From the NCBI RefSeq assembly GCF_013177315.1, contig NZ_CP053661.1, positions 3,038,001-3,102,000 of the forward strand: a stretch of DNA of 64,000 bases, given 5' to 3'. Below, one piece after another: positions 1-64,000 of this stretch (position 1 is the first letter of the stretch; each line of letters opens with the position of its first letter). Both the position numbers and the translations under genes were made by a program. Below the pieces are notes generated by a model, which saw nothing but the letters and a program-made list of their open reading frames with translations, searched no databases and was not told the DNA's origin. The DNA is from Thermoleptolyngbya sichuanensis A183. Lineage in GTDB: Bacteria; Cyanobacteriota; Cyanobacteriia; Elainellales; Elainellaceae.

Positions 1-114
1 ATCGCCGCCATGCGATCGGTCATTATGGAAAAGATCCGTCTGTTTGGCTCCGACGGCAAAGCTCACCAGCACCAGACCCCCTACGCCGCCATGCTGCTGC
101 ACGCCCAGACCTGA
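1..114 (+). CDS. C-terminal end of an unidentified protein (truncated by window edge)
   Basis: An open frame enters from the left edge and ends at a TGA at 112-114. It encodes about 37 residues that end in MLLHAQT. The composition is normal coding sequence for this genome. The family is not recognisable from so short a tail. It runs in the same direction as the ABC ATPase gene that follows 67 bases later. The short gap holds two direct copies of AAGCCCTGATCT (about 151-175). Confidence 0.5.
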   Translation: MAAMRSVIMEKIRLFGSDGKAHQHQTPYAAMLLHAQT

Positions 115-181
115 TTCCTGCCTGATCTCTGACGCTGATCCTCGCTCTCTAAGCCCTGATCTTAAGCCCTGATCTCTCCCC

Positions 182-838
182 ATGCTCCATCTGCGCGACG
201 TTAGCTATCATCCTGCCGCCACGCCCAGCCCGATTTTAAAGGACATCAGCCTGGACATGGCTCCGCAGCAGTTGGGGCTGATCGTCGGGCCGAGCGGCTC
301 TGGCAAAAGCACGCTGCTGGAAATCCTCAGCGGGCTGGCCAAGAAAACGTCGGGCACGATTCGCTGGCGCGATCAGGACTTGAACCCGGAATATCTGCGG
401 GAGCTGGCGGGGCTGGTGTTTCAGTTTCCAGAGCGGCACTTTTGCGGCAGCACAATTTTGGAAGAACTGCGGCTGGGCCATCCCGAACTGAGCCGCGATC
501 GCCTCCATCACGCGCTCCAAGAAGTGGGTCTGGATCATCTCTCTCTGGGCACATCACCCCGCGACCTCAGCGGGGGCCAGCAGCGGCGACTGGCGCTGGC
601 CGTGCAGTTGATTCGCCAGCCCTTTTTGCTGCTGCTAGACGAACCCACCGCTGGGCTGGACTGGTCGATGCGGCAGCAGTTGGTCAGCGTGTTGGCGCGG
701 CTCAAGCAAGACTGGTGTCTGCTGGTGGTGTCCCACGATGCCAGCGAACTGGCGGCGATCGCCGACCGCTGCTGGACGCTGCACCACGGCCAACTCCAGT
801 CCGTCGAGCCGTCCCTCTTCATCACTGCCAGCGCCTAG
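182..838 (+). CDS. Energy-coupling-factor type ABC transporter ATP-binding protein
   Basis: This is a single ABC ATPase domain of 218 residues. Walker A is GPSGSGKST at residues 36-44. The Q-loop lies in VFQFPERHF near 79-87, the signature LSGGQQRR at 129-136, Walker B with DEPTAGLD at about 153-160, and the H-loop histidine at about 185 (VVSHD). The FQFPE Q-loop is typical of CbiO/EcfA-like ATPases that power ECF vitamin or metal importers. No partner membrane protein or S-component lies in the visible neighbourhood, so the substrate is unknown. The gene ends 23 bases before rsmG and is probably co-transcribed with it. The family assignment is firm and the transport role is inferred. Confidence 0.85.
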   Translation: MLHLRDVSYHPAATPSPILKDISLDMAPQQLGLIVGPSGSGKSTLLEILSGLAKKTSGTIRWRDQDLNPEYLRELAGLVFQFPERHFCGSTILEELRLGHPELSRDRLHHALQEVGLDHLSLGTSPRDLSGGQQRRLALAVQLIRQPFLLLLDEPTAGLDWSMRQQLVSVLARLKQDWCLLVVSHDASELAAIADRCWTLHHGQLQSVEPSLFITASA

Positions 839-861
839 CCGCCGCCGATACCTCCTTCAGC

Positions 862-1662
862 ATGAGCCACGCTGCGTCATTCCCCACGCTCCCCACCCTG
901 CCCGAACTGTGGCAGACCACCCTCGGCTGGCAGCCCACCCCCGCCCAGCAAGAGCAGTTTCAGCAGCTTTATACCTACATCCTGGACGGCAACCAGCGCC
1001 TCAACCTGACCCGCATCACCGACCCTGAAGAGTTTTGGGAAAAGCATCTGTGGGACTCGATGAGTGGACTGGTGGGGGTTCGGGAGTGGGGGCTGGGAGT
1101 TAGCGATTGTGAGAGGCGCGGCACGTTGGAAAATCCTCCAGCCCTCCCGTCCTCCCTGCGGCTGATCGACATCGGCACTGGCGCAGGCTTTCCTGGTATT
1201 CCTGCTGCGCTGACCCTGCCCCAGGCCCAGGTGACGCTGCTGGATTCGACGCGCAAGAAGCTGGCGTTTTTGGAAACGGTGCTGGTGCAGGTGGGGGTGC
1301 AAAATGCCCAGACCCTTTGCGATCGCGCTGAATCGGTGGGGCAAGCTCTGCAACACCGCGAACAGTATGATGGGGCGCTGCTGCGGGCGGTGGCTCCGGC
1401 GGCAGTCTGTGCCGAATATGCGCTGCCGCTGCTGAAGCTGGGCGGGGTGGCGGTGCTGTATCGCGGGCAGTGGGGCGAGGCGGAAACTGCTGCGCTGAGG
1501 CCGGTTCTGAAACTTCTGGGGGGGAACCTGGAGGCGATCGCACCCTTCACCACGCCGATCAGCCGTGCCGCCCGCCACTGTCTGTATTTGCGAAAAACCG
1601 CGCCTACCCCGGCGGAGTTTCCCCGTCCGGTTGGGGTTCCCAGCCAGAAGCCCCTGGAGTAG
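862..1662 (+). CDS. rsmG: 16S rRNA (guanine527-N7)-methyltransferase RsmG
   Basis: RsmG (GidB) methylates N7 of G527 in 16S rRNA using S-adenosylmethionine. The ATG at 862 is chosen because the protein then opens with the family's N-terminal helices (ELWQTTLGW, NQRLNLTRI). An open frame continues upstream but only as an overlap of the ABC gene. The SAM-binding motif is LIDIGTGAGFPGIP, followed by VTLLDSTRKKLAFLE and the conserved RAVAP segment. Between the expected DS-L motif and the SAM motif there is an extra stretch of about 25 residues (roughly 1066-1160). It is G-rich at the DNA level and looks like an in-frame repeat insertion. The function call is firm. Confidence 0.93.
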   Translation: MSHAASFPTLPTLPELWQTTLGWQPTPAQQEQFQQLYTYILDGNQRLNLTRITDPEEFWEKHLWDSMSGLVGVREWGLGVSDCERRGTLENPPALPSSLRLIDIGTGAGFPGIPAALTLPQAQVTLLDSTRKKLAFLETVLVQVGVQNAQTLCDRAESVGQALQHREQYDGALLRAVAPAAVCAEYALPLLKLGGVAVLYRGQWGEAETAALRPVLKLLGGNLEAIAPFTTPISRAARHCLYLRKTAPTPAEFPRPVGVPSQKPLE

Positions 1663-1666
1663 CGCT

Positions 1667-1705
1667 GGATCGGCGGTTCGGATCGGCGGTTCGGATCGGC
1701 GGTTA
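1667..1705 (+). repeat. Three tandem copies of a 13 bp unit between convergent genes
   Basis: The unit GGATCGGCGGTTC occurs at 1667-1679, 1680-1692 and 1693-1705; the last copy ends in A. The array starts five bases after the rsmG stop. Its last copy contains the stop codon of the convergent REC-GGDEF gene. No terminator-like T-run is seen. Confidence 0.9.
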
Positions 1706-2764
1706 GGAATCTGGAGTCGCCACTACGATGCGATCGCGCCCAGACTGCTTGGCTCGATAGAGCGCCTGATCAGCAGCGGCAATCAGTTGGTCGGGTTCCT
1801 CGTCGAGTTGGGGAATCAGCGTGGCAATGCCCTGGCTCAGCGTGACAATGGGCGCAGCGGACGAGGCGGCATGGGGCAGCGCCAGCGCTTTGATACTTGC
1901 CTGAATTTCCTGGGCGACCTGCTGCGCTCCCTCGCGGACGGTGTTGGGCAAGATCACTGCAAATTCTTCGCCGCCGTAGCGGGCTACCAGATCTACGGCG
2001 CGTTTTACGGCAGCGTCAATCACCTGGGCCACCTGTCGGAGGCACTGATCGCCCTCTTGGTGGCCATAGACATCGTTGTAGGCCTTGAAGCAGTCTACAT
2101 CGCAGAGGATCAGCGAGAGGGGCTGCTGTTCGCGCAGCATGTGCTGCCATTCTTGCGACAGGTATTCATCAAAGCGGCGGCGATTGGCGACCTGGGTCAG
2201 CCCGTCGGAATTGGCGAGGCGCTTTAGCTCCAGGTTGGCGGCTTGGAGGGCGGCTTCGGCGGCTAGGCGATCGCGCATTTCCTGCTGTAGCCGCTCGTTT
2301 TGCGCCTGGAGCTGCTGCTGGAGTCGGCGCAGGGTTAGATGCGTCTCGACTCGTGCCACCACCTCCTGCACATGAAAGGGTTTGGTGATATAGTCCACCC
2401 CGCCTACCGCAAAGGCTTTTACTTTGTCTACGACTTCGCTGAGGGCGCTGACAAAGATGACGGAAATATCTCGCGTGCGCTGGTCCGACTTGAGCTGTTC
2501 GCAAACTGTAAAGCCGTCCATTTCGGGCATCGAAATGTCGAGCAGCACCACTTCGGTTCGCGTAGCGCGGGCGATCGCCAATCCCAAAGCGCCACTGTTT
2601 GCGGCTCTCACTTCATATCCTCTGCGCCGCAGCAAGCTCGTTAACAACTGTAGGTTGGCGGGCGTATCGTCCACAATCAGAATATTAATCACATCGACAT
2701 CGGGTGCTTCCATGACAGACCCGCCAAGCTCGTTGCTAGAAGACTCTGCGTTAGATTTTTTCAA
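1703..2764 (-). CDS. Response regulator with REC and GGDEF (diguanylate cyclase) domains
   Basis: The protein has 353 residues. A CheY-like receiver covers about 26-145, with acidic residues V-D-D near 31-33, phospho-acceptor D76 in LLDISMP and K128 in TKPF. A glutamine-rich coiled coil covers about 145-185. A GGDEF domain covers about 187-350 with an intact GGEEF active-site loop at 264-268. The product-inhibition site RxxD is present as RAVD at 255-258, exactly five residues before GGEEF. It is therefore predicted to make cyclic di-GMP when phosphorylated and to be feedback inhibited. A second possible start is the Met at residue 18 (2713). No cognate kinase is adjacent. Confidence 0.92.
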   Translation of the reverse strand: MKKSNAESSSNELGGSVMEAPDVDVINILIVDDTPANLQLLTSLLRRRGYEVRAANSGALGLAIARATRTEVVLLDISMPEMDGFTVCEQLKSDQRTRDISVIFVSALSEVVDKVKAFAVGGVDYITKPFHVQEVVARVETHLTLRRLQQQLQAQNERLQQEMRDRLAAEAALQAANLELKRLANSDGLTQVANRRRFDEYLSQEWQHMLREQQPLSLILCDVDCFKAYNDVYGHQEGDQCLRQVAQVIDAAVKRAVDLVARYGGEEFAVILPNTVREGAQQVAQEIQASIKALALPHAASSAAPIVTLSQGIATLIPQLDEEPDQLIAAADQALYRAKQSGRDRIVVATPDS

Positions 2765-3139
2765 ATGCCCTCTGATAAACTACTAGAGCTTTCAGACAAG
2801 ATTTAGCCTCTTGAGCGCAGGATACCGGAGAAATAAACCATTTTGCTGTTTGACAGGGAGCGATTCAGCGCGGGTTTGTTGCAGTTGCAGGCGGACAGTT
2901 GCAGGCGGCTCGACCTGCTGCTTAAACCGTGATTGTATATTCCCTCATTACCATAGAGTTCCCGATAGTCTGTATGAGTTTGCAATAGATTGTTAAGTTC
3001 CTCGTATCCGTCCCGCTTGGTGCCTCAAACCAGGCCATCTTAATCAGAGCATCTCAATCAGGTCTTCTCAATCACGTCATCTCATCTTCTCAATCAGGTC
3101 TTCTCAATCGCACACGCTCTAGGAGTCAATAGAACTACG
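2765..3139. other. Intergenic region between divergent genes
   Basis: This gap separates the GGDEF gene (leftward) from the MalK-type ATPase (rightward) and should hold both promoters. I see no convincing paired -35/-10. The only structure is the short repeat array at 3052-3113. No small gene was recognised. Confidence 0.6.
3052..3113 (+). repeat. Short tandem repeat of TCTCAATCAGGTCT-like units
   Basis: TCTCAATCAGGTCT occurs at 3052-3065 and again at about 3088-3101. Variants lie between and after them (TCTCAATCACGTCA and TCTCAATCGCAC). The array ends about 25 bases before the GTG start of the ABC gene, so it lies in its leader. Confidence 0.75.
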
Positions 3140-4366
3140 GTGGCTCAGGTTGTCTTAGAAAATCTCTACAAAAGCTTTCAGAAGGGCAAAGCTGAGGGCA
3201 AATCCCAGGCGGGTTCGTCGGCGGTGCTGCGACGCATCAACCTGACCGTGCGCGATGGCGAATTTATGGTGCTGGTGGGGCCGAGCGGCTGCGGCAAAAG
3301 TACGCTGCTGCGGCTGATTGCGGGGCTGGAAACGGCAACTGCTGGGAATATTTATGTGGGCGATCGCCTCGTCAACCCGTTGCCGCCCAACCAGCGGGAT
3401 ATTGCAATGGTGTTCCAGAGTTACGCGCTTTATCCCCACATGACGGTGTATGACAATCTGGCCTTTGGGCTGCGCCGTGCGGCCCGCGCTCTGACGGAAC
3501 CTGCTGACACTCCGTCCTGGTGGCAAGACTGGCTGGTGGCGGCGACTCGTCCACTGCCCAAGGGGTTGCGCTACGTGACCGAGCGCGAACGGGCGATCGC
3601 CCAGCGGGTGCAGACCGTGGCCCAGATGCTCCAGATCGAACCCTTGCTGAACCGCCTGCCCAAGCAGCTTTCGGGTGGTCAAAAGCAGCGAGTGGCGCTG
3701 GGGCGGGCGATGGCGCGAAATCCGCAGGTGTTTTTGATGGACGAGCCGCTGAGCAACCTGGATGCCAAGCTGCGGACGGAAACCCGCGCCCAGATTGTGA
3801 ACCTCCAGCGCAAGCTGGGCACAACGACGATCTACGTGACGCATGATCAAACAGAAGCGATGACGATGGGCGATCGCATTGCTGTGCTAAATGCGGGCCA
3901 GGTTCAGCAAATCGCCACGCCGCTGGAACTGTATAATCGTCCGGCGAATCGGTTTGTGGCAGAGTTTATCGGATCGCCGCCGATGAACTTTTTGCCCGTG
4001 CAGGTGCAGCCGCCGCTGGTCATTGCCCATCCCCAGTTCCGCATGACGCTGCCCGAAAGCTGGGAACTGCTGCTGCGACCCTATGCGGGGCGATCGCTCG
4101 TGCTGGGCATCCGCCCCGAACACCTCAACCTCAGCTTACCCGCCCCCAAAAACCTGCCCGGCCGTGTCCGCCGCATCGAGGCGCTAGGAGCCGATACCTT
4201 CCTCAGCGTTAGTATTCATGAACCCGGCAGTGAGGAACCCTGGCTGCAAGTCCGCATCGAACCCGATCGCGCCGTTTCGCCCGGAGATGAGGTGTGGCTG
4301 TCGCTGATGCCTGACAAGCTGCACCTGTTTGATCCCGATACGGGCGAAGCGCTGCAGCCAGGGTAG
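3140..4366 (+). CDS. ABC transporter ATP-binding protein, MalK/UgpC type
   Basis: This is a 408-residue ATPase of the carbohydrate-importer class with a GTG start. An AGGAG lies at 3121-3125, somewhat far upstream. Walker A is GPSGCGKST at 47-55, Q93 lies in VFQSYALYPHMTVYDN, the signature is LSGGQKQR at 177-184, Walker B is DEPLSNLD at about 201-208, and the H-loop is VTHDQTEAMTMGDR. A C-terminal TOBE/regulatory part follows (about 290-400, FIGSPPMNF then GIRPEHLNL). Between the Q-loop helix and the signature there is an extra segment of roughly 40 residues (about 113-152), W- and R-rich, which typical MalK proteins lack. No permease or binding-protein gene is nearby, so it may serve several importers. 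The substrate is unknown. Confidence 0.9.
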   Translation: MAQVVLENLYKSFQKGKAEGKSQAGSSAVLRRINLTVRDGEFMVLVGPSGCGKSTLLRLIAGLETATAGNIYVGDRLVNPLPPNQRDIAMVFQSYALYPHMTVYDNLAFGLRRAARALTEPADTPSWWQDWLVAATRPLPKGLRYVTERERAIAQRVQTVAQMLQIEPLLNRLPKQLSGGQKQRVALGRAMARNPQVFLMDEPLSNLDAKLRTETRAQIVNLQRKLGTTTIYVTHDQTEAMTMGDRIAVLNAGQVQQIATPLELYNRPANRFVAEFIGSPPMNFLPVQVQPPLVIAHPQFRMTLPESWELLLRPYAGRSLVLGIRPEHLNLSLPAPKNLPGRVRRIEALGADTFLSVSIHEPGSEEPWLQVRIEPDRAVSPGDEVWLSLMPDKLHLFDPDTGEALQPG

Positions 4367-4437
4367 CCGCTCTGCTGGGAGTGTAGAGGTCTGCATCAGT
4401 CCTGACGGGTGCGATGGCGGGGCGACTGATGGGTTAG

Positions 4438-7400
4438 CTAGCTGCTGGACTGCTCGCTGCTGGGGCGATTCCCGTAGGGATTGCTTCGCGAATCGCCCGA
4501 CTCGGCGGGCTTCATCTGTTTCAGCGGAATCTTGACCACAAACTCCGCCCCGTTGCCCGGTTCCGAGTGGCACTCTAGCGTTCCGCTGTGGCGTTCGGTC
4601 ACAATCTGATAGCTAATCGACAGCCCCATGCCTGTGCCTTTGCCGACGGACTTGGTTGTGAAGAACGGATCGAATAGACGCTGCCGAATGGCTTCAGGGA
4701 TGCCGGGGCCGTTGTCGGAGATGCGGATAAACACCCACTGTCCATTCAGCAAATCGGTGCGGATCTTGATGCTGGGCTGGCGTTTTTTGTCCCGAAATGG
4801 GCTGTTGGGCTGGGCCATCGCCTCTTCGAGCGCGTCGATGGCATTACTGAGGATGTTCATAAACACCTGGTTGAGCTGGCCCGCATAGCACTCGACGTGG
4901 GGCAGGTTGCCGTATTCCTTGAGGATCAGGATTTCGGGGCGATCGCTCTTGCCCTTGAGCCGATTTTGCAAAATCATCAGCGTGCTGTCGATGCCGTCGT
5001 GAATGTCTACAGATTTGAACTCGGCTTCGTCCATTCTTGAAAAGGTCCGCAGGGACGCGACGATTTTTTGAATGCGCTCTGCTCCCACGCGCATTGAAGA
5101 GATAAGCTTGGGCAGATCTTCCAGCACAAACGGTAGGTCGATCGCGTCTGCCTCGTCCTGAATTTCGGGATGGGGCACGGGATAGTGCTTCTGATACAGA
5201 CTTAGCAGCCCCAGCAAGTCCTGCGTGTAGCTGCTGGCATGAGACAGGTTGCCGTAGATAAAGTTCACGGGGTTGTTAATCTCATGGGCCACGCCGGCCA
5301 CCAGTTGCCCCAGGCTCGACATTTTTTCAGCCTGAATCATCTGCGACTGGGTGCGCTGAAGCTGTTGCAGCGCGTTCTGGAGTTCTTCGCTGCGCTGGCG
5401 GAGGGTGGCTTCGGAGCGTTCTAGCTCAAGCTGAGCCTGCTTGCGCTCGGTGATGTTGTTCATGATGCCTACCAGACGATAGACTTCACCCGCTTCGTTT
5501 TGCAGCAGCGCGCCATGATCTTCCACAAAGATGTAGCTGCCGTTGGCCTGAGCAAAACGGTATTCCACATGGTATTGCGATCGCTCGTTGATGGCTTTTT
5601 CCAGCATTTTGGCCGCCCGCTGGCGATCGCTTGGATGAATGCGCTGCTCCCAAGCTTCAACGTCCACCTGCTGAAACTCCTCTGGTGTGTTGCCGGTCAT
5701 TTGGGCGATCGCTCCCGCCCAGCGGATTTTGCCAGACTTGAAGTCATAGTCGTAGATGAGTTGCCCGGTTTGCTCAGCCACCAGCCGGAACCGCTCCTCG
5801 CTTTCGCGTAATGCTGCCTCGGCCTGGCGAAATTCGCGGATATCGCGCATTACTGTAGACAGATAATCGACCTGTCCTTCAGCGTTTTTGTGGGCAATGA
5901 TTAGTTGCGAAACAGGGATTTCTTCGCCCTCATGCGTCAGAACAGCCGTTTCGCCAATCCACGCCCCTTGTTCAACAGCAGCAGGAATCCCCTCTTGCAA
6001 AATGCGCTCTGTAGCCCAAGCAGGATGGAAGTTTGTGAGGGAGTAGTCTGCAAGCGAAGCGTCGAGAGCAATGCCAGCCACTTGGCGGCCAGCCCGATTC
6101 ATGTAAAAGGGCGTTCCGTCTGGAGCGGTCGTGCCAATCAAGTCGGGGCTGGCTTCCAGAATCTCAATCAAGCGCGATCGCTCTTGCTGCATCTGCTTTT
6201 CGCGGGTGATGTCGCGGGCGGTGCCTGTGCTGCCCAAGATATTCCCCTGGTCGTCGCGCAGCACTGCCGCGCTAAACAGCAGCGTCACTCGCTGACCGTC
6301 CTTTGTAAGATACACCGACTCGTGGTTCAGCACTGATGTCCCAGAAACCACCCGTCGAAAGATTTCCCGATCTTGCTCTAGCTGTCCCGGTGCCAAAAAG
6401 TCGCTAAAGGGACGACCGAGCATTTCCTGAGGCTCATAGCCTAGAATGGTGCGAACGGCTGCATTTACAAAGCTAAAGCAGCCCTCGCGATCGCACGACC
6501 AGATCAAATCCTGCGACGTTTCCACCAGCAGCCGATAGCGGTTTTCACTGGCCGTCAGCGCATCTTCAGTTCTGCGGCGGTCGGTGATATTGATCGTGGT
6601 GCCAATGATGCGATAGACCTGCCCTTCCGCATTCCGAATCGGCGATAGGGTGGTGTCAAACCACTGGATATCGCCGTCGGAATAGCGAATCCGCTCTTCG
6701 TAGGAAATTGAGATGCCTGCTCGAACACAGCGCTCATAGTTCTTCTGAAAGCTCTTGGCTTGAACCGGGTCAAAGATCTCTGCCAGCGTCTTATTTCTAA
6801 AAGCTTGCTGAGGAATGCCTGTGATGCGAGTCAGCGTAGTGTTGCAGTCCACGACTCGAAACGCTCCCTCTGGGCTAATATCCACGACAAAAATGCCCTG
6901 ATCGGTGCCGTTGTAGATGCTGCGAAGAAACTGCTCTTGCTCTTTTAGCTCCGCCGTGCGGGTTTCCACTCTTTCTTCTAGTTCGGCTTTTGCTTGCTCC
7001 AGCGCCAGCTCCGCCAGCCGCCGCTCGGTGATGTCGCGCACAGTGACGATGATGAAGTAGTGGCCCTTGGCATCTTGAAATCGCGTCTTGCGATCCATGA
7101 AGTAGTGAGTTTCTCCATCGGCTAGCTTGGCGGAGTGTTCAACTACATATTCTTCCCCTGTTGCCAAGACATGCTTATCGATCCTGCGGAGTTGGTCTGC
7201 TTCTGCTGCTGGAAACAGGTCGTAGTCTGTTTTGCCAATGAGTTCGCTGCGATCGCGCCCAAGCTGCTGGCACAGCGCCTCGTTGACCAAGACAAACCGA
7301 AACTGCTCGTCTTTCACCACCATCAGGTCGGGGTTGCCGTTGATCACGCTGTCGAGAAATCGCTCGGAATCTTGAAGGCGCTGCTCCGTCTGGCGGCGAT

Positions 7401-7884
7401 CGCTCACATCGCTCACCATCGAAATAATGCCAATCACCTCATCGTTGGAATTGACCAGCGGCGTGTTAAACCATTCGCAGGTAATGGTGCGGCCGTCCTT
7501 AGTCTGGTTCTCGTTGATGCTGTGGGTTCCATTTTTTTGCTTTAGGATCTGCATCACGATTTCGTTCACCAGATCAAACTGCGACGCTGGCAGGATGAAC
7601 TGATTGGCGTTGCGTCCTAAAACTTCCTCCGCACTAAATCCAAAAATTCTCTCTGCGCTTGCGTTCCAGCTTATAACTTGTAGCTGGGAGTTCCACTCGA
7701 TCACGGCCATCGGGCTGCGGTCGATTAGCAAGGAGAGCTTTCGCTCCAGATCGAGGGATGCCTTGCAGGGGTCAGATTGGGCTGGTTTGGGTGGCTTGTT
7801 AAGCGATTGGCTGGACAAAGCGACTGGCTGGCTCGACTGAAAACCCTGAGATTCAGAAGGCTGGGAGGTCATAACTGGCTGCAA
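4438..7884 (-). CDS. Six-PAS-domain sensor histidine kinase
   Basis: The protein has 1148 residues and no predicted membrane segment, so it is a cytoplasmic sensor. Six PAS domains (several with PAC tails ending in DIT/NIT-R) lie at about 48-165, 173-290, 316-437, 446-563, 568-688 and 695-815. A coiled coil of about 815-855 leads to the dimerisation/phosphotransfer motif MSSLGQLVAGVAHEINNP, with the phospho-accepting histidine at 867. The ATPase domain has an N-box (NQVFMNILSNAIDALEE), a G1 box (DNGPGIP), an F-box (FDPFFTTK) and a G2 box (GKGTGMGLSIS). An alternative start is the Met at residue 5. No response regulator is adjacent. The signal sensed by the PAS array cannot be told from sequence. 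Confidence 0.92.
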   Translation of the reverse strand: MQPVMTSQPSESQGFQSSQPVALSSQSLNKPPKPAQSDPCKASLDLERKLSLLIDRSPMAVIEWNSQLQVISWNASAERIFGFSAEEVLGRNANQFILPASQFDLVNEIVMQILKQKNGTHSINENQTKDGRTITCEWFNTPLVNSNDEVIGIISMVSDVSDRRQTEQRLQDSERFLDSVINGNPDLMVVKDEQFRFVLVNEALCQQLGRDRSELIGKTDYDLFPAAEADQLRRIDKHVLATGEEYVVEHSAKLADGETHYFMDRKTRFQDAKGHYFIIVTVRDITERRLAELALEQAKAELEERVETRTAELKEQEQFLRSIYNGTDQGIFVVDISPEGAFRVVDCNTTLTRITGIPQQAFRNKTLAEIFDPVQAKSFQKNYERCVRAGISISYEERIRYSDGDIQWFDTTLSPIRNAEGQVYRIIGTTINITDRRRTEDALTASENRYRLLVETSQDLIWSCDREGCFSFVNAAVRTILGYEPQEMLGRPFSDFLAPGQLEQDREIFRRVVSGTSVLNHESVYLTKDGQRVTLLFSAAVLRDDQGNILGSTGTARDITREKQMQQERSRLIEILEASPDLIGTTAPDGTPFYMNRAGRQVAGIALDASLADYSLTNFHPAWATERILQEGIPAAVEQGAWIGETAVLTHEGEEIPVSQLIIAHKNAEGQVDYLSTVMRDIREFRQAEAALRESEERFRLVAEQTGQLIYDYDFKSGKIRWAGAIAQMTGNTPEEFQQVDVEAWEQRIHPSDRQRAAKMLEKAINERSQYHVEYRFAQANGSYIFVEDHGALLQNEAGEVYRLVGIMNNITERKQAQLELERSEATLRQRSEELQNALQQLQRTQSQMIQAEKMSSLGQLVAGVAHEINNPVNFIYGNLSHASSYTQDLLGLLSLYQKHYPVPHPEIQDEADAIDLPFVLEDLPKLISSMRVGAERIQKIVASLRTFSRMDEAEFKSVDIHDGIDSTLMILQNRLKGKSDRPEILILKEYGNLPHVECYAGQLNQVFMNILSNAIDALEEAMAQPNSPFRDKKRQPSIKIRTDLLNGQWVFIRISDNGPGIPEAIRQRLFDPFFTTKSVGKGTGMGLSISYQIVTERHSGTLECHSEPGNGAEFVVKIPLKQMKPAESGDSRSNPYGNRPSSEQSSS

Positions 7885-8321
7885 ACGTTAGGTGGACGAA
7901 GAGTGGGAAATTCGGGAAGATTCAGGGCTGGTTGTCTAGGGGCGCTGGGGAGGTTCCTGGAGAGGGTGCTGGGGGGCGATCGCCCTAAAGCTCTGCCAAA
8001 GTAAACGATCTTAAAGTTATGAAAACTTGCTACTCAGAATTCCCAAATCGAGCGATCAATTCAACCTTGAACCTTGCGGAAGGATTGAAATCTGTCTATA
8101 GGCGTAAGGCTGGCAGAAACTTAGACAAACTCAGACTGACGGCGTGATTTGGGCTGTGGGGTGGCCCTGGAATCTCTACAGCCTCTGCTAAACCGCTCAG
8201 CGTTCGAGGCAGGTTGGGTTAACCTGCTGACAAATCTGGAGATGATGATAAAAGCACAATCTGTTTTGCGAGAAACCCTCTACAATGTTTTGGATTTCCG
8301 CTAGTTCCCCAGGCTGCCGCT
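7885..8321. other. Intergenic region between the PAS kinase and carB
   Basis: This region holds the divergent promoters of the kinase and carB. A TACAAT hexamer at 8281-8286, 36 bases before the carB ATG, is a candidate -10 without a clear -35. A small perfect hairpin (GCAGGTT, loop GGGTT, AACCTGC) lies at 8209-8227. A HIP1 site is at about 7978. No small gene was recognised, and I saw no pyrimidine-sensing attenuator. Confidence 0.5.
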
Positions 8322-11300
8322 ATGCCCCGCCGTACTGATATCCGCAAAATTCTTCTAATTGGCTCTGGCCCCATCGTGATTGGGCAAGCCTGCGAGTTTG
8401 ACTATTCTGGTACCCAGGCCTGCAAAGCGCTGCGCGACGAAGGCTACGAAGTGGTGCTGATCAACTCCAATCCGGCAACCATCATGACCGATCCGGAGAC
8501 GGCCGATCGCACCTATATCGAGCCGCTGACCCCGGAAATGGTGGAAAAGGTGATCGAAAAGGAGCGCCCTGATGCGCTGCTGCCGACGATGGGCGGACAG
8601 ACAGCGCTGAACCTAGCAGTGGCGCTGGCCAAAACTGACGTGCTGGAGCGCTACAACGTAGAGCTGATCGGCGCAAAGCTGCCTGCCATCGAGATGGCGG
8701 AAGACCGCAAGCTGTTTAAGGAAGCAATGGCGCGGATTGGCGTGCCGGTTTGCCCGTCGGGGCTAGCGCAAACCATGAACGAAGCGAGGGCGATCGCCCA
8801 GGAAATCGGCTCCTACCCGCTGATTATCCGCCCCGCCTTTACCCTCGGCGGCACGGGCGGCGGCATTGCCTACAACCAGGAAGAATTTGAGGAAATTGCT
8901 CAGTCGGGTCTAGATGCCAGCCCGGTGTCGCAGATTCTCATCGAAAAATCACTCTTGGGCTGGAAGGAATACGAACTGGAGGTGATGCGCGACCTGGCAG
9001 ATAACGTTGTGATTATTTGCTCGATTGAAAACTTCGACCCGATGGGCGTTCACACGGGCGACTCGATCACCGTTGCTCCGGCGCAAACCCTGACGGATAA
9101 GGAATATCAGCGCTTGCGGGATGCGTCGATCAAGATCATCCGCGAAATCGGGGTGGAAACGGGCGGTTCCAACATTCAGTTTTCGGTGAACCCCGACACG
9201 GGCGAGTTCATCGTGATCGAGATGAACCCCCGCGTGTCGCGCAGTTCGGCGCTGGCTTCCAAGGCGACAGGCTTCCCAATTGCCAAGATGGCGGCCAAAC
9301 TGGCGGTGGGCTATACGCTCGACGAAATCCCCAACGACATCACCAAGAAAACGCCCGCCAGTTTTGAACCCACGATCGACTACGTGGTGACGAAAATTCC
9401 TCGCTTTGCCTTTGAGAAATTTCCTGGTTCTCAGCCCGTGCTGACGACGCAGATGAAGTCGGTGGGCGAAGCGATGGCCATTGGGCGCACGTTCCAAGAA
9501 TCGTTCCAAAAAGCGCTGCGATCGCTCGAAACGGGCCGCGCGGGCTGGGGCTGCGACAAAACCGAAAAACTGCCCAGCCTGGAGCAAATTCGTGCGGGTC
9601 TGCGGACTCCGAACCCGGATCGGGTGTTTACGCTGCGCCACGCCATGCTGATGGGCATGACGGTGGAGGAAATCTACGAACTCACTGCCATCGACCCGTG
9701 GTTTCTTGACAAGCTGGCAGAACTGCTGGAAACAGAGAAATTCCTCAAGCGCACCCCGCTCAACAGCCTCACTCAAGCGCAAATGCTGGCGATCAAGCAG
9801 CAGGGCTTTAGCGATCGCCAAATTGCTTTTGCCACCAAAACCACCGAAGACGAGGTTCGCGCTTTCCGCAAGGCCCTGGGCATCGTCCCCACCTATAAAA
9901 CCGTAGATACCTGCGCCGCCGAGTTTGAGGCGCTAACGCCTTACTACTACTCCGCCTACGAAACACCCGTCGAAGTGGTCAATGGAGACGCAGGTTCGGA
10001 ACAAGCCGCCGCGCCAGAGTCGGAGGTCTTGCCCTCAACCCGGCGCAAGGTCATGATCCTGGGCGGCGGGCCAAACCGCATCGGGCAGGGCATCGAGTTT
10101 GACTATTGCTGCTGCCATGCGTCCTTTGCGCTGCAAGCCGAAGGGTTTGAGACAATCATGGTCAATTCCAACCCGGAAACGGTTTCTACGGACTATGACA
10201 CGAGCGATCGCCTCTATTTTGAGCCACTCACCAAAGAGGACGTGCTGAATATTATCGAAGCGGAGCAGCCCGCTGGCATTATCAACCAGTTTGGTGGCCA
10301 GACCCCGCTCAAGCTGGCCCTGCCGCTGCAAAAGGCGCTGCCCATCTGCGACTCGCCGCAGACCCAAATCTGGGGCACCTCGCCCGACTCGATTGACACC
10401 GCCGAAGACCGGGAGCGATTCGAGAAAATCTTGCGGGAGCTAGAGATTCGCCAGCCCGCCAACGGCATCGCCCGCAGCACCGCCGAAGCGCTGGAGGTGG
10501 CCAAGAAAATTGGCTATCCCGTGGTGGTGCGCCCCAGCTACGTGCTGGGCGGTCGGGCGATGGAAATTGTATATTCCGACAAAGACCTGGAGCGCTACAT
10601 GACCTACGCGGTGCAGGTCGAGCCAGATCACCCCATCCTGGTGGATCAGTATTTGGAAAACGCGATCGAGGTGGATGTGGATGCGATCGCCGATGCTACT
10701 GGCCACGTCGTCATCGGCGGCATCATGGAACACATTGAGCAAGCGGGCATTCACTCTGGCGACTCTGCCTGCTCGATTCCCACCGTCACCCTTGGCCCCG
10801 ACACGCTGGAAACCATCCGCACCTGGACGACGAAACTCGCCAAAGCGCTGAACGTCGTCGGTCTGATGAACGTACAGTACGCCATCCAAGGCACGGTCGA
10901 GGGCGATGTGGTCTACATTTTGGAAGCCAACCCCCGCGCCTCGCGCACCGTTCCTTTTGTGTCTAAGGCGATCGGCAAGCCCCTGGCCAAGCTGGCATCC
11001 CTGGTCATGTCGGGCAAGACCCTGGCGGAGCTAAACTTCACGCAGGAAATCATTCCCCAGCACATTGCGGTGAAAGAGGCCGTGCTGCCCTTTTCCAAGT
11101 TTCCCGGCACGGATATTATTCTTGGCCCCGAAATGCGCTCCACGGGCGAAGTGATGGGCATTGACACCGACTTTGGCAAAGCCTTTGCCAAGGCAGAGCT
11201 AGCGGCTTCGCAGGTGTTGCCGCTGGGGGGCACGGTCTTCGTTTCGATGAACGACCGCGACAAGCAGGCTGCTGTGCCTGTGGTGAAGGATTTGCAGGCC

Positions 11301-11621
11301 TTGGGGCTGCACGTTGTGGCGACGGAGGGGACTCGCCGCGTCCTCAAAGAAAATGGACTGGATGTGGATCTGGTGCTGAAGGTGCATGAGGGTCGTCCTA
11401 ACGTGATGGATTCCATCAAAAACCAGCAGATTCAGCTTGTGGTCAACACGCCCTTGGGCGAGACGGCTCAGGTGGACGATCGCGCAATTCGCCGCACTGC
11501 CCTGTCTTATAAAATTCCTGTTGTCACCACGATCGCCGGAGCCAAGGCCAGCACGGCTGCGATTCGCTCTCTCCAGTCCGAGCCGCTGGAGGTCAAGGCG
11601 CTGCAAGACTACATGAGCTAG
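8322..11621 (+). CDS. carB: Carbamoyl-phosphate synthase large subunit
   Basis: CarB assembles carbamoyl phosphate from glutamine-derived ammonia, bicarbonate and two ATP. The product feeds arginine and pyrimidine synthesis. At 1099 residues it has the usual length and the duplicated architecture. The first half starts with [22 protein letters not shown] and the second with [22 protein letters not shown] (about residue 575). Each half contains an ATP-grasp fold with a glycine-rich loop ([20 protein letters not shown]). A C-terminal MGS-like allosteric domain follows from about 950. A short linker insertion rich in A, E and G lies at about 555-572. The small subunit carA is not in the window. 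The gene is followed by a strong terminator. Confidence 0.98.
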
Positions 11622-11972
11622 CTGCCACGTCGAAACCGTTGTGCTAGCAAGCTACTCCACAAGCTGCTCTAACTGAAAGAGGTCTTGAATCGGGATTCCA
11701 ATTCAAGACCTCTCGTTTTTATATCTGTCTATGTCCTGCGCTTCTGGAGAAGCTGCCCAGACGCTTGCAATTTCCTGGAACACAGGAGAACCGAGTGAGC
11801 CATCTACAAACTCGCATTACAATTTGCATGAATTTGTAAAAGTAGTGTGAACTCTGGCAGAAACGGCTTTTCTAGAGGGCGATGAGACTTGTATGATTCA
11901 AGCTCAGCGTAGATATTAAAGTGAAATTAAATCCAACACTACTGCGGAGCGCCGTCCCTTAGCCTCAGTTCT
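11622..11972. other. Intergenic region after carB
   Basis: Apart from the carB terminator this stretch is AT-rich and shows no gene-like frame. It ends at the tail of the leftward small gene. Nothing else was recognised. Confidence 0.5.
11678..11720 (+). terminator. Intrinsic terminator of carB
   Basis: A perfect 13 bp stem is formed by AGAGGTCTTGAAT (11678-11690) and ATTCAAGACCTCT (11701-11713), with a 10-base loop. The sequence CGTTTTT follows immediately (11714-11720). It lies 57 bases after the carB stop. Confidence 0.93.
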
Positions 11973-12161
11973 CTACTTTTCGACCGTCTCTTGGTGAAGA
12001 GTTGCCGCCTGGTCTTCTTCGGGAAAATAGGTATCTACGTCCCACGGATCGTCTGCCACGATGTCTTGACGAATCCACAGTTTCAGGCGATGCCAGAGGC
12101 TTGGCTTTCGACCTGCTTCTTGATTTGGAAAGAGGGTGTTGCTAGGGGTGTTTGAGTTCAT
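11973..12161 (-). CDS. Small hypothetical protein (62 aa)
   Basis: A 62-residue frame with an ATG start encodes a soluble, acidic-ended protein. Its central W-rich segment (WHRLKLWIRQDIVADDPWDVDTYF, split at residues 23-46) has composition typical of a real protein rather than a shadow frame. The surrounding 900 bases hold no other gene. No Shine-Dalgarno sequence is clear. I do not recognise a function. It could be a small cyanobacterial accessory protein or a chance frame. Confidence 0.5.
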   Translation of the reverse strand: MNSNTPSNTLFPNQEAGRKPSLWHRLKLWIRQDIVADDPWDVDTYFPEEDQAATLHQETVEK

Positions 12162-12489
12162 GGTTAAACGTGAGAGTGTCTGAACTTAGAGCGGGACTTC
12201 TCGAAACTGTCTTAGAAAGTTCAGCTTAGAGAGTTCAAAGAGCGGTCATCGAATCTTCTGAGTCTTAAGTTTTGAGTCTCAAATGTTGGATGCTCGACCA
12301 GCGCACCGTGCGAGAACTCGCCCTTCAGAGGATCTGTGAGCGCCTTAGCGAGATAAACCTATCTGCGGCGGATGGAATGCGCCTTCAGCTTCTCGCAAGC
12401 TTAGCCAGCCAAACCAGGGACTAAACCGCTGATCTGACTGCACCCATACGTTAGACCTCTTTAGATTTATTCTATCTTTGCTAGGTTTG

Positions 12490-12806
12490 ACCGGACAAAA
12501 CCAGTCTGTCCAAGCAAAACTGTCGAAACGCAGCCTGTAGACGCAGCGTCTAGCCAGTTTCGATGCGTTTCAAAAACAGCGCCTAGCAATGACCACTGAA
12601 AAGAATCAGTGGCGAGGTGCTGATGCTGTCGTGCAAAGTGCCTAAGCAACCGCACGACCTGTGAATGAGTGACCCAGACAACATAGCGAAATCAGCCTGC
12701 TGTTGAACGGTCACCAAGCTAGACAAGCTTGGCGGGCGATCGCCAGCGGCTTCAGTCATCATAACCAAGACCAGTAGCGACACTGAGGGAAGGCGTAGTG
12801 ATCGAA
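12490..12806 (-). ncRNA. Candidate structured non-coding RNA
   Basis: A strong promoter reads leftward into about 310 bases without a convincing gene but with many stem-loops. CCAAGCT pairs with AGCTTGG (12714-12720/12726-12732). GTCGTGC pairs with GCACGAC (12628-12634/12652-12658). CCACTG pairs with CAGTGG (12593-12598/12607-12612). A nested hairpin has outer CGAAAC/GTTTCG (12524-12529/12557-12562) and inner TAGACG/CGTCTA (12538-12543/12547-12552). GGACA pairs with TGTCC near 12493-12510. The sequence does not match what I know of RNase P RNA, tmRNA, 6S or SRP RNA. The 3' end is a guess because no T-run is seen. A 66-residue frame at 12583-12783 on the same strand is the main alternative. 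Confidence 0.45.
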
Positions 12807-12812
12807 ACTTTT

Positions 12813-12844
12813 AGTATTAAGCAGAGTTTATTTTGGGATGTCAA
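12813..12844 (-). promoter_or_regulatory. Sigma70-type promoter reading leftward
   Basis: On the minus strand TTGACA (12839-12844) is followed after 18-19 bases by TTAATACT (about 12813-12820). This is a near-consensus -35/-10 pair. The start point is expected near 12806. It lies more than 150 bases after the terminator of the upstream response-regulator gene and points into the structured region. Confidence 0.6.
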
Positions 12845-12997
12845 GCAAGACCCGTACTTCTACGGTTGAGATCCGTTGTCTTCATCCGTTCTTCATCCTA
12901 AGCCTGCCACATCAGCCCTTCTGCTGCATGGCTTTCAGAAGCAACACCGGTTTTCCATAAAAAACATTAAGAAAATCTTACTTCGGTCATGAAACCT

Positions 12998-13037
12998 ACA
13001 AAAAACAAGTACGGCCGCCTTCCGATGGCGACCGTAC
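12998..13037 (-). terminator. Terminator after the LuxR-type response regulator
   Basis: On the minus strand an 11 bp stem (GTACGGTCGCC with GGCGGCCGTAC, one mismatch; 13027-13037 and 13009-13019) is followed by TTGTTTTTTG. It lies 66 bases after the stop codon of the response-regulator gene. Confidence 0.85.
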
Positions 13038-13102
13038 TCGAAGTTGAAGGCTTAGAGGTTAAAGACCTACAAGTTAAAGACCCATAAAGTCAACCTATAA
13101 AG

Positions 13103-13753
13103 CTACGCCATACTGTTTTCGATCGCCCAGCGAGCCAGTTCAGTGCGGTTGTGTAGTCCTGTTTTGCCCAGCATGTTGCTGACGTGGCTTTCAATCGTTC
13201 TCTGGCTCACGTTCAGCTTCTCGGCAATTTCTCGGTTTGCCATGCCCTGGGCGACAAACTGCACCACCCGCAGCTCGGTCGGCGTTAGCTCAACGTCGAA
13301 GGGCACCTGAATTTTGGGGGCGCTGTCCAGCCCCTTGTCCTGCCGCTGAATCAATCGAGAGGCTTGCTTGAGAGAAGACTCTACCTGGGCAACCAGTTCT
13401 TCTGGCTCGAAGGGCTTCACCATGTACACGTCAGCGCCAGTGTTCAAGCCCTTGATTTTGTCCTGGCTCTGCCCTTTCGCAGAGAGAAACAGCACTGGAA
13501 TCCAGCTCGTGCGTGGATCTTTTCTGACTTGCTCCACCAGCGAGTAGCCATCCATCTGCGGCATCATTACATCGCAGATGATCATGTCTGGTGTCTCTTT
13601 TTGCAGCACTTCTAGCGCTTCTTGACCGTTCTCTGAGGTGATGACCTCATACCCCCGAAACTCTAGGTAGTCCTTTACGAGCAGAATGAGGTTTGGGTCG
13701 TCGTCAATTAATAAAAGTCGCTTGTGCTCTCCCACACTGGCTTCCTTTGTCAT
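13103..13753 (-). CDS. LuxR/NarL-type response regulator (Rre1/Ycf29-like)
   Basis: The protein has 216 residues. A receiver domain covers about 12-130, with acidic residues D17-D19, phospho-acceptor D61 in IICDVMMPQMDGY and K113 in VKPF. A LuxR-type helix-turn-helix covers about 150-212 (LTPTELRVVQFVAQGMANREIAEKLNVSQRTIESHVSNML, split). The combination marks a DNA-binding response regulator. In cyanobacteria the closest well-known group is Rre1/Ycf29, a stress regulator paired with Hik2, but that assignment is from memory of the family and is tentative. It is monocistronic with its own terminator. Confidence 0.9.
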   Translation of the reverse strand: MTKEASVGEHKRLLLIDDDPNLILLVKDYLEFRGYEVITSENGQEALEVLQKETPDMIICDVMMPQMDGYSLVEQVRKDPRTSWIPVLFLSAKGQSQDKIKGLNTGADVYMVKPFEPEELVAQVESSLKQASRLIQRQDKGLDSAPKIQVPFDVELTPTELRVVQFVAQGMANREIAEKLNVSQRTIESHVSNMLGKTGLHNRTELARWAIENSMA

Positions 13754-14011
13754 GCTACATCACTCGCCATGCCTGAGTTGAGATGAATCGTGCTAATAAA
13801 TGATACCCAGTAGATCCACAGAGCGCACAACTTAGCCCAAGAACCTGAAGAAATTTTGTATTGCCTGATTTGCGTTGCCTGATTTGCCTGGCCTGACTTT
13901 GTGCCGAAGTCAAGGCTTCGTGAAGACATTCCGCCCTTCAGTAGACCTGTCTACATCATACTGAGCGCAAGCGGGAAATCCGCATAGTTAAGCAATGTTG
14001 AAATTAATAGA

Positions 14012-14455
14012 TTAATCTTTGCTTTCTGACTGTAGCGCGTCCAGATTCAACCTGCCATGTGTTTTCAATTCATCGGATGGCGCAGGTAGCGGGTGAACTA
14101 GGAAGGCGTAGTCCTGGACGATTTGATTGCCAAGCAGGTGCTTCTGGATGATTTCTTCAATCACGGTCGGGGTGGCGCTGTGATACCATACCCCGTCGGG
14201 ATAGACCACCAAAATGGGGCCTTGCTGACAAACCCGCAGGCAGTTGGCTTTGGTGCGAAAAACGCAGGTGGGGCGATCGCCCGTGGGTTGGTCTAGTCCC
14301 AATTCCTTTAGTCGCTTTTTCAAATAATCCCACGCCACCAGGCTGTCGCCCTTGTCGCAGCACTTGGGCACGGTCTGATCAGCGCAGATAAAAACGTGGC
14401 GCTCGATTTGCGGCAGATGGAGCGCAGCGACACAGGTAGAGAGGGGGGTAGTCAT
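14012..14455 (-). CDS. Thioredoxin-like [2Fe-2S] ferredoxin-domain protein
   Basis: The protein has 147 residues. The arrangement C24, C32/C33 then C72-x3-C76 ([13 protein letters not shown] and [13 protein letters not shown]) is the cluster-binding pattern of thioredoxin-like [2Fe-2S] ferredoxins, related to the NuoE C-terminal domain. The fold is further supported by [18 protein letters not shown]. These cyanobacterial proteins are often annotated (2Fe-2S) ferredoxin domain-containing; their redox partner is not established. The gene lies downstream of cobS in the same direction, with a hairpin repeat element between them. A link to cobalamin synthesis is possible but not shown. Confidence 0.85.
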
Positions 14456-14500
14456 GGGAGGGAAGGTTAGGGGGATAGAGGGACGAGGGGGGAGAGAGGG

Positions 14501-14589
14501 AAAAAATGAAGAACGAAGAACGAAAAACGAAGAAAGAAGAACGAAAAACGGAACCTCTTCGTTCTTCTCTCTTCATTCTTCGCTCCAAC
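14501..14589 (-). repeat. Purine/pyrimidine hairpin element after cobS (copy 1)
   Basis: Read on the minus strand, a purine-rich arm built from GAAGAACGAA-like words is followed by a pyrimidine-rich arm of TTCGTTCTTC-like words and then by TTTTTTCC. The two arms can fold into a long imperfect hairpin. It begins about five bases after the cobS stop. It shares 19 identical bases (14542-14560) with the copy after smc at 22688-22706, in the same orientation relative to the upstream gene. It may act as a terminator. Confidence 0.75.
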
Positions 14590-14594
14590 ACTCC

Positions 14595-15389
14595 TTAAGC
14601 CAGGGTACACAACACTAGCACCAACGCCTCTGTCCATTCCACGACCGCGCCGTAGGTGTCGCCCGTATGTCCTCCCAGGCGGCGATGAAACCAGGCGGGA
14701 AGCAGGAGGGCGATCGCCCCAGCACCCAGCCCTAAAATCAGGCTCCAGCGCCACGGGTCAGGATTTGCCAGGGCGGGGTAGAGGCTGAGGCTGAGCAGCA
14801 GCAGCAGGCTGGGTAGGGTGTGGGCAGGACTGGGCAGGGCGGCTTTGTGAAAGGCTCCTTTGCCGGTGGGCTTGAGATAGGGATAGCAGGCGATCGCCAC
14901 TTGCTGACCCCAGCGCCCCCAGCCCGCCGCCAGTGCGAGCAACAGCGGGCGCGGCAGGGCGGGGTCTACCAGATCGGTCAGGGCAGCGGTTTTGAGCAGA
15001 AGAAGGGCGATCGCCGCCATCACACCAAACGCGCCGGCACGGCTATCGGCCATCACCGCCAGGCGACGCTGCGGGTCGAGGACGGCCAGCCCATCAGCGG
15101 TGTCCATTGCACCGTCTAAATGCAGCCCGCCCGTCACCCCCACCCATAGCCCAACTACCACCACGCTGCGGGTTAGCACGGGCATTCCCAACTGATGCAA
15201 ACTGGCATCCACTAGCCCCAGCAGCGCCCCAATCAGCAGACCAACCACGGGAGCCATGCGGGCGACTTGCGGAAAAGCCGGATGCATCCAGTCGGGCACG
15301 GGCAGGCAGGTATAGAAGGCGATCGCCCCTGCCAGCGTTTGCGCCAGGTTCACAATCGCTGCGCTTAGCGTAGAACCCCACTGACTCAA
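14595..15389 (-). CDS. cobS: Adenosylcobinamide-GDP ribazoletransferase (cobalamin synthase)
   Basis: CobS joins adenosylcobinamide-GDP and alpha-ribazole to give adenosylcobalamin, at the membrane. The 264-residue protein is strongly hydrophobic with several membrane spans. It carries the family motifs FYTCLPVP near residue 26, the conserved GGLHLDGAMDTADGLAV (metal-binding acidic cluster, about 90-106) and GAFGVMA. The start is TTG at 15389. It is supported by AAGGAGG (15398-15404, minus strand) eight bases upstream. The leader shows no recognisable cobalamin riboswitch. Confidence 0.95.
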   Translation of the reverse strand: MSQWGSTLSAAIVNLAQTLAGAIAFYTCLPVPDWMHPAFPQVARMAPVVGLLIGALLGLVDASLHQLGMPVLTRSVVVVGLWVGVTGGLHLDGAMDTADGLAVLDPQRRLAVMADSRAGAFGVMAAIALLLLKTAALTDLVDPALPRPLLLALAAGWGRWGQQVAIACYPYLKPTGKGAFHKAALPSPAHTLPSLLLLLSLSLYPALANPDPWRWSLILGLGAGAIALLLPAWFHRRLGGHTGDTYGAVVEWTEALVLVLCTLA

Positions 15390-16027
15390 GCCATTTGCCT
15401 CCTTCGCTCAGCCTGTAGACAGGACAATCAGTACCCGTGGCTAGCACATTTGATCTAGATCCGCATCAGCCATGACGCTGACTCACATTGCTCAAGCCGC
15501 GCCATACTTTAGGCAAGTTCCAATTAACCACAATAAAACCTACATGAAACCTATAGGACTTACGCACTTGCGATGAATTTCCCAGGTTTTGGACGACTTC
15601 TCGTGGGCGCAGCCCGCGAGAAATCGTTCAAATGCGTCAGTCCTAACCTACATAAAATTTGGCGAGGTCAGGAGCAAACAAGGGTCAAGGCTTGAGGACT
15701 GTCAAAATTGACACCCAAAATGACGCTAAAAATGGTTCAAGCTGGCTGTGAGTGCCCATCCCAAGATTCCCCCTCCCATCAGGCAAGGAATCTTGAGATA
15801 TGATCTACTCAGGCTCAGTCAGGTTAGCTGAAATATTGCCAGATTTACCGTCTCGCTGGCTATGGCTCCTGGCTATGGCGGGTTCTCTCACTCTGGGCGA
15901 CTGTTCTCAGGGTTTTACGGTTTTCTCTGTCTCTGGTCTAGGCTGCATGGACGCAGCCACCTCGCTGTTCCAGTTCCTTTAGCTCACTCCAGATTCGGAT
16001 TCTGGTGCGATCGCAGGTTTTCTTGTT
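15390..16027. other. Intergenic region with a 90 bp palindromic element
   Basis: This gap lies between cobS (leftward) and an unknown rightward gene. It contains repeat copy A at 15555-15644. A 60-residue frame at 15800-15982 has no supporting feature and was not called. No riboswitch or tRNA was seen. Confidence 0.5.
15555..15644 (+). repeat. AGGACTTACGCA palindromic element, copy A
   Basis: This is a 90 bp element with terminal inverted repeats AGGACTTACGCA and TGCGTCAGTCCT. A central palindrome (CTTCTCGTGGGC/GCCCGCGAGAAAT) has a tiny loop. It is in the same orientation as copy D and the most diverged of the four copies. AACCTAT and AACCTAC on either side may be a target duplication. Confidence 0.85.
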
Positions 16028-16486
16028 ATGAGTCACGATTCACCATCCAGTAACCCCCGACTTCCTGCCCCTTGCCTTGTGGACACAGGCATCCTGGTCA
16101 ACAAGCAAGACATGCAGCGGCTCCTGGCAGATCTCCACCAAGTCCGCTACTGCTACATCCAGGACGGAATCCCCGGCAGCGAGTGCGAAGGTTACGTGAT
16201 GGAAGTTTTTTCCGATCCCCAGTGTTCTAGCCTGGTGGCAAACCACACGCTCTATCTCAACGTCCAGAGCTTCGATTACTTGCAGATGTCTCAGTTGCCA
16301 GAGGGCGAAGCCTGCTTTGATCTGGTGCAAGACAATCGCCTACTGCGGCTGGTGCCCCTGTCGAACCCGCTGGATGACCAAAACTGTCGCAGGCTAAACG
16401 CAGCAGCCCTAGAAGCAGTGGTCACGGAAGTCCTGTCTGCGGGGTGGGATGTCCGGATTGACGACGAAGAAAATTTTTCAATGTAG
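16028..16486 (+). CDS. Hypothetical protein (152 aa)
   Basis: An ATG start encodes a soluble, acidic protein. Its middle shows alternating hydrophobic strands (YCYIQDGIPGSECEGYVMEVFSD, split; HTLYLNVQSFDYLQMSQLPEGEACFDLV, split). It ends in a helix and an acidic tail. I do not recognise the family. It ends 18 bases before the tgt start and in the same frame, so the two genes are very probably one transcript. It has normal codon use with HIP1 nearby, so it is likely native. Confidence 0.75.
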   Translation: MSHDSPSSNPRLPAPCLVDTGILVNKQDMQRLLADLHQVRYCYIQDGIPGSECEGYVMEVFSDPQCSSLVANHTLYLNVQSFDYLQMSQLPEGEACFDLVQDNRLLRLVPLSNPLDDQNCRRLNAAALEAVVTEVLSAGWDVRIDDEENFSM

Positions 16487-17614
<1,128 letters not shown>

Positions 17615-17616
17615 GT

Positions 17617-17645
17617 TTGGATTGGGGATTGGGGATTGGGGGTTC
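17617..17645 (+). repeat. G-rich GGATTGGGGATT repeat between convergent genes
   Basis: Direct copies of GATTGGG follow one another just after the tgt stop, ending in GGGGGTTCAAG. This type of G-rich low-complexity tract is common between cyanobacterial genes. It resembles the G-rich insert inside rsmG. Confidence 0.6.
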
Positions 17646-17653
17646 AAGCCCTG

Positions 17654-18739
17654 TTATTCTGAGCGCGATCGCCGGATGCGGTCAATTTCTCGCTGCAACT
17701 CTGCCACTTCGCGCCGCAGCCGCTCCACATCGGCCTCGCCCGTGGACGACGATTCACTACTGGGGGATGGCGGCTCTGCGTCCACTGTCGGCTCTCCAGC
17801 GCGGCGATAGTTGCCTGCGCGAATCTGCCGCAGTTCTTCCGATTCCGACCATTCTTTCAGAAAATGCACCCGCTCCACGGTGAACGGATGCGTCTGAAAA
17901 AATCCCTGCGATAGGTTGTTATACAGCAGAAACTTGTAGACCTGGTTGATGCCGTCTTGATCTAGATTCTGGTAGCGCTCTGACTGGCGCGAGAATTCTT
18001 CCAGGCTCAGCTCGTGGGCATAGCGGCTGCTGCCGCCTGCCAGCTTCATCATGTTTTGCAGCACGGGCTTTACGTCGTCCATTACCAGCAGCGCCGCCCG
18101 GTCGGCCGACAGTTCCGCCTTCCGCAGCCATTCATAAAAGGCCAGGATTAGCCCCGTACTGACGAGGCTGCTCAGCCCAAAGGTCATCTCTGCCAATCCC
18201 GATGCAGCGGTGATGACCCAGCTTGCCATCTGCGTCAGCGTCGTGTGTCCACATTTTAGATGTCCCAGTTCGTGAGCTAGGACGGCTTTTATCTCGGCCT
18301 CGTCGCTCAGGTCAAGCAGGGCCGTGCTTAGCACCACGCAGGGCCGCTCTTGCCCCAGCGCGTAGGCGTTTACCATCGGCGATTGGGAGACAAACAGCGT
18401 CGGCTCTGGCGCAATATCGAGCGATCGCAGGCATTCCCGAAACATCTGAAACAGCGTGGAATATTGCCGTGGCCCCACCTCGATGGCATTGCCCAACAAA
18501 AACACCTGCCGCGGCCGCTCATAAACGAATTCCACAAAGCGCCGTGCCACCAGGTCAAACCCCGGCACGCTGCGGAGCGTCTGCTCGGCCTGCTGATCGA
18601 GCGGGTGACGGAAGGCTTCGCTGGAGATTCCGGGATAGACGGGCATAGGGCGAGGTTGGGGAAGAAGGGGCTGATGAAGAGAGATTGTTTGCTGAACCTC
18701 CGCTACTCTAGCGGCTGGCCACTGCGTCTGGGGAAGCAT
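17654..18739 (-). CDS. M48 family zinc metallopeptidase
   Basis: The HExxH motif appears as HELGHLKCGH, about residues 156-165 from the chosen start. A third zinc ligand is expected in RKAELSADRAAL, as in M48 (Ste24/HtpX-like) proteases. Upstream, FVSQSPMVNAYALG matches the family's substrate-cleft strand. Only one hydrophobic stretch (about 170-200 after HExxH) could be membrane associated, so it belongs to the soluble or peripheral M48 group. The C-terminus is a charged coiled coil (ERLRREVAELQREIDRIR). ATG at 18739 with GAGAGG upstream is preferred. An in-frame TTG at 18784 would add 15 residues. It converges on tgt. Confidence 0.88.
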   Translation of the reverse strand: MLPQTQWPAARVAEVQQTISLHQPLLPQPRPMPVYPGISSEAFRHPLDQQAEQTLRSVPGFDLVARRFVEFVYERPRQVFLLGNAIEVGPRQYSTLFQMFRECLRSLDIAPEPTLFVSQSPMVNAYALGQERPCVVLSTALLDLSDEAEIKAVLAHELGHLKCGHTTLTQMASWVITAASGLAEMTFGLSSLVSTGLILAFYEWLRKAELSADRAALLVMDDVKPVLQNMMKLAGGSSRYAHELSLEEFSRQSERYQNLDQDGINQVYKFLLYNNLSQGFFQTHPFTVERVHFLKEWSESEELRQIRAGNYRRAGEPTVDAEPPSPSSESSSTGEADVERLRREVAELQREIDRIRRSRSE

Positions 18740-18861
18740 GAAGCCTCTCTTAAACTTTATGGTGGCTTCCTGGCTCAAGGCCAAGTTTTTTTGTTAAAAC
18801 TGGTGTTCAGTAGTCCAGCGGATTAGTATATTCGTATTAACCTCTCTGCTCCTGCCCCTTT

Positions 18862-21800
18862 GTGCACGTCAAGCGCGTAGAACTGTCTCACTTCAAATCC
18901 TTTGGTGGCACAACGCAGGTTCCGTTGCTGCCGGGGTTTACCGTGATTTCTGGCCCAAACGGATCGGGCAAGTCGAATATTCTGGATGCGCTGCTGTTTG
19001 CGCTGGGGTTGGCGGGTTCCAAAGGAATGCGGGCAGAGCGCCTGCCAGATTTGGTGAACCAGAGCGTGGCCAGTCGCGGCCGCAGCACGGTGGAAGCCAG
19101 CGTCACCGTTACCTTTGCGCTGGATGAAGAAGACATCGCGGCCTACCAGGGCGATGACGATCCTCTGCCCAGCGCTGATCTGGCCTTTGGTGAAGGCAAT
19201 GGACAGATAGATGCCGCCCCCCAGAACGGATATCTGAATGACAATCATGGCAATCACGGCAATCACGGGAGCGGCAGTCCTAGCAACGGCAGCGGCAAAA
19301 AGCCGGATGCCAGCCAGCTTGGTGTTGCCCCGGTGATGGTTCCTTTCAACGAATGGAGCGTGACGCGCAAGCTGCGGGTGACGCAGCAGGGAACCTACAC
19401 CTCGAACTATTACATCAACGGACAGCCCTGCACGCTGAACGAACTGCATGAGCAGCTTCACCGCTTTCGGATTTATCCCGAAGGCTATAACGTGGTGCTG
19501 CAAGGCGACGTCACCAGCATTATTTCCATGAATCCCCGTGAACGGCGGGAAATTATTGATGAATTGGCGGGCGTGGCGGCGTTTGACCGCAAGATTTCCC
19601 AAGCAAAGGACAAGCTGGATGCGGTGAAGGAGCGGGAAGAGAAGTTTCGCATTGTGGAGCGGGAGTTAATCGAGCAGCGCGATCGCCTCGCTCAGGATCG
19701 CCTCAAGGCAGAGAAATATAAGCGACTCAAAGCCGAGTTTCAGTCCAAAAGCCAGTGGGAAGTGGTGCTGAACTGGCAGAGTCAGCAAGACCAGGCGCAG
19801 AAGCTCCAGCAGCAGATCGAGGAGGGCGATCGCGCTCTGGCGGAAACTGCTACACAACTGACGGCGCTGGCGACCGAAATTCAGCAAATTACCGCTGATC
19901 TAGAGCGGCTGAATGCGCGGGTGAAGGCGCTGGGCGAAGACGAGCAGTTGGCGCTGCAATCCACCCTAGCGACGCACGAAGCCGAACTGCGCCAGCTCCA
20001 GCGGCAAGAGCAGGACCTCCTGACGGCGAACCGCGACACGATGGCGCAGATTGCCCAGGCGCAGCAGGCGCTTCAGGAGCAAATGCAGATGCTAGAACAG
20101 GCTTCTGCGGATCAGCAGCGCATCGAAACCCAGGAAATTGCTGCCCTCCAGGCGGCCCGCGATCGCGCTCAGCGGGCCCTGCAAGCTAGCCGGGAACAGT
20201 CCAGCGCGATCGCTGAAGCGTCGGAGGCCTGGGTGCAGGAGCAAGCCGCCCTGCGTCGCCAGATGGAGGAGTTGCTGAACCAAATTGAGCCGCAGCGCAC
20301 GGAGCAGGCGCGGCTGCAAGAGCGAGTGTCGCAGCTCCGCGCCAAGATTCAGGAACAGACGGAAGCGCTGGGGGCGATCGCCCAATCGCTGGCTGAAAAG
20401 CAGTCCGAGCAATCTACCGTTGAAGCGCAGCGGGCCGAGGCTGAAACCCAGGTGCAGCGACTCGCTCAAGCGCTTACCGAAGCCGAGCAAGACCTCCGGA
20501 CCCAGCAAGACACCCAGACCCGTCTGCTGAACGAGCAGCGCGACAAACAGCGCCAGCTTGACCGTCTGGAAGCCCAGACTCAGGCGATGCAGGAGGCCCA
20601 GGGCACCGGAGCCAGCCAGGTGATTTTGAGCGCAGGTATTGACGGGGTTCACGGGCTGGTGGCACAACTGGGGCGAGTCGATTCGCCCTATCAACTGGCG
20701 CTGGAAATTGCGGCGGGCGGCCGCCTGGGCAATCTGGTGGTGGAAGACGACCGGATCGCAGCGCGGTGCATCGACCTGCTGAAGCAGCGGCGGGCGGGTC
20801 GAGCCACCTTCCTGCCGATGAACAAAATCCGCGTGCCGCAGTTTACGGAAATCCCAAAGGGTAACCGACCAGACGGGTTTGTGGACTATGCGGTGAACCT
20901 GATTGACTGCGATCGCCGCTTTGAGGATGTGTTTGCCTATGTCTTTGGCAGCACGGTGGTCTTTCGCACGCTAGAACAGGCGCGACCGCACTTGGGCAAA
21001 TATCGCATTGTGACGCTGGACGGCGAACTGCTGGAAACCAGCGGCGCGATGACGGGCGGCAGCGTGTCCCAGCGGCAAGGCTCTCTGAGATTTGGCACAG
21101 TGCAGCCGGGAGAATCGGCCGAAGCGGCCACATTGCGCGATCGCCTCTCGGAAATCGACACCATTCTGCGGCGCTGTGAAAGGGCGATCGCCCAGGGCAC
21201 AGAAGCCGTCCGCACCCACACCCAGGCGCTCAACGAAGCCCGCCAGCAGCAGCGTGCAGTGCAACTCCAGGCAGACCAATTCCAGACCCAACTGGCAGCA
21301 CTGGTGACCCAAGAAGGGCAGCTTCGCACCCAGCTTTCGCAAAACCGCCAGGAGCTTGGCCCTGCCGAAGAGCGCCTGCAAACGTTGGAACGCGACCTGC
21401 CCGCCCAGGAAGCCGAACTCCAGCGCCAGCGACAAGTCCTGGCAGACCTGGAGCAATCCCAGACTCACAGCGAGTGGCAGCAGATTCAAGCCACTATTCG
21501 TCAGCAGGAGGCAGAACTGGGCGATCGCCAGCTTGCCCTGCGATCTGCCGAACAGCGGGTTCAAGACCTGGAAATTCAGCGGCAGCGCCTCCAGGAAAAA
21601 ATCGCCCAGCTAAATCAGCGGCTGCACGATCTCCGTACTCAGCAGACGACGCAGATGCAGCAGCGATCTGCGCTGGGGACTCAGCAGACCGCCCTCAGCC
21701 AGACCATCGCCCAGACTCGTGCGGCGCTGGATTCGCTGGAGGCCTCCCTCGCGTCGGAAAAACAGGAGCGCGATCGCACGGAACGCCTCTTGCGCGATCG

Positions 21801-22614
21801 CCAAACCGCTCAGCAACAGGCCGACTGGCAGCGCCAAAAACTCCAGGAAACCCAGCAGACCCGCCGCGAAAGCTTGGCCACGCTCCAGGCAGCGCTAGAA
21901 GCAAAGCGGGCGGAGTTACCAGACCCATTACCAGAGTTGCCCGATCCGCTGCCCGACCTGGGCGAATTGCAGCACGAACTGCGATCGCTCCAGCGCCGCA
22001 TCGAAAATATGGAACCTGTCAACATGCTGGCCCTGGAAGAATACGAGCGCACCCAGGAGCGTCTGGAAGACCTCAGCCAAAAGCTCGGCACGCTGGACGA
22101 AGAGCGCAGCGAGCTGCTCCTCCGCATCGAAAACTTCACCACCCTACGTCAGCGAGCCTTCAAGGAGGCTTTCGACGCGGTGAACGTAAACTTTCAGTCC
22201 ATCTTTGCCGAACTGTCCGACGGCGATGGCTATTTGCAACTCGACGACCCCAACGATCCCTTTGGCAGTGGGCTAAATCTGGTTGCTCATCCCAAGGGCA
22301 AGCCCGTCCGCCGCCTCGCCTCTATGTCTGGGGGCGAAAAATCCCTCACTGCCCTCAGCTTCATTTTTGCTCTCCAGCGCTATCGTCCCTCACCCTTCTA
22401 CGCTTTCGACGAAGTGGATATGTTCCTGGATGGCGCAAACGTGGAGCGTCTTTCCCGGATGATTAAGCACCAGGCCCAGCAGGCTCAGTTCATCGTTGTC
22501 AGCCTGCGCCGCCCAATGATCGAAGCCGCCCAGCGCACCATCGGCGTAACCCAGGCGCGGGGAGCCTATACGCAGGTGCTGGGCATCGACTTGCAGCAGA
22601 ACGTTTCGGGGTGA
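18862..22614 (+). CDS. smc: Chromosome segregation protein SMC
   Basis: SMC dimers condense and align replicated chromosomes with ScpA/ScpB. The protein has 1250 residues and a GTG start. The N-terminal head has Walker A GPNGSGKSN at 31-39. Long coiled coils (about 250-600 and 760-1040) flank a hinge (about 610-740, GVHGLVAQLG to GAMTGGS). The C-terminal head carries the signature SMSGGEKSLTALS and Walker B FYAFDEVDMFLDG. Residues about 97-160 form an extra, low-complexity insertion in the N-terminal head, including three NHG repeats encoded by a 9 bp tandem repeat at 19242-19268. No scp genes are adjacent. Confidence 0.96.
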   Translation: MHVKRVELSHFKSFGGTTQVPLLPGFTVISGPNGSGKSNILDALLFALGLAGSKGMRAERLPDLVNQSVASRGRSTVEASVTVTFALDEEDIAAYQGDDDPLPSADLAFGEGNGQIDAAPQNGYLNDNHGNHGNHGSGSPSNGSGKKPDASQLGVAPVMVPFNEWSVTRKLRVTQQGTYTSNYYINGQPCTLNELHEQLHRFRIYPEGYNVVLQGDVTSIISMNPRERREIIDELAGVAAFDRKISQAKDKLDAVKEREEKFRIVERELIEQRDRLAQDRLKAEKYKRLKAEFQSKSQWEVVLNWQSQQDQAQKLQQQIEEGDRALAETATQLTALATEIQQITADLERLNARVKALGEDEQLALQSTLATHEAELRQLQRQEQDLLTANRDTMAQIAQAQQALQEQMQMLEQASADQQRIETQEIAALQAARDRAQRALQASREQSSAIAEASEAWVQEQAALRRQMEELLNQIEPQRTEQARLQERVSQLRAKIQEQTEALGAIAQSLAEKQSEQSTVEAQRAEAETQVQRLAQALTEAEQDLRTQQDTQTRLLNEQRDKQRQLDRLEAQTQAMQEAQGTGASQVILSAGIDGVHGLVAQLGRVDSPYQLALEIAAGGRLGNLVVEDDRIAARCIDLLKQRRAGRATFLPMNKIRVPQFTEIPKGNRPDGFVDYAVNLIDCDRRFEDVFAYVFGSTVVFRTLEQARPHLGKYRIVTLDGELLETSGAMTGGSVSQRQGSLRFGTVQPGESAEAATLRDRLSEIDTILRRCERAIAQGTEAVRTHTQALNEARQQQRAVQLQADQFQTQLAALVTQEGQLRTQLSQNRQELGPAEERLQTLERDLPAQEAELQRQRQVLADLEQSQTHSEWQQIQATIRQQEAELGDRQLALRSAEQRVQDLEIQRQRLQEKIAQLNQRLHDLRTQQTTQMQQRSALGTQQTALSQTIAQTRAALDSLEASLASEKQERDRTERLLRDRQTAQQQADWQRQKLQETQQTRRESLATLQAALEAKRAELPDPLPELPDPLPDLGELQHELRSLQRRIENMEPVNMLALEEYERTQERLEDLSQKLGTLDEERSELLLRIENFTTLRQRAFKEAFDAVNVNFQSIFAELSDGDGYLQLDDPNDPFGSGLNLVAHPKGKPVRRLASMSGGEKSLTALSFIFALQRYRPSPFYAFDEVDMFLDGANVERLSRMIKHQAQQAQFIVVSLRRPMIEAAQRTIGVTQARGAYTQVLGIDLQQNVSG

Positions 22615-22631
22615 GGGAGGAGGGGAGGAGG

Positions 22632-22728
22632 GAAGAACGAAGAACGAAGAACGAAGAGAGAAGAATGAAGAGAGAAGGGCGAAGGGCGAAGAGGTTCCGT
22701 TTTTCGTTTTTCACTTTTCGTTTTTTCC
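22632..22728 (+). repeat. Purine/pyrimidine hairpin element after smc (copy 2)
   Basis: It starts about 18 bases after the smc stop with repeated GAAGAACGAA words. It passes through the core shared with the cobS copy (22688-22706) and ends in a pyrimidine arm and TTTTTTCC (22721-22728). It could fold into an imperfect hairpin followed by T's, which fits a terminator. Confidence 0.75.
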
Positions 22729-22891
22729 GTCTCTTGCCCCATTACCCCCAAGGGCGGCTTTCCGAACTCAAGACAGACTTACCAAACGTTCGAGTTTGGT
22801 TAAGATTGGCTTAGTATTGATATCTGACCGTATCTACTGTATTCATATTTCAATCGAACTATTTCAACCAGTTCGAGGTTAGGACTCGACA

Positions 22892-23851
22892 ATGACATCT
22901 GAACAAATCCGCCAACGCTCAGACCTCCTTGGAACGCAAATCATCACCCGCGACACCGGCAAGCGCCTGGGTGTCGTGAGCCAGCTTTGGGTGGATGTCG
23001 ATCGCCGCGAGGTGGTTGCCATCGGTTTGCGGGAAAGCATCCTATCGGGCGTGGTGTCTGGCACGCAGCAGATGATGTATCTTGCGAACATTCGCCAGAT
23101 CGGCGACGTGATTTTAGTCGATGACGACTCTGCGGTAGAGGATGAAGTTGACACAGAAGCATATAGCAGCCTGATCAACAGCGAAGTGATCACTGAGACG
23201 GGAGAACTGCTGGGCAAGGTGCGGGGCTTCCGGTTCAACGTCGAAAATGGTCAGCTTGAGTCTATTGTGATCGCCTCGATTGGGTTTCCCTTTATTCCCG
23301 ATCAGGTGGTTAGCACCTACGAACTGTCGATCGAAGAGGTGGTGAGCAGCGGCCCCGATCGCCTGATTGTGTTTGAGGGCGCGGAGCAAAAGATGTCGCA
23401 GCTTAGCGTGGGCTTTTTGGAGCGCATCGGCATTGGTCGTCCGCCGTGGGAGCGCGACGAAGAAGACTACATTATGCCGGTGTCTACGTCTAACCAGTTG
23501 CCGACGGGTGTGCGTACCCCTGCGCCTCAGCCGATGCGTGCGCCTGCCCGCGAATCGACCTGGGATGACGATACGTGGGAAGAACCCCGCCGCCCGATCC
23601 AGGAGCCGCTGCGTCAGCGCCAGCCAGAGCCGCTCTACCGCGATGAGCCGGAAGATAACTGGAACGATCCGCCCCGTCGCCAACAGTATGCAGAGGCTTA
23701 TGAAGATGCCGATGCCTATGAACCTCCGATGAAAGAAGAACTGGACGACGTGTGGGAGGATGACGACAACCCCCAGCCCTATCGCGCACCGCAGTTGAAT
23801 ATTCCCGAACGGCAAAAGGTCGTGGAATACGAGGAAGATGCGGATTATTAA
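22892..23851 (+). CDS. PRC-barrel domain protein
   Basis: The protein has 319 residues. Two PRC-barrel-like modules lie at about 10-80 (LLGTQIITRDTGKRLGVVSQLWVD, split) and 90-165 (SLINSEVITETGELLGKVRGFRF, split). A disordered, acidic and proline-rich tail follows from about 195 (repeated R/P/E and DED). PRC-barrel domains bind partners in RNA processing and photosynthetic complexes; here the partner is unknown. It follows smc after 277 bases that include the hairpin element, so it is probably a separate transcript. Confidence 0.85.
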   Translation: MTSEQIRQRSDLLGTQIITRDTGKRLGVVSQLWVDVDRREVVAIGLRESILSGVVSGTQQMMYLANIRQIGDVILVDDDSAVEDEVDTEAYSSLINSEVITETGELLGKVRGFRFNVENGQLESIVIASIGFPFIPDQVVSTYELSIEEVVSSGPDRLIVFEGAEQKMSQLSVGFLERIGIGRPPWERDEEDYIMPVSTSNQLPTGVRTPAPQPMRAPARESTWDDDTWEEPRRPIQEPLRQRQPEPLYRDEPEDNWNDPPRRQQYAEAYEDADAYEPPMKEELDDVWEDDDNPQPYRAPQLNIPERQKVVEYEEDADY

Positions 23852-24188
23852 GGTAAGTCACTCAGGGTGAGTCGCCATAGCAGGGTTCAGTGGCTTAGGA
23901 TTTGTTCCACGACGCTTATATTCGAGGATTGAGCCTGATTGCCTGGCACATGTCCCGAAAGCCCAGAAACTGTGTTGTCTTGGAATCGAAACCCATAACC
24001 CCTAAATTGGAGCCAGAGGGCTTGGTTAAGGGGGGGCTTTTGGGTCACCGTCCCCTTAGGAGAAATCAAGGGCTTCCAGAGATGTGTCAGGCAATCAGGG
24101 ATTAAGCTTCAAATTCAAAGGTTATTCCGTTTGAAACTCTTGGGTCGGGCTGCTGTGGACGTTGGGGTAAATGGTGATGGCTCCATAG
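23852..24188. other. Intergenic region holding element copy 1
   Basis: This gap between the convergent PRC-barrel and GAF-kinase genes is mostly the inverted-repeat element at 23934-24099. The 60-67 residue frames here are inside the repeat and are not genes. Confidence 0.6.
23934..24099 (+). repeat. ~162 bp inverted-repeat element, copy 1
   Basis: The ends are CCTGATTGCCTGGCACA at the left and, read inward on the other strand, CCTGATTGCCTGACACA at the right. The interior matches copies 2 and 3 (GCCCAGAAA, GTTGTCTTG, GAGGGCTTGGT, CTTTTGGG, AGAAATCA). Flanks GATTGAG and GATTAAG may be a decayed target duplication. It has no coding capacity, so it is a MITE-like element. It is more diverged than the other two copies. 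Confidence 0.85.
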
Positions 24189-26366
24189 CTACTGTTCTGC
24201 TTGGTTCAGTGCGCCTGAGGGTTTGAGATTCTCCTGCATGACCTTGTGCTGATGAATCGGAATTCTTATGTGAAATTCTGTACCCGTATCAGGCTGCGAG
24301 ATGCATTGCAGCGTGCCATGATGACGTTCGCAGACAATTTGCTGACTAATTGAGAGTCCTAGCCCTGTACCTTTTCCGATAGGCTTGGTGGTGAAAAAGG
24401 GATCGAATAGTTTGGGTTGTAGTTTTTCAGGAACCCCAGGGCCGTTGTCGGCGATGCAAATGCAAACGTACTGGGGGCGATCGCCCTTAAGGGGATGGTG
24501 TTCGTGCAGTTGATCGCATTGATCGCACGGTCTGGGATCGCACAGTTTGGTTCGGATGGTAATGGTGGGTTGGCGCAGACTATCGACGTCACTACTCATT
24601 CCTTCTTGAATTGCCTTTTCTCTTGCTCCAATCTGCTCCTCTAGGGCATCAATGGCATTGCTGAGCAAATTCATAAATACTTGATTGAGCTGGCTAGGAT
24701 AGCACTCAACTAGCGGCAACTGTCCGTACTCTTTAATCAACTGAATATTGTTCGCAGGGTTAGAAACCGACTTGGGTTTCAAGCGATATTGCAGAATGAG
24801 GAGTGTGCTTTCTAGTCCTTCGTGTAAGTCCACTACTTTCATCTCCGCTTCATCCAGCCGTGAGAAATTCCGAAGGGATAACACAATACTGCGAATTCGC
24901 TCAGCCCCAACTTGCATAGAAGCTAAAATTCGAGGGAAGTCTTCTATCAGAAAATTCAGATCAATCTCTTCAGCGCGATCGCCCACTGCGTTAACAGGTT
25001 CTGGATAATGCTTTTGGTAAAGTTTAACTAACTCCATGAGGTCGTGGGCATAGCGGCGAGCGTAGCTTATATTGCCGTGAATGAAGTTAACAGGATTATT
25101 AATTTCATGGGCAACCCCAGCTACAAGCTGCCCCAAGCTTGACATTTTTTCACTTTGAATCAACTGGGTTTGTGCTTTTTTGAGATGATCTAATGCAGCC
25201 GCAGTTTCCACAGATTGCTGTTGAGCTTGAGCCAGTAGTTCTGCCTGCTTTAGCGCGACACTAAGCTGGGCTGCAATCTGCCTAGCAAATTCAATTTCTT
25301 CCGCTTCCCAGAAGCGCGGTTCAGCACATTGATGAACACACAATAAGCCCCACAGATAACTTCCTTGCAAAAGCGGTAAAACCAAATTGGCACGGATTTG
25401 AAAGCGTGACAGTACGTCAATATGACACGCTTGAAGACCTGCTGAATAAATATCAGCAACTGCCTGAAATTGTCCCTGATGGTAAGCATCAGAGTAGCGA
25501 TCGCCAAAACAGTGATCCTGAACCTTTTCCGCTAAGACTGATGCATAGCCCTGCCCAACACTCTCTGATACAAACTCTCCATCATTCCAGTTAGAATCAG
25601 GCGCAAATCGAAAAATTGCAACTCGATCAGCCCCAAGCAACTGTCTAGATTCAGTTGCAGCCGTTCTAAAAATAGTTGCCAAATCCATTGGCTCTCGAAT
25701 TCGAGAAACCACCTTAAATAAGGCTTTCTGCTGCTCTGACTGAAAGCGTACTTTGTCCAGTAAACTGGCTTGCTGAAGTGCGACACCAAGATGTGTAGAA
25801 ACCTGCTTGGCAAACTCGATTTCGTCAGATGTCCAGGTGCGAGAACCTGAGCATTGATGAACGCAAAGTAGACCCCAAAGTGTTTCTTCTTTTATTATTG
25901 GTACAACCAAATTGGCGCAAATTTGAAAGTGACTTAAAATCTCAATATGACACTCTTTCAGACCTGCAGATCGAACATCACTAACGGCTTGTATTCGTCC
26001 TTTGTGATAATCAATTGCGTATCGCTCACCAAAGCAGTGATCGTGAACCTTTTCTAATAAGACTGATTTAAACTCAGGGGCAACATCTTCTGCTAAAAAC
26101 TCGCCATCATTCCAACCAGAATTAGGTTCAAAGCAAAAAAGAGCGACACGATCTGCACTTAGAAGGCGGCGAACCTCAATTGCGGCCGTCTTAAAAATTG
26201 TGTTTAGATCTAAGGATTCGCGAATTTTTGTAATTACTCGAAACAGTGCTTTCTGTTGTTCCGCCTTAGAAATATCTGCCCAATTCAATAGATTTTGCCG
26301 GAGTTGCTCAAAAGCAGCATCGCTACTACAGTAGGCTCGCAGTTGTTCTAGTTGTTGTTGGTTCAT
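24189..26366 (-). CDS. Histidine kinase with two cyanobacteriochrome-like GAF domains
   Basis: The protein has 725 residues and no membrane segment. GAF1 covers about 50-200 and GAF2 about 228-378. Each carries DHCF (C111, C286) and a Cys-His pair in AGLxxCHI (C139-H140, C314-H315). These are the two bilin-linked cysteines of DXCF-type cyanobacteriochromes. Further matches to that family are GEFxxE, CFGxRY, FQIxANLVxP and LWGLLCVHQC. A coiled coil leads to SLGQLVAGVAHEINNPVNF with phospho-accepting H420. The ATPase domain has N, G1 (DNGPGVP), F and G2 (GKGTGLGLSIS) boxes. Between its strands, just before the G1 box, sits an unusual Cys/His-rich insert of about 25 residues (DNA 24460-24545). 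It is predicted to be a blue-range photosensor kinase. No response regulator is adjacent. Confidence 0.88.
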   Translation of the reverse strand: MNQQQLEQLRAYCSSDAAFEQLRQNLLNWADISKAEQQKALFRVITKIRESLDLNTIFKTAAIEVRRLLSADRVALFCFEPNSGWNDGEFLAEDVAPEFKSVLLEKVHDHCFGERYAIDYHKGRIQAVSDVRSAGLKECHIEILSHFQICANLVVPIIKEETLWGLLCVHQCSGSRTWTSDEIEFAKQVSTHLGVALQQASLLDKVRFQSEQQKALFKVVSRIREPMDLATIFRTAATESRQLLGADRVAIFRFAPDSNWNDGEFVSESVGQGYASVLAEKVQDHCFGDRYSDAYHQGQFQAVADIYSAGLQACHIDVLSRFQIRANLVLPLLQGSYLWGLLCVHQCAEPRFWEAEEIEFARQIAAQLSVALKQAELLAQAQQQSVETAAALDHLKKAQTQLIQSEKMSSLGQLVAGVAHEINNPVNFIHGNISYARRYAHDLMELVKLYQKHYPEPVNAVGDRAEEIDLNFLIEDFPRILASMQVGAERIRSIVLSLRNFSRLDEAEMKVVDLHEGLESTLLILQYRLKPKSVSNPANNIQLIKEYGQLPLVECYPSQLNQVFMNLLSNAIDALEEQIGAREKAIQEGMSSDVDSLRQPTITIRTKLCDPRPCDQCDQLHEHHPLKGDRPQYVCICIADNGPGVPEKLQPKLFDPFFTTKPIGKGTGLGLSISQQIVCERHHGTLQCISQPDTGTEFHIRIPIHQHKVMQENLKPSGALNQAEQ

Positions 26367-26599
26367 AGAATAGCGTGTTTGAGAAAAAATTGCCGGTTTG
26401 CATACCCTACCTCTAGAAGCCCCTGATTGCTTATTGAAACTGCCTCAAATGGTCTTTTCTATGAGTTTATCAGCCGCAGATTAGATCTATGAGTCAGGGC
26501 TTTTGAGTCAGCGCTTTTAGGACTCATGCAAGATAAACAGGGGCAATAAGCATAGAAACCAATACAAGCTGATGAGGAGATTTCGAGAAGGTAGCTGTG

Positions 26600-26761
26600 C
26601 TGGTTGCCTGACACAAGTCCCGAAAGCCCAGAAAATTCGTTGTCTTGGGATCGAAGCCCATAGCTCCTGAGTTGGAGCCGGAGGGCTTGGTCAGAGGAGC
26701 TTTTGGGCCAGCGTCCCCTACGAGAAATCAGGGGTTTCCAGAGATGTGTCAGGCAGTCAGG
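26600..26761 (+). repeat. ~162 bp inverted-repeat element, copy 2, with 9 bp target duplication
   Basis: The left end is CTGGTTGCCTGACACA and the right end is TGTGTCAGGCAGTCAGG. The element is flanked by perfect direct repeats GTAGCTGTG at 26591-26599 and 26762-26770, which shows it arrived by transposition. The interior is about 95 percent identical by eye to copy 3. It has no transposase, so it must have been moved in trans. Confidence 0.92.
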
Positions 26762-27371
26762 GTAGCTGTGAGTCTAACGGAATCGACTTTACAGAATAGA
26801 ACAGTGCATTAGAGGAACCAACAGAGAAACAATTGTTAGGAACTATAGCTGATCGATAAGATATTAGTCATTATTCAACATTTCATCACCCTCCACGTCA
26901 TCATCTGTTACAGCAAGTAGACGGACACTAGATTCACTGCCGGATAGGCAAGACTAGGCGTAGGCTCAGTCGATAGACCTTTAGGTTAACCAGGACTCAG
27001 GGTTCGCTATCTCATGGGAGTCCTGGCAACGCTTTGCAGTATTCTCCATAGAGGCTTGTCAGGTTTCATGCTGTGTTTGGCTGAACACGGCTTATTATTT
27101 CTTCAGGTTTCCCAACAATGATTGCAGAATTAACATAAAAGTTTAAGCGGTTTAGAGGTTGACTCTACGATTTTATGCTGAACTTTTCTTTACAAAACTT
27201 ATCTTTAAGTCAACCATTTTAATATGCATCCAAGAAATAGTTTTATGTTAGGCATGTTAAGTACTTGGCAATCGCTTTCAGCACGCAGGCTCGTGGCTAG
27301 TCTTGCGGTTACCAAATCGCTGGGGATTTCTCAGCAGAGCAAACGCATACTAACGCGAACTTAACGAAGAC

Positions 27372-27461
27372 AGGACTTACGCAGTTGGACAATTTCTCGC
27401 GGGCGCAGCCCGCGAGAAATTGTCCAAAACCCAAAGAGCTTATCGCAAGTGCGTAAGTCCT
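27372..27461 (-). repeat. AGGACTTACGCA palindromic element, copy B
   Basis: This is a 90 bp element with ends AGGACTTACGCA and TGCGTAAGTCCT. The core is a perfect 18 bp stem (GGACAATTTCTCGCGGGC) with a three-base loop. It is nearly identical to copy D in the opposite orientation. Confidence 0.9.
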
Positions 27462-27592
27462 GGAACGAAATGAGGGGTTAAACGGTTAGCGCCTGCAAAT
27501 CGCCTCTAATTTTTTGCAATAAGATGTCCTAAAGTCGCCTTTATCGCGAAAGTCTTGGCGTATACGTTTGTCTTGGATTTCTCAGAGTTCGG

Positions 27593-28711
27593 CTAGTCTA
27601 CATCTATATCTGCACCATCTGCATCCCAGTTCTTGAGACGCTGTTTCTCAACTCGCCGTGAGGGCTGGCGATACTTCTTGCGCTCTAGCTTTGGCTCGAT
27701 TTCGGTCTGGCCGTCTTGGCGACTTTTTTGTTTGGTGGTGGCTTCGGTATGGCGGGTGCGTTCCTGGGCCTCTTGACGGGCGATCGCCTCTTCTAGAAAA
27801 ATCCGATAGTGTTCATAGCGCTCCCAGTCGCCCCGAACGGCGCAGTCTGGCTCTTCCCGATGCAGGCAGTTGCTAAACTGGCAGGCGGCTTGCGCCATTC
27901 GCTGGCGGGCTTCTGGGAAGTAGTGGGCCAGCTCCCCCGGAGTGCAGTCTAGATCGGGCTGATTGAACCCAGGACTATCGGCCAGCAGCCCGCCCGCTGG
28001 CAACTCAAACAGTTCGACGTGGCGCGTGGTGTGGCGGCCCCGCTGGAGTTTGCCGGAGACTTCCCCCACACGCAGATTGACCGCTGGAATCAGCGCGTTT
28101 AGCAGGCTGGATTTGCCGACGCCAGATGGGCCAGAGACGACGGTGATTTGTTTTGCCAGGTCAGGGGCAAGTTTGTCTAGCCCAATATTTTCGCGCACGC
28201 TAATCATCAGCGGCAAATAGCCCCACTGTCGCAGGCGATCGCCCCACGCCACCAGTTCTACCTCCGTCAGCAGGTCGCATTTATTCAAACACAGGCACAC
28301 CGATAGCCCTGTGGATTCGGCCTTGACCAAAAAATGGCTGAGTTGGAAGGGATCGAGTGCGGGTTCTGCCAGGGCAAACACCAGCAAAATCTGATCGGCA
28401 TTGGCAATGGGCGGACGATCCAGTTCGGAGCGACGAGGAAACACTTGGGCGATCGCCCCTCGCTGCCCGGCCCAATCGGGTTCTTCAACTTCGACGCGAT
28501 CGCCCACCCAAACCTGCTGCCCGATTTTTCGCAGGCGCGATCGCCGGGTACATAGCAGCATATCCCCGGTGTTTGGCGGATAGCAGCCTGGGTCCAGCCG
28601 CACAAAGTAGTAATTAGCCTGCACCGCCAGCACTGTACCCGTGATCCGTTGCGACCCCACCTGCTGAACCGTGGCCTCAACGAGCGACTGGGGCTGGCAA
28701 TCTGCACCCAT
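27593..28711 (-). CDS. rsgA: Ribosome small-subunit-dependent GTPase A
   Basis: RsgA (YjeQ/EngC) is a late 30S assembly GTPase. The start ATG at 28711 gives 372 residues beginning MGADCQPQSL. The open frame extends upstream but would overlap the TusA-like gene. An OB-fold (GTVLAVQANYYFVRL) is followed by a circularly permuted GTPase with G4 NKCD before G1 GPSGVGKSSLLNAL and then G3 DSPGF. The zinc site is CQFSNCLHREEPDC. The C-terminal tail is basic and then acidic (KNWDADGADIDVD). It lies 16 bases after the TusA-like gene and is probably in one transcript with it and dnaJ. Confidence 0.95.
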   Translation of the reverse strand: MGADCQPQSLVEATVQQVGSQRITGTVLAVQANYYFVRLDPGCYPPNTGDMLLCTRRSRLRKIGQQVWVGDRVEVEEPDWAGQRGAIAQVFPRRSELDRPPIANADQILLVFALAEPALDPFQLSHFLVKAESTGLSVCLCLNKCDLLTEVELVAWGDRLRQWGYLPLMISVRENIGLDKLAPDLAKQITVVSGPSGVGKSSLLNALIPAVNLRVGEVSGKLQRGRHTTRHVELFELPAGGLLADSPGFNQPDLDCTPGELAHYFPEARQRMAQAACQFSNCLHREEPDCAVRGDWERYEHYRIFLEEAIARQEAQERTRHTEATTKQKSRQDGQTEIEPKLERKKYRQPSRRVEKQRLKNWDADGADIDVD

Positions 28712-28727
28712 AACTCTGCACCTATAA

Positions 28728-28982
28728 CTAGGGACGGCGAATACTAAGGGCAAAATAAGCGCCGTCTCCGCTTTGTCGCTCCTGCACTTGCTCGATCGGG
28801 TATCCTTCCATTCGCAAGCTATCGGGCACCTGCTCCATCGGCTCTCCTGGATCAAGCCACACTTCTAGGAGCGACCCAGCAGGCATTTTTTCTAGACGCA
28901 GCTTGGTTCGCACAAAATTTAGCGGACAGGGCGTGCCGCGCAGGTCAAGCTGGATATCTGGGACTGGGGAAGATTCCGTCAT
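28728..28982 (-). CDS. TusA/SirA-family sulfurtransferase-like protein
   Basis: The 84-residue protein has the family hallmark LDLRGTPCPLNFVRTKLRLEKM (split at 13-34), in which C19 of the CP motif is the expected persulfide carrier. A further match is GSLLEVWLDPGEP. TusA-like proteins relay sulfur for thio-modification of tRNA or for cofactors; the role of cyanobacterial members is not well defined. It lies between dnaJ (9 bases upstream) and rsgA (16 bases downstream), all leftward. Confidence 0.88.
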   Translation of the reverse strand: MTESSPVPDIQLDLRGTPCPLNFVRTKLRLEKMPAGSLLEVWLDPGEPMEQVPDSLRMEGYPIEQVQERQSGDGAYFALSIRRP

Positions 28983-28991
28983 GCATCCTGC

Positions 28992-30122
28992 TCAAGACTT
29001 GTGAAACAGATTGTCCAGGAAGCCCATGCCGCCCTTGCCGATGCGATCGCCCCGCAGCTTGGCAAGCTCCTCCAGCAGCTTCCGTTCCTCTGCCGAAACG
29101 CGAGTGGGAATATCAACCTGAACCGTAATCAGATGATCGCCCCGGCTAGTGGGGTTTCCCAAACGAGGCACGCCGCGATTCTCAAGCGTAATCACCGTTC
29201 CGGGCTGGGTTCCGGGCGGAACAATGGTTTCCACGGGCCCATCGACCGTATTTACCTCTAACTTCGAGCCAAGAATCGCTTGCAGGTAGCTAATCTTCAG
29301 GTTCGACAAAATGTTAATGCCGTCCCGCTGGAATTCCGCGTCGTCGTTGACAAACAGAAAAACGTAAAGATCGCCCGGTGGGCCACCCCGCATTCCTGCA
29401 TCTCCCTCAGAAGAAATGCGGAGCCGCGTCCCATTGTCCACGCCAGCGGGAATCGTAATTTTGAGCTTTTTGGCTTCCTGTTTCTGTCCGCTGCCGCCAC
29501 ACACGTCGCACTTTTCTTCGATCATCTGCCCACTGCCGTTGCAGGTGGGGCAGGTAGACACCTGAGTAAAGCTGCCAAAGGGAGTTCGGGTGGCCCGCCG
29601 CACCTGCCCTGCGCCGCCGCAGGTTGTGCAGGTTTTGGGGCGTGTCCCCGGCTTTGCGCCCGATCCGCTACAGTTGGTGCAGGTTTCTAGGTGACTGATG
29701 CGAATTTCCTTTTCGCCGCCAAAGATGGCCTCACGAAAGTCTAGCTTCAGGTCAAGGCGCAGGTCTTCGCCACGGGTGGGTCCACTGCGACGACGGGCCT
29801 GCTGACCTGGAGCCGCACCCGCAAAGTTTCCAAAGAAGCTCTCGAATAGATCTGCAAAGCCGCCTAAATCGGTAAAGTCTTGATAGCCTGCGCCAGCCGC
29901 AGAGCCAACGCCTGCCTCACCAAAGCGATCGTAGCGGGCGCGAGTTTCTGGCTCTGAAAGCACTTCGTAGGCGCGGTTAATTTCTTTGAAACGTTCTTCA
30001 GCGCCTTCCTCTTTGTTGACATCGGGGTGATACTTGCGGGCAAGCCGTCGATAGGCTTGCTTTAGCTCCTCTTTGTCGGCATCGCGAGAGACACCCAGAA
30101 TGTCGTAGTAGTCACGGGCCAT
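28992..30122 (-). CDS. dnaJ: Chaperone protein DnaJ (Hsp40)
   Basis: DnaJ stimulates the ATPase of DnaK and delivers unfolded clients. From the ATG at 30122 the protein has 376 residues ([20 protein letters not shown]). The J domain contains HPD in [14 protein letters not shown]-rich linker follows, then a zinc region with four CxxCxGxG repeats ([32 protein letters not shown]), then the C-terminal substrate domains. Thirty-two upstream in-frame codons are not part of the family and were excluded. It lies 302 bases after the dnaK remnant tail in the grpE-dnaK-dnaJ order. Confidence 0.96.
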
Positions 30123-30424
30123 AGAACGCTGCTGGGGGTTGAGTAATTTGGCGTGAATAGAGTCGGGGAAACAGGTCAGCGCCGTACAAACAGGCGATTC
30201 GGCCACCCAATTCCCCACATCCTACATCGTAACGAATTGTTTGCGATCGCACCCTGTCATTGAAGTGGGCATTACCGAACCAATCCCCCCATGTAGCAGC
30301 GGCTAGCCTTTGAAGCCTCTGCCAACCCGGAGAAATTGGCAAACCAGAGACTTTCGGGAGTCAACGCCCCTGAGACGTGCAGCGCAACCAATGCCCCTCA
30401 AGCGGGAATACGCGATTCGCTGTC
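30123..30424. other. Gap between dnaK tail and dnaJ
   Basis: About 300 bases contain a HIP1 site and no gene-like frame other than the non-conserved upstream extension of dnaJ. No clear terminator or promoter was recognised. Confidence 0.4.
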
Positions 30425-30797
30425 CTAATCCACGGCCTCGTAGTCAGCCGTCACGGTTTCGTCTGTCTCGAAGCTGAAGTCGTCTCCGTTGACTGCTTCT
30501 GTAAGTTCCGGTTCTCCACTGCCGTTGGGCCAGGCAACCGTGGGATCGTCATAGCCGTCTGGGTCACTGCCATAGCCTGCATAGTTGCCGTTCGCATCTG
30601 ATCCATGATGCATAGCTTGTTGATACATCGCCGAACCAATTGCAAACAGGGCATGTTGGAGCGCATCCAAGCGAGCCTTCATGGTGTCTACATCCAGCGT
30701 CCGATCGGCGACCGCCGCTCGCAGTTCTGCCACTTTTTCAGCAGCCTCTGCTTTATACGCTTCGGGAATCAAGTCGCCATTCTCGCGAAGCGTCGTC
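30425..30797 (-). pseudogene. dnaK: Out-of-frame C-terminal part of DnaK
   Basis: Directly after the stop of the dnaK frame, the next frame continues the family sequence without a break: [19 protein letters not shown], then AAEKVAELRAAVADRTLDV, then a disordered acidic tail. This is the C-terminal helical lid and tail of Hsp70. One extra T in AATTATTGAGACG (near 30797-30801) turns TAT-GAG into TAT-TGA. Removing it would give one protein of about 665 residues, the normal DnaK length. As it stands this piece would need its own start (a TTG at 30772 exists) or is not made. Confidence 0.85.
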
Positions 30798-32423
30798 TCA
30801 ATAATTGCTGAACAGGATATCGGCCTGGTTGCGATATTCCACTAGCAGACGACGGTTCTGATCTTCTTCGGCATAGAGGTCTGCCTCCATCCGCATCCGT
30901 TCCACTTCAGACTCGCTGAGTCCGCCTGTGTTGGTGATACGGATCGTTTGCGCCCGACCTGTGCCCTTGTCGCGGGCGCTGACTTGCAGAATACCGTCTG
31001 CATCGATTTCAAAGGACACCTCGATCTGCGGTACGCCACGTGGGGCAGGCGGAATCCCCGTCAGTTGGAACTTCCCAAGGCTCTTGTTGTCCTTCACCAT
31101 CGCCCGTTCCCCTTGCAGAACATGGATCTCGACCGAGGTCTGTCCATCGGTTGCTGTGGAGAAGGTCTGGGTTTTGCTAGTGGGAACTGTGGTGTTGCGC
31201 TCGATGATGCGAGTAAACACGCCGCCGAGTGTTTCAATCCCCAGCGAGAGTGGGGTTACGTCCAGCAGCAGCAGGTCTTTCACCTCACCACCCAAAACGC
31301 CTGCTTGAATTGCCGCACCCAGTGCAACCGCCTCATCGGGGTTGACAGAGCGATCGGGAGCTTTGCCGTTGAAATACTTCTTGATGGCTTCTTGAACTGC
31401 TGGAATCCGAGTAGAGCCGCCTACCAGCAAAATGCGGTCTAAATCATCCGCGCTCAGTCCGCAATCCTTCAGCGCCTGCTCGACAGGTTCAAGCGTGCTT
31501 TCGACCAGATCATTCACCAGTTCTTCAAACTTGGCGCGGGTCAGCTCCATTTCCAGGTGCTTTGGCCCAGTTTCGTCGGCTGTAATGAACGGTAGGTTGA
31601 TGGTCGTCGTGAGCATACTCGAAAGCTCGATCTTGGCTTTCTCCGCAGCTTCGCGCAAGCGTTGTAGCGCCATCTTGTCGCTAGAGAGGTCGATCCCTTC
31701 TTGCTGCTGGAAGCTAGACATGAGCCACTGAACCAGCACATTGTCAAAGTCATCGCCGCCCAGGTGGTTGTTGCCAGAGGTGGATTTCACCTCAAACACA
31801 CCGTCACCGAGTTGCAGCACGGACACATCAAACGTCCCGCCGCCCAGGTCAAACACCAGCACGCTTTGTTCCTGATCCTGTTTGTCCAATCCATAGGATA
31901 GAGCCGCAGCAGTTGGCTCGTTGATAATCCGCAGCACTTCTAGCCCTGCAATAGTGCCTGCATCTTTGGTGGCCTGGCGCTGGGCATCTGTAAAGTAGGC
32001 CGGTACGGTGATAACCGCCTGGGTGACTGGTTCTCCTAAATAGTTTTCAGCGTCCTGCTTCAGCTTTTGCAGGATCATGGCGGAAATTTCCTGGGGTGTG
32101 TAGGAACGTCCGCGAATTTGCACGTCTACCGTGTCATCTTTCCCCCGGACGCAGGTGTAGGGGACTCGGCTTTGCTCGTCGGTTGTGTCGTCCCAGCGTC
32201 GCCCGATAAACCGTTTAATGCTGAAAATGGTGTTTTCGGCATTGGTCACAGCCTGACGCTTGGCGAGCTGCCCTATGAGCCGCTCACCGTTCTTGCCAAA
32301 ACCAACAATGCTAGGAGTGGTGCGTCCTCCCTCTGAGCTGGAAATGACAACGGGTTGACCGCCCTCCAGGACAGCAACACAGCTATTCGTTGTGCCCAGG
32401 TCGATGCCAATGACTTTTCCCAT
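30798..32423 (-). CDS. dnaK: Molecular chaperone DnaK (Hsp70), truncated by a frameshift
   Basis: The frame encodes 541 residues. It contains the complete ATPase domain ([67 protein letters not shown]) and the substrate-binding beta domain ([18 protein letters not shown]). It stops just after the first lid helix ([10 protein letters not shown]). The rest of the lid is in another frame at 30425-30797. The N-terminal sequence ([25 protein letters not shown]) looks nearer the cyanobacterial DnaK1 group than DnaK2, which is a tentative reading. Genomes of this phylum carry several dnaK copies, so loss of one may be tolerated. Either a real mutation or a base-call error could explain the break. 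Confidence 0.92.
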
Positions 32424-32793
32424 AATTTAGCTAGTAGCGGCTATCAGATTTCAAGTGAATGAGTCGGAGACCAGAAGCTGATTCAACTCTTAGCAAGTAT
32501 TCCGCAATTGTTCGGGAATTTAATCAGTCGCGCTTAAAAATATTTCTAGAGGCTCCGCAAAAAACAGGAGATTTGCCGAATGGTGGGCTTTTCAGGCTGA
32601 GTTTTTGGAGCGAGTCTACCTGGATTTTGCTAAAGACCTCTTGGCTTAGTCAGGTTTAATTGAGTCGCTCAGGACGATTGTTGAAAAGCGCTCACCTCTC
32701 ACACAGTTCGTCTACTACACAATGGTCAGCTATCCACATCAGTTATACACAGTGGTCAGCTAGAAGATTCTTGAGCGGAGTCTTGGTCTGGTT
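32424..32793. other. Intergenic region between grpE and dnaK
   Basis: The dnaK leader contains a direct repeat TACACA(A/G)TGGTCAGCTA at 32716-32732 and 32746-32762. No CIRCE-type GTTAGCACTC inverted repeat was found. No gene was recognised. Confidence 0.5.
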
Positions 32794-33489
32794 TTATCCC
32801 TCAGATGACGTGTCGGCGCTGCTGCTGTCGTCGGAAGGCTCGACAGCGGCGGCAACCTTGACCATTGCATGGCGCAAGACGCGATCGCCCAGCATATAGC
32901 CCCGCACTAGTTCTTCGATAACCGTGCCCTCAGCGTATTCTTCGGACGGCTCCCGCATGACGGCTTCGTGCAGGTTTGGGTCAAACTCTTTGCCCTCAGA
33001 GCGCATTGGAGAAACGCCGATGCGCTTGAGCCGTTCTACCAGATCTTTGTAGACTCCCTGATAGCTTTTGTGAATCGCCATGCCTTCGTCGCCCTGGGGC
33101 TTGATCTGCGATCGCGCTCGTTCAAAGTTATCGACGACAGGCAGCAGTTCTTCAACGGTTTTGCACTTAATTTGCTGCTCTAGGTCTTCCTTCTCCTTTT
33201 GGGTGCGCTTGCGGAAGTTCTCAAAATCCGCCGCAATCCGCTTGCAGTGATTTGTCCACTCTTCAAGCTGCTGTTCTAGCGTCGCCACTTTTTGATTTAG
33301 CTCATCGACGAGCGCCGAAGAATCTCCGCTGGGAACCTCCGCGACGACCTCCACCTGAGGCTCAGTCGATGCTTCGACCGTCGAGGCAGACGGATCGACT
33401 GCTTCGGTATTCATGACTTCGCTTTCCACGCCATTGCTTTCAGCGGACACGTCATCACCCTCCATCGGTTGCTTCTCTTCTTCGATCAT
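32794..33489 (-). CDS. grpE: Nucleotide exchange factor GrpE
   Basis: GrpE releases ADP from DnaK. The 231-residue protein starts with an acidic, disordered N-terminus (about 1-60). A long coiled coil follows (about 60-130, [19 protein letters not shown] then [17 protein letters not shown]). The C-terminal beta domain carries the GrpE signature ([49 protein letters not shown], split). ATG at 33489. It is upstream of dnaK and dnaJ in the same direction, with 370 bases to dnaK. Confidence 0.96.
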
Positions 33490-33534
33490 GCTTGCCTAAC
33501 GGATGTCGTTTTGTGAACTGGACAAAATCTGAGT

Positions 33535-33579
33535 CGAAGGGGCTGTTGCTTCGGGGTCGAGCCTTGAGCAGCCCCTTCG
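33535..33579 (-). promoter_or_regulatory. Stem-loop in the grpE leader
   Basis: A perfect 11 bp stem is formed by CGAAGGGGCTG (33535-33545) and CAGCCCCTTCG (33569-33579) with a 23-base loop. It lies 46-90 bases upstream of the grpE start. No T-run follows on either strand, so a simple terminator is unlikely. It may be a leader structure. Confidence 0.4.
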
Positions 33580-34263
33580 GAAGCTTTCAATCAAGAGTCT
33601 GAAATCGAGCCTGTTGTAGAACCTGGCTTCTTAGCCTACTCATCTTCTTTCTGAAATTAACCCTTCGTCGCCCTTCTTCTTGATGTACTCTTGCAACGCT
33701 TCTACTTTTTATGTATTGTGCCTCAGGTTTTAAGAATTCTGACGCGACAGACGAAATATCTCTTATTCCCAATATCCCTAATATCAGAAACATCAGAGCG
33801 ATCGCCCGTACCTATACAACTCAACCAAACGGGCAAACCATCAGGTCTGAACCGTTTATCTCAGTTTGTGTAACGGATGAGTCTGGGCTGTGCTATACAG
33901 AATGCATCGATTCACCAGCCCATCAGCTACCTAATCCAGAGTACCCTAACGACGATAGTTTATTGACCTATGTGGGGAATACTGGAGGCATTCGTGATAG
34001 TCCACGCTCGTTCAGGGCATTTGTTCAGACGGGTTATAGGCAATGGGTGAATCTGGCGATCGCCCGTCGTAACGAATCCAGTCAGGCTCTCCAGCCAACG
34101 TTCGGAATGCCCAATTTGCCTTTCATAATCCAGTTCCCATAACCCAGCTTTAGAACTTGTAAACCGCAGGTTCACTCTTGCTTCCTCCAGCAGCCCCAGA
34201 CACCCTCTGGCATTAGCGCTGGGACAATACTCTATACAGGCTATAAACCTCTCAGCAGCAGCT
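33580..34263. other. Intergenic region between grpE and pilB
   Basis: Frames of 143 codons (33711-34142, plus) and 125 codons (33960-34337, minus) exist. They overlap each other, contain translated simple repeats (PNIPNIRNIR) and have no family features. No gene is called. The promoters of grpE and pilB should lie here. Confidence 0.45.
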
Positions 34264-36267
34264 ATGGCTAACTCTTCATCCCAACGTCGTGCCCTTGTTG
34301 TCCAGCATAATTTTTCGCCCTTCAGCAACAAGCTCATCCAGGCGGGCTACGTCAACAACGACCAAATGCAGCAAGCCCTGGTGGAAAGCCGCAAAACAGG
34401 GCGACCGCTGACGGATGTGTTGGAGATGATTACAGGTCAGCAGTTGCCGCCTGACCTGCTGCGCCAATATAAGAAGCAACAGCTTTTTGAACTTAAAATT
34501 CTCTACGGAGTTGAATCCCTCGATCCGGAGATCAACGAAATTTCGACTGCCCAGGTTGGGCAACTCATCGATAGTCTCATTCCCGTCGATCTGTGCCGTC
34601 GCTATCGCCTTGTGCCTCTGTCGCGCACCGAAAGCGAACCGCCCGCAGTGCTGATCGCAATGGTCGATCCCGATGATCTGGCTGCACAAGACGACCTCAA
34701 CCGCATTCTGCGTCCGCAGGGTCTGGGGCTAATGCGGATGGTGATCACGGTTGAAGACTATCAGCGGATCATCTCCCAATATCTAGATGAGCAGGTCGAA
34801 CGCCAGAAGCAGCTCGAATTTCAGTCCAAGGTGGATGTGAAGGCAGATCTTGAAGGGCTGGATTACCTCGATCTGGAGGAACCACCCGACGATATCGAAG
34901 CCAACTTGGATGCTGCCCTTCAGGATGCCGACGCGGCCCCTGTGATCGCCTTGGTCAACAAAATTCTGGTGAAGGCGCTTCAGGAAGGGGTTTCCGATAT
35001 CCACATCGAGCCGCAGGAAGAACATCTCCGCATTCGCTTTCGCAAAGACGGCGTGCTGCGGGAGGGACTGGAGCCGCTGCCCAAGAAAATCGTTCCGGCG
35101 GTCACCGCTCGCTTCAAAATCATTGCTGATCTAGACATTGCCGAACGCCGGATGCCCCAGGACGGGCGCATTCGCCGGATTTTTGACGGGCGCAAGGTGG
35201 ACTTCCGGGTGAACACGTTGCCCAGTCGCTACGGCGAAAAGGTGGTGCTGCGGATTCTCGACAACTCCGCTACTCAGCTGGGGCTGGACAAACTGATCAC
35301 CGACCCAGAAACGCTGCAAATTGTGCAGGAAATGGTATCGCGTCCCTTTGGTCTGATCCTGGTGACGGGGCCGACTGGATCGGGTAAAACGACAACGCTC
35401 TATTCTGCCCTGGCGGAGCGCAATAGTCCCGGCGTGAACATCAGCACTGCCGAAGACCCGATTGAATACTCCCTACCGGGGATTACCCAGGTGCAGGTGA
35501 TCCGCGAAAAAGGGATGGACTTTGCCTCGATTCTGCGAGCCTTTCTGCGGCAAGACCCGGACGTGATTCTGGTGGGTGAGACTCGGGATAAGGAGACGGC
35601 GAAGACGGCGATCGAGGCGGCACTGACGGGACACCTGGTGCTGACAACGCTGCACACGAATGACGCTGCGAGTGCGATCGCCCGTCTCGAAGAAATGGGC
35701 GTAGAGTCCTTTATGGTGTCTAGTTCGCTGATTGGCGTGCTGGCTCAGCGCCTCATGCGCCGCGTCTGCCCCGACTGCCGTATTCCCTACAGCCCTAGCC
35801 CCGAAGAACTGGCCCGCTTTGGCCTGTCGGCTTCTCGCGAAGCAGAAGTGACCTTCTATAAGGCCAACGAACTGTCACCTGACGAAATTCAGTCCGCCCG
35901 CGCCCAAAACACCCTCTGCCCCACCTGCAAGGGCAGTGGCTACAAAGGACGCTGCGGGGTATACGAAGTCATGCGTGTAACGGAGCAAATCCAGACTCTC
36001 ATTACTGAAGGCGCACCCACCGAGCGAATCAAGGAAGTGGCAGTAGACGAGGGCATGAAGACCTTGCTGGCCTATAGCCTAAACCTGGTGCGCGAGGGCA
36101 GCACAACGCTTGAAGAGGTAGAGCGCGTCACCTTTACCGATACGGGATTGGAGGCGGAACTCAAAGCCAAGCGCAAGAGTTCGCTGACTTGCCGCAACTG
36201 TGCTGCTGAGCTACGCCCCGAATGGCTAGATTGTCCCTATTGCACTACCCCCCGCTTCCAGGATTAG
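34264..36267 (+). CDS. pilB: Type IV pilus assembly ATPase PilB
   Basis: PilB drives pilus extension, which powers motility and DNA uptake in cyanobacteria. The protein has 667 residues. An N-terminal MshEN/GspE-N region covers about 20-175. The GspE ATPase core has Walker A GPTGSGKTTT at 369-378, the Asp box (AEDPIEYSLPGITQVQV), Walker B (DPDVILVGETRD) and a His box (HLVLTTLHTNDA). The zinc motif of the GspE family is CPDC...CPTCKGSGYKGRCGVYE. A second C-terminal zinc ribbon (CRNCAAELRPEWLDCPYC) is typical of cyanobacterial PilB. It heads the pilB-pilT-pilC cluster. Confidence 0.97.
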   Translation: MANSSSQRRALVVQHNFSPFSNKLIQAGYVNNDQMQQALVESRKTGRPLTDVLEMITGQQLPPDLLRQYKKQQLFELKILYGVESLDPEINEISTAQVGQLIDSLIPVDLCRRYRLVPLSRTESEPPAVLIAMVDPDDLAAQDDLNRILRPQGLGLMRMVITVEDYQRIISQYLDEQVERQKQLEFQSKVDVKADLEGLDYLDLEEPPDDIEANLDAALQDADAAPVIALVNKILVKALQEGVSDIHIEPQEEHLRIRFRKDGVLREGLEPLPKKIVPAVTARFKIIADLDIAERRMPQDGRIRRIFDGRKVDFRVNTLPSRYGEKVVLRILDNSATQLGLDKLITDPETLQIVQEMVSRPFGLILVTGPTGSGKTTTLYSALAERNSPGVNISTAEDPIEYSLPGITQVQVIREKGMDFASILRAFLRQDPDVILVGETRDKETAKTAIEAALTGHLVLTTLHTNDAASAIARLEEMGVESFMVSSSLIGVLAQRLMRRVCPDCRIPYSPSPEELARFGLSASREAEVTFYKANELSPDEIQSARAQNTLCPTCKGSGYKGRCGVYEVMRVTEQIQTLITEGAPTERIKEVAVDEGMKTLLAYSLNLVREGSTTLEEVERVTFTDTGLEAELKAKRKSSLTCRNCAAELRPEWLDCPYCTTPRFQD

Positions 36268-36372
36268 CGCCGCTGTTTGCCCTAAGTGCTACTTGCCCTA
36301 AGCGCTAGCTGTTCCCAACTTGTCTTACTAAGTACAACTTAAGTACAACCCTGCATAGAAGGAGCCACCCAC

Positions 36373-37503
36373 ATGGAATTGATGATCGAAGACTTGATGG
36401 AGCAACTGATTGAGATGGGCGGGTCGGATATGCACCTGTCGGCTGGATTGCCGCCCTACTTCCGCATCAATGGCCACCTCGCCCCCATCAACGACGAGCC
36501 GATGACCTCGGAGCAATGCCAGCGGCTGATCTTCAGTATGCTTAACAACACCCAGCGAAAGAACCTGGAGCAAAACTGGGAACTGGACTGCTCCTACGGT
36601 GTGAAAGGTCTGGCCCGCTTCCGGGTGAACGTGTACAAAGATCGGGGCACCTACGCCGCCTGTTTGCGGGCGCTGAGTTCCAAAATTCCTAGCTTCGAGA
36701 AGCTAGGTCTGCCGGACGTGGTGCGCGAAATGGCGGAAAAGCCCAGAGGACTGATCCTGGTGACGGGGCCGACGGGTTCCGGAAAAACCACGACGCTGGC
36801 GGCCATCATCGACCTGATCAACCGCACCCGTGCAGAACACATTCTGACTGTGGAAGACCCCATTGAATTTGTCTATGAACCTGTTAAAAGCTTGATCCAC
36901 CAGCGGCAGCTTGGGGAAGACACCAAGAGCTTTGCAAACGCGCTGAAGGCGGCTCTACGGGAAGACCCAGACGTGATTCTGGTGGGCGAGATGCGGGACC
37001 TGGAGACGATTTCACTGGCGATCTCGGCGGCCGAAACTGGACACCTCGTGATGGGAACACTGCATACCAGTTCTGCTTCCCAGACCGTTGACCGGATGAT
37101 CGACGTGTTCCCGGCTGAGCGTCAACAGCAGGTGCGGGTGCAGCTTTCCAACTCGCTGGTGGCAGTGTTTAGCCAAACGCTGGTGCCTAAGAAGAATCCG
37201 AAGCCCGGTGAATTTGGGCGAGCGATGGCACAGGAAATCATGGTCGTTACTCCGGCGATCGCCAACCTGATTCGCGAAGGCAAAACCGCCCAAATCTATT
37301 CCGCTATTCAAACGGGCGGCAAACTGGGCATGGTCACGCTGGAGAAGGTGCTGGCTGACCTATACAAAGCGGGCACAATCTCGTTTGAATCGGCTATGTC
37401 GAAAACCTCTCGCCCCGACGAACTCCAGCGGCTGATCGGCGGCGCAATGCAGCAACCCGCGCCGGGTGGTGCGCGTCCGGGTGCGCCCGTGGGCACTCGA
37501 TAG
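36373..37503 (+). CDS. pilT: Type IV pilus retraction ATPase PilT
   Basis: PilT depolymerises pili to pull the cell. The protein has 376 residues, with an N-terminal PAS-like fold (SDMHLSAGLPPYFRINGHL, about 18-36). Walker A is GPTGSGKTTT at 132-141, followed by the Asp box (VEDPIEFVY), Walker B (DPDVILVGEMRD), the AAETGHLV motif and a His box (GTLHTSSA). It also has the PilT signature AIRNLIREGK-like ANLIREGKTAQIYS. A proline/glycine-rich tail ends it. AAGGAG at 36359-36364 supports the ATG. It lies 105 bases after pilB. Confidence 0.97.
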   Translation: MELMIEDLMEQLIEMGGSDMHLSAGLPPYFRINGHLAPINDEPMTSEQCQRLIFSMLNNTQRKNLEQNWELDCSYGVKGLARFRVNVYKDRGTYAACLRALSSKIPSFEKLGLPDVVREMAEKPRGLILVTGPTGSGKTTTLAAIIDLINRTRAEHILTVEDPIEFVYEPVKSLIHQRQLGEDTKSFANALKAALREDPDVILVGEMRDLETISLAISAAETGHLVMGTLHTSSASQTVDRMIDVFPAERQQQVRVQLSNSLVAVFSQTLVPKKNPKPGEFGRAMAQEIMVVTPAIANLIREGKTAQIYSAIQTGGKLGMVTLEKVLADLYKAGTISFESAMSKTSRPDELQRLIGGAMQQPAPGGARPGAPVGTR

Positions 37504-37928
37504 CACCGTTCTGGCAGTGTAGAACATACTCCAGAACAGCTAGAACAGCAGCCCGAAGGACGTGTTCCATCCTGAGGAACTGGTTTCATCAGGATGCTGT
37601 TCGTCCAAAGTGTCCTCATATGCTCCTCTAGTTTTTCTACTGATAGGACTTACGCAGTTGGACGATTTCTCGCGGGCTGCGCTCGCGAGAAATCGTTCCA
37701 AGCCCAGGAAACCTATCACAAGTGTATAAGTCCTGCTGATTCAAAGTTTGGCTAGAGTTGTGTCATTCTTTGCGAATTTCACTAAACTGCTAGGTATCGA
37801 AATCGGTATCGAAAAATTAGGTTTTGGATAAAGTGGAACTCAAGAACCTTGCCGATTAGCAGCCTTGCCGTTCGACCGTTGGCGAACTTCCTGATTTACG
37901 TCGTCTCGTATCTATCTCCCTCCCCGCT
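37504..37928. other. Intergenic region between pilT and pilC with a palindromic element
   Basis: A small hairpin, CATCCTGA/TCAGGATG (about 37570-37599), is followed by repeat element copy C at 37645-37734. The insertion separates pilC from pilB-pilT, so pilC may use its own promoter. No gene was recognised. Confidence 0.55.
37645..37734 (-). repeat. AGGACTTACGCA palindromic element, copy C
   Basis: This is a 90 bp element with ends AGGACTTACGCA and a decayed right end (GTATAAGTCCT). The core is an 11-17 bp palindrome around CTCGCGGGC/GCTCGCGAG. It has the same orientation as copy B. CTGAT on the left and CTGAT on the right are a possible target duplication. Confidence 0.85.
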
Positions 37929-39164
37929 ATGCAAACCTATGTTGTTCGCGCCCGCGACTCTAAGGGCAACCCAGTAAAACGCAAAATCAGCGCTGCCTCT
38001 CCCGCTGAAGCGCGAACCACGCTGCGGGAACAGGGCCTGTTTGTGCAAGAGTTGGCTGAGGATCGCAGTCTGTTTGAAAAGCTCAACACGCTTGATCTCA
38101 AGGACATTCAAAACTCTTTTGCAAAGGTCACGGTTAAGGATAAAGCTGTTTTTTCTCGCCAGTTTGCGGCATTGGTCAACGCAGGCGTGGCGCTGGTGCG
38201 CGGTCTGGGAGTGTTGGCAGATCAGTGCCCCAATCCCAAGCTGAAAAAGTCGCTCCAGGCCATTAGTGCAGATGTGCAGCAGGGAACGAACCTGTCGGAT
38301 TCGATGCGTAAGCATCCGGAGTGCTTCGATGACCTGTATGTCAGCATGGTTCAGGCTGGCGAAGTCGGCGGTGTGTTGGATGACGTGCTGAATCGGCTGT
38401 CTAAACTGCTGGAAGACATTGCCCGATTGCAGAACCAGATCAAGTCTGCAATGGCGTATCCGGTGACTGTAGGAATTATTGCTATTCTGGTGTTTTTGGG
38501 CATGACAATTTTCTTGCTGCCCATTTTTGCCAATATTTTTGATGAACTGGACGCAGAGCTACCTGCGTTTACCCAGTTCATGCTGAATATTAGTAACTTC
38601 CTGAGAACGCCGATTTATCTGATCGCGCTGGTGATTATTGTGATTCTGGGGGCTTTTGCCTATCGCCAGTATTACAAAACCCGCGTGGGTCGGGAAACAA
38701 TGGATCGCTTTTTCCTCAAGATGCCGCTGTTTGGCGATCTGGTGCAAAAGAGCGCGACGGCTCGCTTTTGCCGGACGTTTGGGGCGCTTTCTCGCTCTGG
38801 AGTTCCAATCTTGACTTCGTTAGAAATTGTGCGCGATACGGCAGGCAATCAGGTAATTTCTAACGCCGTGGATGAGGCGCGAAAGGAGGTGCAGTCGGGC
38901 GGCATGATTAGTCTGGCACTCCAGCGGGAGCAGGTGTTTCCACTGATGGCGATCCAGATGATCAGTATTGGTGAGGAAACGGGCGAGATCGACTCGATGC
39001 TGATGAAGGTGGCAGACTTCTATGAGGACGAAGTGGAGCAGGCTGTAAAGGCGCTGACTAGCATCATGGAACCAATCATGATTGTGTTTTTGGGTGGCAT
39101 GGTGGGGTCGATTCTGGTGGCGATGTATCTGCCGATGTTTGCGGTGATGGACAATATTAAATAG
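37929..39164 (+). CDS. pilC: Type IV pilus inner-membrane platform protein PilC
   Basis: PilC is the membrane platform that couples PilB/PilT to the pilus. The protein has 411 residues. It has an N-terminal cytoplasmic segment (YVVRARDSKGNPVKRKI) and two T2SSF domains (about 70-195 with FSRQFAALVNAGVALVRGL; about 270-395 with FCRTFGALSRSGVPILTSLE). Membrane spans lie at about 170-200, 225-245 and 380-405. The conserved EVGGVLDDVL and EETGEIDSML motifs occur in each repeat. It is the third gene of the pilus cluster. Confidence 0.97.
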   Translation: MQTYVVRARDSKGNPVKRKISAASPAEARTTLREQGLFVQELAEDRSLFEKLNTLDLKDIQNSFAKVTVKDKAVFSRQFAALVNAGVALVRGLGVLADQCPNPKLKKSLQAISADVQQGTNLSDSMRKHPECFDDLYVSMVQAGEVGGVLDDVLNRLSKLLEDIARLQNQIKSAMAYPVTVGIIAILVFLGMTIFLLPIFANIFDELDAELPAFTQFMLNISNFLRTPIYLIALVIIVILGAFAYRQYYKTRVGRETMDRFFLKMPLFGDLVQKSATARFCRTFGALSRSGVPILTSLEIVRDTAGNQVISNAVDEARKEVQSGGMISLALQREQVFPLMAIQMISIGEETGEIDSMLMKVADFYEDEVEQAVKALTSIMEPIMIVFLGGMVGSILVAMYLPMFAVMDNIK

Positions 39165-39313
39165 GCAAAATTAAATAGGCAAAAGAACAGGCGAGGACAC
39201 ACAAGCGCTGCTTCTTGCCCGGACAACCTATCTTTTAGTAAGAACTCAAGCAAGATGCAGAGAGAGGGCGGACGAAACTGGAGCGATCGCCCTCCTTCGA
39301 TTCATCTAATCCT

Positions 39314-39919
39314 ATGGCGAACCTGCAACTGCGCTATGAAGAACTGCTAGCTGAGTATAGCGACCATCGGGGGGCGATCGCCCTACTCAAGCAATATCGC
39401 CCCTACTTGGAAACTGTGCCCAGTATGCGCCGCCCTGACGACAGCGTGATTACAATTCCGCTGCCTGTGGTGCGCGTGCGGCAGGCGGGTGTGTCGGCAG
39501 AATCGGGCGGGGCAACGGTGTCGGCAGGTGAGGTACTGCGGTTGCCCTGCGATGTGGCGATTCTGATGTGCGACCCCGAATGGCAGGTGAAAACCGGGCC
39601 AGAAATCTTCGTCTTTATCTATCGTCCCAATGAGGACTTTTCGGAATTGCTGAGCCGCTGGCGGCGCACCCAAGTGCTTCTCGACAAGGGCTATGAATGG
39701 CTGATGCCGCCGCGTCACAAGCACATTCTGAGTGAAGCGGCTGAAGAAACTCACCCGCTGTTTGTGGTGTTTCAGGACACGCCGGAGCGGATTCGTCGGG
39801 GGCTGCGGGGCGCTGGGCTGCCGTTTGTGGTGCAGGCGATCGCCGACTGGCCAGAGGACGAGGATGAGCCTCTCGCGCCGGAGCGGTCTTCGTCAGAAGT
39901 TCTGGAAACTGAAGAATAG
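39314..39919 (+). CDS. Hypothetical protein (201 aa)
   Basis: An ATG start encodes a soluble protein with alternating strands and helices (DVAILMCDPEWQ, EIFVFIYRPNEDF, HPLFVVFQDTPERIRRGLRGAGLPFVVQAI, split) and an acidic tail. I do not recognise a characterised family. Normal HIP1-containing codon use suggests a native cyanobacterial gene. It is downstream of pilC by 150 bases in the same direction, but a pilus role is not indicated by sequence. Confidence 0.8.
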   Translation: MANLQLRYEELLAEYSDHRGAIALLKQYRPYLETVPSMRRPDDSVITIPLPVVRVRQAGVSAESGGATVSAGEVLRLPCDVAILMCDPEWQVKTGPEIFVFIYRPNEDFSELLSRWRRTQVLLDKGYEWLMPPRHKHILSEAAEETHPLFVVFQDTPERIRRGLRGAGLPFVVQAIADWPEDEDEPLAPERSSSEVLETEE

Positions 39920-39971
39920 AGGTCTATCCAGAACAGAGGTCTATCCCGGAAATTCGCTCTGGCATTGGGCA

Positions 39972-40559
39972 TTAAGCAGGCATCCCAACAGTCAGCGCGG
40001 TCCAGATTGTCCAGGCGTCTATCAACAGCAGCAGGAGCGTCAGCCCCAGCAAAATTAGATACATCCACGGCTGAGACAGTGGGCGCACGTCGGTCGTGTC
40101 AATGCCTGTCTTGGTCTGCACCAGCGACACTAGCCGAGCAAAGCCTGCCACCCGCATCGGCAGCAGCTTTGCCTCGCCTGCTTGAGTCAAAAAGTAGTAA
40201 ACCAGCCCGCCCTGGCCGGTGGAGCGCGGCTTGAGTGATGTAATCTCTGACCAGTCGAGGCTCCAGCCCTTTCGCAATAAATCGGGAACCCAGCGGGGAT
40301 AGGCAACCTGAATCCCCGTGTTGGTTACGATCACTCGCTCGCTGAGGGCGGCATAGAGAGCGATCGCCCCCAGCCCCAGCGCTACTGCCAGCGCACTCGG
40401 CGGCACGGGCGCCTGGGTCACCTTTGCCAAAAACGGCAGCGGCACCGTCAGCGCGACATAGAACAGCAGCAGCGTCAAGCGGATCAGCGGCGAAATGCGG
40501 AATGCCTGCGGCAACTCTGGCAACGGCGGAGATTGCCATTCAGCAGAAGAGGTAGCCAT
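39972..40559 (-). CDS. Membrane protein with a bacterial PH-like domain
   Basis: The protein has 195 residues with two N-terminal hydrophobic spans (about 25-45 and 55-72) and one or two C-terminal spans (about 165-190). A small beta-rich domain lies between them (RVIVTNTGIQVAYPRW, LDWSEITSLKPRS, LVYYFL). The strand order recalls the bacterial PH (bPH) fold. The function is unknown. It is just upstream of the DUF4079 protein (21 bases) in a likely leftward operon. Confidence 0.75.
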   Translation of the reverse strand: MATSSAEWQSPPLPELPQAFRISPLIRLTLLLFYVALTVPLPFLAKVTQAPVPPSALAVALGLGAIALYAALSERVIVTNTGIQVAYPRWVPDLLRKGWSLDWSEITSLKPRSTGQGGLVYYFLTQAGEAKLLPMRVAGFARLVSLVQTKTGIDTTDVRPLSQPWMYLILLGLTLLLLLIDAWTIWTALTVGMPA

Positions 40560-40579
40560 AGAACTCAGAGGTGAAAAAA

Positions 40580-41017
40580 CTAGGGCAGGTATTTTTGCAC
40601 TACGCTCCAGCCCGACAGAGAGACGGCGATAAAGCCCAGGAACAGAACCAGATTCGTGCCTACATGGAGCGATCGTGCCCAGGGACGTTCGGCTCCAATC
40701 TGCATGGCGCTACCCGCAGACAGCAGCACCAGCGCCACCACCGTCAGCCCTGCGACCAGATGCACCGAATGCCCCAGACTGCCGTAGTAGCCCAGCGTCC
40801 CCACCAGCCCAATCGTTAGCAGCAGCAGCACCAGCAACACCAGCAACCCGCCTAACGCCAGGTGGAGCGATCGCAGCCACCCTGGTCTGGGGAACGCCTG
40901 ACGACGACTACGCCGCATCCAAACCCCGCTGATTCCCAGCAGGCTATAGGTCAACAGCGATAGCCCCATCGACCAGGCCGCAATGCGCCAGAGCCAGAGA
41001 AAAGAAGGAAGGTTCAA
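40580..41017 (-). CDS. DUF4079-type membrane protein
   Basis: The 145-residue protein is almost all membrane: four spans at about 8-28, 48-70, 82-103 and 118-140. Conserved-looking histidines are at LRSLHLALGG, GHSVHLVAG and ARSLHVGTN. The H-containing four-helix pattern matches the cyanobacterial DUF4079 family and suggests heme or quinone contact, although no function is established. The first gene of a two-gene leftward operon. Confidence 0.78.
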   Translation of the reverse strand: MNLPSFLWLWRIAAWSMGLSLLTYSLLGISGVWMRRSRRQAFPRPGWLRSLHLALGGLLVLLVLLLLTIGLVGTLGYYGSLGHSVHLVAGLTVVALVLLSAGSAMQIGAERPWARSLHVGTNLVLFLGFIAVSLSGWSVVQKYLP

Positions 41018-41226
41018 ATTACCGTCCAGGATAGATACATAGATCCTTTACGCAAGCCAGGTTGCCAGATGGCTAGCACCTAGCAATTATCCTCATTATT
41101 GGCGATTTGGGGGACTGGTTGAACAGTCGGTGAAGGTCTGAAGCAGCTCTGATGAGGTGGCTACAGAGCGTCGTCACTGGAGATTCTAAAAATTTTGAGA
41201 ACTTTTTGTGACAGGTTTAGTGATAA

Positions 41227-42762
<1,536 letters not shown>

Positions 42763-42778
42763 TGTTTTGAATCGCTGG

Positions 42779-42805
42779 GTATGTGCAGTTTACGCTGTAC
42801 ATACC
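42779..42805 (+). promoter_or_regulatory. Hairpin between the beta and epsilon genes
   Basis: GGTATGTGCAG and CTGTACATACC pair over 11 positions with one weak pair around a short loop (TTTACG). It lies 17 bases after the beta stop and 84 bases before the epsilon start. No T-run follows directly, so it may be an mRNA processing or stability element rather than a terminator. Confidence 0.5.
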
Positions 42806-42888
42806 TGGCTTGAGATGATCCATAGCGCTATTTCTTTAACGCTATTTCCTTCGACTCGCTTTTGATTCTCTAACCCCAATTCAACGTT

Positions 42889-43302
42889 ATGCCGCTAACT
42901 GTTCGAGTCATTGCGCCAGACAAAACGGTCTGGGATTCTCCGGCAGAGGAAGTGATTCTGCCCAGCACTACGGGTCAGCTTGGCGTGCTGAGCGGACATG
43001 CGCCCATGCTGACGGCTCTGGATACGGGCGTGATGCGCGTCCGTGCGAATAAGGACTGGGTGGCGATCGCCCTGATGGGTGGCTTTGCAGAGGTCGATCA
43101 GGACGAGGTTACGATCCTGGTGAACGGTGCAGAGCGTGGTGATGCGATCAACCAGGAAGAGGCGCGGACTGCCTTTACTGAGGCTCAGGCCAAACTTAAC
43201 CAGGTTCAAAGTGGTGGTTCCCGCCAAGACCAACTTCGTGCGACGCAGGCTTACAAGCGGGCTCGCGCTCGGTTCCAGGCATCGGGTGGCATGGTGCAGT
43301 AG
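42889..43302 (+). CDS. atpC: ATP synthase F1 subunit epsilon
   Basis: This subunit is part of the central stalk and regulates ATP hydrolysis. The protein has 137 residues. An N-terminal beta-sandwich ([42 protein letters not shown], split) is followed by a C-terminal helical hairpin ([18 protein letters not shown] then [15 protein letters not shown]). The length is usual. It is the second gene of the beta-epsilon operon, which ends at the terminator at 43348-43398. Confidence 0.97.
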
Positions 43303-43347
43303 CCAAACGCCTGGTTCGATTCATTCTCGTTTCATCTCACCCAAACG

Positions 43348-43398
43348 CGATGGGCAGACTCTAGTTCAGCAAGGGTCTACCCATCGTGTTTTTGTTTT
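43348..43398 (+). terminator. Terminator of the atpD-atpC operon
   Basis: CGATGGGCAGAC (43348-43359) pairs with GTCTACCCATCG (43375-43386) with one mismatch, and TGTTTTTGTTTT follows. It lies 45 bases after the epsilon stop. Confidence 0.88.
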
Positions 43399-43463
43399 CT
43401 CGCTTTTTTGATCGGCTAACATTGGCTAACGACTGTTGGTCTGCCGAGGCTTCGTTTCGTGGT

Positions 43464-44144
43464 TTATTGGTGCGTTTGCGACAGGTGGAACGGATTGAAG
43501 TTGGTGTTGCGATCGTAGTAGTCCTCCTGTTCCTCCTGCTTGAGCCAGCCTGTAATCGCGTAGGTGGCAGGGGTGAAGAGAATTTCCACGCCGCACTTAA
43601 ATAAATAATTGGACACGATGAGCGGCCACAGCAGGGAGTTTGGCACGACCCCTGTGAAGGCGATCAGCACAAATAGCCCGGTGTCGAGCAGTTGCCCAAT
43701 TAGCGTGGAGCCGATGGTGCGGAGCCAGAGCCAGCGTCCTGCCGTGCGAATTTTGAGCTTTGCCAGCGTGAAGGAGTTGGAAAACTCTCCCGCAATGTAG
43801 GCAATCAGGCTTGCTGCCACGATGCGCGGCGTTTGCCCCAGAATGGTTTCATAGGCGGACTGGTTGCCCCAGTCGGCGGCGGGTGGCAGCGCCCCCACAA
43901 TGGCGAGCGTGATTGCCATGACCAGCGCTGACACAAAGCCCAGCCAAATCACTCGGCGCGATCGCCCATAGCCGTAGACCTCAGTCAAGATGTCGCCAAA
44001 GATATAGCTGAGGGGAAATAGAATCGTGCCGCCGTCGAAGGTAAGCGGACCAAGGGTCAAAATCTTGGTGGAGGCAATGTTGGAGATTAACAGCACTGCG
44101 ACAAACAGCGCGGTAATGGTGTCGAGATGCTTGAATGCACGCAT
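43464..44144 (-). CDS. Queuosine precursor transporter (YhhQ/VUT family)
   Basis: From the ATG at 44144 (MRAFKHLDTITALFVAVLL) the protein has 226 residues and about six membrane spans. Family features are NIASTKIL, FPLSYIFGDILTEVYGYGRSRRVIWLGF and SLIAYIAGEFSNSFTLAKLKI, followed by LRTIGSTLIGQLLDTGLFVLIAF. These are the VUT/DUF165 signatures linked to uptake of preQ0/preQ1 for queuosine. Upstream in-frame codons (to 44372) are not family-like and cross a hairpin. tgt at 16505 in this window gives the matching enzyme. I see no preQ1 riboswitch consensus in the leader. Confidence 0.9.
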   Translation of the reverse strand: MRAFKHLDTITALFVAVLLISNIASTKILTLGPLTFDGGTILFPLSYIFGDILTEVYGYGRSRRVIWLGFVSALVMAITLAIVGALPPAADWGNQSAYETILGQTPRIVAASLIAYIAGEFSNSFTLAKLKIRTAGRWLWLRTIGSTLIGQLLDTGLFVLIAFTGVVPNSLLWPLIVSNYLFKCGVEILFTPATYAITGWLKQEEQEDYYDRNTNFNPFHLSQTHQ

Positions 44145-44219
44145 AGAGTCAGTCGGGGGATAAGAATGAGGGGTTGTCGGCTCCGGAGCGCCAGCGCGAG
44201 CGGGAGTGATTCCACGCAG

Positions 44220-44263
44220 AAAAGCTGGCATTTCAAGCCGCATGGGCTGAAGGGCCAGCTTTT
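44220..44263. promoter_or_regulatory. Strong hairpin in the leader of the queuosine transporter
   Basis: AAAAGCTGGC (44220-44229) pairs with GCCAGCTTTT (44254-44263), and an inner arm TTCAAGCC/GGGCTGAA pairs further around a GCAT loop. On the plus strand it is followed by more T's (to 44266), as in an intrinsic terminator, but no rightward gene precedes it closely. On the minus strand it lies 75-120 bases upstream of the transporter start. Confidence 0.55.
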
Positions 44264-44391
44264 TTGGGGAATGCAGGTGGCGGATCGCTATACGGCGGAT
44301 CTCTATAAGATATGGCGGAAAGATGTGGCGTATCAAGATATGGCGGATCGCTGCGAGGGTGATTGCGCTCAATCCGCTTGTTCAAGGCAAC

Positions 44392-44484
44392 CTAAATCAG
44401 CTTCACTGTCCGCAGCGCGTAGTACAAACCAATTGCGCCACCAAAGGCGATCGCCAGCATTAGCACGTAAGCAACAAATCCCAT
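44392..44484 (-). CDS. petL: Cytochrome b6f complex subunit PetL (likely)
   Basis: A 30-residue frame, too short for standard gene finders, reads MGFVAYVLMLAIAFGG then AIGLYYALRTVKLI. It is one hydrophobic membrane helix followed by a short basic stretch ending in K-L-I. The helix with small residues and the terminal KLI match known PetL sequences of cyanobacteria and, more loosely, the RLI end of plant PetL. GGAGAA lies eight bases before the ATG. PetL stabilises the b6f dimer in the thylakoid. The main alternative is another single-helix photosystem protein. A repeat element (copy D) lies just upstream. Confidence 0.72.
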   Translation of the reverse strand: MGFVAYVLMLAIAFGGAIGLYYALRTVKLI

Positions 44485-44530
44485 TGCAACTATTCTCCTT
44501 CACCATCAAACTGGGTTGTTCTTTCTTCAG

Positions 44531-44618
44531 GACTTACGCACTTGCGATAAGCTCTTTGGGTTTTGGACAATTTCTCGCGGGCGCAGCCCGCGAGAAATTG
44601 TCCAACTGCGTAAGTCCT
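44531..44618 (+). repeat. AGGACTTACGCA palindromic element, copy D
   Basis: This is an 88 bp element with terminal inverted repeats AGGACTTACGCA/TGCGTAAGTCCT. The core stem GGACAATTTCTCGCGGGC is perfect over 18 bp with loop GCA. It is nearly identical to copy B in reverse. It lies 47 bases upstream of petL, so it sits in that gene's promoter or leader. Confidence 0.9.
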
Positions 44619-45757
44619 GTTTCTTATTGAAACATTGATTCGGGGTTTGAAACCGTTTTCGCTGCCGGTGCTTGAACCTGCAACCCGCTCAACACGCTAT
44701 GTATGCTCCGTATGCGTGACGTGAGGCGGGTCAATAAGCCGAAGTCAGCGGCCTCCAAACCCAGACTTTTGCTTTGGTTTACCCTTTGCCTTTTTCTTGG
44801 AAGAACTGCGGGTCACGTCTTGCAAAGCTTCTTCAAACAGCGTTTGCAAATGCATCGGCACACTGGCTATCTCCGGCAGCGTGGGTTCTACAGATTTACC
44901 AGCGCCTACCAGAACCTCGTCCAGTTCATCCAGTGTAAACGATGGGCGATCGAGGCAGCGTTGCAAAGCCTCCGTCAATGGCTGGGGATAGTCTTCTGCC
45001 ATGCAGTGCCAAACGTAGGTGTTCACTGCATCTTCTTTCAGATATTTTTGAAGAATTTGGTCTGCTCCTGCCGTTGCCGCTTCATCTGTGGATTCAAGCA
45101 GTTGGGTCAGTCGCGCATAGTCTTGCAAAAAGGCTTGACCCCAGCGGGGATGGACGAACACAGTCACCGCTTCTGCCCAACGCAGATCATCTGGCAAATT
45201 GATCGGCGGCATCACCATTTTGATAGATTGATTGCTATTGAGCAGGTGGTTGACTGCTCCACTTTCTTCTCCTAGTAGCTCTGCCGACTCCGCCACATCT
45301 TCTTCCGAAAGACCTGCTTCGTTGACCAGTTCTTTTAAGGATTTAGAGGCATCAATCCCTGCTTCTCCCAAGCGGCGTTGAGTCATTTCGTCCTGATAAG
45401 CTTTGAGCTGCTTGTTCAACTCTTGCCCCGGCAGGGTTATGCGATTTGTTCCAAAGAATTCCACAAAGTATTGACGATATCGCTCTACGGAAGTCCAAGC
45501 TTCTTCTAATAGCTCTGGTGCGTCGCCATAGAGCTGATTGGGAAACCAGTTTTTGAAGTTGCCAATGGCGACTGCGAGCTTGGGTTTTCCTAATTTTCCA
45601 AGCAGCATCAAGGGGCCGGAGAATATCCACTGATCTGGTGTTTCGGGCCAGAGGCGGGTCACGACAATCTCACCAAGGCTGAGGCGAGAAAGTTCTTCTG
45701 AAGAGTGGAGCCGATCTGGCTTTGCCCAGTAGTATTTTTCCGTGAGCCAATTCATCA

Positions 45758-47274
45758 CTTTAGTTTGGACTAACTGGCATCACAATAATGCTCAACAGGA
45801 TGCCATAAAGAATCTGCTCAACCGTTCATAACAGTTGAACTTAAGGAATTGGATACAATCCTGCTCGCAGTTAAGCTGCTGTTGCAACCGGACTGTTCAG
45901 GGATTGTTCGGATGTCTTGCGTTTCGAGGCTCGTTTTTTGACCATCGGATAGCAGGGACGAGGAGTTGGCTTGTGCCCCTTGCCTCGTCCTGGCGATTTA
46001 CCACGAGGTTTAGGCGCAGGAGCAGGGGTGCCAATCGCTGCCAAAATGCCTGCAAACGCTTGTGCGACCCGACCCGGAGTCAACGTTTCTTGCGGTGCCT
46101 GCCAGGGCAAGGGGTGGTCAGTACAGTCCTTTCGCGCTAACCACAACTGCCAACTGAGCAACGGCATCAGGCTGCTCCACTGTTCGGTTGCCGATACAGA
46201 ACTGAACTGGGGATGTGTCCAATATAGCCTCTGCTTGGCAAAGCGATACCAGTGTTCAATGGCAAAGCGACGGAGGTAGTGCAACCACAGGGTTTCTAAC
46301 GGAGGCATCTGCTCACCCAGCCAAACTAACCACAAAGGAGCCAAGCGTCGCGTGCTGCTCTGTGTCTCCAGCACCTCCACGCGCAACACTTCCATTGCCC
46401 GTTTGGGGGATTTGCGGAAATGGTATGCACTCCAACGACTGACCCGCACTCGTCCCCAGTTGGGATCATCGACTTCAACGGTTTCGACCGGGACACTCCA
46501 AGTGTCAGGGTCATTGAGTTTCATCTTATGTCCATGCTTGGCAGGTGCGCCTCGCCCTCGATACGCTGGGGGCGCGCCATAGACACATCGATTGGATGTA
46601 ACCCGCAGCAGCAAGTCTGCCTCAATCCCTGCCGTTTGGTTGACAAAACTGGCATTGCCGTACCCTCGGTCGTAGATCGCCAACGGACGCACCGCTAACT
46701 GCCGAGTCACTTGTTTGAGTTGGAATGCCGCTTTACTGGCGGGTGTTTCAAAGCTGGTGATGCGCTCATGCCGCAATGGTAATGCCCAACTGCCCCTGTC
46801 TTCAGCAATCCAGGCTAAGGTACTGTAGTTTTGTCCGGCTATCGGGGCATGTCCTGTTCTGCCTGATAAGGTGCGGTCTTTCAAACGCCTGGCAGCAGGA
46901 CGGTTCCACCGACTCGCATCACCTGCCAACAACGGTTGCTGCTGAGTCGGTATCTGCTGCACCAACAGCTTCAGCACCTTTGATCGGGGTAGGCGGCTAT
47001 CGCGCAACGCTTCATAGGTGCTCGACCACTGGCGACGAAAGACAGGACTCTGCGATAGCCTCACAAACGACACGATGCACGCACTCACTAACACGGCATC
47101 CATCAGATCAAACAGGGCATCTCTGGCGTTTCCCAAGCTGGCATACAACGTTTGGCGAAATTGCTGAAGTTCGTTGAAAATCATGGGGTCAATGTTGGTT
47201 GTACTTCATTGACCTTACGGCAGTCGGTGCTTCTCATTGACTGCCTTCCTCTTCACCATTAGTCCAAACTAAAG
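45758..47274 (-). mobile_element. Insertion sequence (1517 bp), inner insertion in the disrupted gene
   Basis: Perfect terminal inverted repeats CTTTAGTTTGGACTAA occur at 45758-45773 and 47259-47274. The element is flanked by a 7 bp target duplication TTCATCA (45751-45757 and 47275-47281). It contains one transposase gene on the minus strand. The ends and transposase are intact, so it may be active. Confidence 0.93.
45871..47184 (-). CDS. DDE transposase (IS4-superfamily-like)
   Basis: The protein has 437 residues. A helical N-terminal DNA-binding part (1-85) precedes the catalytic core with Asp in LLAGDASRWNRP, Asp in LAIYDRGYGNASF and Glu in FAIEHWYRFAKQRLYWT. This fits a DDE retroviral-integrase fold with an insertion between the second Asp and the Glu. 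The basic C-terminus (GKSPGRGKGHKPTPRP) may bind DNA. The exact IS family was not assigned. It fills most of the 1517 bp element. Confidence 0.88.
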   Translation of the reverse strand: MIFNELQQFRQTLYASLGNARDALFDLMDAVLVSACIVSFVRLSQSPVFRRQWSSTYEALRDSRLPRSKVLKLLVQQIPTQQQPLLAGDASRWNRPAARRLKDRTLSGRTGHAPIAGQNYSTLAWIAEDRGSWALPLRHERITSFETPASKAAFQLKQVTRQLAVRPLAIYDRGYGNASFVNQTAGIEADLLLRVTSNRCVYGAPPAYRGRGAPAKHGHKMKLNDPDTWSVPVETVEVDDPNWGRVRVSRWSAYHFRKSPKRAMEVLRVEVLETQSSTRRLAPLWLVWLGEQMPPLETLWLHYLRRFAIEHWYRFAKQRLYWTHPQFSSVSATEQWSSLMPLLSWQLWLARKDCTDHPLPWQAPQETLTPGRVAQAFAGILAAIGTPAPAPKPRGKSPGRGKGHKPTPRPCYPMVKKRASKRKTSEQSLNSPVATAA

Positions 47275-47538
47275 TTCATCACCTCGTAGCGATCGCCCTC
47301 AGCTTGCAACACCATAAACAGTCCGTTAAAGGTCCGTTTCCAGGATTCGACTAACGCCTGATCGTCCTGCGATCGATTAGAGATATTCTGAGTAAAAATA
47401 TCTAGCACGGATTGCCCATTGACCTGCCCCTCCGTCAAAAACATGTCAATCGCCAAATCGGTGCGGCTGATTCCCTGGAGGTTTGTGGCTGCCCAATGAC
47501 GGAGCTGATCAGCGCTGTAGCGTTCTAGGGCGATCGCC

Positions 47539-48827
47539 CTGCTTGACTGACAAAACTAAGAAGCTGGAATACGGCTGAGGACAGTGAATTCACGCTTTAG
47601 GGAGTCATCGTGTTGTCGCCTTGATGCGATGGCAGGTTGAGGGTCAGGTGAACAGGAGAGGAACTGATAAACGTGAATCTTCCACTGGTGAGTGATAGCC
47701 AGCCGAATCCAATTCCAGCCCAGCTTGAGATAACTCATGCCGCGCTTCCAGTGAGCATCGACTTGGCGACGCTTGCCGGATGCGACCACTTGCACCCCTT
47801 GGAGAACTAAGAACAGCATCGTCAAGGCGATTACCCCACACAACTGGGAAAGGGCAACCTTGTCTCTGAGTCTGGAGGCTTCGAGATTAAACCCGTTGGA
47901 CTTCAAATCCAAAAACGACTCCTCCACCTGAAATCTCAGTCGATATTGGGCAAACGTCTGCAAGTTCGTCGGCTCATCACTCACAATTGTCCAATTCTCG
48001 CTGCTGAGTTTGTCGTGGGCAAAGGCAAGGTAAACATTGTCGTAGGGCTTTGTTCTACCCACCGACACTGCAGGCGTAAAGTAAGCTTGTCCTGGTTGCA
48101 ATTGAACCGACGATACCTGGCGCCACTGCCCTTGGTGCTGAAATTGGAAGGAGCGTTTGATGCGGATGCGGAAATGCCAACCCAGATTCTCCCGGAGGTA
48201 TTTCATCAACTTGCCATCGGCAAACCCTCGGTCTGCCAAAAGGACAATCGCGACACCCTCGGGCATCAGCCGTTGCGCTTGCCGCAGTACCCGTTGAATC
48301 GTCCACAACCTGACGGTGCTGCTTGATTGCGCCACCACTTTCCAAGCGACCGGAACCGTTCTTCCTCGGTACACCACTGCGACCCAGACGATGCAGAAAC
48401 AATTCCATACGACCGTTGTATCGAGGCTTAAGTAGAGTCGTTGGGTCTGCCAGTTGGACAGAGCCTGCCCAATCAGCGCATGATGAGCGGACGCGACATT
48501 GATCCGCCGATTCGACAACCAGCGGCGAAACCGGCGTTGGTGGGATTGAGCCATTTGAGCGCGACTCCTCACATACACCCCAAATCCATTGAGATGAACG
48601 TTTTGGCTTCCAATCATGCCAATGATCATCCAGCACAGTGTTTGCAGATGGCGAGCATCCTGCCACTGCATGTCGCATTGACGCAGAAAATCATTCAACG
48701 CATCATAAAGACGGGAAGTCGGTGACATTGATTTGACTGGTTTGTGTGGTTACTTCTCAGCCTAAATCATGCTCTGCTTCCCGCATGGCTTTCGTTCCAG
48801 CTTTAACCTGTTTTGTCAGTCAAGCAG
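47539..48827 (-). mobile_element. IS4-family insertion sequence (1289 bp) inserted at a HIP1 site
   Basis: Perfect 18 bp terminal inverted repeats CTGCTTGACTGACAAAAC lie at 47539-47556 and 48810-48827. The target duplication is 10 bp, GGCGATCGCC (47529-47538 and 48828-48837), a full HIP1 palindrome. A duplication of this length is usual for the IS4 family. One transposase gene is on the minus strand. Confidence 0.94.
47556..48728 (-). CDS. IS4-family transposase
   Basis: The protein has 390 residues. It contains the DDE residues: Asp in YLSLDTTVVWN, Asp in IVLLADRGFADGK, and Glu in the IS4 signature YRLRFQVEESFLDLKSNGF (Y-R-E pattern). The N-terminal part (WQDARHLQTLCWMIIGMIGSQ) is helical. 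The frame is complete from the ATG at 48728 and ends inside the left inverted repeat region. It belongs to the 1289 bp element that interrupts the unknown gene. Confidence 0.93.
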   Translation of the reverse strand: MSPTSRLYDALNDFLRQCDMQWQDARHLQTLCWMIIGMIGSQNVHLNGFGVYVRSRAQMAQSHQRRFRRWLSNRRINVASAHHALIGQALSNWQTQRLYLSLDTTVVWNCFCIVWVAVVYRGRTVPVAWKVVAQSSSTVRLWTIQRVLRQAQRLMPEGVAIVLLADRGFADGKLMKYLRENLGWHFRIRIKRSFQFQHQGQWRQVSSVQLQPGQAYFTPAVSVGRTKPYDNVYLAFAHDKLSSENWTIVSDEPTNLQTFAQYRLRFQVEESFLDLKSNGFNLEASRLRDKVALSQLCGVIALTMLFLVLQGVQVVASGKRRQVDAHWKRGMSYLKLGWNWIRLAITHQWKIHVYQFLSCSPDPQPAIASRRQHDDSLKREFTVLSRIPAS

Positions 48828-48965
48828 GGCGATCGCCACATCATCTTCCGCATCCAGCACAAAGTCTCGCAACTCCTGCCTTAAGGACTCGGCTTTTGCT
48901 TCTGCTTCAGATTTAGAAGATTTAGATTGCTGAAGGAATTCGCTCATTAGTAGGTCGGTTGACAT

Positions 48966-49414
48966 AGCTCAAGAAGAAGGGTGAAAACTATCGATATACC
49001 TAAAAAAATATCTGTTCCAAAATATCTACTGCTGAAAAAGAGCAGCTTGTATTAGCCTGTCTCAGTGGCGCTGCCAATGAAATAGGTAAAGGCACTTAAT
49101 ATAATTGACGGGCAATAAAATCAAAATCTCAACACTCAAAATCGACGGCTATAAAAGTGGTGTCTAAAAACCAATTTCAGAAAATGACGTAGGGCAACCA
49201 TCCTGACTGCCTGACACATCTCTGGAAACCCCTGATTTCTCGTAGGGGACGCTGGCCCAAAAGCTCCTCTGACCAAGCCCTCCGGCTCCAACTCAGGAGC
49301 TATGGGCTTCGATCCCAAGACAACGAATTTTCTGGGCTTTCGGGACTTGTGTCAGGCAACCAGGCAACCATCCTAACAGTTGCCCTAAATCATGCTGCTG
49401 GCGAAGGACTGTAA
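48966..49414. other. Intergenic region with element copy 3
   Basis: This is the leader of the interrupted gene and the downstream region of the GlsB-like gene. It holds the inverted-repeat element at 49202-49364. A 60-residue frame at 49136-49318 lies mostly inside the element and is not a gene. Confidence 0.55.
49202..49364 (-). repeat. ~162 bp inverted-repeat element, copy 3, with target duplication
   Basis: The ends are CCTGACTGCCTGACACA (left) and, on the other strand, CCTGGTTGCCTGACACA. Direct repeats GGCAACCAT at 49193-49201 and 49363-49371 flank it; the right copy overlaps the last two bases of the element. It is nearly identical to copy 2 and in reverse orientation. Confidence 0.9.
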
Positions 49415-49684
49415 TTAGACAGCCCGACGAGTCGCGGAGTAGTAAACAAACAGTGCAATAATCGCGCCCAGCACGGCAATAAAAACACCACCAATGCTAA
49501 GTCCGGTAGCCGTGAGCGCTAGAGTGCCTGTCGTGATCAGGTTGTAAAGGCTACCACCCACAAATGCACCAATCACACCCAGCAGCAGTGTGCCTAAAAT
49601 ACCGCCGCCTTGATGACCCGGATAAATCGCTTTGGCGATCGCACCGGCTACCAGACCCAACACGATCCAAGCTAGAAGGTTCAT
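49415..49684 (-). CDS. GlsB/YeaQ/YmgE-family stress-associated membrane protein
   Basis: From ATG 49684 (MNLLAWIVLGLVAGAIAKAI) the protein has 89 residues and three membrane spans. Family motifs are WIVLGLVAGAIAKAIYPG, GGGILGTLLLGVIGAFVGG and a final hydrophobic span with GAIIALFVYY. An AGGAG about seven bases upstream supports this start over the longer frame. Family members are small transglycosylase-associated stress proteins of unclear action. Confidence 0.9.
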   Translation of the reverse strand: MNLLAWIVLGLVAGAIAKAIYPGHQGGGILGTLLLGVIGAFVGGSLYNLITTGTLALTATGLSIGGVFIAVLGAIIALFVYYSATRRAV

Positions 49685-50439
49685 AGATAATCTCCTAAAG
49701 TTCAACAGGCTTTTGAATGCCCTTTCGTTCATAGCTAAACAATATCGAATCTGTCTTGTGAGTAAGACCATCTGAAGACGTAGTTCGCTCTTATCTAAAG
49801 AGAGACTTGGTTTCTATAAGCTTTAATTTCAGACATTTAAGTGGAAATGTTATGCAACATTTCCCTGCATAGTGGGGTAAAGACTTTTTTCAAAGACTCC
49901 CTTTTAAGAACAAGGATTTTGTGACTGCTAATTCTTCACTTGCTTTAGAAACTCGCTTCAGGGTCGTTGACAGTAAATGGATACCCTTTTGTAGGATGTG
50001 TTAGCGCTAGCGTAAAGGGTCAAGATTTTGCGGTGCAGCTACGCAAAACAGCACCCTACAGCCCGATTTATTGATGTTGACCCACTTGATGGGTTGCAGC
50101 GCAGTTCTGAAGTACCTGTTGCGGCAGGTCATTTGTCGCTTTGACTAGCTGCGGATAACGCAAATACTCAAATCGACGGAGTTCTTTATTGGCAGGACTT
50201 TTGGAGATGCAGTGTATTTTCTGGACTTAATTTGGACTATTTTTTAACCCGTGTTGGGCGGTCAGGCAACGCTAGTCTTCTGAACCGATAACGTTGTAGC
50301 GATCGCCCTGCTCCGGTGAAAAACTCTGGCGTTTTGCCGCCTCAACCCTAACACAGCCCGTGCGGAAGAGCGCAGAAGTTTGATTGCAACTTCAATTGTC
50401 AGATCCGAATAGCGGAGTCGAGTCATATCCCTAAAGAGT
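49685..50439. other. Gene-free region before the repeat array
   Basis: No convincing gene is present. An imperfect palindrome of the GTAGGATGTGTTAGCG...AACAGCACCCTAC type (49991-50060) looks like a decayed copy of the common cyanobacterial GTAGGGTGCGTTA repeat. The rest is AT-rich. Confidence 0.45.
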
Positions 50440-50740
50440 ATTAATTTGAGACTAAAAATCCATTTTCAGGACTCATTTTAAGATTAAAAGTCTTTTTATA
50501 GGTCTAACAATGAGCGTGCTTGTCCAAAAAGAGACAAACGCAACTGCTTTTTCAATTAGAGAAATAAAAATCTACTAAAATTTGTCCAATAAAGAGAAAA
50601 TAAGTCTCTTTATTAGACTTAAAATAAGACAATAAATCCAATCAAAAGACTAGCATTGAGATAGTTATTCTTAAATGTAGACTCAATGTAAGACGAATCG
50701 GATAAAATTAAGACAAACGCAATTCTTAAAAATTTTCGTC
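50440..50740. repeat. AT-rich array of AAGAC/GTCTT words upstream of the HTH gene
   Basis: About 300 bases of very low GC contain many AAGAC, AGACT and GTCT words. AGACAAACGCAA is directly repeated at 50532-50543 and 50711-50722. TTGTCCAA is repeated at 50520-50527 and 50582-50589. An inverted pair AAGTCT (50602-50607)/AGACTT (50615-50620) lies between. Further copies sit at about 50447, 50486, 50626, 50646, 50679 and 50690. The array ends at the start of the HTH gene, which suggests operators or an iteron-like site. Confidence 0.6.
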
Positions 50741-50749
50741 TGCAAATTC

Positions 50750-51103
50750 ATGGACAACCGAGTTTTCACCACCCCCGAAGGACTGCTGACCGTCGAAGCT
50801 GCCCAAAAAGTGCTGAATCGTTCCCGTGCTTCGGTCTATCGCTATGCCAACACCGACCCAAATACCCTAAATCCGCCCTATGACCCATCGCGGCTCAACC
50901 CGGAATTGCGCCAAACGCTCGAAGATCCCATCCTGTTTCACCCCAATGAAGTCGCCCGCTTTGCAGCCGATATCCTTGGAATGAAACAAGTCACAATTCA
51001 TGTTCAAGAATCAGCAGAAACCACCACCCACAAGCTATTGCGGGCGATTCTCTCAGAACTTCAAAGCATTCGAGAACTACTTGAATCTAAGCCTCTAAGT
51101 TGA
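50750..51103 (+). CDS. Small helix-turn-helix protein
   Basis: The protein has 117 residues from an ATG start. The segment LLTVEAAQKVLNRSRASVYRYA (split at 12-33) has the spacing of a MerR/excisionase-type winged helix-turn-helix. It is followed by a proline/asparagine loop, HPNEVARFAADILGM, and a C-terminal amphipathic helix (LLRAILSELQSIRELLES) that could dimerise. It resembles small DNA-binding regulators of mobile or plasmid DNA; I do not know its target. The repeat array just upstream makes autoregulation likely. The downstream neighbour is a gene cut by an insertion sequence. Confidence 0.75.
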   Translation: MDNRVFTTPEGLLTVEAAQKVLNRSRASVYRYANTDPNTLNPPYDPSRLNPELRQTLEDPILFHPNEVARFAADILGMKQVTIHVQESAETTTHKLLRAILSELQSIRELLESKPLS

Positions 51104-51614
51104 GCAATGGAATCATTAAAAATAAATCGGGATGCGGCATTCTTCCAGCAGGCGATCGCCCTTTTGTTGCAGCGCTTGAATTTCTGCGTCCAGCCTCGCA
51201 GGAAAAGGCAAACTGGCGATCGCCAACAGATCTCGAAGGCGATAGCGCCAGTCGTGCCGCAAGAGGCACTCACAGTGATTTCGGAGGGAGTTTTGCTGTA
51301 AAAAATCCTGATCCGCTAGCAGAGATTCCAAAAACTCAACCGCATTGCTGCCCCTTGGAAAATCAATTGCGCTGTTCTCCCAATCCATCAACTCCGCCAC
51401 GCCTGACCCAAACGGACGTTTCCCAACAATCGTGCAGCCGTAGAGCCAACCCTCTAACCATCGATACAGCAAGGGAGAATCCTGATAGAAACGCGGCACA
51501 TCACTCGCTTCAAAGCAAAGGGAGCATCCCACTTTCGCGAAAACAGTGCGAAGGGTGAGAATGGGAGGGTAGCCCCAGGGATGACTCACCAGGACACCTG
51601 AAGACCAAAAGCGA

Positions 51615-51800
51615 TTGGAAGCTTGTACAGCAGAGATCGCCGAGATTTTGTATCGCAATAGCAACCGAGAGGGGCTCGATAGTCTAGAAGGCATCGAGCA
51701 GACTGTACGACGGCAAATGCTAGAGGAGGTGAGCCCTCGAGTTGCCCTTTTTTTGTCAACCAGAAAGCCTACCCCGCCCGAGGCCGGGTTCGCCGATTGA
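51615..51800 (+). CDS. ISKra4-like transposase, upstream frame (OrfA)
   Basis: The 61-residue frame from a TTG reads EACTAEIAEILYRNSNREGL then LDSLEGIEQTVRRQMLEEVS. It matches the N-terminal region of ISKra4-type transposases by context. Its stop TGA (51798-51800) overlaps the first codons of OrfB. It is short for the family, so the N-terminus may be reduced. Confidence 0.65.
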   Translation: MEACTAEIAEILYRNSNREGLDSLEGIEQTVRRQMLEEVSPRVALFLSTRKPTPPEAGFAD

Positions 51801-52654
51801 AGAGTTTGGTAGGGGTCCTTGAGATTCGTCAAAGTCAGGCAGAACGGTTAGGCGTAAAGGCTTACAGCCGTCTCAGTGGTGGCCTAGAGAAAGCCAACCT
51901 ACGCTTAAGTGCCAACGAATCGTTTCAAGATGCAGAGGATGACATCGTAGCCCTGACCGGGATGCGGGTCGGGCACTCGACCCAACAACGTCTGGTGGGG
52001 CGTCAGTCGTTCGAGTCTGCCGAGGCTAAACAAGGCGTCAGTGAGGTCAGCATTGATGGCGGCAAAGTCCGTCTGCGTGACCTGCTAGAGTCCGATAGCC
52101 CGTGGCGAGACTACAAAGCGGTGCGGGTGGAGGGGATTGATTACAACGCCTTCTTCCAAGACAATGACAGCTTGATTGATTATCTCAGCGCTCAACGCTT
52201 GCTCTCCCCACTGGTCTGTCTGGGCGATGGTCACGCTGGGGTGTGGAATCTGTTTGCTCAACTCACCACCGTTGAGACCCGTTGGGAAATCCTCGATTGG
52301 TACCATCTCAAAGAAAACCTCTACAAAGTCGGTGGGTCGCTCAAGCGCTTAGCAGCGGCGGAAATGCTGTTATGGCAAGGTCAAGTGGAAGCCGCCAGGG
52401 CCCTCTTTGCCGACTGTCGGCGCAAGCAAGCCCGCAATTTTGAAGCCTATCTGAGCACCCATCGCTCTCGCATCGTGAATTATGGGTTCTACCAGGCTGA
52501 GCAACTCTGTTCTATTGGATCAGGAGCCGTAGAATCGGCTGTCAAACAGATTGGGCGACGCCTCCAAATTTCGGGTGCTCGCTGGAATACGGCCTCCGTT
52601 AATGCCATGTTGAGTCTGCGCTGTGCCTACCTCAATGGACAGCTCGCCAGTTGA
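51797..52654 (+). CDS. ISKra4-like transposase, downstream frame (OrfB)
   Basis: The frame encodes 285 residues. Catalytic candidates are Asp in VSIDGGKVRLRD, Asp in LVCLGDGHAGVWN and the motif EILDWYHLKENLYKVGG. The C-terminus is GSGAVESAVKQIGRRLQISGARWN, a strong hallmark of this transposase group. The first codon TTG overlaps the OrfA stop. Expression as an OrfA-OrfB fusion by frameshift is likely. The element interrupts an unknown gene. Confidence 0.85.
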   Translation: MKSLVGVLEIRQSQAERLGVKAYSRLSGGLEKANLRLSANESFQDAEDDIVALTGMRVGHSTQQRLVGRQSFESAEAKQGVSEVSIDGGKVRLRDLLESDSPWRDYKAVRVEGIDYNAFFQDNDSLIDYLSAQRLLSPLVCLGDGHAGVWNLFAQLTTVETRWEILDWYHLKENLYKVGGSLKRLAAAEMLLWQGQVEAARALFADCRRKQARNFEAYLSTHRSRIVNYGFYQAEQLCSIGSGAVESAVKQIGRRLQISGARWNTASVNAMLSLRCAYLNGQLAS

Positions 52655-52918
52655 CTGTTTCATCGAAAGTGGGATGCTCCTATCCGTCTGGGGGCAACCC
52701 CCAGCATTTGCTGCGCCGCGCCACCCCGTATCAAAAACCGTAACGTCGCTCTGGGAGAGCGTTTCCCGGCTTAGATTAAGAGTGTTCACTCCTCATGCGC
52801 TCAGCAGCTTCGTCGGGTTCGTCGGGGCTGCTGTTTATTTCTAAGGGACTTACAGAGGGATTTGCACCTGAGAACTGGCGCAGCGGTTCCGAGGCTGTAG
52901 TCGAACTGGCGGGGACAG

Positions 52919-53389
52919 TTACCTCCCCAACGGCCAGACCTGGAGCAGTCGGTTTGCGGGAGCAGGCAGCGTCGTTTCAGCCGTCCACCCAATGGACAAC
53001 CCTATGACCGAAATCGCAGTCAGCACGCCGAGGGACTGCCAGCGGCCTAGCTTGGCCTGCTGCAAATCGAGCCGTGCCAGAATCTCCGCCGCAACTACCA
53101 CCAGGATGTATTCAAAGACGTGATACCAAACGAGGATGACGGCGATCGACATGGCTCCTAGCAGCACTAGCGAAAAATAGCCCAGGCTAGATCGGAGCCA
53201 ATTTCTGAAGAAGCGCCGCAGTCCTCGTGACCAGGCCGTGAGTAAGAGCGCCTGCACGACTGCAAAGGTCACCGCCAGCGCCCAAGCGACCCAGTTTTCG
53301 GTGTTTTGGTAGAGAAACCAGCTAAAGCTAGTGTAGGCTGCCAGCAGCAGCGGTAGAGAAACCCAGAGCATGGCCCAGAGCAGGAACAA
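52919..53389 (-). CDS. Hypothetical membrane protein (156 aa)
   Basis: The protein has four hydrophobic spans (about 3-25, 33-52, 70-105 and 122-138). It has a basic loop (RGLRRFFRNWLRS) and AEILARLDLQQAKLGRW before the last span. The start is TTG at 53389 or ATG at 53371; no Shine-Dalgarno decides. No family was recognised. It lies just beyond the ISKra4-disrupted gene and faces the same way. Confidence 0.65.
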   Translation of the reverse strand: MFLLWAMLWVSLPLLLAAYTSFSWFLYQNTENWVAWALAVTFAVVQALLLTAWSRGLRRFFRNWLRSSLGYFSLVLLGAMSIAVILVWYHVFEYILVVVAAEILARLDLQQAKLGRWQSLGVLTAISVIGLSIGWTAETTLPAPANRLLQVWPLGR

Positions 53390-53474
53390 TAGGGTAAAAC
53401 GCTGAACTGCGTTTCTATTAGGTTACCTAATAGGCAGTGTCTTAAACCTTTCTAGGTCGTTGATTGCCTTGAGT

Positions 53475-53639
53475 CGATCCCCCTAAATCCCCCTTAATAA
53501 TAAGGGGGACTTCCGGAGTAGTTCGGCCCGGTTTCCCCCTTTTTAAGGGGGGCTAGGGGGGGATCAAAGATTAAGGGGGACTTCCGGAGTAGTTCGGCCC
53601 GGTTCCCCCCTTTTTAAGGGGGGCTAGGCGGGATCAAAG
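53475..53639. repeat. C/G-run inverted-repeat element with an internal 71 bp duplication
   Basis: GATCCCCCTAAATCCCCC at the left is answered by GGGGGGCTAGGGGGGGATC-like sequence at the right, forming terminal inverted repeats. The unit starting TAAGGGGGACTTCCGGAG is present twice with a 71-base period (53501-53569 and 53572-53639). The type CCCCCTAAATCCCCC is a widespread cyanobacterial repeat. No coding capacity. Confidence 0.8.
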
Positions 53640-53643
53640 GGTT

Positions 53644-53789
53644 TTAAGAGCTAATTTATGAAGCAAATCTTAAGAAGCCTGAAACTCTTGGCATGTGTGG
53701 CTTTGAGGTCATGTTTGCCCAGGAAAAGCGGTTTCTCGGAAATCCTTGATTAACAAGGCTTTCAGGCTCCTTTACAAATTAGCTCTAAA
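53644..53789. repeat. Small inverted-repeat element
   Basis: AGAGCTAATTT (53647-53657) is matched by AAATTAGCTCT (53776-53786). An inner pair AGCCTGAAA (53676-53684)/TTTCAGGCT (53760-53768) continues the symmetry. The whole is about 145 bases without a gene and lies directly next to the preceding element. It looks like a MITE remnant. Confidence 0.6.
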
Positions 53790-53805
53790 GCACGCTCTAG
53801 ATTAC

Positions 53806-54210
53806 CTACAGGTTAGTGGAGATTGCCTGCACCGGGCAGGTGGGGATGCACTGTTCGCAAACAATGCAGCGCGATCGCCCGAAATTGAGCCGGAAGGTCT
53901 GTGGGTCGAGGCTCAACGCTTCCGTTGGGCAGACTCCCGTGCAGAGGCCGCAGTGGACGCACAGGTCTTCATCAATCAGGATTTCGCGGCTGGCGGTGGA
54001 AATGCCAATATCCTGCGATCGCAGCCAGTCCAGCGCCGCATCTAGCTGATCAATATCGCCCGACAGCTCCACCACCAGCGTCCCGATTTGATTCGGCGCG
54101 ACCTGGGCGCGGATGATGTTGGCAGCCACGTTAAAATCCTTTGCCAGCCGATAGGTGACGGGCATGTGAACCGAGCGCTTGGGAAACGTGAGCGTAACGC
54201 GCTTTTTCAC
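53806..54210 (-). CDS. NIL-domain protein with two [4Fe-4S] clusters
   Basis: The protein has 134 residues. An N-terminal NIL domain (about 1-75, VTLTFPKRSVHMPVTYRLAK, split) is a ligand/metal-binding ferredoxin-like fold otherwise found in methionine importers. The C-terminal part has two CxxCxxCxxxCP motifs (CVHCGLCTGVCP and CIVCEQCIPTCP) for [4Fe-4S] clusters. Such proteins occur widely in cyanobacteria and are thought to act in electron transfer or sulfur metabolism; this is not proven. It is monocistronic by position. Confidence 0.92.
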   Translation of the reverse strand: MKKRVTLTFPKRSVHMPVTYRLAKDFNVAANIIRAQVAPNQIGTLVVELSGDIDQLDAALDWLRSQDIGISTASREILIDEDLCVHCGLCTGVCPTEALSLDPQTFRLNFGRSRCIVCEQCIPTCPVQAISTNL

Positions 54211-54325
54211 AAATCGTTTTTACAGATTGCTTTCACAGATTGTTTTCACAGACCGCTAATTACAGCGACCTTACAGCACAGCTTTACAGAGTCGGTTTCG
54301 CAGAGGCTTGCCAACGCTGGACGAA

Positions 54326-54844
54326 CTAGGCCGGGGCTGACAGCTTTGCGGCCAGTGCTTCGGCAGTGGTGTTTTCGTAATACTCGAAGGGCTGATGAAT
54401 CCAGGGGTTATCTTCCAGATAGTCTACGTAGTAATCCGGCTGAAAGATGGAGCAGGCTTTGTACCAGAGAACGCCAGTCCGCATCTCGTCAATATAGAAG
54501 CCGTAGTTGTGATTTAGCCATTCGACGCTGCGCTTGAGGCTGATGCCTGAATCGACCAGATCATCCACCAGCAGAACATTGCTGCCCAGATTGGGCGTAG
54601 TCATGGCCAGGTCGCGAGAAAAGGTGATTGCACCGCGCGATCGCCCTCCTGGCCCATGATAAGAAGCTGTAGACAAAATCGCCAGCGGCAGGTCAAACAC
54701 CCGCGAGAGCAAATCGCCAACCCGCAGGCCGCCCCGGGCAATGCAAACAATCTGGTTAAATTCCCAGTCGGATTCATAAACCTTGACGGCAAGCTGTTCA
54801 ATTAGGCGATGATAGTCGGGCCACGAGACGTAGAGATCTGACAT
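54326..54844 (-). CDS. Phosphoribosyltransferase
   Basis: From ATG 54844 (MSDLYVSWPDYHRLIEQLA) the protein has 172 residues. The type I phosphoribosyltransferase signature for PRPP binding is VLLVDDLVDSGISLKRS. The flexible-loop region is around STASYHGPGGRSRG, and the N-terminal nucleotide strand is IVCIARGGLRVGDLLSRV. The overall order resembles xanthine/hypoxanthine phosphoribosyltransferases (Gpt-like); the base specificity is not certain. Upstream in-frame codons to 54940 are not family-like. Confidence 0.88.
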   Translation of the reverse strand: MSDLYVSWPDYHRLIEQLAVKVYESDWEFNQIVCIARGGLRVGDLLSRVFDLPLAILSTASYHGPGGRSRGAITFSRDLAMTTPNLGSNVLLVDDLVDSGISLKRSVEWLNHNYGFYIDEMRTGVLWYKACSIFQPDYYVDYLEDNPWIHQPFEYYENTTAEALAAKLSAPA

Positions 54845-55279
54845 GGGAAAGACGGCAGAGGATGAGTGGGACGAAAACGAGCGAACGGGCAGGATTACCT
54901 TAGGATTAAAAGGATTCAAGTTGCAAGATTGGGGCTGCACTCCAGCAGTCTGTATACCAGGAGTCTACATACTAGGAGTCTACATACCAGGAGTCCGCAT
55001 ACTAGAACTGCCCCCACAGCGAGCGACAGAGCAGGCGATCGCCCGCCGCGTATTCCCTAGATGATGAGCATCCTACAACTTGCTGGATAAAATCAAGCCA
55101 CTGGCACAAATCCAGTCCCTCGACGGGTGACTTGCCGCGTTGCTAGAACGGTTGCCAGAGCAGTTGTCCAACCAGCGGTTGCAAAGAACGGTGGGCGATC
55201 GCCAGCCCGTTCTCCCCGATCTCCTCAGCGCCCTGTTTTCCTTCTCTGTTTTCTTTCCCTGTTTTAGGTTTTCAAGCCG
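54845..55279. other. Intergenic region with a 15 bp tandem repeat
   Basis: The divergent promoters of the phosphoribosyltransferase and the MFS gene should lie here. It contains the tandem repeat at 54954-55003 and two HIP1-like sites. Nothing else was recognised. Confidence 0.45.
54954..55003 (+). repeat. 15 bp tandem repeat ATACCAGGAGTCTAC
   Basis: Units start at 54954, 54969 and 54984, with a partial fourth at 54999. They differ by single C/T changes. The array sits about 110 bases upstream of the phosphoribosyltransferase start. Confidence 0.85.
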
Positions 55280-56761
55280 ATGAGCGAGTCTGCCTCCAAA
55301 CTGTCCAAATCTTCCAAATCTCCCGAAGACACCCTCAGCTTTGGCACCAAGCTGGCCTATGGAGCCGGAGACTTGGGAACCGCCATCACGGCAAATATCC
55401 TGGCGGTGTTTTTGCTGGTGTTTTTTACCAGCGTGGCGGGCATTCCGGCGGGCATCGCAGGCAGTATTCTGCTGGTCGGCAAAATCTGGGATGCCGTGAA
55501 TGATCCGATTGTGGGGATTCTGAGCGATCGCACTCAAAGCCGCTGGGGCCGCCGCTATCCCTGGATCGTCGCAGGCGCGATTCCCTTCGGCATTTTCTTC
55601 TTCTTGCAGTGGATTGTGCCTCGTTTTTCCGACAATCCCACCACAAACCTATGGGCACTGGTGGCCTACTACATCGCGGTTTCAGTGCTGTTCAACGCCT
55701 TCTACACCGTCGTCAACCTGCCCTACACCGCCCTCACTCCAGAACTCACCGACGACTACGACGAGCGCACCAGCCTCAACAGTTTTCGCTTTATCTTTTC
55801 CATCGGCGGCAGCATTTTGTCGCTGGTAATCGTGCTGGCCATTTTCAACGCCATTCCCGACGACGTAGCTCAGCAATATCGGGCGATCGGCGCAATTTGT
55901 GCGGTGATTTCGGTGCTGCCCTTTTTCTGGTGTGTGTTTGGGACTTACGGCCATGTGACGCGGCGACAACAGCTTCGCGGCGCAGTCGAAACCAGCACCC
56001 AGGAAATGCCCATCCTCCAGCAGCTCAAAGTGGCCTTTGCCAATCGCCCCTTTTTGTTTGTGATTGGTATTTACCTTTGCTCTTGGCTGGCGCTGCAAAA
56101 CACCGTCACCATCATTCCCTACTTCGTGCGCGACTGGATGGGTCTGTCGAACGCGGTCTACACCCAGGTCGTGATGGCGGTGCAGGTAACGGCGTTGGCA
56201 ATGCTGCTGGTGTGGGAGCGAATTTCGCGGCGCGTGGGCAAAAAAGCGGTCTACATCCTGGGCATGGTGCTGTGGGTGATGGCAGAAATTGGGCTGTTTT
56301 TCCTTCAGCCGGGACAGGTGGGCTGGATGTATTTTTTGGGAATTTTAGCCGGGATGGGTGTGTCTACGGCTTACCTGATTCCTTGGTCGATGGTGCCCGA
56401 TGTGATTGATTTGGACGAACTGCACACCGGACAGCGGCGCGAGGGCGTGTTCTATAGCTTTATGGTGTTTTTGCAAAAAATGGGGCTGGCGATCGCTCTC
56501 TTCCTGGTCGGGCTGGCGCTGGATACCGCTGGCTTTATCGAAAGCACTGCCGGAGAAGCAACCCCCATTCAGCCAGACTCGGCACTCACCGCCATCCGCG
56601 TGATGATCGGTCCGCTGCCGGCCATCGTGCTGCTGCTGGGCATTGGGCTGGCCTATTTCTACCCCATCTCCCGCGAGGTTCATGCCAATATCCTGCTGCA
56701 ACTGCACGAGCGCAAGCACGCATCGGGAAATCCGCCGGATACTGAGCCAGGCCTACGCTGA
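55280..56761 (+). CDS. MFS transporter of the GPH (glycoside-pentoside-hexuronide) type
   Basis: The protein has 493 residues and about 12 membrane spans. The GPH/MFS_2 hallmark appears near the N-terminus: LAYGAGDLGTAITANILAVF, KIWDAVNDPIVGILSDRTQSRWGRRYPWI (split), and NLPYTALTPELTDDYDERTSLNSFR (split). In the second half DVIDLDELHTGQRREGVFYS repeats the family's D-E/R-R-G pattern. Members import sugars or other solutes with cations; the substrate here is unknown. ATG 55280 follows GGTTTTCAAGCCG. It converges on the decayed monooxygenase gene. Confidence 0.9.
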   Translation: MSESASKLSKSSKSPEDTLSFGTKLAYGAGDLGTAITANILAVFLLVFFTSVAGIPAGIAGSILLVGKIWDAVNDPIVGILSDRTQSRWGRRYPWIVAGAIPFGIFFFLQWIVPRFSDNPTTNLWALVAYYIAVSVLFNAFYTVVNLPYTALTPELTDDYDERTSLNSFRFIFSIGGSILSLVIVLAIFNAIPDDVAQQYRAIGAICAVISVLPFFWCVFGTYGHVTRRQQLRGAVETSTQEMPILQQLKVAFANRPFLFVIGIYLCSWLALQNTVTIIPYFVRDWMGLSNAVYTQVVMAVQVTALAMLLVWERISRRVGKKAVYILGMVLWVMAEIGLFFLQPGQVGWMYFLGILAGMGVSTAYLIPWSMVPDVIDLDELHTGQRREGVFYSFMVFLQKMGLAIALFLVGLALDTAGFIESTAGEATPIQPDSALTAIRVMIGPLPAIVLLLGIGLAYFYPISREVHANILLQLHERKHASGNPPDTEPGLR

Positions 56762-56964
56762 AATTTTGACGTAGCTCACGATCTCAGGTGCGATCGCCAG
56801 CAGCGATTCGCTCCTGGCCAGGGCAGATTGCACGGCATCTCCCGACCGGTGAGTGGCGCTCGCCGCGTTTGATCCACCAGTTCCAGCAGCACTAAGCGCA
56901 GCGCGGCATCCTGCTCCGCCTGAGCCACAATCCGGGCAGCAACATGCAGAGTTGGTGTTGTCAT
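56753..56964 (-). pseudogene. Decayed antibiotic-biosynthesis-monooxygenase (ABM) domain gene
   Basis: From the ATG at 56964 the frame encodes TTPTLHVAARIVAQAEQDAA then LRLVLLELVDQTR, a good ABM N-terminus. The frame then loses similarity and stops early. Another frame, ending at 56753-56755, encodes ALARSESLLAIAPEIVSYVK then ISA, which looks like the ABM C-terminus. The total is about 70 codons where 95-100 are normal. The best reading is an internal deletion of roughly 25-35 codons with a frame change. It is probably inactive. Confidence 0.6.
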
Positions 56965-57082
56965 TGCGAAACTCCTTGATAGCTAAACGTTTCAGCCCGT
57001 CCAGCCCGCCATGAGACAAAAGATTTATCGTTAAAATAGCGGGTATCTTCCATTACGCGATTTGGCGCTGCACGGTTTTCTC

Positions 57083-58438
57083 ATGGCTCCCGTTCCGTCC
57101 GAACCTCAGCCGTCCGCTCCCGAACTATCGCCATCGGGCACACTCCCCAACGCGCCAGATAGCGCTCGTTTGGCGGTAGACTCGATTTGGGTCTGGAGCG
57201 CAATTGGCCTCTTGCTGCTGCTGGTGCCTGTCGGGGTCGGCTCGATGGCAGTGCGGGAACTGCTGGTGCTGCCTGTGCTGCCCCGCTGCTGGAATGTGGC
57301 CCAAAGCAACAACTCTGGCTCTACTCGGATTTACTGTGCTGAGATTTTAGCGAATAAACAAACGGTTGAAGATCTGCGACGCGCTATTCAGTTGGCAAAC
57401 CAGGTTAATGCAGACGATCCGCTGCGCGACAAGAGCGATCGCCTGATTGAGCAATGGACTCAGGATATTCTGCGACTGGGGGAGGCGGAGTTTCAGGCAG
57501 GTTCCCTCGACCGGGCCCGCGATATCGCCAAGCGGGTTCCGTTTCACGTCGCTACGTATGCGACGGCTGAAGCAAAAATCAAAGAATGGGAAGCAATTTG
57601 GGCCAAGGCTGAGAAAATTTACAGCGAGGTCGAAGCCGAGATCGATCAGGAAAACTGGTTTGCGGCCATGTCTGCGGCCCGAATGCTGTTAACCGTGGGC
57701 AATCAATATTGGGCAACTACCCAGTATCAAGCGCTAATGCGGCTGCTGCAATCGTCTCGTGAAAGTGAAGCAACCGCGCGGCGATCGCCCAATTCAGCCA
57801 GCAAGGGAGGCGGGCTGAACGATCTGATCCGTCAGTGGGAAACTGAGCAAACAAAGACAGACGCAGAACGATTAAAGACGGCCCAGGAGTTGGCTCAGGG
57901 TGGCCGAGTTGAGGATTTGCGGGCCGCAGTAGGTGCCGCAGAGCAGGTACTTTACGGCACGCCGCAATATGATCAGGCCCAGTCTTTGATCAACACCTGG
58001 CGACAGCAAATCGAAGCGATTGAAGATCGCCCCCGGCTGGCGCGTGCGGCTGAGTTGGCTCGCCAGGGCGATGTGCGATCGCTCGAAGTGGCTATAGACG
58101 AGGCAAACCAGATCACCTGGGGGCGATCGCTCCATGAAGAAGCCCGCACTCAAGCAGATACCTGGCGGCGACAGGTTCATGAACTGCGGCTGCGAGAGCA
58201 GGAAGAGATGCTGCGTCAGCTAGATCGATCTGCCAGCACCACTCCACCGCCTTTGCCTGCGCCTCTGCCCCCGGTCGTTCCGGTCGTGCCGTCTGCCCTG
58301 CCAGTCTCCGAACCCGTTCTGACGCTGCCTGCGGAGGGAACGTCGCCCGCGCTGCCTGCAAGCGTGCCTGCAAATGTGCCGGCCAGCGATAGTGTTGCTT
58401 TGCCGGGCGATCGCTCTACCCCAGACCCAATGCCCTAG
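57083..58438 (+). CDS. Hypothetical membrane-anchored coiled-coil protein
   Basis: ATG 57083 gives 451 residues; an in-frame TTG at 57062 would add seven. A proline-rich N-terminus precedes one membrane span (about 37-57, WSAIGLLLLLVPVGVGSM). A long helical region of about 90-380 follows with related segments around 100-150, 275-330 and 335-375 (VEDLRRAIQLANQVN; VEDLRAAVGAAEQVL; VRSLEVAIDEANQIT). A proline/valine-rich disordered tail ends it. The three related segments suggest internal repeats. The function is unknown. It may be a scaffold in the membrane. Confidence 0.82.
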   Translation: MAPVPSEPQPSAPELSPSGTLPNAPDSARLAVDSIWVWSAIGLLLLLVPVGVGSMAVRELLVLPVLPRCWNVAQSNNSGSTRIYCAEILANKQTVEDLRRAIQLANQVNADDPLRDKSDRLIEQWTQDILRLGEAEFQAGSLDRARDIAKRVPFHVATYATAEAKIKEWEAIWAKAEKIYSEVEAEIDQENWFAAMSAARMLLTVGNQYWATTQYQALMRLLQSSRESEATARRSPNSASKGGGLNDLIRQWETEQTKTDAERLKTAQELAQGGRVEDLRAAVGAAEQVLYGTPQYDQAQSLINTWRQQIEAIEDRPRLARAAELARQGDVRSLEVAIDEANQITWGRSLHEEARTQADTWRRQVHELRLREQEEMLRQLDRSASTTPPPLPAPLPPVVPVVPSALPVSEPVLTLPAEGTSPALPASVPANVPASDSVALPGDRSTPDPMP

Positions 58439-59166
58439 CCCGCTTCAGACCGTCAGATTTCGTTAATTTCACTCCAATTCACTCCAAAAGCAGAGCCGTG
58501 AGGTCAATCCACGGATAGATTTTCATTTCCAAAATTCACGGAAGATAGAGTGATATCGATTTTTGATTTTGGATTGCCAGTCCGGCATCTACGGGAGATC
58601 TACCAATCTCATTCCTATTGCTATGTCAGACACGTACAGTCAGTAATTTCTACCAGCTAGTACGCAGAGGCAGGATTTAAGTAACGGATATTACTTACAT
58701 TAAAAGCTTCTATAAAACGTTAAAAGTTATAAGAAGTGCTATTAAGTTTTCGTGAAGATCCGAAATGGGTGACTGTGGCCGTGAATACCATTGGGTATAT
58801 CAACACCAATCCTAACCTAAATAGCGGGGTCTCATTTCAAACCCTCGTCATCCCATTGTTGGCTAGTTGACTAGGCAGTTTTTTGGGATTCCAGCGAGGG
58901 CGATCGCCAAAAGTTCGTAGCACGAGATGTGTCCTTTAATCCGTGAAAATACTCATGTATTTCAGAGTTGGTATAAAATGATTCTTGACTCTATAATTAC
59001 TCATGAATGAGGGGTCTGACCCTCCAAGCACTTATTTTTTGGGCTTTTCATTAGCCCTAGCCAGCAATTAAGAATAAAGATTTCAGCAGATATACTTATA
59101 AAAATTGCGATATTCAGCTATACTGTGGTGTGTAATTCGTGAATCTACTGTCTGTCACTAGGTTCT
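58439..59166. other. AT-rich gene-free region
   Basis: About 730 bases without a gene-like frame lie here. A short hairpin GAGGG-CCCTC (about 59009-59024) is followed after ten bases by a T-run. TATACT at about 59119 is a candidate -10 for the following gene without a clear -35. Nothing else was recognised. Confidence 0.45.
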
Positions 59167-59430
59167 ATGGGTAGCTCCATTAGGTTTGCAAATTCAGTCT
59201 TACTGGCGGTCGGGCTTTCCCTTGCAGCAGCTTCTTCTGCAACGACCTACCCAGTCGAGCGTTGGTCTACTCTCAGTGACAGTAGGCTGGAGTTCCAGCG
59301 CTTGGGTTCGCCTGATGCAGTGAATCCCTCGACAGGTCGGATGCGAAATCTGGTTCGGCCTCAAAACTCTTCCTATGACCCACCCGTGCAGGGCGGCCCC
59401 CAGAGTTCTCAAGGCTCTGGAACTCGGTAG
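59167..59430 (+). CDS. Small secreted hypothetical protein (87 aa)
   Basis: ATG 59167 opens a probable signal peptide (FANSVLLAVGLSLAAASSA, about 7-25, with an Ala-x-Ala-type end). It is followed by about 60 polar residues rich in S, P, G and Q (NLVRPQNSSYDPPVQGG). No cysteine or known motif is present. It may be periplasmic or secreted. The family is not recognised. It stands alone after a long AT-rich leader. Confidence 0.6.
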   Translation: MGSSIRFANSVLLAVGLSLAAASSATTYPVERWSTLSDSRLEFQRLGSPDAVNPSTGRMRNLVRPQNSSYDPPVQGGPQSSQGSGTR

Positions 59431-59566
59431 ACTAAAGCTTGATCTTGATGGCGATGCAGAGTTGGCGTAAGGCGTTGTGAGGTTTCAGCGCAGCTCCTTG
59501 GGTCAAGAGGTTAAGAGCTTGTCGGTGCCTTATTTCAGTCTGCGGGCATCTGACCTAAGCGCCTAA

Positions 59567-61288
59567 CTAGAGCTTAATCGGCATTTTCCACCAGCGCTCA
59601 GACCGAATCAGCGTATGGGCCTGCCAATTCGTGTTTTCTGTATGGGGGTAGTCCGAGCGGTAGTGGCCTCCCCGGCTCTCAGTTCTGAAGGAAGCACTTT
59701 TCACCAATAGATAGGCTACGTCCAAGAGATTGCGCGTTTCTCCCCAGTTCCTAATCTGCGTAGGCGCGAGTCCTGCTTTAGCGAGAGAAACAGGGGCATC
59801 CAGGTGAGCGGGGCAGCGACTAAGGAACTGGCTCAGCGGCATCTCAGAAAACTGAAGCCGCCACTCCTGAATTTGGGCGATCGCCCGTTCAAGCGACTGC
59901 TGCTCTCGACAGATGCCTGCTGCTTGCCAGACTAGTGGCGGCAGGTTTTGGCGAATGGTTTGAATCGCTAATTTTTGAGACTCCCAGTCGGCAATGGCGC
60001 TGCTGGGAGCCAGGCTCGGCGAACTTTTTAAGGTATTGGGGATACTGGGGGCATTGGGGGCGATCGCCGCTAGCCAATTTTCAGGCAGTGCGACATGCCG
60101 AAGTTGCGCCCCAAACACCAGGCACTCCAAGAGCGAGTTGCTGGCCAGGCGATTTGCGCCGTGTACCCCTGTGCTGGACGTTTCCCCAACAGCATACAGC
60201 CCCGCAATCGAGGTCTGGCTGTGGAGATCGGTCAGCACGCCCCCCATCCAGTAATGAGCTGCTGGCGCGACGGGCACGGGCGCTTGAAACACATCCACTC
60301 CCCACTGCCGACAAACCTGCACAATGTTGGGAAAGCGCCGCTGAATGGTTTCAGGCGGAATCGGGCGCAGATCTAGCCAGACATGCCCATGCGCCGGATC
60401 GGGATGATGACTCTGTAGATAGCTGAAGATTGCGCGGCTTACCACGTCTCGTGGAGCCAATTCGCCCTCAGGGTGATAGTCAAAGGCAAATCGCTGTCCT
60501 TCGTCATCGATTAGGTGTGCCCCTTCGCCGCGCACAGCTTCGCTGACCAAAAATCTCGGCGCACCCGGTTTTGTGAGCGCCGTGGGATGAAACTGGACAA
60601 ATTCTAAATCCCGCAGCACTGCGCCGCCCCGCCAGGCCATGGCCACGCCGTCGCCTGTGCTGAGAGCGGGGTTGGTGGTTTGGGCAAAGACCTGGCCACC
60701 CCCTCCTGTCGCCAAGACCACGGCTCCAGCCGCTAGCCGACAGAGTTGCCCCTCGACCATCGCTACTACACCCAAGCAGCGATCGCCCGTCTCTGTTAGC
60801 CACAGGTCGAGCGCAAAGCTCTGGCTCATGACGTGGATGTTTGGGCGCTGAAGCACCTGTTCCGCCAGGATAGACACCACAGCCCGTCCGGTGGTGTCTG
60901 CCGCGTGTAGCACCCGCCGTCGCGAGTGAGCCGCCTCCAGCGTCATGGCCAGATCAGCCCCATGCCGATCGAACAAAACCCCCATAGCCAACAGATCCCG
61001 GATACAGTCGGGAGCCTGTTGCACCATGAGGGTCACAGCTTGGCGATCGCACAGTCCTGCGCCTGCCCGCAGCGTGTCTTCGATGTGTAGCTCTGGCGAG
61101 TCATCCGCCGCCATTGGCGCAGCAATGCCGCCTTGGGCCCATTCACTAGCCGAGGTGAGCAACTCGTCTTTGGTGATTAGTCCGACGCGAAAGCGGGTCG
61201 GTAAACACAGCGACGTATAAAGTCCGGCTGCTCCCGCGCCAACGACTAAGACATCAAACTGGCGAGAAAAAGAAGACGACGAGGACAA
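59567..61288 (-). CDS. nadB: L-aspartate oxidase
   Basis: NadB oxidises aspartate to iminoaspartate, the first step of de novo NAD synthesis. The protein has 573 residues. It has the FAD-binding GAGAAGL near the N-terminus (VLVVGAGAAGLYTSL), SEWAQGGIAAP, the substrate region HPTAL and RGEGAHLIDDEG, HYWMGGVLTDLHSQTSIAGLYAVGE (split) and SNSLLECLVFGAQL. A C-terminal helical domain follows. It starts 11 bases after the psbU stop, so the two are probably co-transcribed leftward although functionally unrelated. Confidence 0.95.
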   Translation of the reverse strand: MSSSSSFSRQFDVLVVGAGAAGLYTSLCLPTRFRVGLITKDELLTSASEWAQGGIAAPMAADDSPELHIEDTLRAGAGLCDRQAVTLMVQQAPDCIRDLLAMGVLFDRHGADLAMTLEAAHSRRRVLHAADTTGRAVVSILAEQVLQRPNIHVMSQSFALDLWLTETGDRCLGVVAMVEGQLCRLAAGAVVLATGGGGQVFAQTTNPALSTGDGVAMAWRGGAVLRDLEFVQFHPTALTKPGAPRFLVSEAVRGEGAHLIDDEGQRFAFDYHPEGELAPRDVVSRAIFSYLQSHHPDPAHGHVWLDLRPIPPETIQRRFPNIVQVCRQWGVDVFQAPVPVAPAAHYWMGGVLTDLHSQTSIAGLYAVGETSSTGVHGANRLASNSLLECLVFGAQLRHVALPENWLAAIAPNAPSIPNTLKSSPSLAPSSAIADWESQKLAIQTIRQNLPPLVWQAAGICREQQSLERAIAQIQEWRLQFSEMPLSQFLSRCPAHLDAPVSLAKAGLAPTQIRNWGETRNLLDVAYLLVKSASFRTESRGGHYRSDYPHTENTNWQAHTLIRSERWWKMPIKL

Positions 61289-61299
61289 CTGCGGTCTGC

Positions 61300-61731
61300 C
61301 TAGCGGTAAATGCCGTTGTTAAAGCGATCGCCCCCTTCTACGAGCGCATCGAGCGGCGGGCTAACAACAAAGTTGCTGAAGTTGTTTTTCAGAATTTCTT
61401 TTTGTGCCTCGGTCAGCCCCGGCATTTTCAGCACGTCTTCCACGCTTTCAAACGGGGCATTCTTGAGGATCATGCGGGCCAGAGTCGGGTACATACCAGG
61501 ATACTGCATGAACGCCCGGACGTTGGTGTTATTCAAGTCAATTTTTTTGCCAAAGTCGGTCGCTAGCTTGTCATCCATCGCATTGCGGAATTGCTGTTCT
61601 GCCAGCACGGGCGATGGATTGAAGGACAGGGGGCTGAGCGAGGCCGCGATCGCCGTCTGAGGCGAACCCAGCCACCCCCAAGAGGTGAGCATTAGACCCA
61701 GAATCATCAACACGCCAACCAGTCGCTTCAT
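61300..61731 (-). CDS. psbU: Photosystem II extrinsic protein U (12 kDa)
   Basis: PsbU sits on the lumenal face of photosystem II, protects the oxygen-evolving cluster and helps thermal stability. From ATG 61731 ([20 protein letters not shown]) the protein has 143 residues with a cleavable lumenal signal peptide (to about residue 30, AIAAS). The mature part has the family's helix-hairpin-helix pairs: [28 protein letters not shown] (split) and [26 protein letters not shown] (split). It ends in NNGIYR. GGAAGGG upstream supports this start over the TTG 18 bases earlier. Confidence 0.96.
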
Positions 61732-61883
61732 CAGTCGAATCCCTTCCAACTACAGTTCTCCAAATCAGCAGCCTGTAAAGCAGCCTATAAACCAGCAGCC
61801 TATAAGAGCTACTTTATAACTCTCAACAACACAGCTTTAACAGCCTCATAATTAGAGACTACCACTTTGGGGGGAGTATCGCC

Positions 61884-62870
61884 CTAGATCTTGCTGCTCA
61901 GCTTCAAAAACGTATCCAGGTCGGCGAAAGAGCCAGCATAGGTGACGGTCGGCGTGTCGTAGCCCTTGAGGCTAACGGTGTATTGCTTAAACAAATTGGG
62001 GTTGGCGATCGCCCCGGCCAGGTATTGATACGTCGTTTCCCCCAGGGCCACGTCCATGCCAATTTGCTTGGTAGACGATTCCAGACGGAAGGCGGCATTC
62101 ACCGTGTCGCCCAGGGCGGTGTAGTCGGGGCGATCGCCCGTACCCGTGTTGCCCACCATCGCATAGCCCGTGTTTAGCCCTGCGCCCACCCGCAGTGGAA
62201 ACGGCAGCGGATAGCGCTCATGCAGGCGGCTGGTCATTTTGTGCAGAGCGCTGAGGGCGCGAGCAATCCGCACCATCTCGTCGGGCGTAATGCCCTGCGC
62301 CCCGTGAATCCAGACTGCCATAATCGCGTCGCCGATGTATTTATCGACCCAGCTTCCATATTCGCGAATGATGTCGCCCGCGCAGCGAAACCAGGTGCCG
62401 ATCGCCTCTGAGAGAATTTTTTCGTCTAGCTGGCGCGTCATCACCGTAAAGTCGCGAATATCGACGACCAGCACCGAGATGAGCCGCCGGACGTGGAGGG
62501 TGGCAGTAGCGGTAAATTCTTGTGAGTCGATACCGACCGAGGAGTCATGGAGGTGCGACAGTTCGGGAGAGTAGAACTCTAGCTCGGTTTGCCCAAAGGT
62601 GAGGCGATCGCCATTGTGGAGCGTTACGGGCACGCTCACCCGCCGACCGTTCACAAACGAGCCGTTGCGGCTGCCCAAATCGATCAGGTAAAACTCGCCT
62701 GTCTCCATGCGTTGCAGCATGGCATGGTTGCGCGAAATCCAGCGATCGGGCAGCACAAAATTGTTATCGTCTCCTCGTCCAATCGTCCAACAGTTGTTGT
62801 TCGTAAGTGAGAGGTAACGATTGCCAGCGTCGGTTCGTAATATCAGATGGGGAATGGGTTGGGCAGTCAC
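61884..62870 (-). CDS. FHA-domain class III adenylate cyclase
   Basis: From GTG 62870 (MTAQPIPHLILRTDAGNRYL) the protein has 328 residues. An in-frame upstream start at 62978 would add 36 unconserved residues. The FHA domain (about 10-105) has the phosphothreonine-binding pattern GRGDDNNFVLPDRWISRNH and NGSFVNGRR. The class III cyclase domain (about 120-315) has metal-binding Asp in VLVVDIRDFT and in KYIGDAIMAVW. The purine-specificity pair Lys (DKYIG) and Thr (DYTALGD) fits ATP rather than GTP, and NAAFRLES supplies the transition-state Asn and Arg. It is predicted to make cAMP in response to a phosphoprotein. Confidence 0.92.
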   Translation of the reverse strand: MTAQPIPHLILRTDAGNRYLSLTNNNCWTIGRGDDNNFVLPDRWISRNHAMLQRMETGEFYLIDLGSRNGSFVNGRRVSVPVTLHNGDRLTFGQTELEFYSPELSHLHDSSVGIDSQEFTATATLHVRRLISVLVVDIRDFTVMTRQLDEKILSEAIGTWFRCAGDIIREYGSWVDKYIGDAIMAVWIHGAQGITPDEMVRIARALSALHKMTSRLHERYPLPFPLRVGAGLNTGYAMVGNTGTGDRPDYTALGDTVNAAFRLESSTKQIGMDVALGETTYQYLAGAIANPNLFKQYTVSLKGYDTPTVTYAGSFADLDTFLKLSSKI

Positions 62871-63302
62871 TGACAAAGATGAGAAACCGCTAAATCTTTC
62901 CCAAAGAGATGCATCCTGGTGAGTCTGGCACGCTGTGTCAGCGAAGGGCCAGCCGAGCCAGAGGCGCTCCAGAAACAACCTTGCAGATGCTCTGTAGAGG
63001 CTCCATCGAAGCTCTAAATCACCCTGAGTGAGAACCGCCAGTGGTCTTAGCCCGTTTGCACCATGTCAACAAACCCTCAAGTCTCTCAGAGAGGCTTAAG
63101 AGAGGCTTGTAGCACTCTGCCAACGATGCGCTGCAATTCAGGACACCCATTTGCCTGGAAACTTCGCAATATCCAGCATTTGCGCCCATAACCTGCAACG
63201 ACAATCAGCTAACTCACTCCTGCAACTCAACCATGCGACCCTAGCAATGCTACCAAAGCCACACTACTAAGTTAGCCCAGGATACTCAAATCATATCCTC
63301 AG
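62871..63302. other. Intergenic region between the cyclase and DUF3120 genes
   Basis: This stretch contains the possible upstream extension of the cyclase frame (62871-62978). Otherwise it shows no gene-like frame or strong structure. Confidence 0.45.
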
Positions 63303-64000
63303 TCAGGCAGCAGTCGCCGCTAACCAGAATAAGCCATCTACCAAAAGAGTGCTCAAAATCGCTCCTCCAAAGCTCCACCCGTGGAGCGATCGCAACCGTA
63401 AAGGCGCAAACCCCAGCATCACCAGCAGCCCCACTAGCAGCAGCGCAAAGCCACCACCCCAGGGCGTATACATCTGATGAAGGGCTGCCTGAAGGATTGT
63501 TCCGGCGGCACTTGCGTCTGACTGCATTAATTGTCGCCAATAGGGAACCAGATCGACCAGGTAGAAATACAGATCCGTAATTGCGGTTCCCAGCAGTGAC
63601 CCCAGGTAGAACCAGCGCCCTATTTTGTGTTTTGCCCTGTGGAGGCCAGGCAAGATGAACGGCAGACCCAGCGCCTCGACGGGCAGATGATAAAACGGCT
63701 CCCAGCGCAGCCAGCCCCAATAAATCGACCCGGCAAGCCAGGTCCAGGCAAAGCCAATCAGCAAGTCACCCCAAAGTTTAGTGGTCGGCTGGCGCAAGAG
63801 CGATAGCCCCAGTCCAACCCAGAGCAGTGTCATCCCCAGACTCAGCCAGGGAAATAGCTGCACTAGCGGTGCCTGGAAAAACACCGGAACCGAGACTAAA
63901 AAGACAGATGCCGAAAAAACTGCGAGATGAGTCGTGTAGTCTGCTTGACGCTCTGCCACTTGAGATTCTGCAGCAAGATCGCTGGGGAGGGCAGCAGGCA
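63303..64000 (-). CDS. DUF3120-type membrane protein (start possibly beyond window)
   Basis: The frame ends at 63303 and stays open to the right edge. A GTG at 63959 gives 218 residues, but translation could begin earlier because in-frame codons (LPAALPSDLAAES) continue to 64000. The protein has about six membrane spans. Motifs are WTWLAGSIYWGWLRWEPFYHLPVEALGLPF (split), IGRWFYLGSLLGTAITDLYFYL (split) and MYTPWGGGFALLL. These match the cyanobacterial DUF3120 family of unknown function. Confidence 0.85.
   Translation of the reverse strand, partial: PAALPSDLAAESQVAERQADYTTHLAVFSASVFLVSVPVFFQAPLVQLFPWLSLGMTLLWVGLGLSLLRQPTTKLWGDLLIGFAWTWLAGSIYWGWLRWEPFYHLPVEALGLPFILPGLHRAKHKIGRWFYLGSLLGTAITDLYFYLVDLVPYWRQLMQSDASAAGTILQAALHQMYTPWGGGFALLLVGLLVMLGFAPLRLRSLHGWSFGGAILSTLLVDGLFWLAATAA

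Follow-up and report, generated by a model that had tools for sequence, protein, structure and literature searches.

Gene, domain layout and surroundings of the kinase

The window, meaning the whole 64,000-nucleotide stretch of DNA that was analysed, contained an open reading frame at 24189-26366 on the minus strand, which starts with ATG and encodes 725 amino acids. Pfam analysis of the protein revealed GAF in two stretches (5.8e-45) together with HisKA and HATPase_c, all above the cut-offs, which gave the order GAF-GAF-HisKA-HATPase_c; the only Pfam label for the sensor region was the generic GAF. The first domain, GAF1, covered about residues 37-208 (25743..26258) and the second, GAF2, about residues 212-383 (25218..25733), as delimited by Pfam, the PDB sequence search, the alignment and the modelled fold; here and below, all parts of the gene lie on the minus strand. 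The two domains were 59% identical. The kinase core (about residues 398-706; 24249..25175) was placed by Pfam and the alignment and comprised the phospho-acceptor H420 and the N, G1, F and G2 boxes. H420 and the key residues of the four boxes were invariant across 25 aligned sequences, and with the HisKA phospho-acceptor histidine and all four boxes the protein is, as judged by its sequence, a histidine kinase. In the ATPase domain, a loop rich in cysteine (CDPRPCDQC, residues about 608-631) was considered as a metal-binding site and rejected. It was absent from the relatives compared and weakly modelled, with residues 615-627 under pLDDT 50, and was therefore taken as a variable loop.

On the same strand, grpE, an hsp70 gene, dnaJ, a tusA-family gene and rsgA lay upstream of the kinase gene, which was separated from rsgA by 1.2 kb; a contig of the same genus (L132) had kept this gene order. 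No response regulator was found among the flanking genes examined (PRC-barrel, SMC, RsgA, TusA-family, DnaJ, Hsp70 and GrpE); response-regulator genes lay farther off in the window, at 13103-13753 and 1703-2764. No known RNA was detected at gathering scores within 18000-33000. A pilB-pilT-pilC-like cluster (Pfam T2SSE/T2SSF) was present at 34264-39164, 8 kb from the kinase, and a link of this cluster to phototaxis is speculation.

The gene was flanked by one fresh copy of a MITE with terminal inverted repeats (161 bp; 26600-26760, plus strand) and one older copy at 85% (23935-24098). Another 161-bp copy was found at 49203-49363 on the minus strand. With 40 of 60 candidates scored, near-full-length copies at 99-100% identity numbered at least 21 in the genome, and older copies were present at 72-91%. 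The 9-bp target-site duplications were exact in five of the six copies examined, and the copy upstream of the kinase had one extra base. The MITE family is recently active. Its ends were shared by a 1.3-kb insertion sequence with two copies (L178:639-1953 and L179:2249-3563), which is likely the parent of the MITE and encodes a DDE transposase of 403 amino acids; the closest NCBIfam model of this transposase was IS4-type, at 115.8 bits and below the cut-off of 152. A second palindromic element, whose ends read AGGACTTACGCA/TGCGTAAGTCCT and which contains a long inner hairpin, occupied 27370-27470 in the 1.2-kb gap upstream of the kinase.

Cyanobacteriochrome features of GAF1 and GAF2

Motif analysis and the alignment revealed a DHCF motif at residues 109-112 of GAF1 (26031..26042), with C111 as the second cysteine, and at residues 284-287 of GAF2 (25506..25517), with C286 in the same role. 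The canonical chromophore cysteine was followed by histidine in both domains, as C139-H140 (25947..25952) and C314-H315 (25422..25427), and the spacing from the second to the first cysteine was 28 residues in each. The sequence-only reading had named exactly these residues, and all of them were recovered at the same coordinates in the 725-residue frame. Both GAF1 and GAF2 carry the canonical Cys-His and the second cysteine of an Asp-Xaa-Cys-Phe motif.

In the PDB sequence search, the best solved bilin GAF was 6oap (3.7e-40 for GAF1 and 5.7e-45 for GAF2), and TePixJ (3vv4) was matched at 4e-27 and 9.7e-33, respectively. An AlphaFold model built from 25 sequences had a mean pLDDT of 80.4 and a pTM of 0.38, so that it was relied on for single domains and not for the domain arrangement. 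The modelled GAF1 was superposed on the blue form of TePixJ (4glq) with a VIA-align Z of 24.9 (1.4 Å over 147 residues), and the modelled GAF2 gave Z 23.9 to 6oap and Z 25.4 to another cyanobacteriochrome, 6xhh. Among the best 50 rows, several for each domain were solved cyanobacteriochrome-type GAFs, at Z 22.1-25.7 to the predicted model. As modelled, both domains have the cyanobacteriochrome GAF fold. Together with the tree described below, the motifs, the sequence search and the fold bore out the earlier proposal of tandem DXCF-type cyanobacteriochrome GAFs in a histidine kinase. Two other bilin-type assignments were rejected. The Pfam scan of the protein showed no PHY domain at E 0.001, as a phytochrome would require, and the extended red/green (XRG) type was discarded since the window GAFs read KV[HQ]DHCF, with neither the WXDXXL motif nor the short insertion before the Asp.

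A DHCF lineage with a three-residue insertion

The relatives were gathered with the window protein as the query, so the frequencies in the lineage are biased and are given among the matches listed. The alignment contained 139 full-length GAF domains and four references. A total of 105 rows, those with the canonical cysteine or a CF motif and the references, were used for the tree, other GAFs being left out as not bilin-type; this tree came from a quick search with SH-aLRT values and no bootstrap. Both window GAFs fell within one 60-row clade (SH-aLRT 98, among the matches listed), which included the identical pairs L048/L118 and L025/L116 and excluded TePixJ, the red/green GAFs, RcaE (8k9o), the 6oap GAF and 6mgh. 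A three-residue insertion before the β2 strand was present in all 60 clade rows and in none of the 44 outside rows among the matches listed. By alignment and model, it corresponded to S83-G84-W85 of GAF1 (26112..26120), in the loop between the modelled strands 73-79 and 87-95, and to S258-N259-W260 of GAF2 (25587..25595). Both cysteines were kept in 53 of the 60 clade rows, and the other seven missed one or both (again among the matches listed), which suggests that bilin binding has probably been lost repeatedly in the lineage. The lineage may deserve its own name.

TePixJ, the sole blue/green reference in the quick tree, joined L014, another protein of the same genome (SH-aLRT 93), and by the GAF tree the window GAFs would lie outside the TePixJ-type blue/green subgroup. 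Among the 20 of 31 GAF places of the genome that were aligned, DPCF GAFs were found at L142 (=L020), L144 (=L014), L145 (=L019) and L149, the last with Cys-Tyr, and a DRCF GAF with Cys-Leu was found at L157. The protein that contains the L144 GAF also has a chemotaxis signalling domain.

Elsewhere in the lineage, either a single GAF preceded a kinase of this type, or the GAF came after a PHY-containing region in a longer kinase. The latter arrangement, with the DHCF-lineage GAF following a phytochrome-type region, was seen in L106, L112, L122 and L129, kinases of about 890-1115 residues; PHY scored 36-51 bits in the four that were scanned, each time above the Pfam cut-off of 27, and by their sequences these proteins would act as dual sensors for red/far-red and blue. 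A DUF72 gene lay directly downstream of the single-GAF DHCF/DRCF kinases in seven of the eight genomes whose locus reaches at least 1.2 kb downstream (L108, L109, L110, L113, L118, L124 and L125) and was absent in L119. It was directly downstream in one of the four tandem loci with at least 1.2 kb downstream (L103) and in none of L106, L112, L116 and L129, and the only DUF72 gene of the window genome lies elsewhere (L140). A functional link between DUF72 and the kinase is possible; common descent may suffice.

Predicted colour of the photoproduct

Two aromatic residues bear on the colour. By alignment, the Phe of the β2 strand, at the trapped-twist position, and the Phe of helix 4 were present in both domains, as F90 (26097..26099) and F147 (25926..25928) in GAF1 and as F265 (25572..25574) and F322 (25401..25403) in GAF2. 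The corresponding residues of TePixJ were Val and Leu. Among the matches listed, both Phe occurred in 53 of the 60 clade rows and in none of the ten outside rows whose motif reads CF, one of which is TePixJ; the pair was also seen in 18 of 27 red/green-type rows and is hence not specific to teal. In PMC5240096, these trapped-twist Phe are tied to the photocycles of teal-DXCF proteins, which are grouped there with the red/green lineage. Because of this tie, the predicted colour was moved from blue/green to probably blue/teal; since the window GAFs form a clade apart from the red/green lineage, carrying the rule over is an extrapolation. The photoproduct is predicted to be teal-absorbing more likely than green-absorbing, with teal given roughly even weight, green a smaller but substantial share and any other colour the rest.

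The sequence-only reading had called the protein a probable two-chromophore blue/green sensor. The tandem dual-Cys part of that call stood, whereas blue/green was no longer the best prediction, given the Phe pair and the position outside the TePixJ branch. There is still a real though minority chance that both GAFs follow the classical blue/green photocycle of the TePixJ type, which would change the colour and nothing else of the receptor. The motifs and their spacing are the same as those of TePixJ, and typical DXCF domains, according to PMC11284453, carry PVB and photoconvert from blue to green and back; this is opposed by the two trapped-twist Phe in the window GAFs, where TePixJ has V and L, and by the clustering of TePixJ, the sole blue/green reference, with L014 (SH-aLRT 93) and not with the window GAFs.

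Tandem relatives and differences between the two GAFs

At least five relatives (L101-L105) shared the domain order and were of similar length, their open frames spanning 707-749 residues and that of the window kinase 751, and DHCF and CH were aligned in all 12 GAFs of the six tandem proteins. In a family-level search of 36 genomes, six, including its own, had matches of at least 60% identity over both GAFs, and two further genomes had matches of 51-54% over both GAFs in longer proteins. L106 and L107 also matched over both GAFs, yet they are not DHCF tandems: L106 has DECF and DHCF, and L107 has DHCF and a red/green-type domain. No close plasmid-borne relative was found, all 1256 matched records being under 60% identity, and no description of a tandem DHCF kinase was found by title or abstract opening in the open-licence literature.

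In the comparison with the same-genus copy L101, dN/dS was about 0.18 for GAF1, 0.06 for GAF2 and 0.08 for the kinase, and the codons of the window kinase are under purifying selection. GAF1 of the window has Cys where GAF2 and GAF1 of L101 have Arg (QIC instead of QIR). Because of its higher dN/dS and this substitution, one GAF may be weaker than the other. It is conceivable, but unlikely, that the two GAFs differ in function, so that GAF2 acts as the photosensor and GAF1 is poorly loaded with bilin, holds it unisomerised (a blue/orange photocycle) or is mainly structural. Besides the dN/dS and the Cys in FQIC, the existence of single-GAF relatives with the same kinase speaks for such a division. 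Against this, none of the six aligned tandem proteins has lost either cysteine or either Phe from GAF1, which speaks for chromophore binding having been preserved in this domain.

A 27-row tree paired each of the two window GAFs with its L101 counterpart, whereas GAF1 and GAF2 of L103 came out as sisters (95/94; 81% identical). The AU tests, which are weak, gave p 0.15 for the GAF1s as one clade, p 0.022 for the GAF2s and p 0.032 for all twelve, so that monophyly of the GAF2 domains was weakly rejected and that of the GAF1 domains was not. The evidence is modest and gives a hint of repeated duplication or gene conversion. With a probability somewhat short of even, the window GAFs belong to an unnamed DXCF lineage, recognisable by the insertion, the two trapped-twist Phe and a motif of the DHCFG type, that acquired blue/teal sensing separately from the red/green lineage; its tandems would recur or be gene-converted, which would yield two near-redundant blue sensors within a kinase.

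Proposed mechanism and bilin supply

The protein is very probably a histidine kinase that is regulated by light and carries two bilins on each chain, a degree of confidence that does not extend to colour. The analysis established the domain architecture, the cysteines of both GAFs, the lineage, the conservation, the predicted fold and the presence of genes for making bilin; from there, we infer chromophore binding, isomerisation, colour and the direction of the kinase response for the window kinase. The proposed chemistry rests, by analogy, on reports for DXCF domains in PMC11284453, which describes the chemistry of the second cysteine and PVB. Each GAF would bind phycocyanobilin through the cysteine of the Cys-His pair (C139 and C314), and the bilin would probably be converted to phycoviolobilin within the domain. 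The DHCF cysteine (C111 and C286) would form an adduct at C10 of the bilin in darkness and so create a blue-absorbing state; upon illumination, the 15,16 double bond would flip (15Z/15E) and the second thioether would be released. The Phe of β2 and helix 4 may keep ring D twisted, which would make a teal-absorbing photoproduct likelier than a green one. The modelled helices 180-224, from GAF1 to GAF2, and 355-452, from GAF2 to the histidine domain, could relay this change to H420, where autophosphorylation would be altered. With two similar sensors in series, the response could be sharpened or scaled.

Pfam revealed one heme oxygenase in the genome, and a cropped stretch of 203 residues from L131 had no heme oxygenase match in NCBIfam, so the heme oxygenase call is a Pfam assignment. 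The single ferredoxin-dependent bilin reductase was named PcyA by NCBIfam (335 bits against a cut-off of 206), and no second bilin reductase was found in the family search of the genome. Phycocyanobilin, to which heme oxygenase and PcyA provide the route, is therefore the likely bilin. The idea that the two domains are ordinary non-photosensory GAFs with cysteines by chance, as the generic annotation of GAF alone would allow, is scarcely credible and was rejected on sequence, fold and conservation: a solved bilin GAF was matched at 3.7e-40 and 5.7e-45, the exact motif spacing occurs twice, the motifs are conserved in orthologs, and the genome has bilin synthesis genes.

Comparison with known systems

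The window kinase is a further example of an already known kind of photoreceptor. Being compact and having two blue-sensing domains that are probably alike, it allows asking what a second similar sensor adds, and its GAFs are a test case for whether the Phe pair sets teal or green outside the red/green lineage. For annotation, it illustrates that the label "GAF domain histidine kinase" can conceal a photoreceptor.

The best PDB match for both GAFs was a dual sensor histidine kinase (PPHK; 6oap/6oaq/6ob8), at 43-46% identity; it likewise has a bilin GAF in a histidine kinase. Its GAF has DQYF and hence no second cysteine, no insertion and one of the two Phe, unlike the window GAFs. The GAF of TePixJ (blue/green DXCF; 4glq, 4fof and 3vv4) shares both cysteines, the 28-residue spacing and the fold with the window GAFs at 36-38% identity. 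However, it lies on another branch and has neither the three-residue insertion nor the two trapped-twist Phe, both of which are found in the window GAFs, and TePixJ is named a methyl-accepting chemotaxis protein whereas the window protein is a kinase. The teal-DXCF proteins (for example NpR1597g1), likened here by their description in PMC5240096, combine DXCF and trapped-twist Phe as the window GAFs do. They are grouped there with the red/green lineage, whereas the window GAFs form their own clade and have no red/green-type insertion before the Asp. The single-GAF DHCF/DRCF kinases (L108-L111, L113, L118, L119, L124 and L125), from genomes of the same family, have the same GAF lineage and kinase type at 59-66% identity over the matched part and differ from the window kinase in having one GAF and open frames of 518-588 residues.
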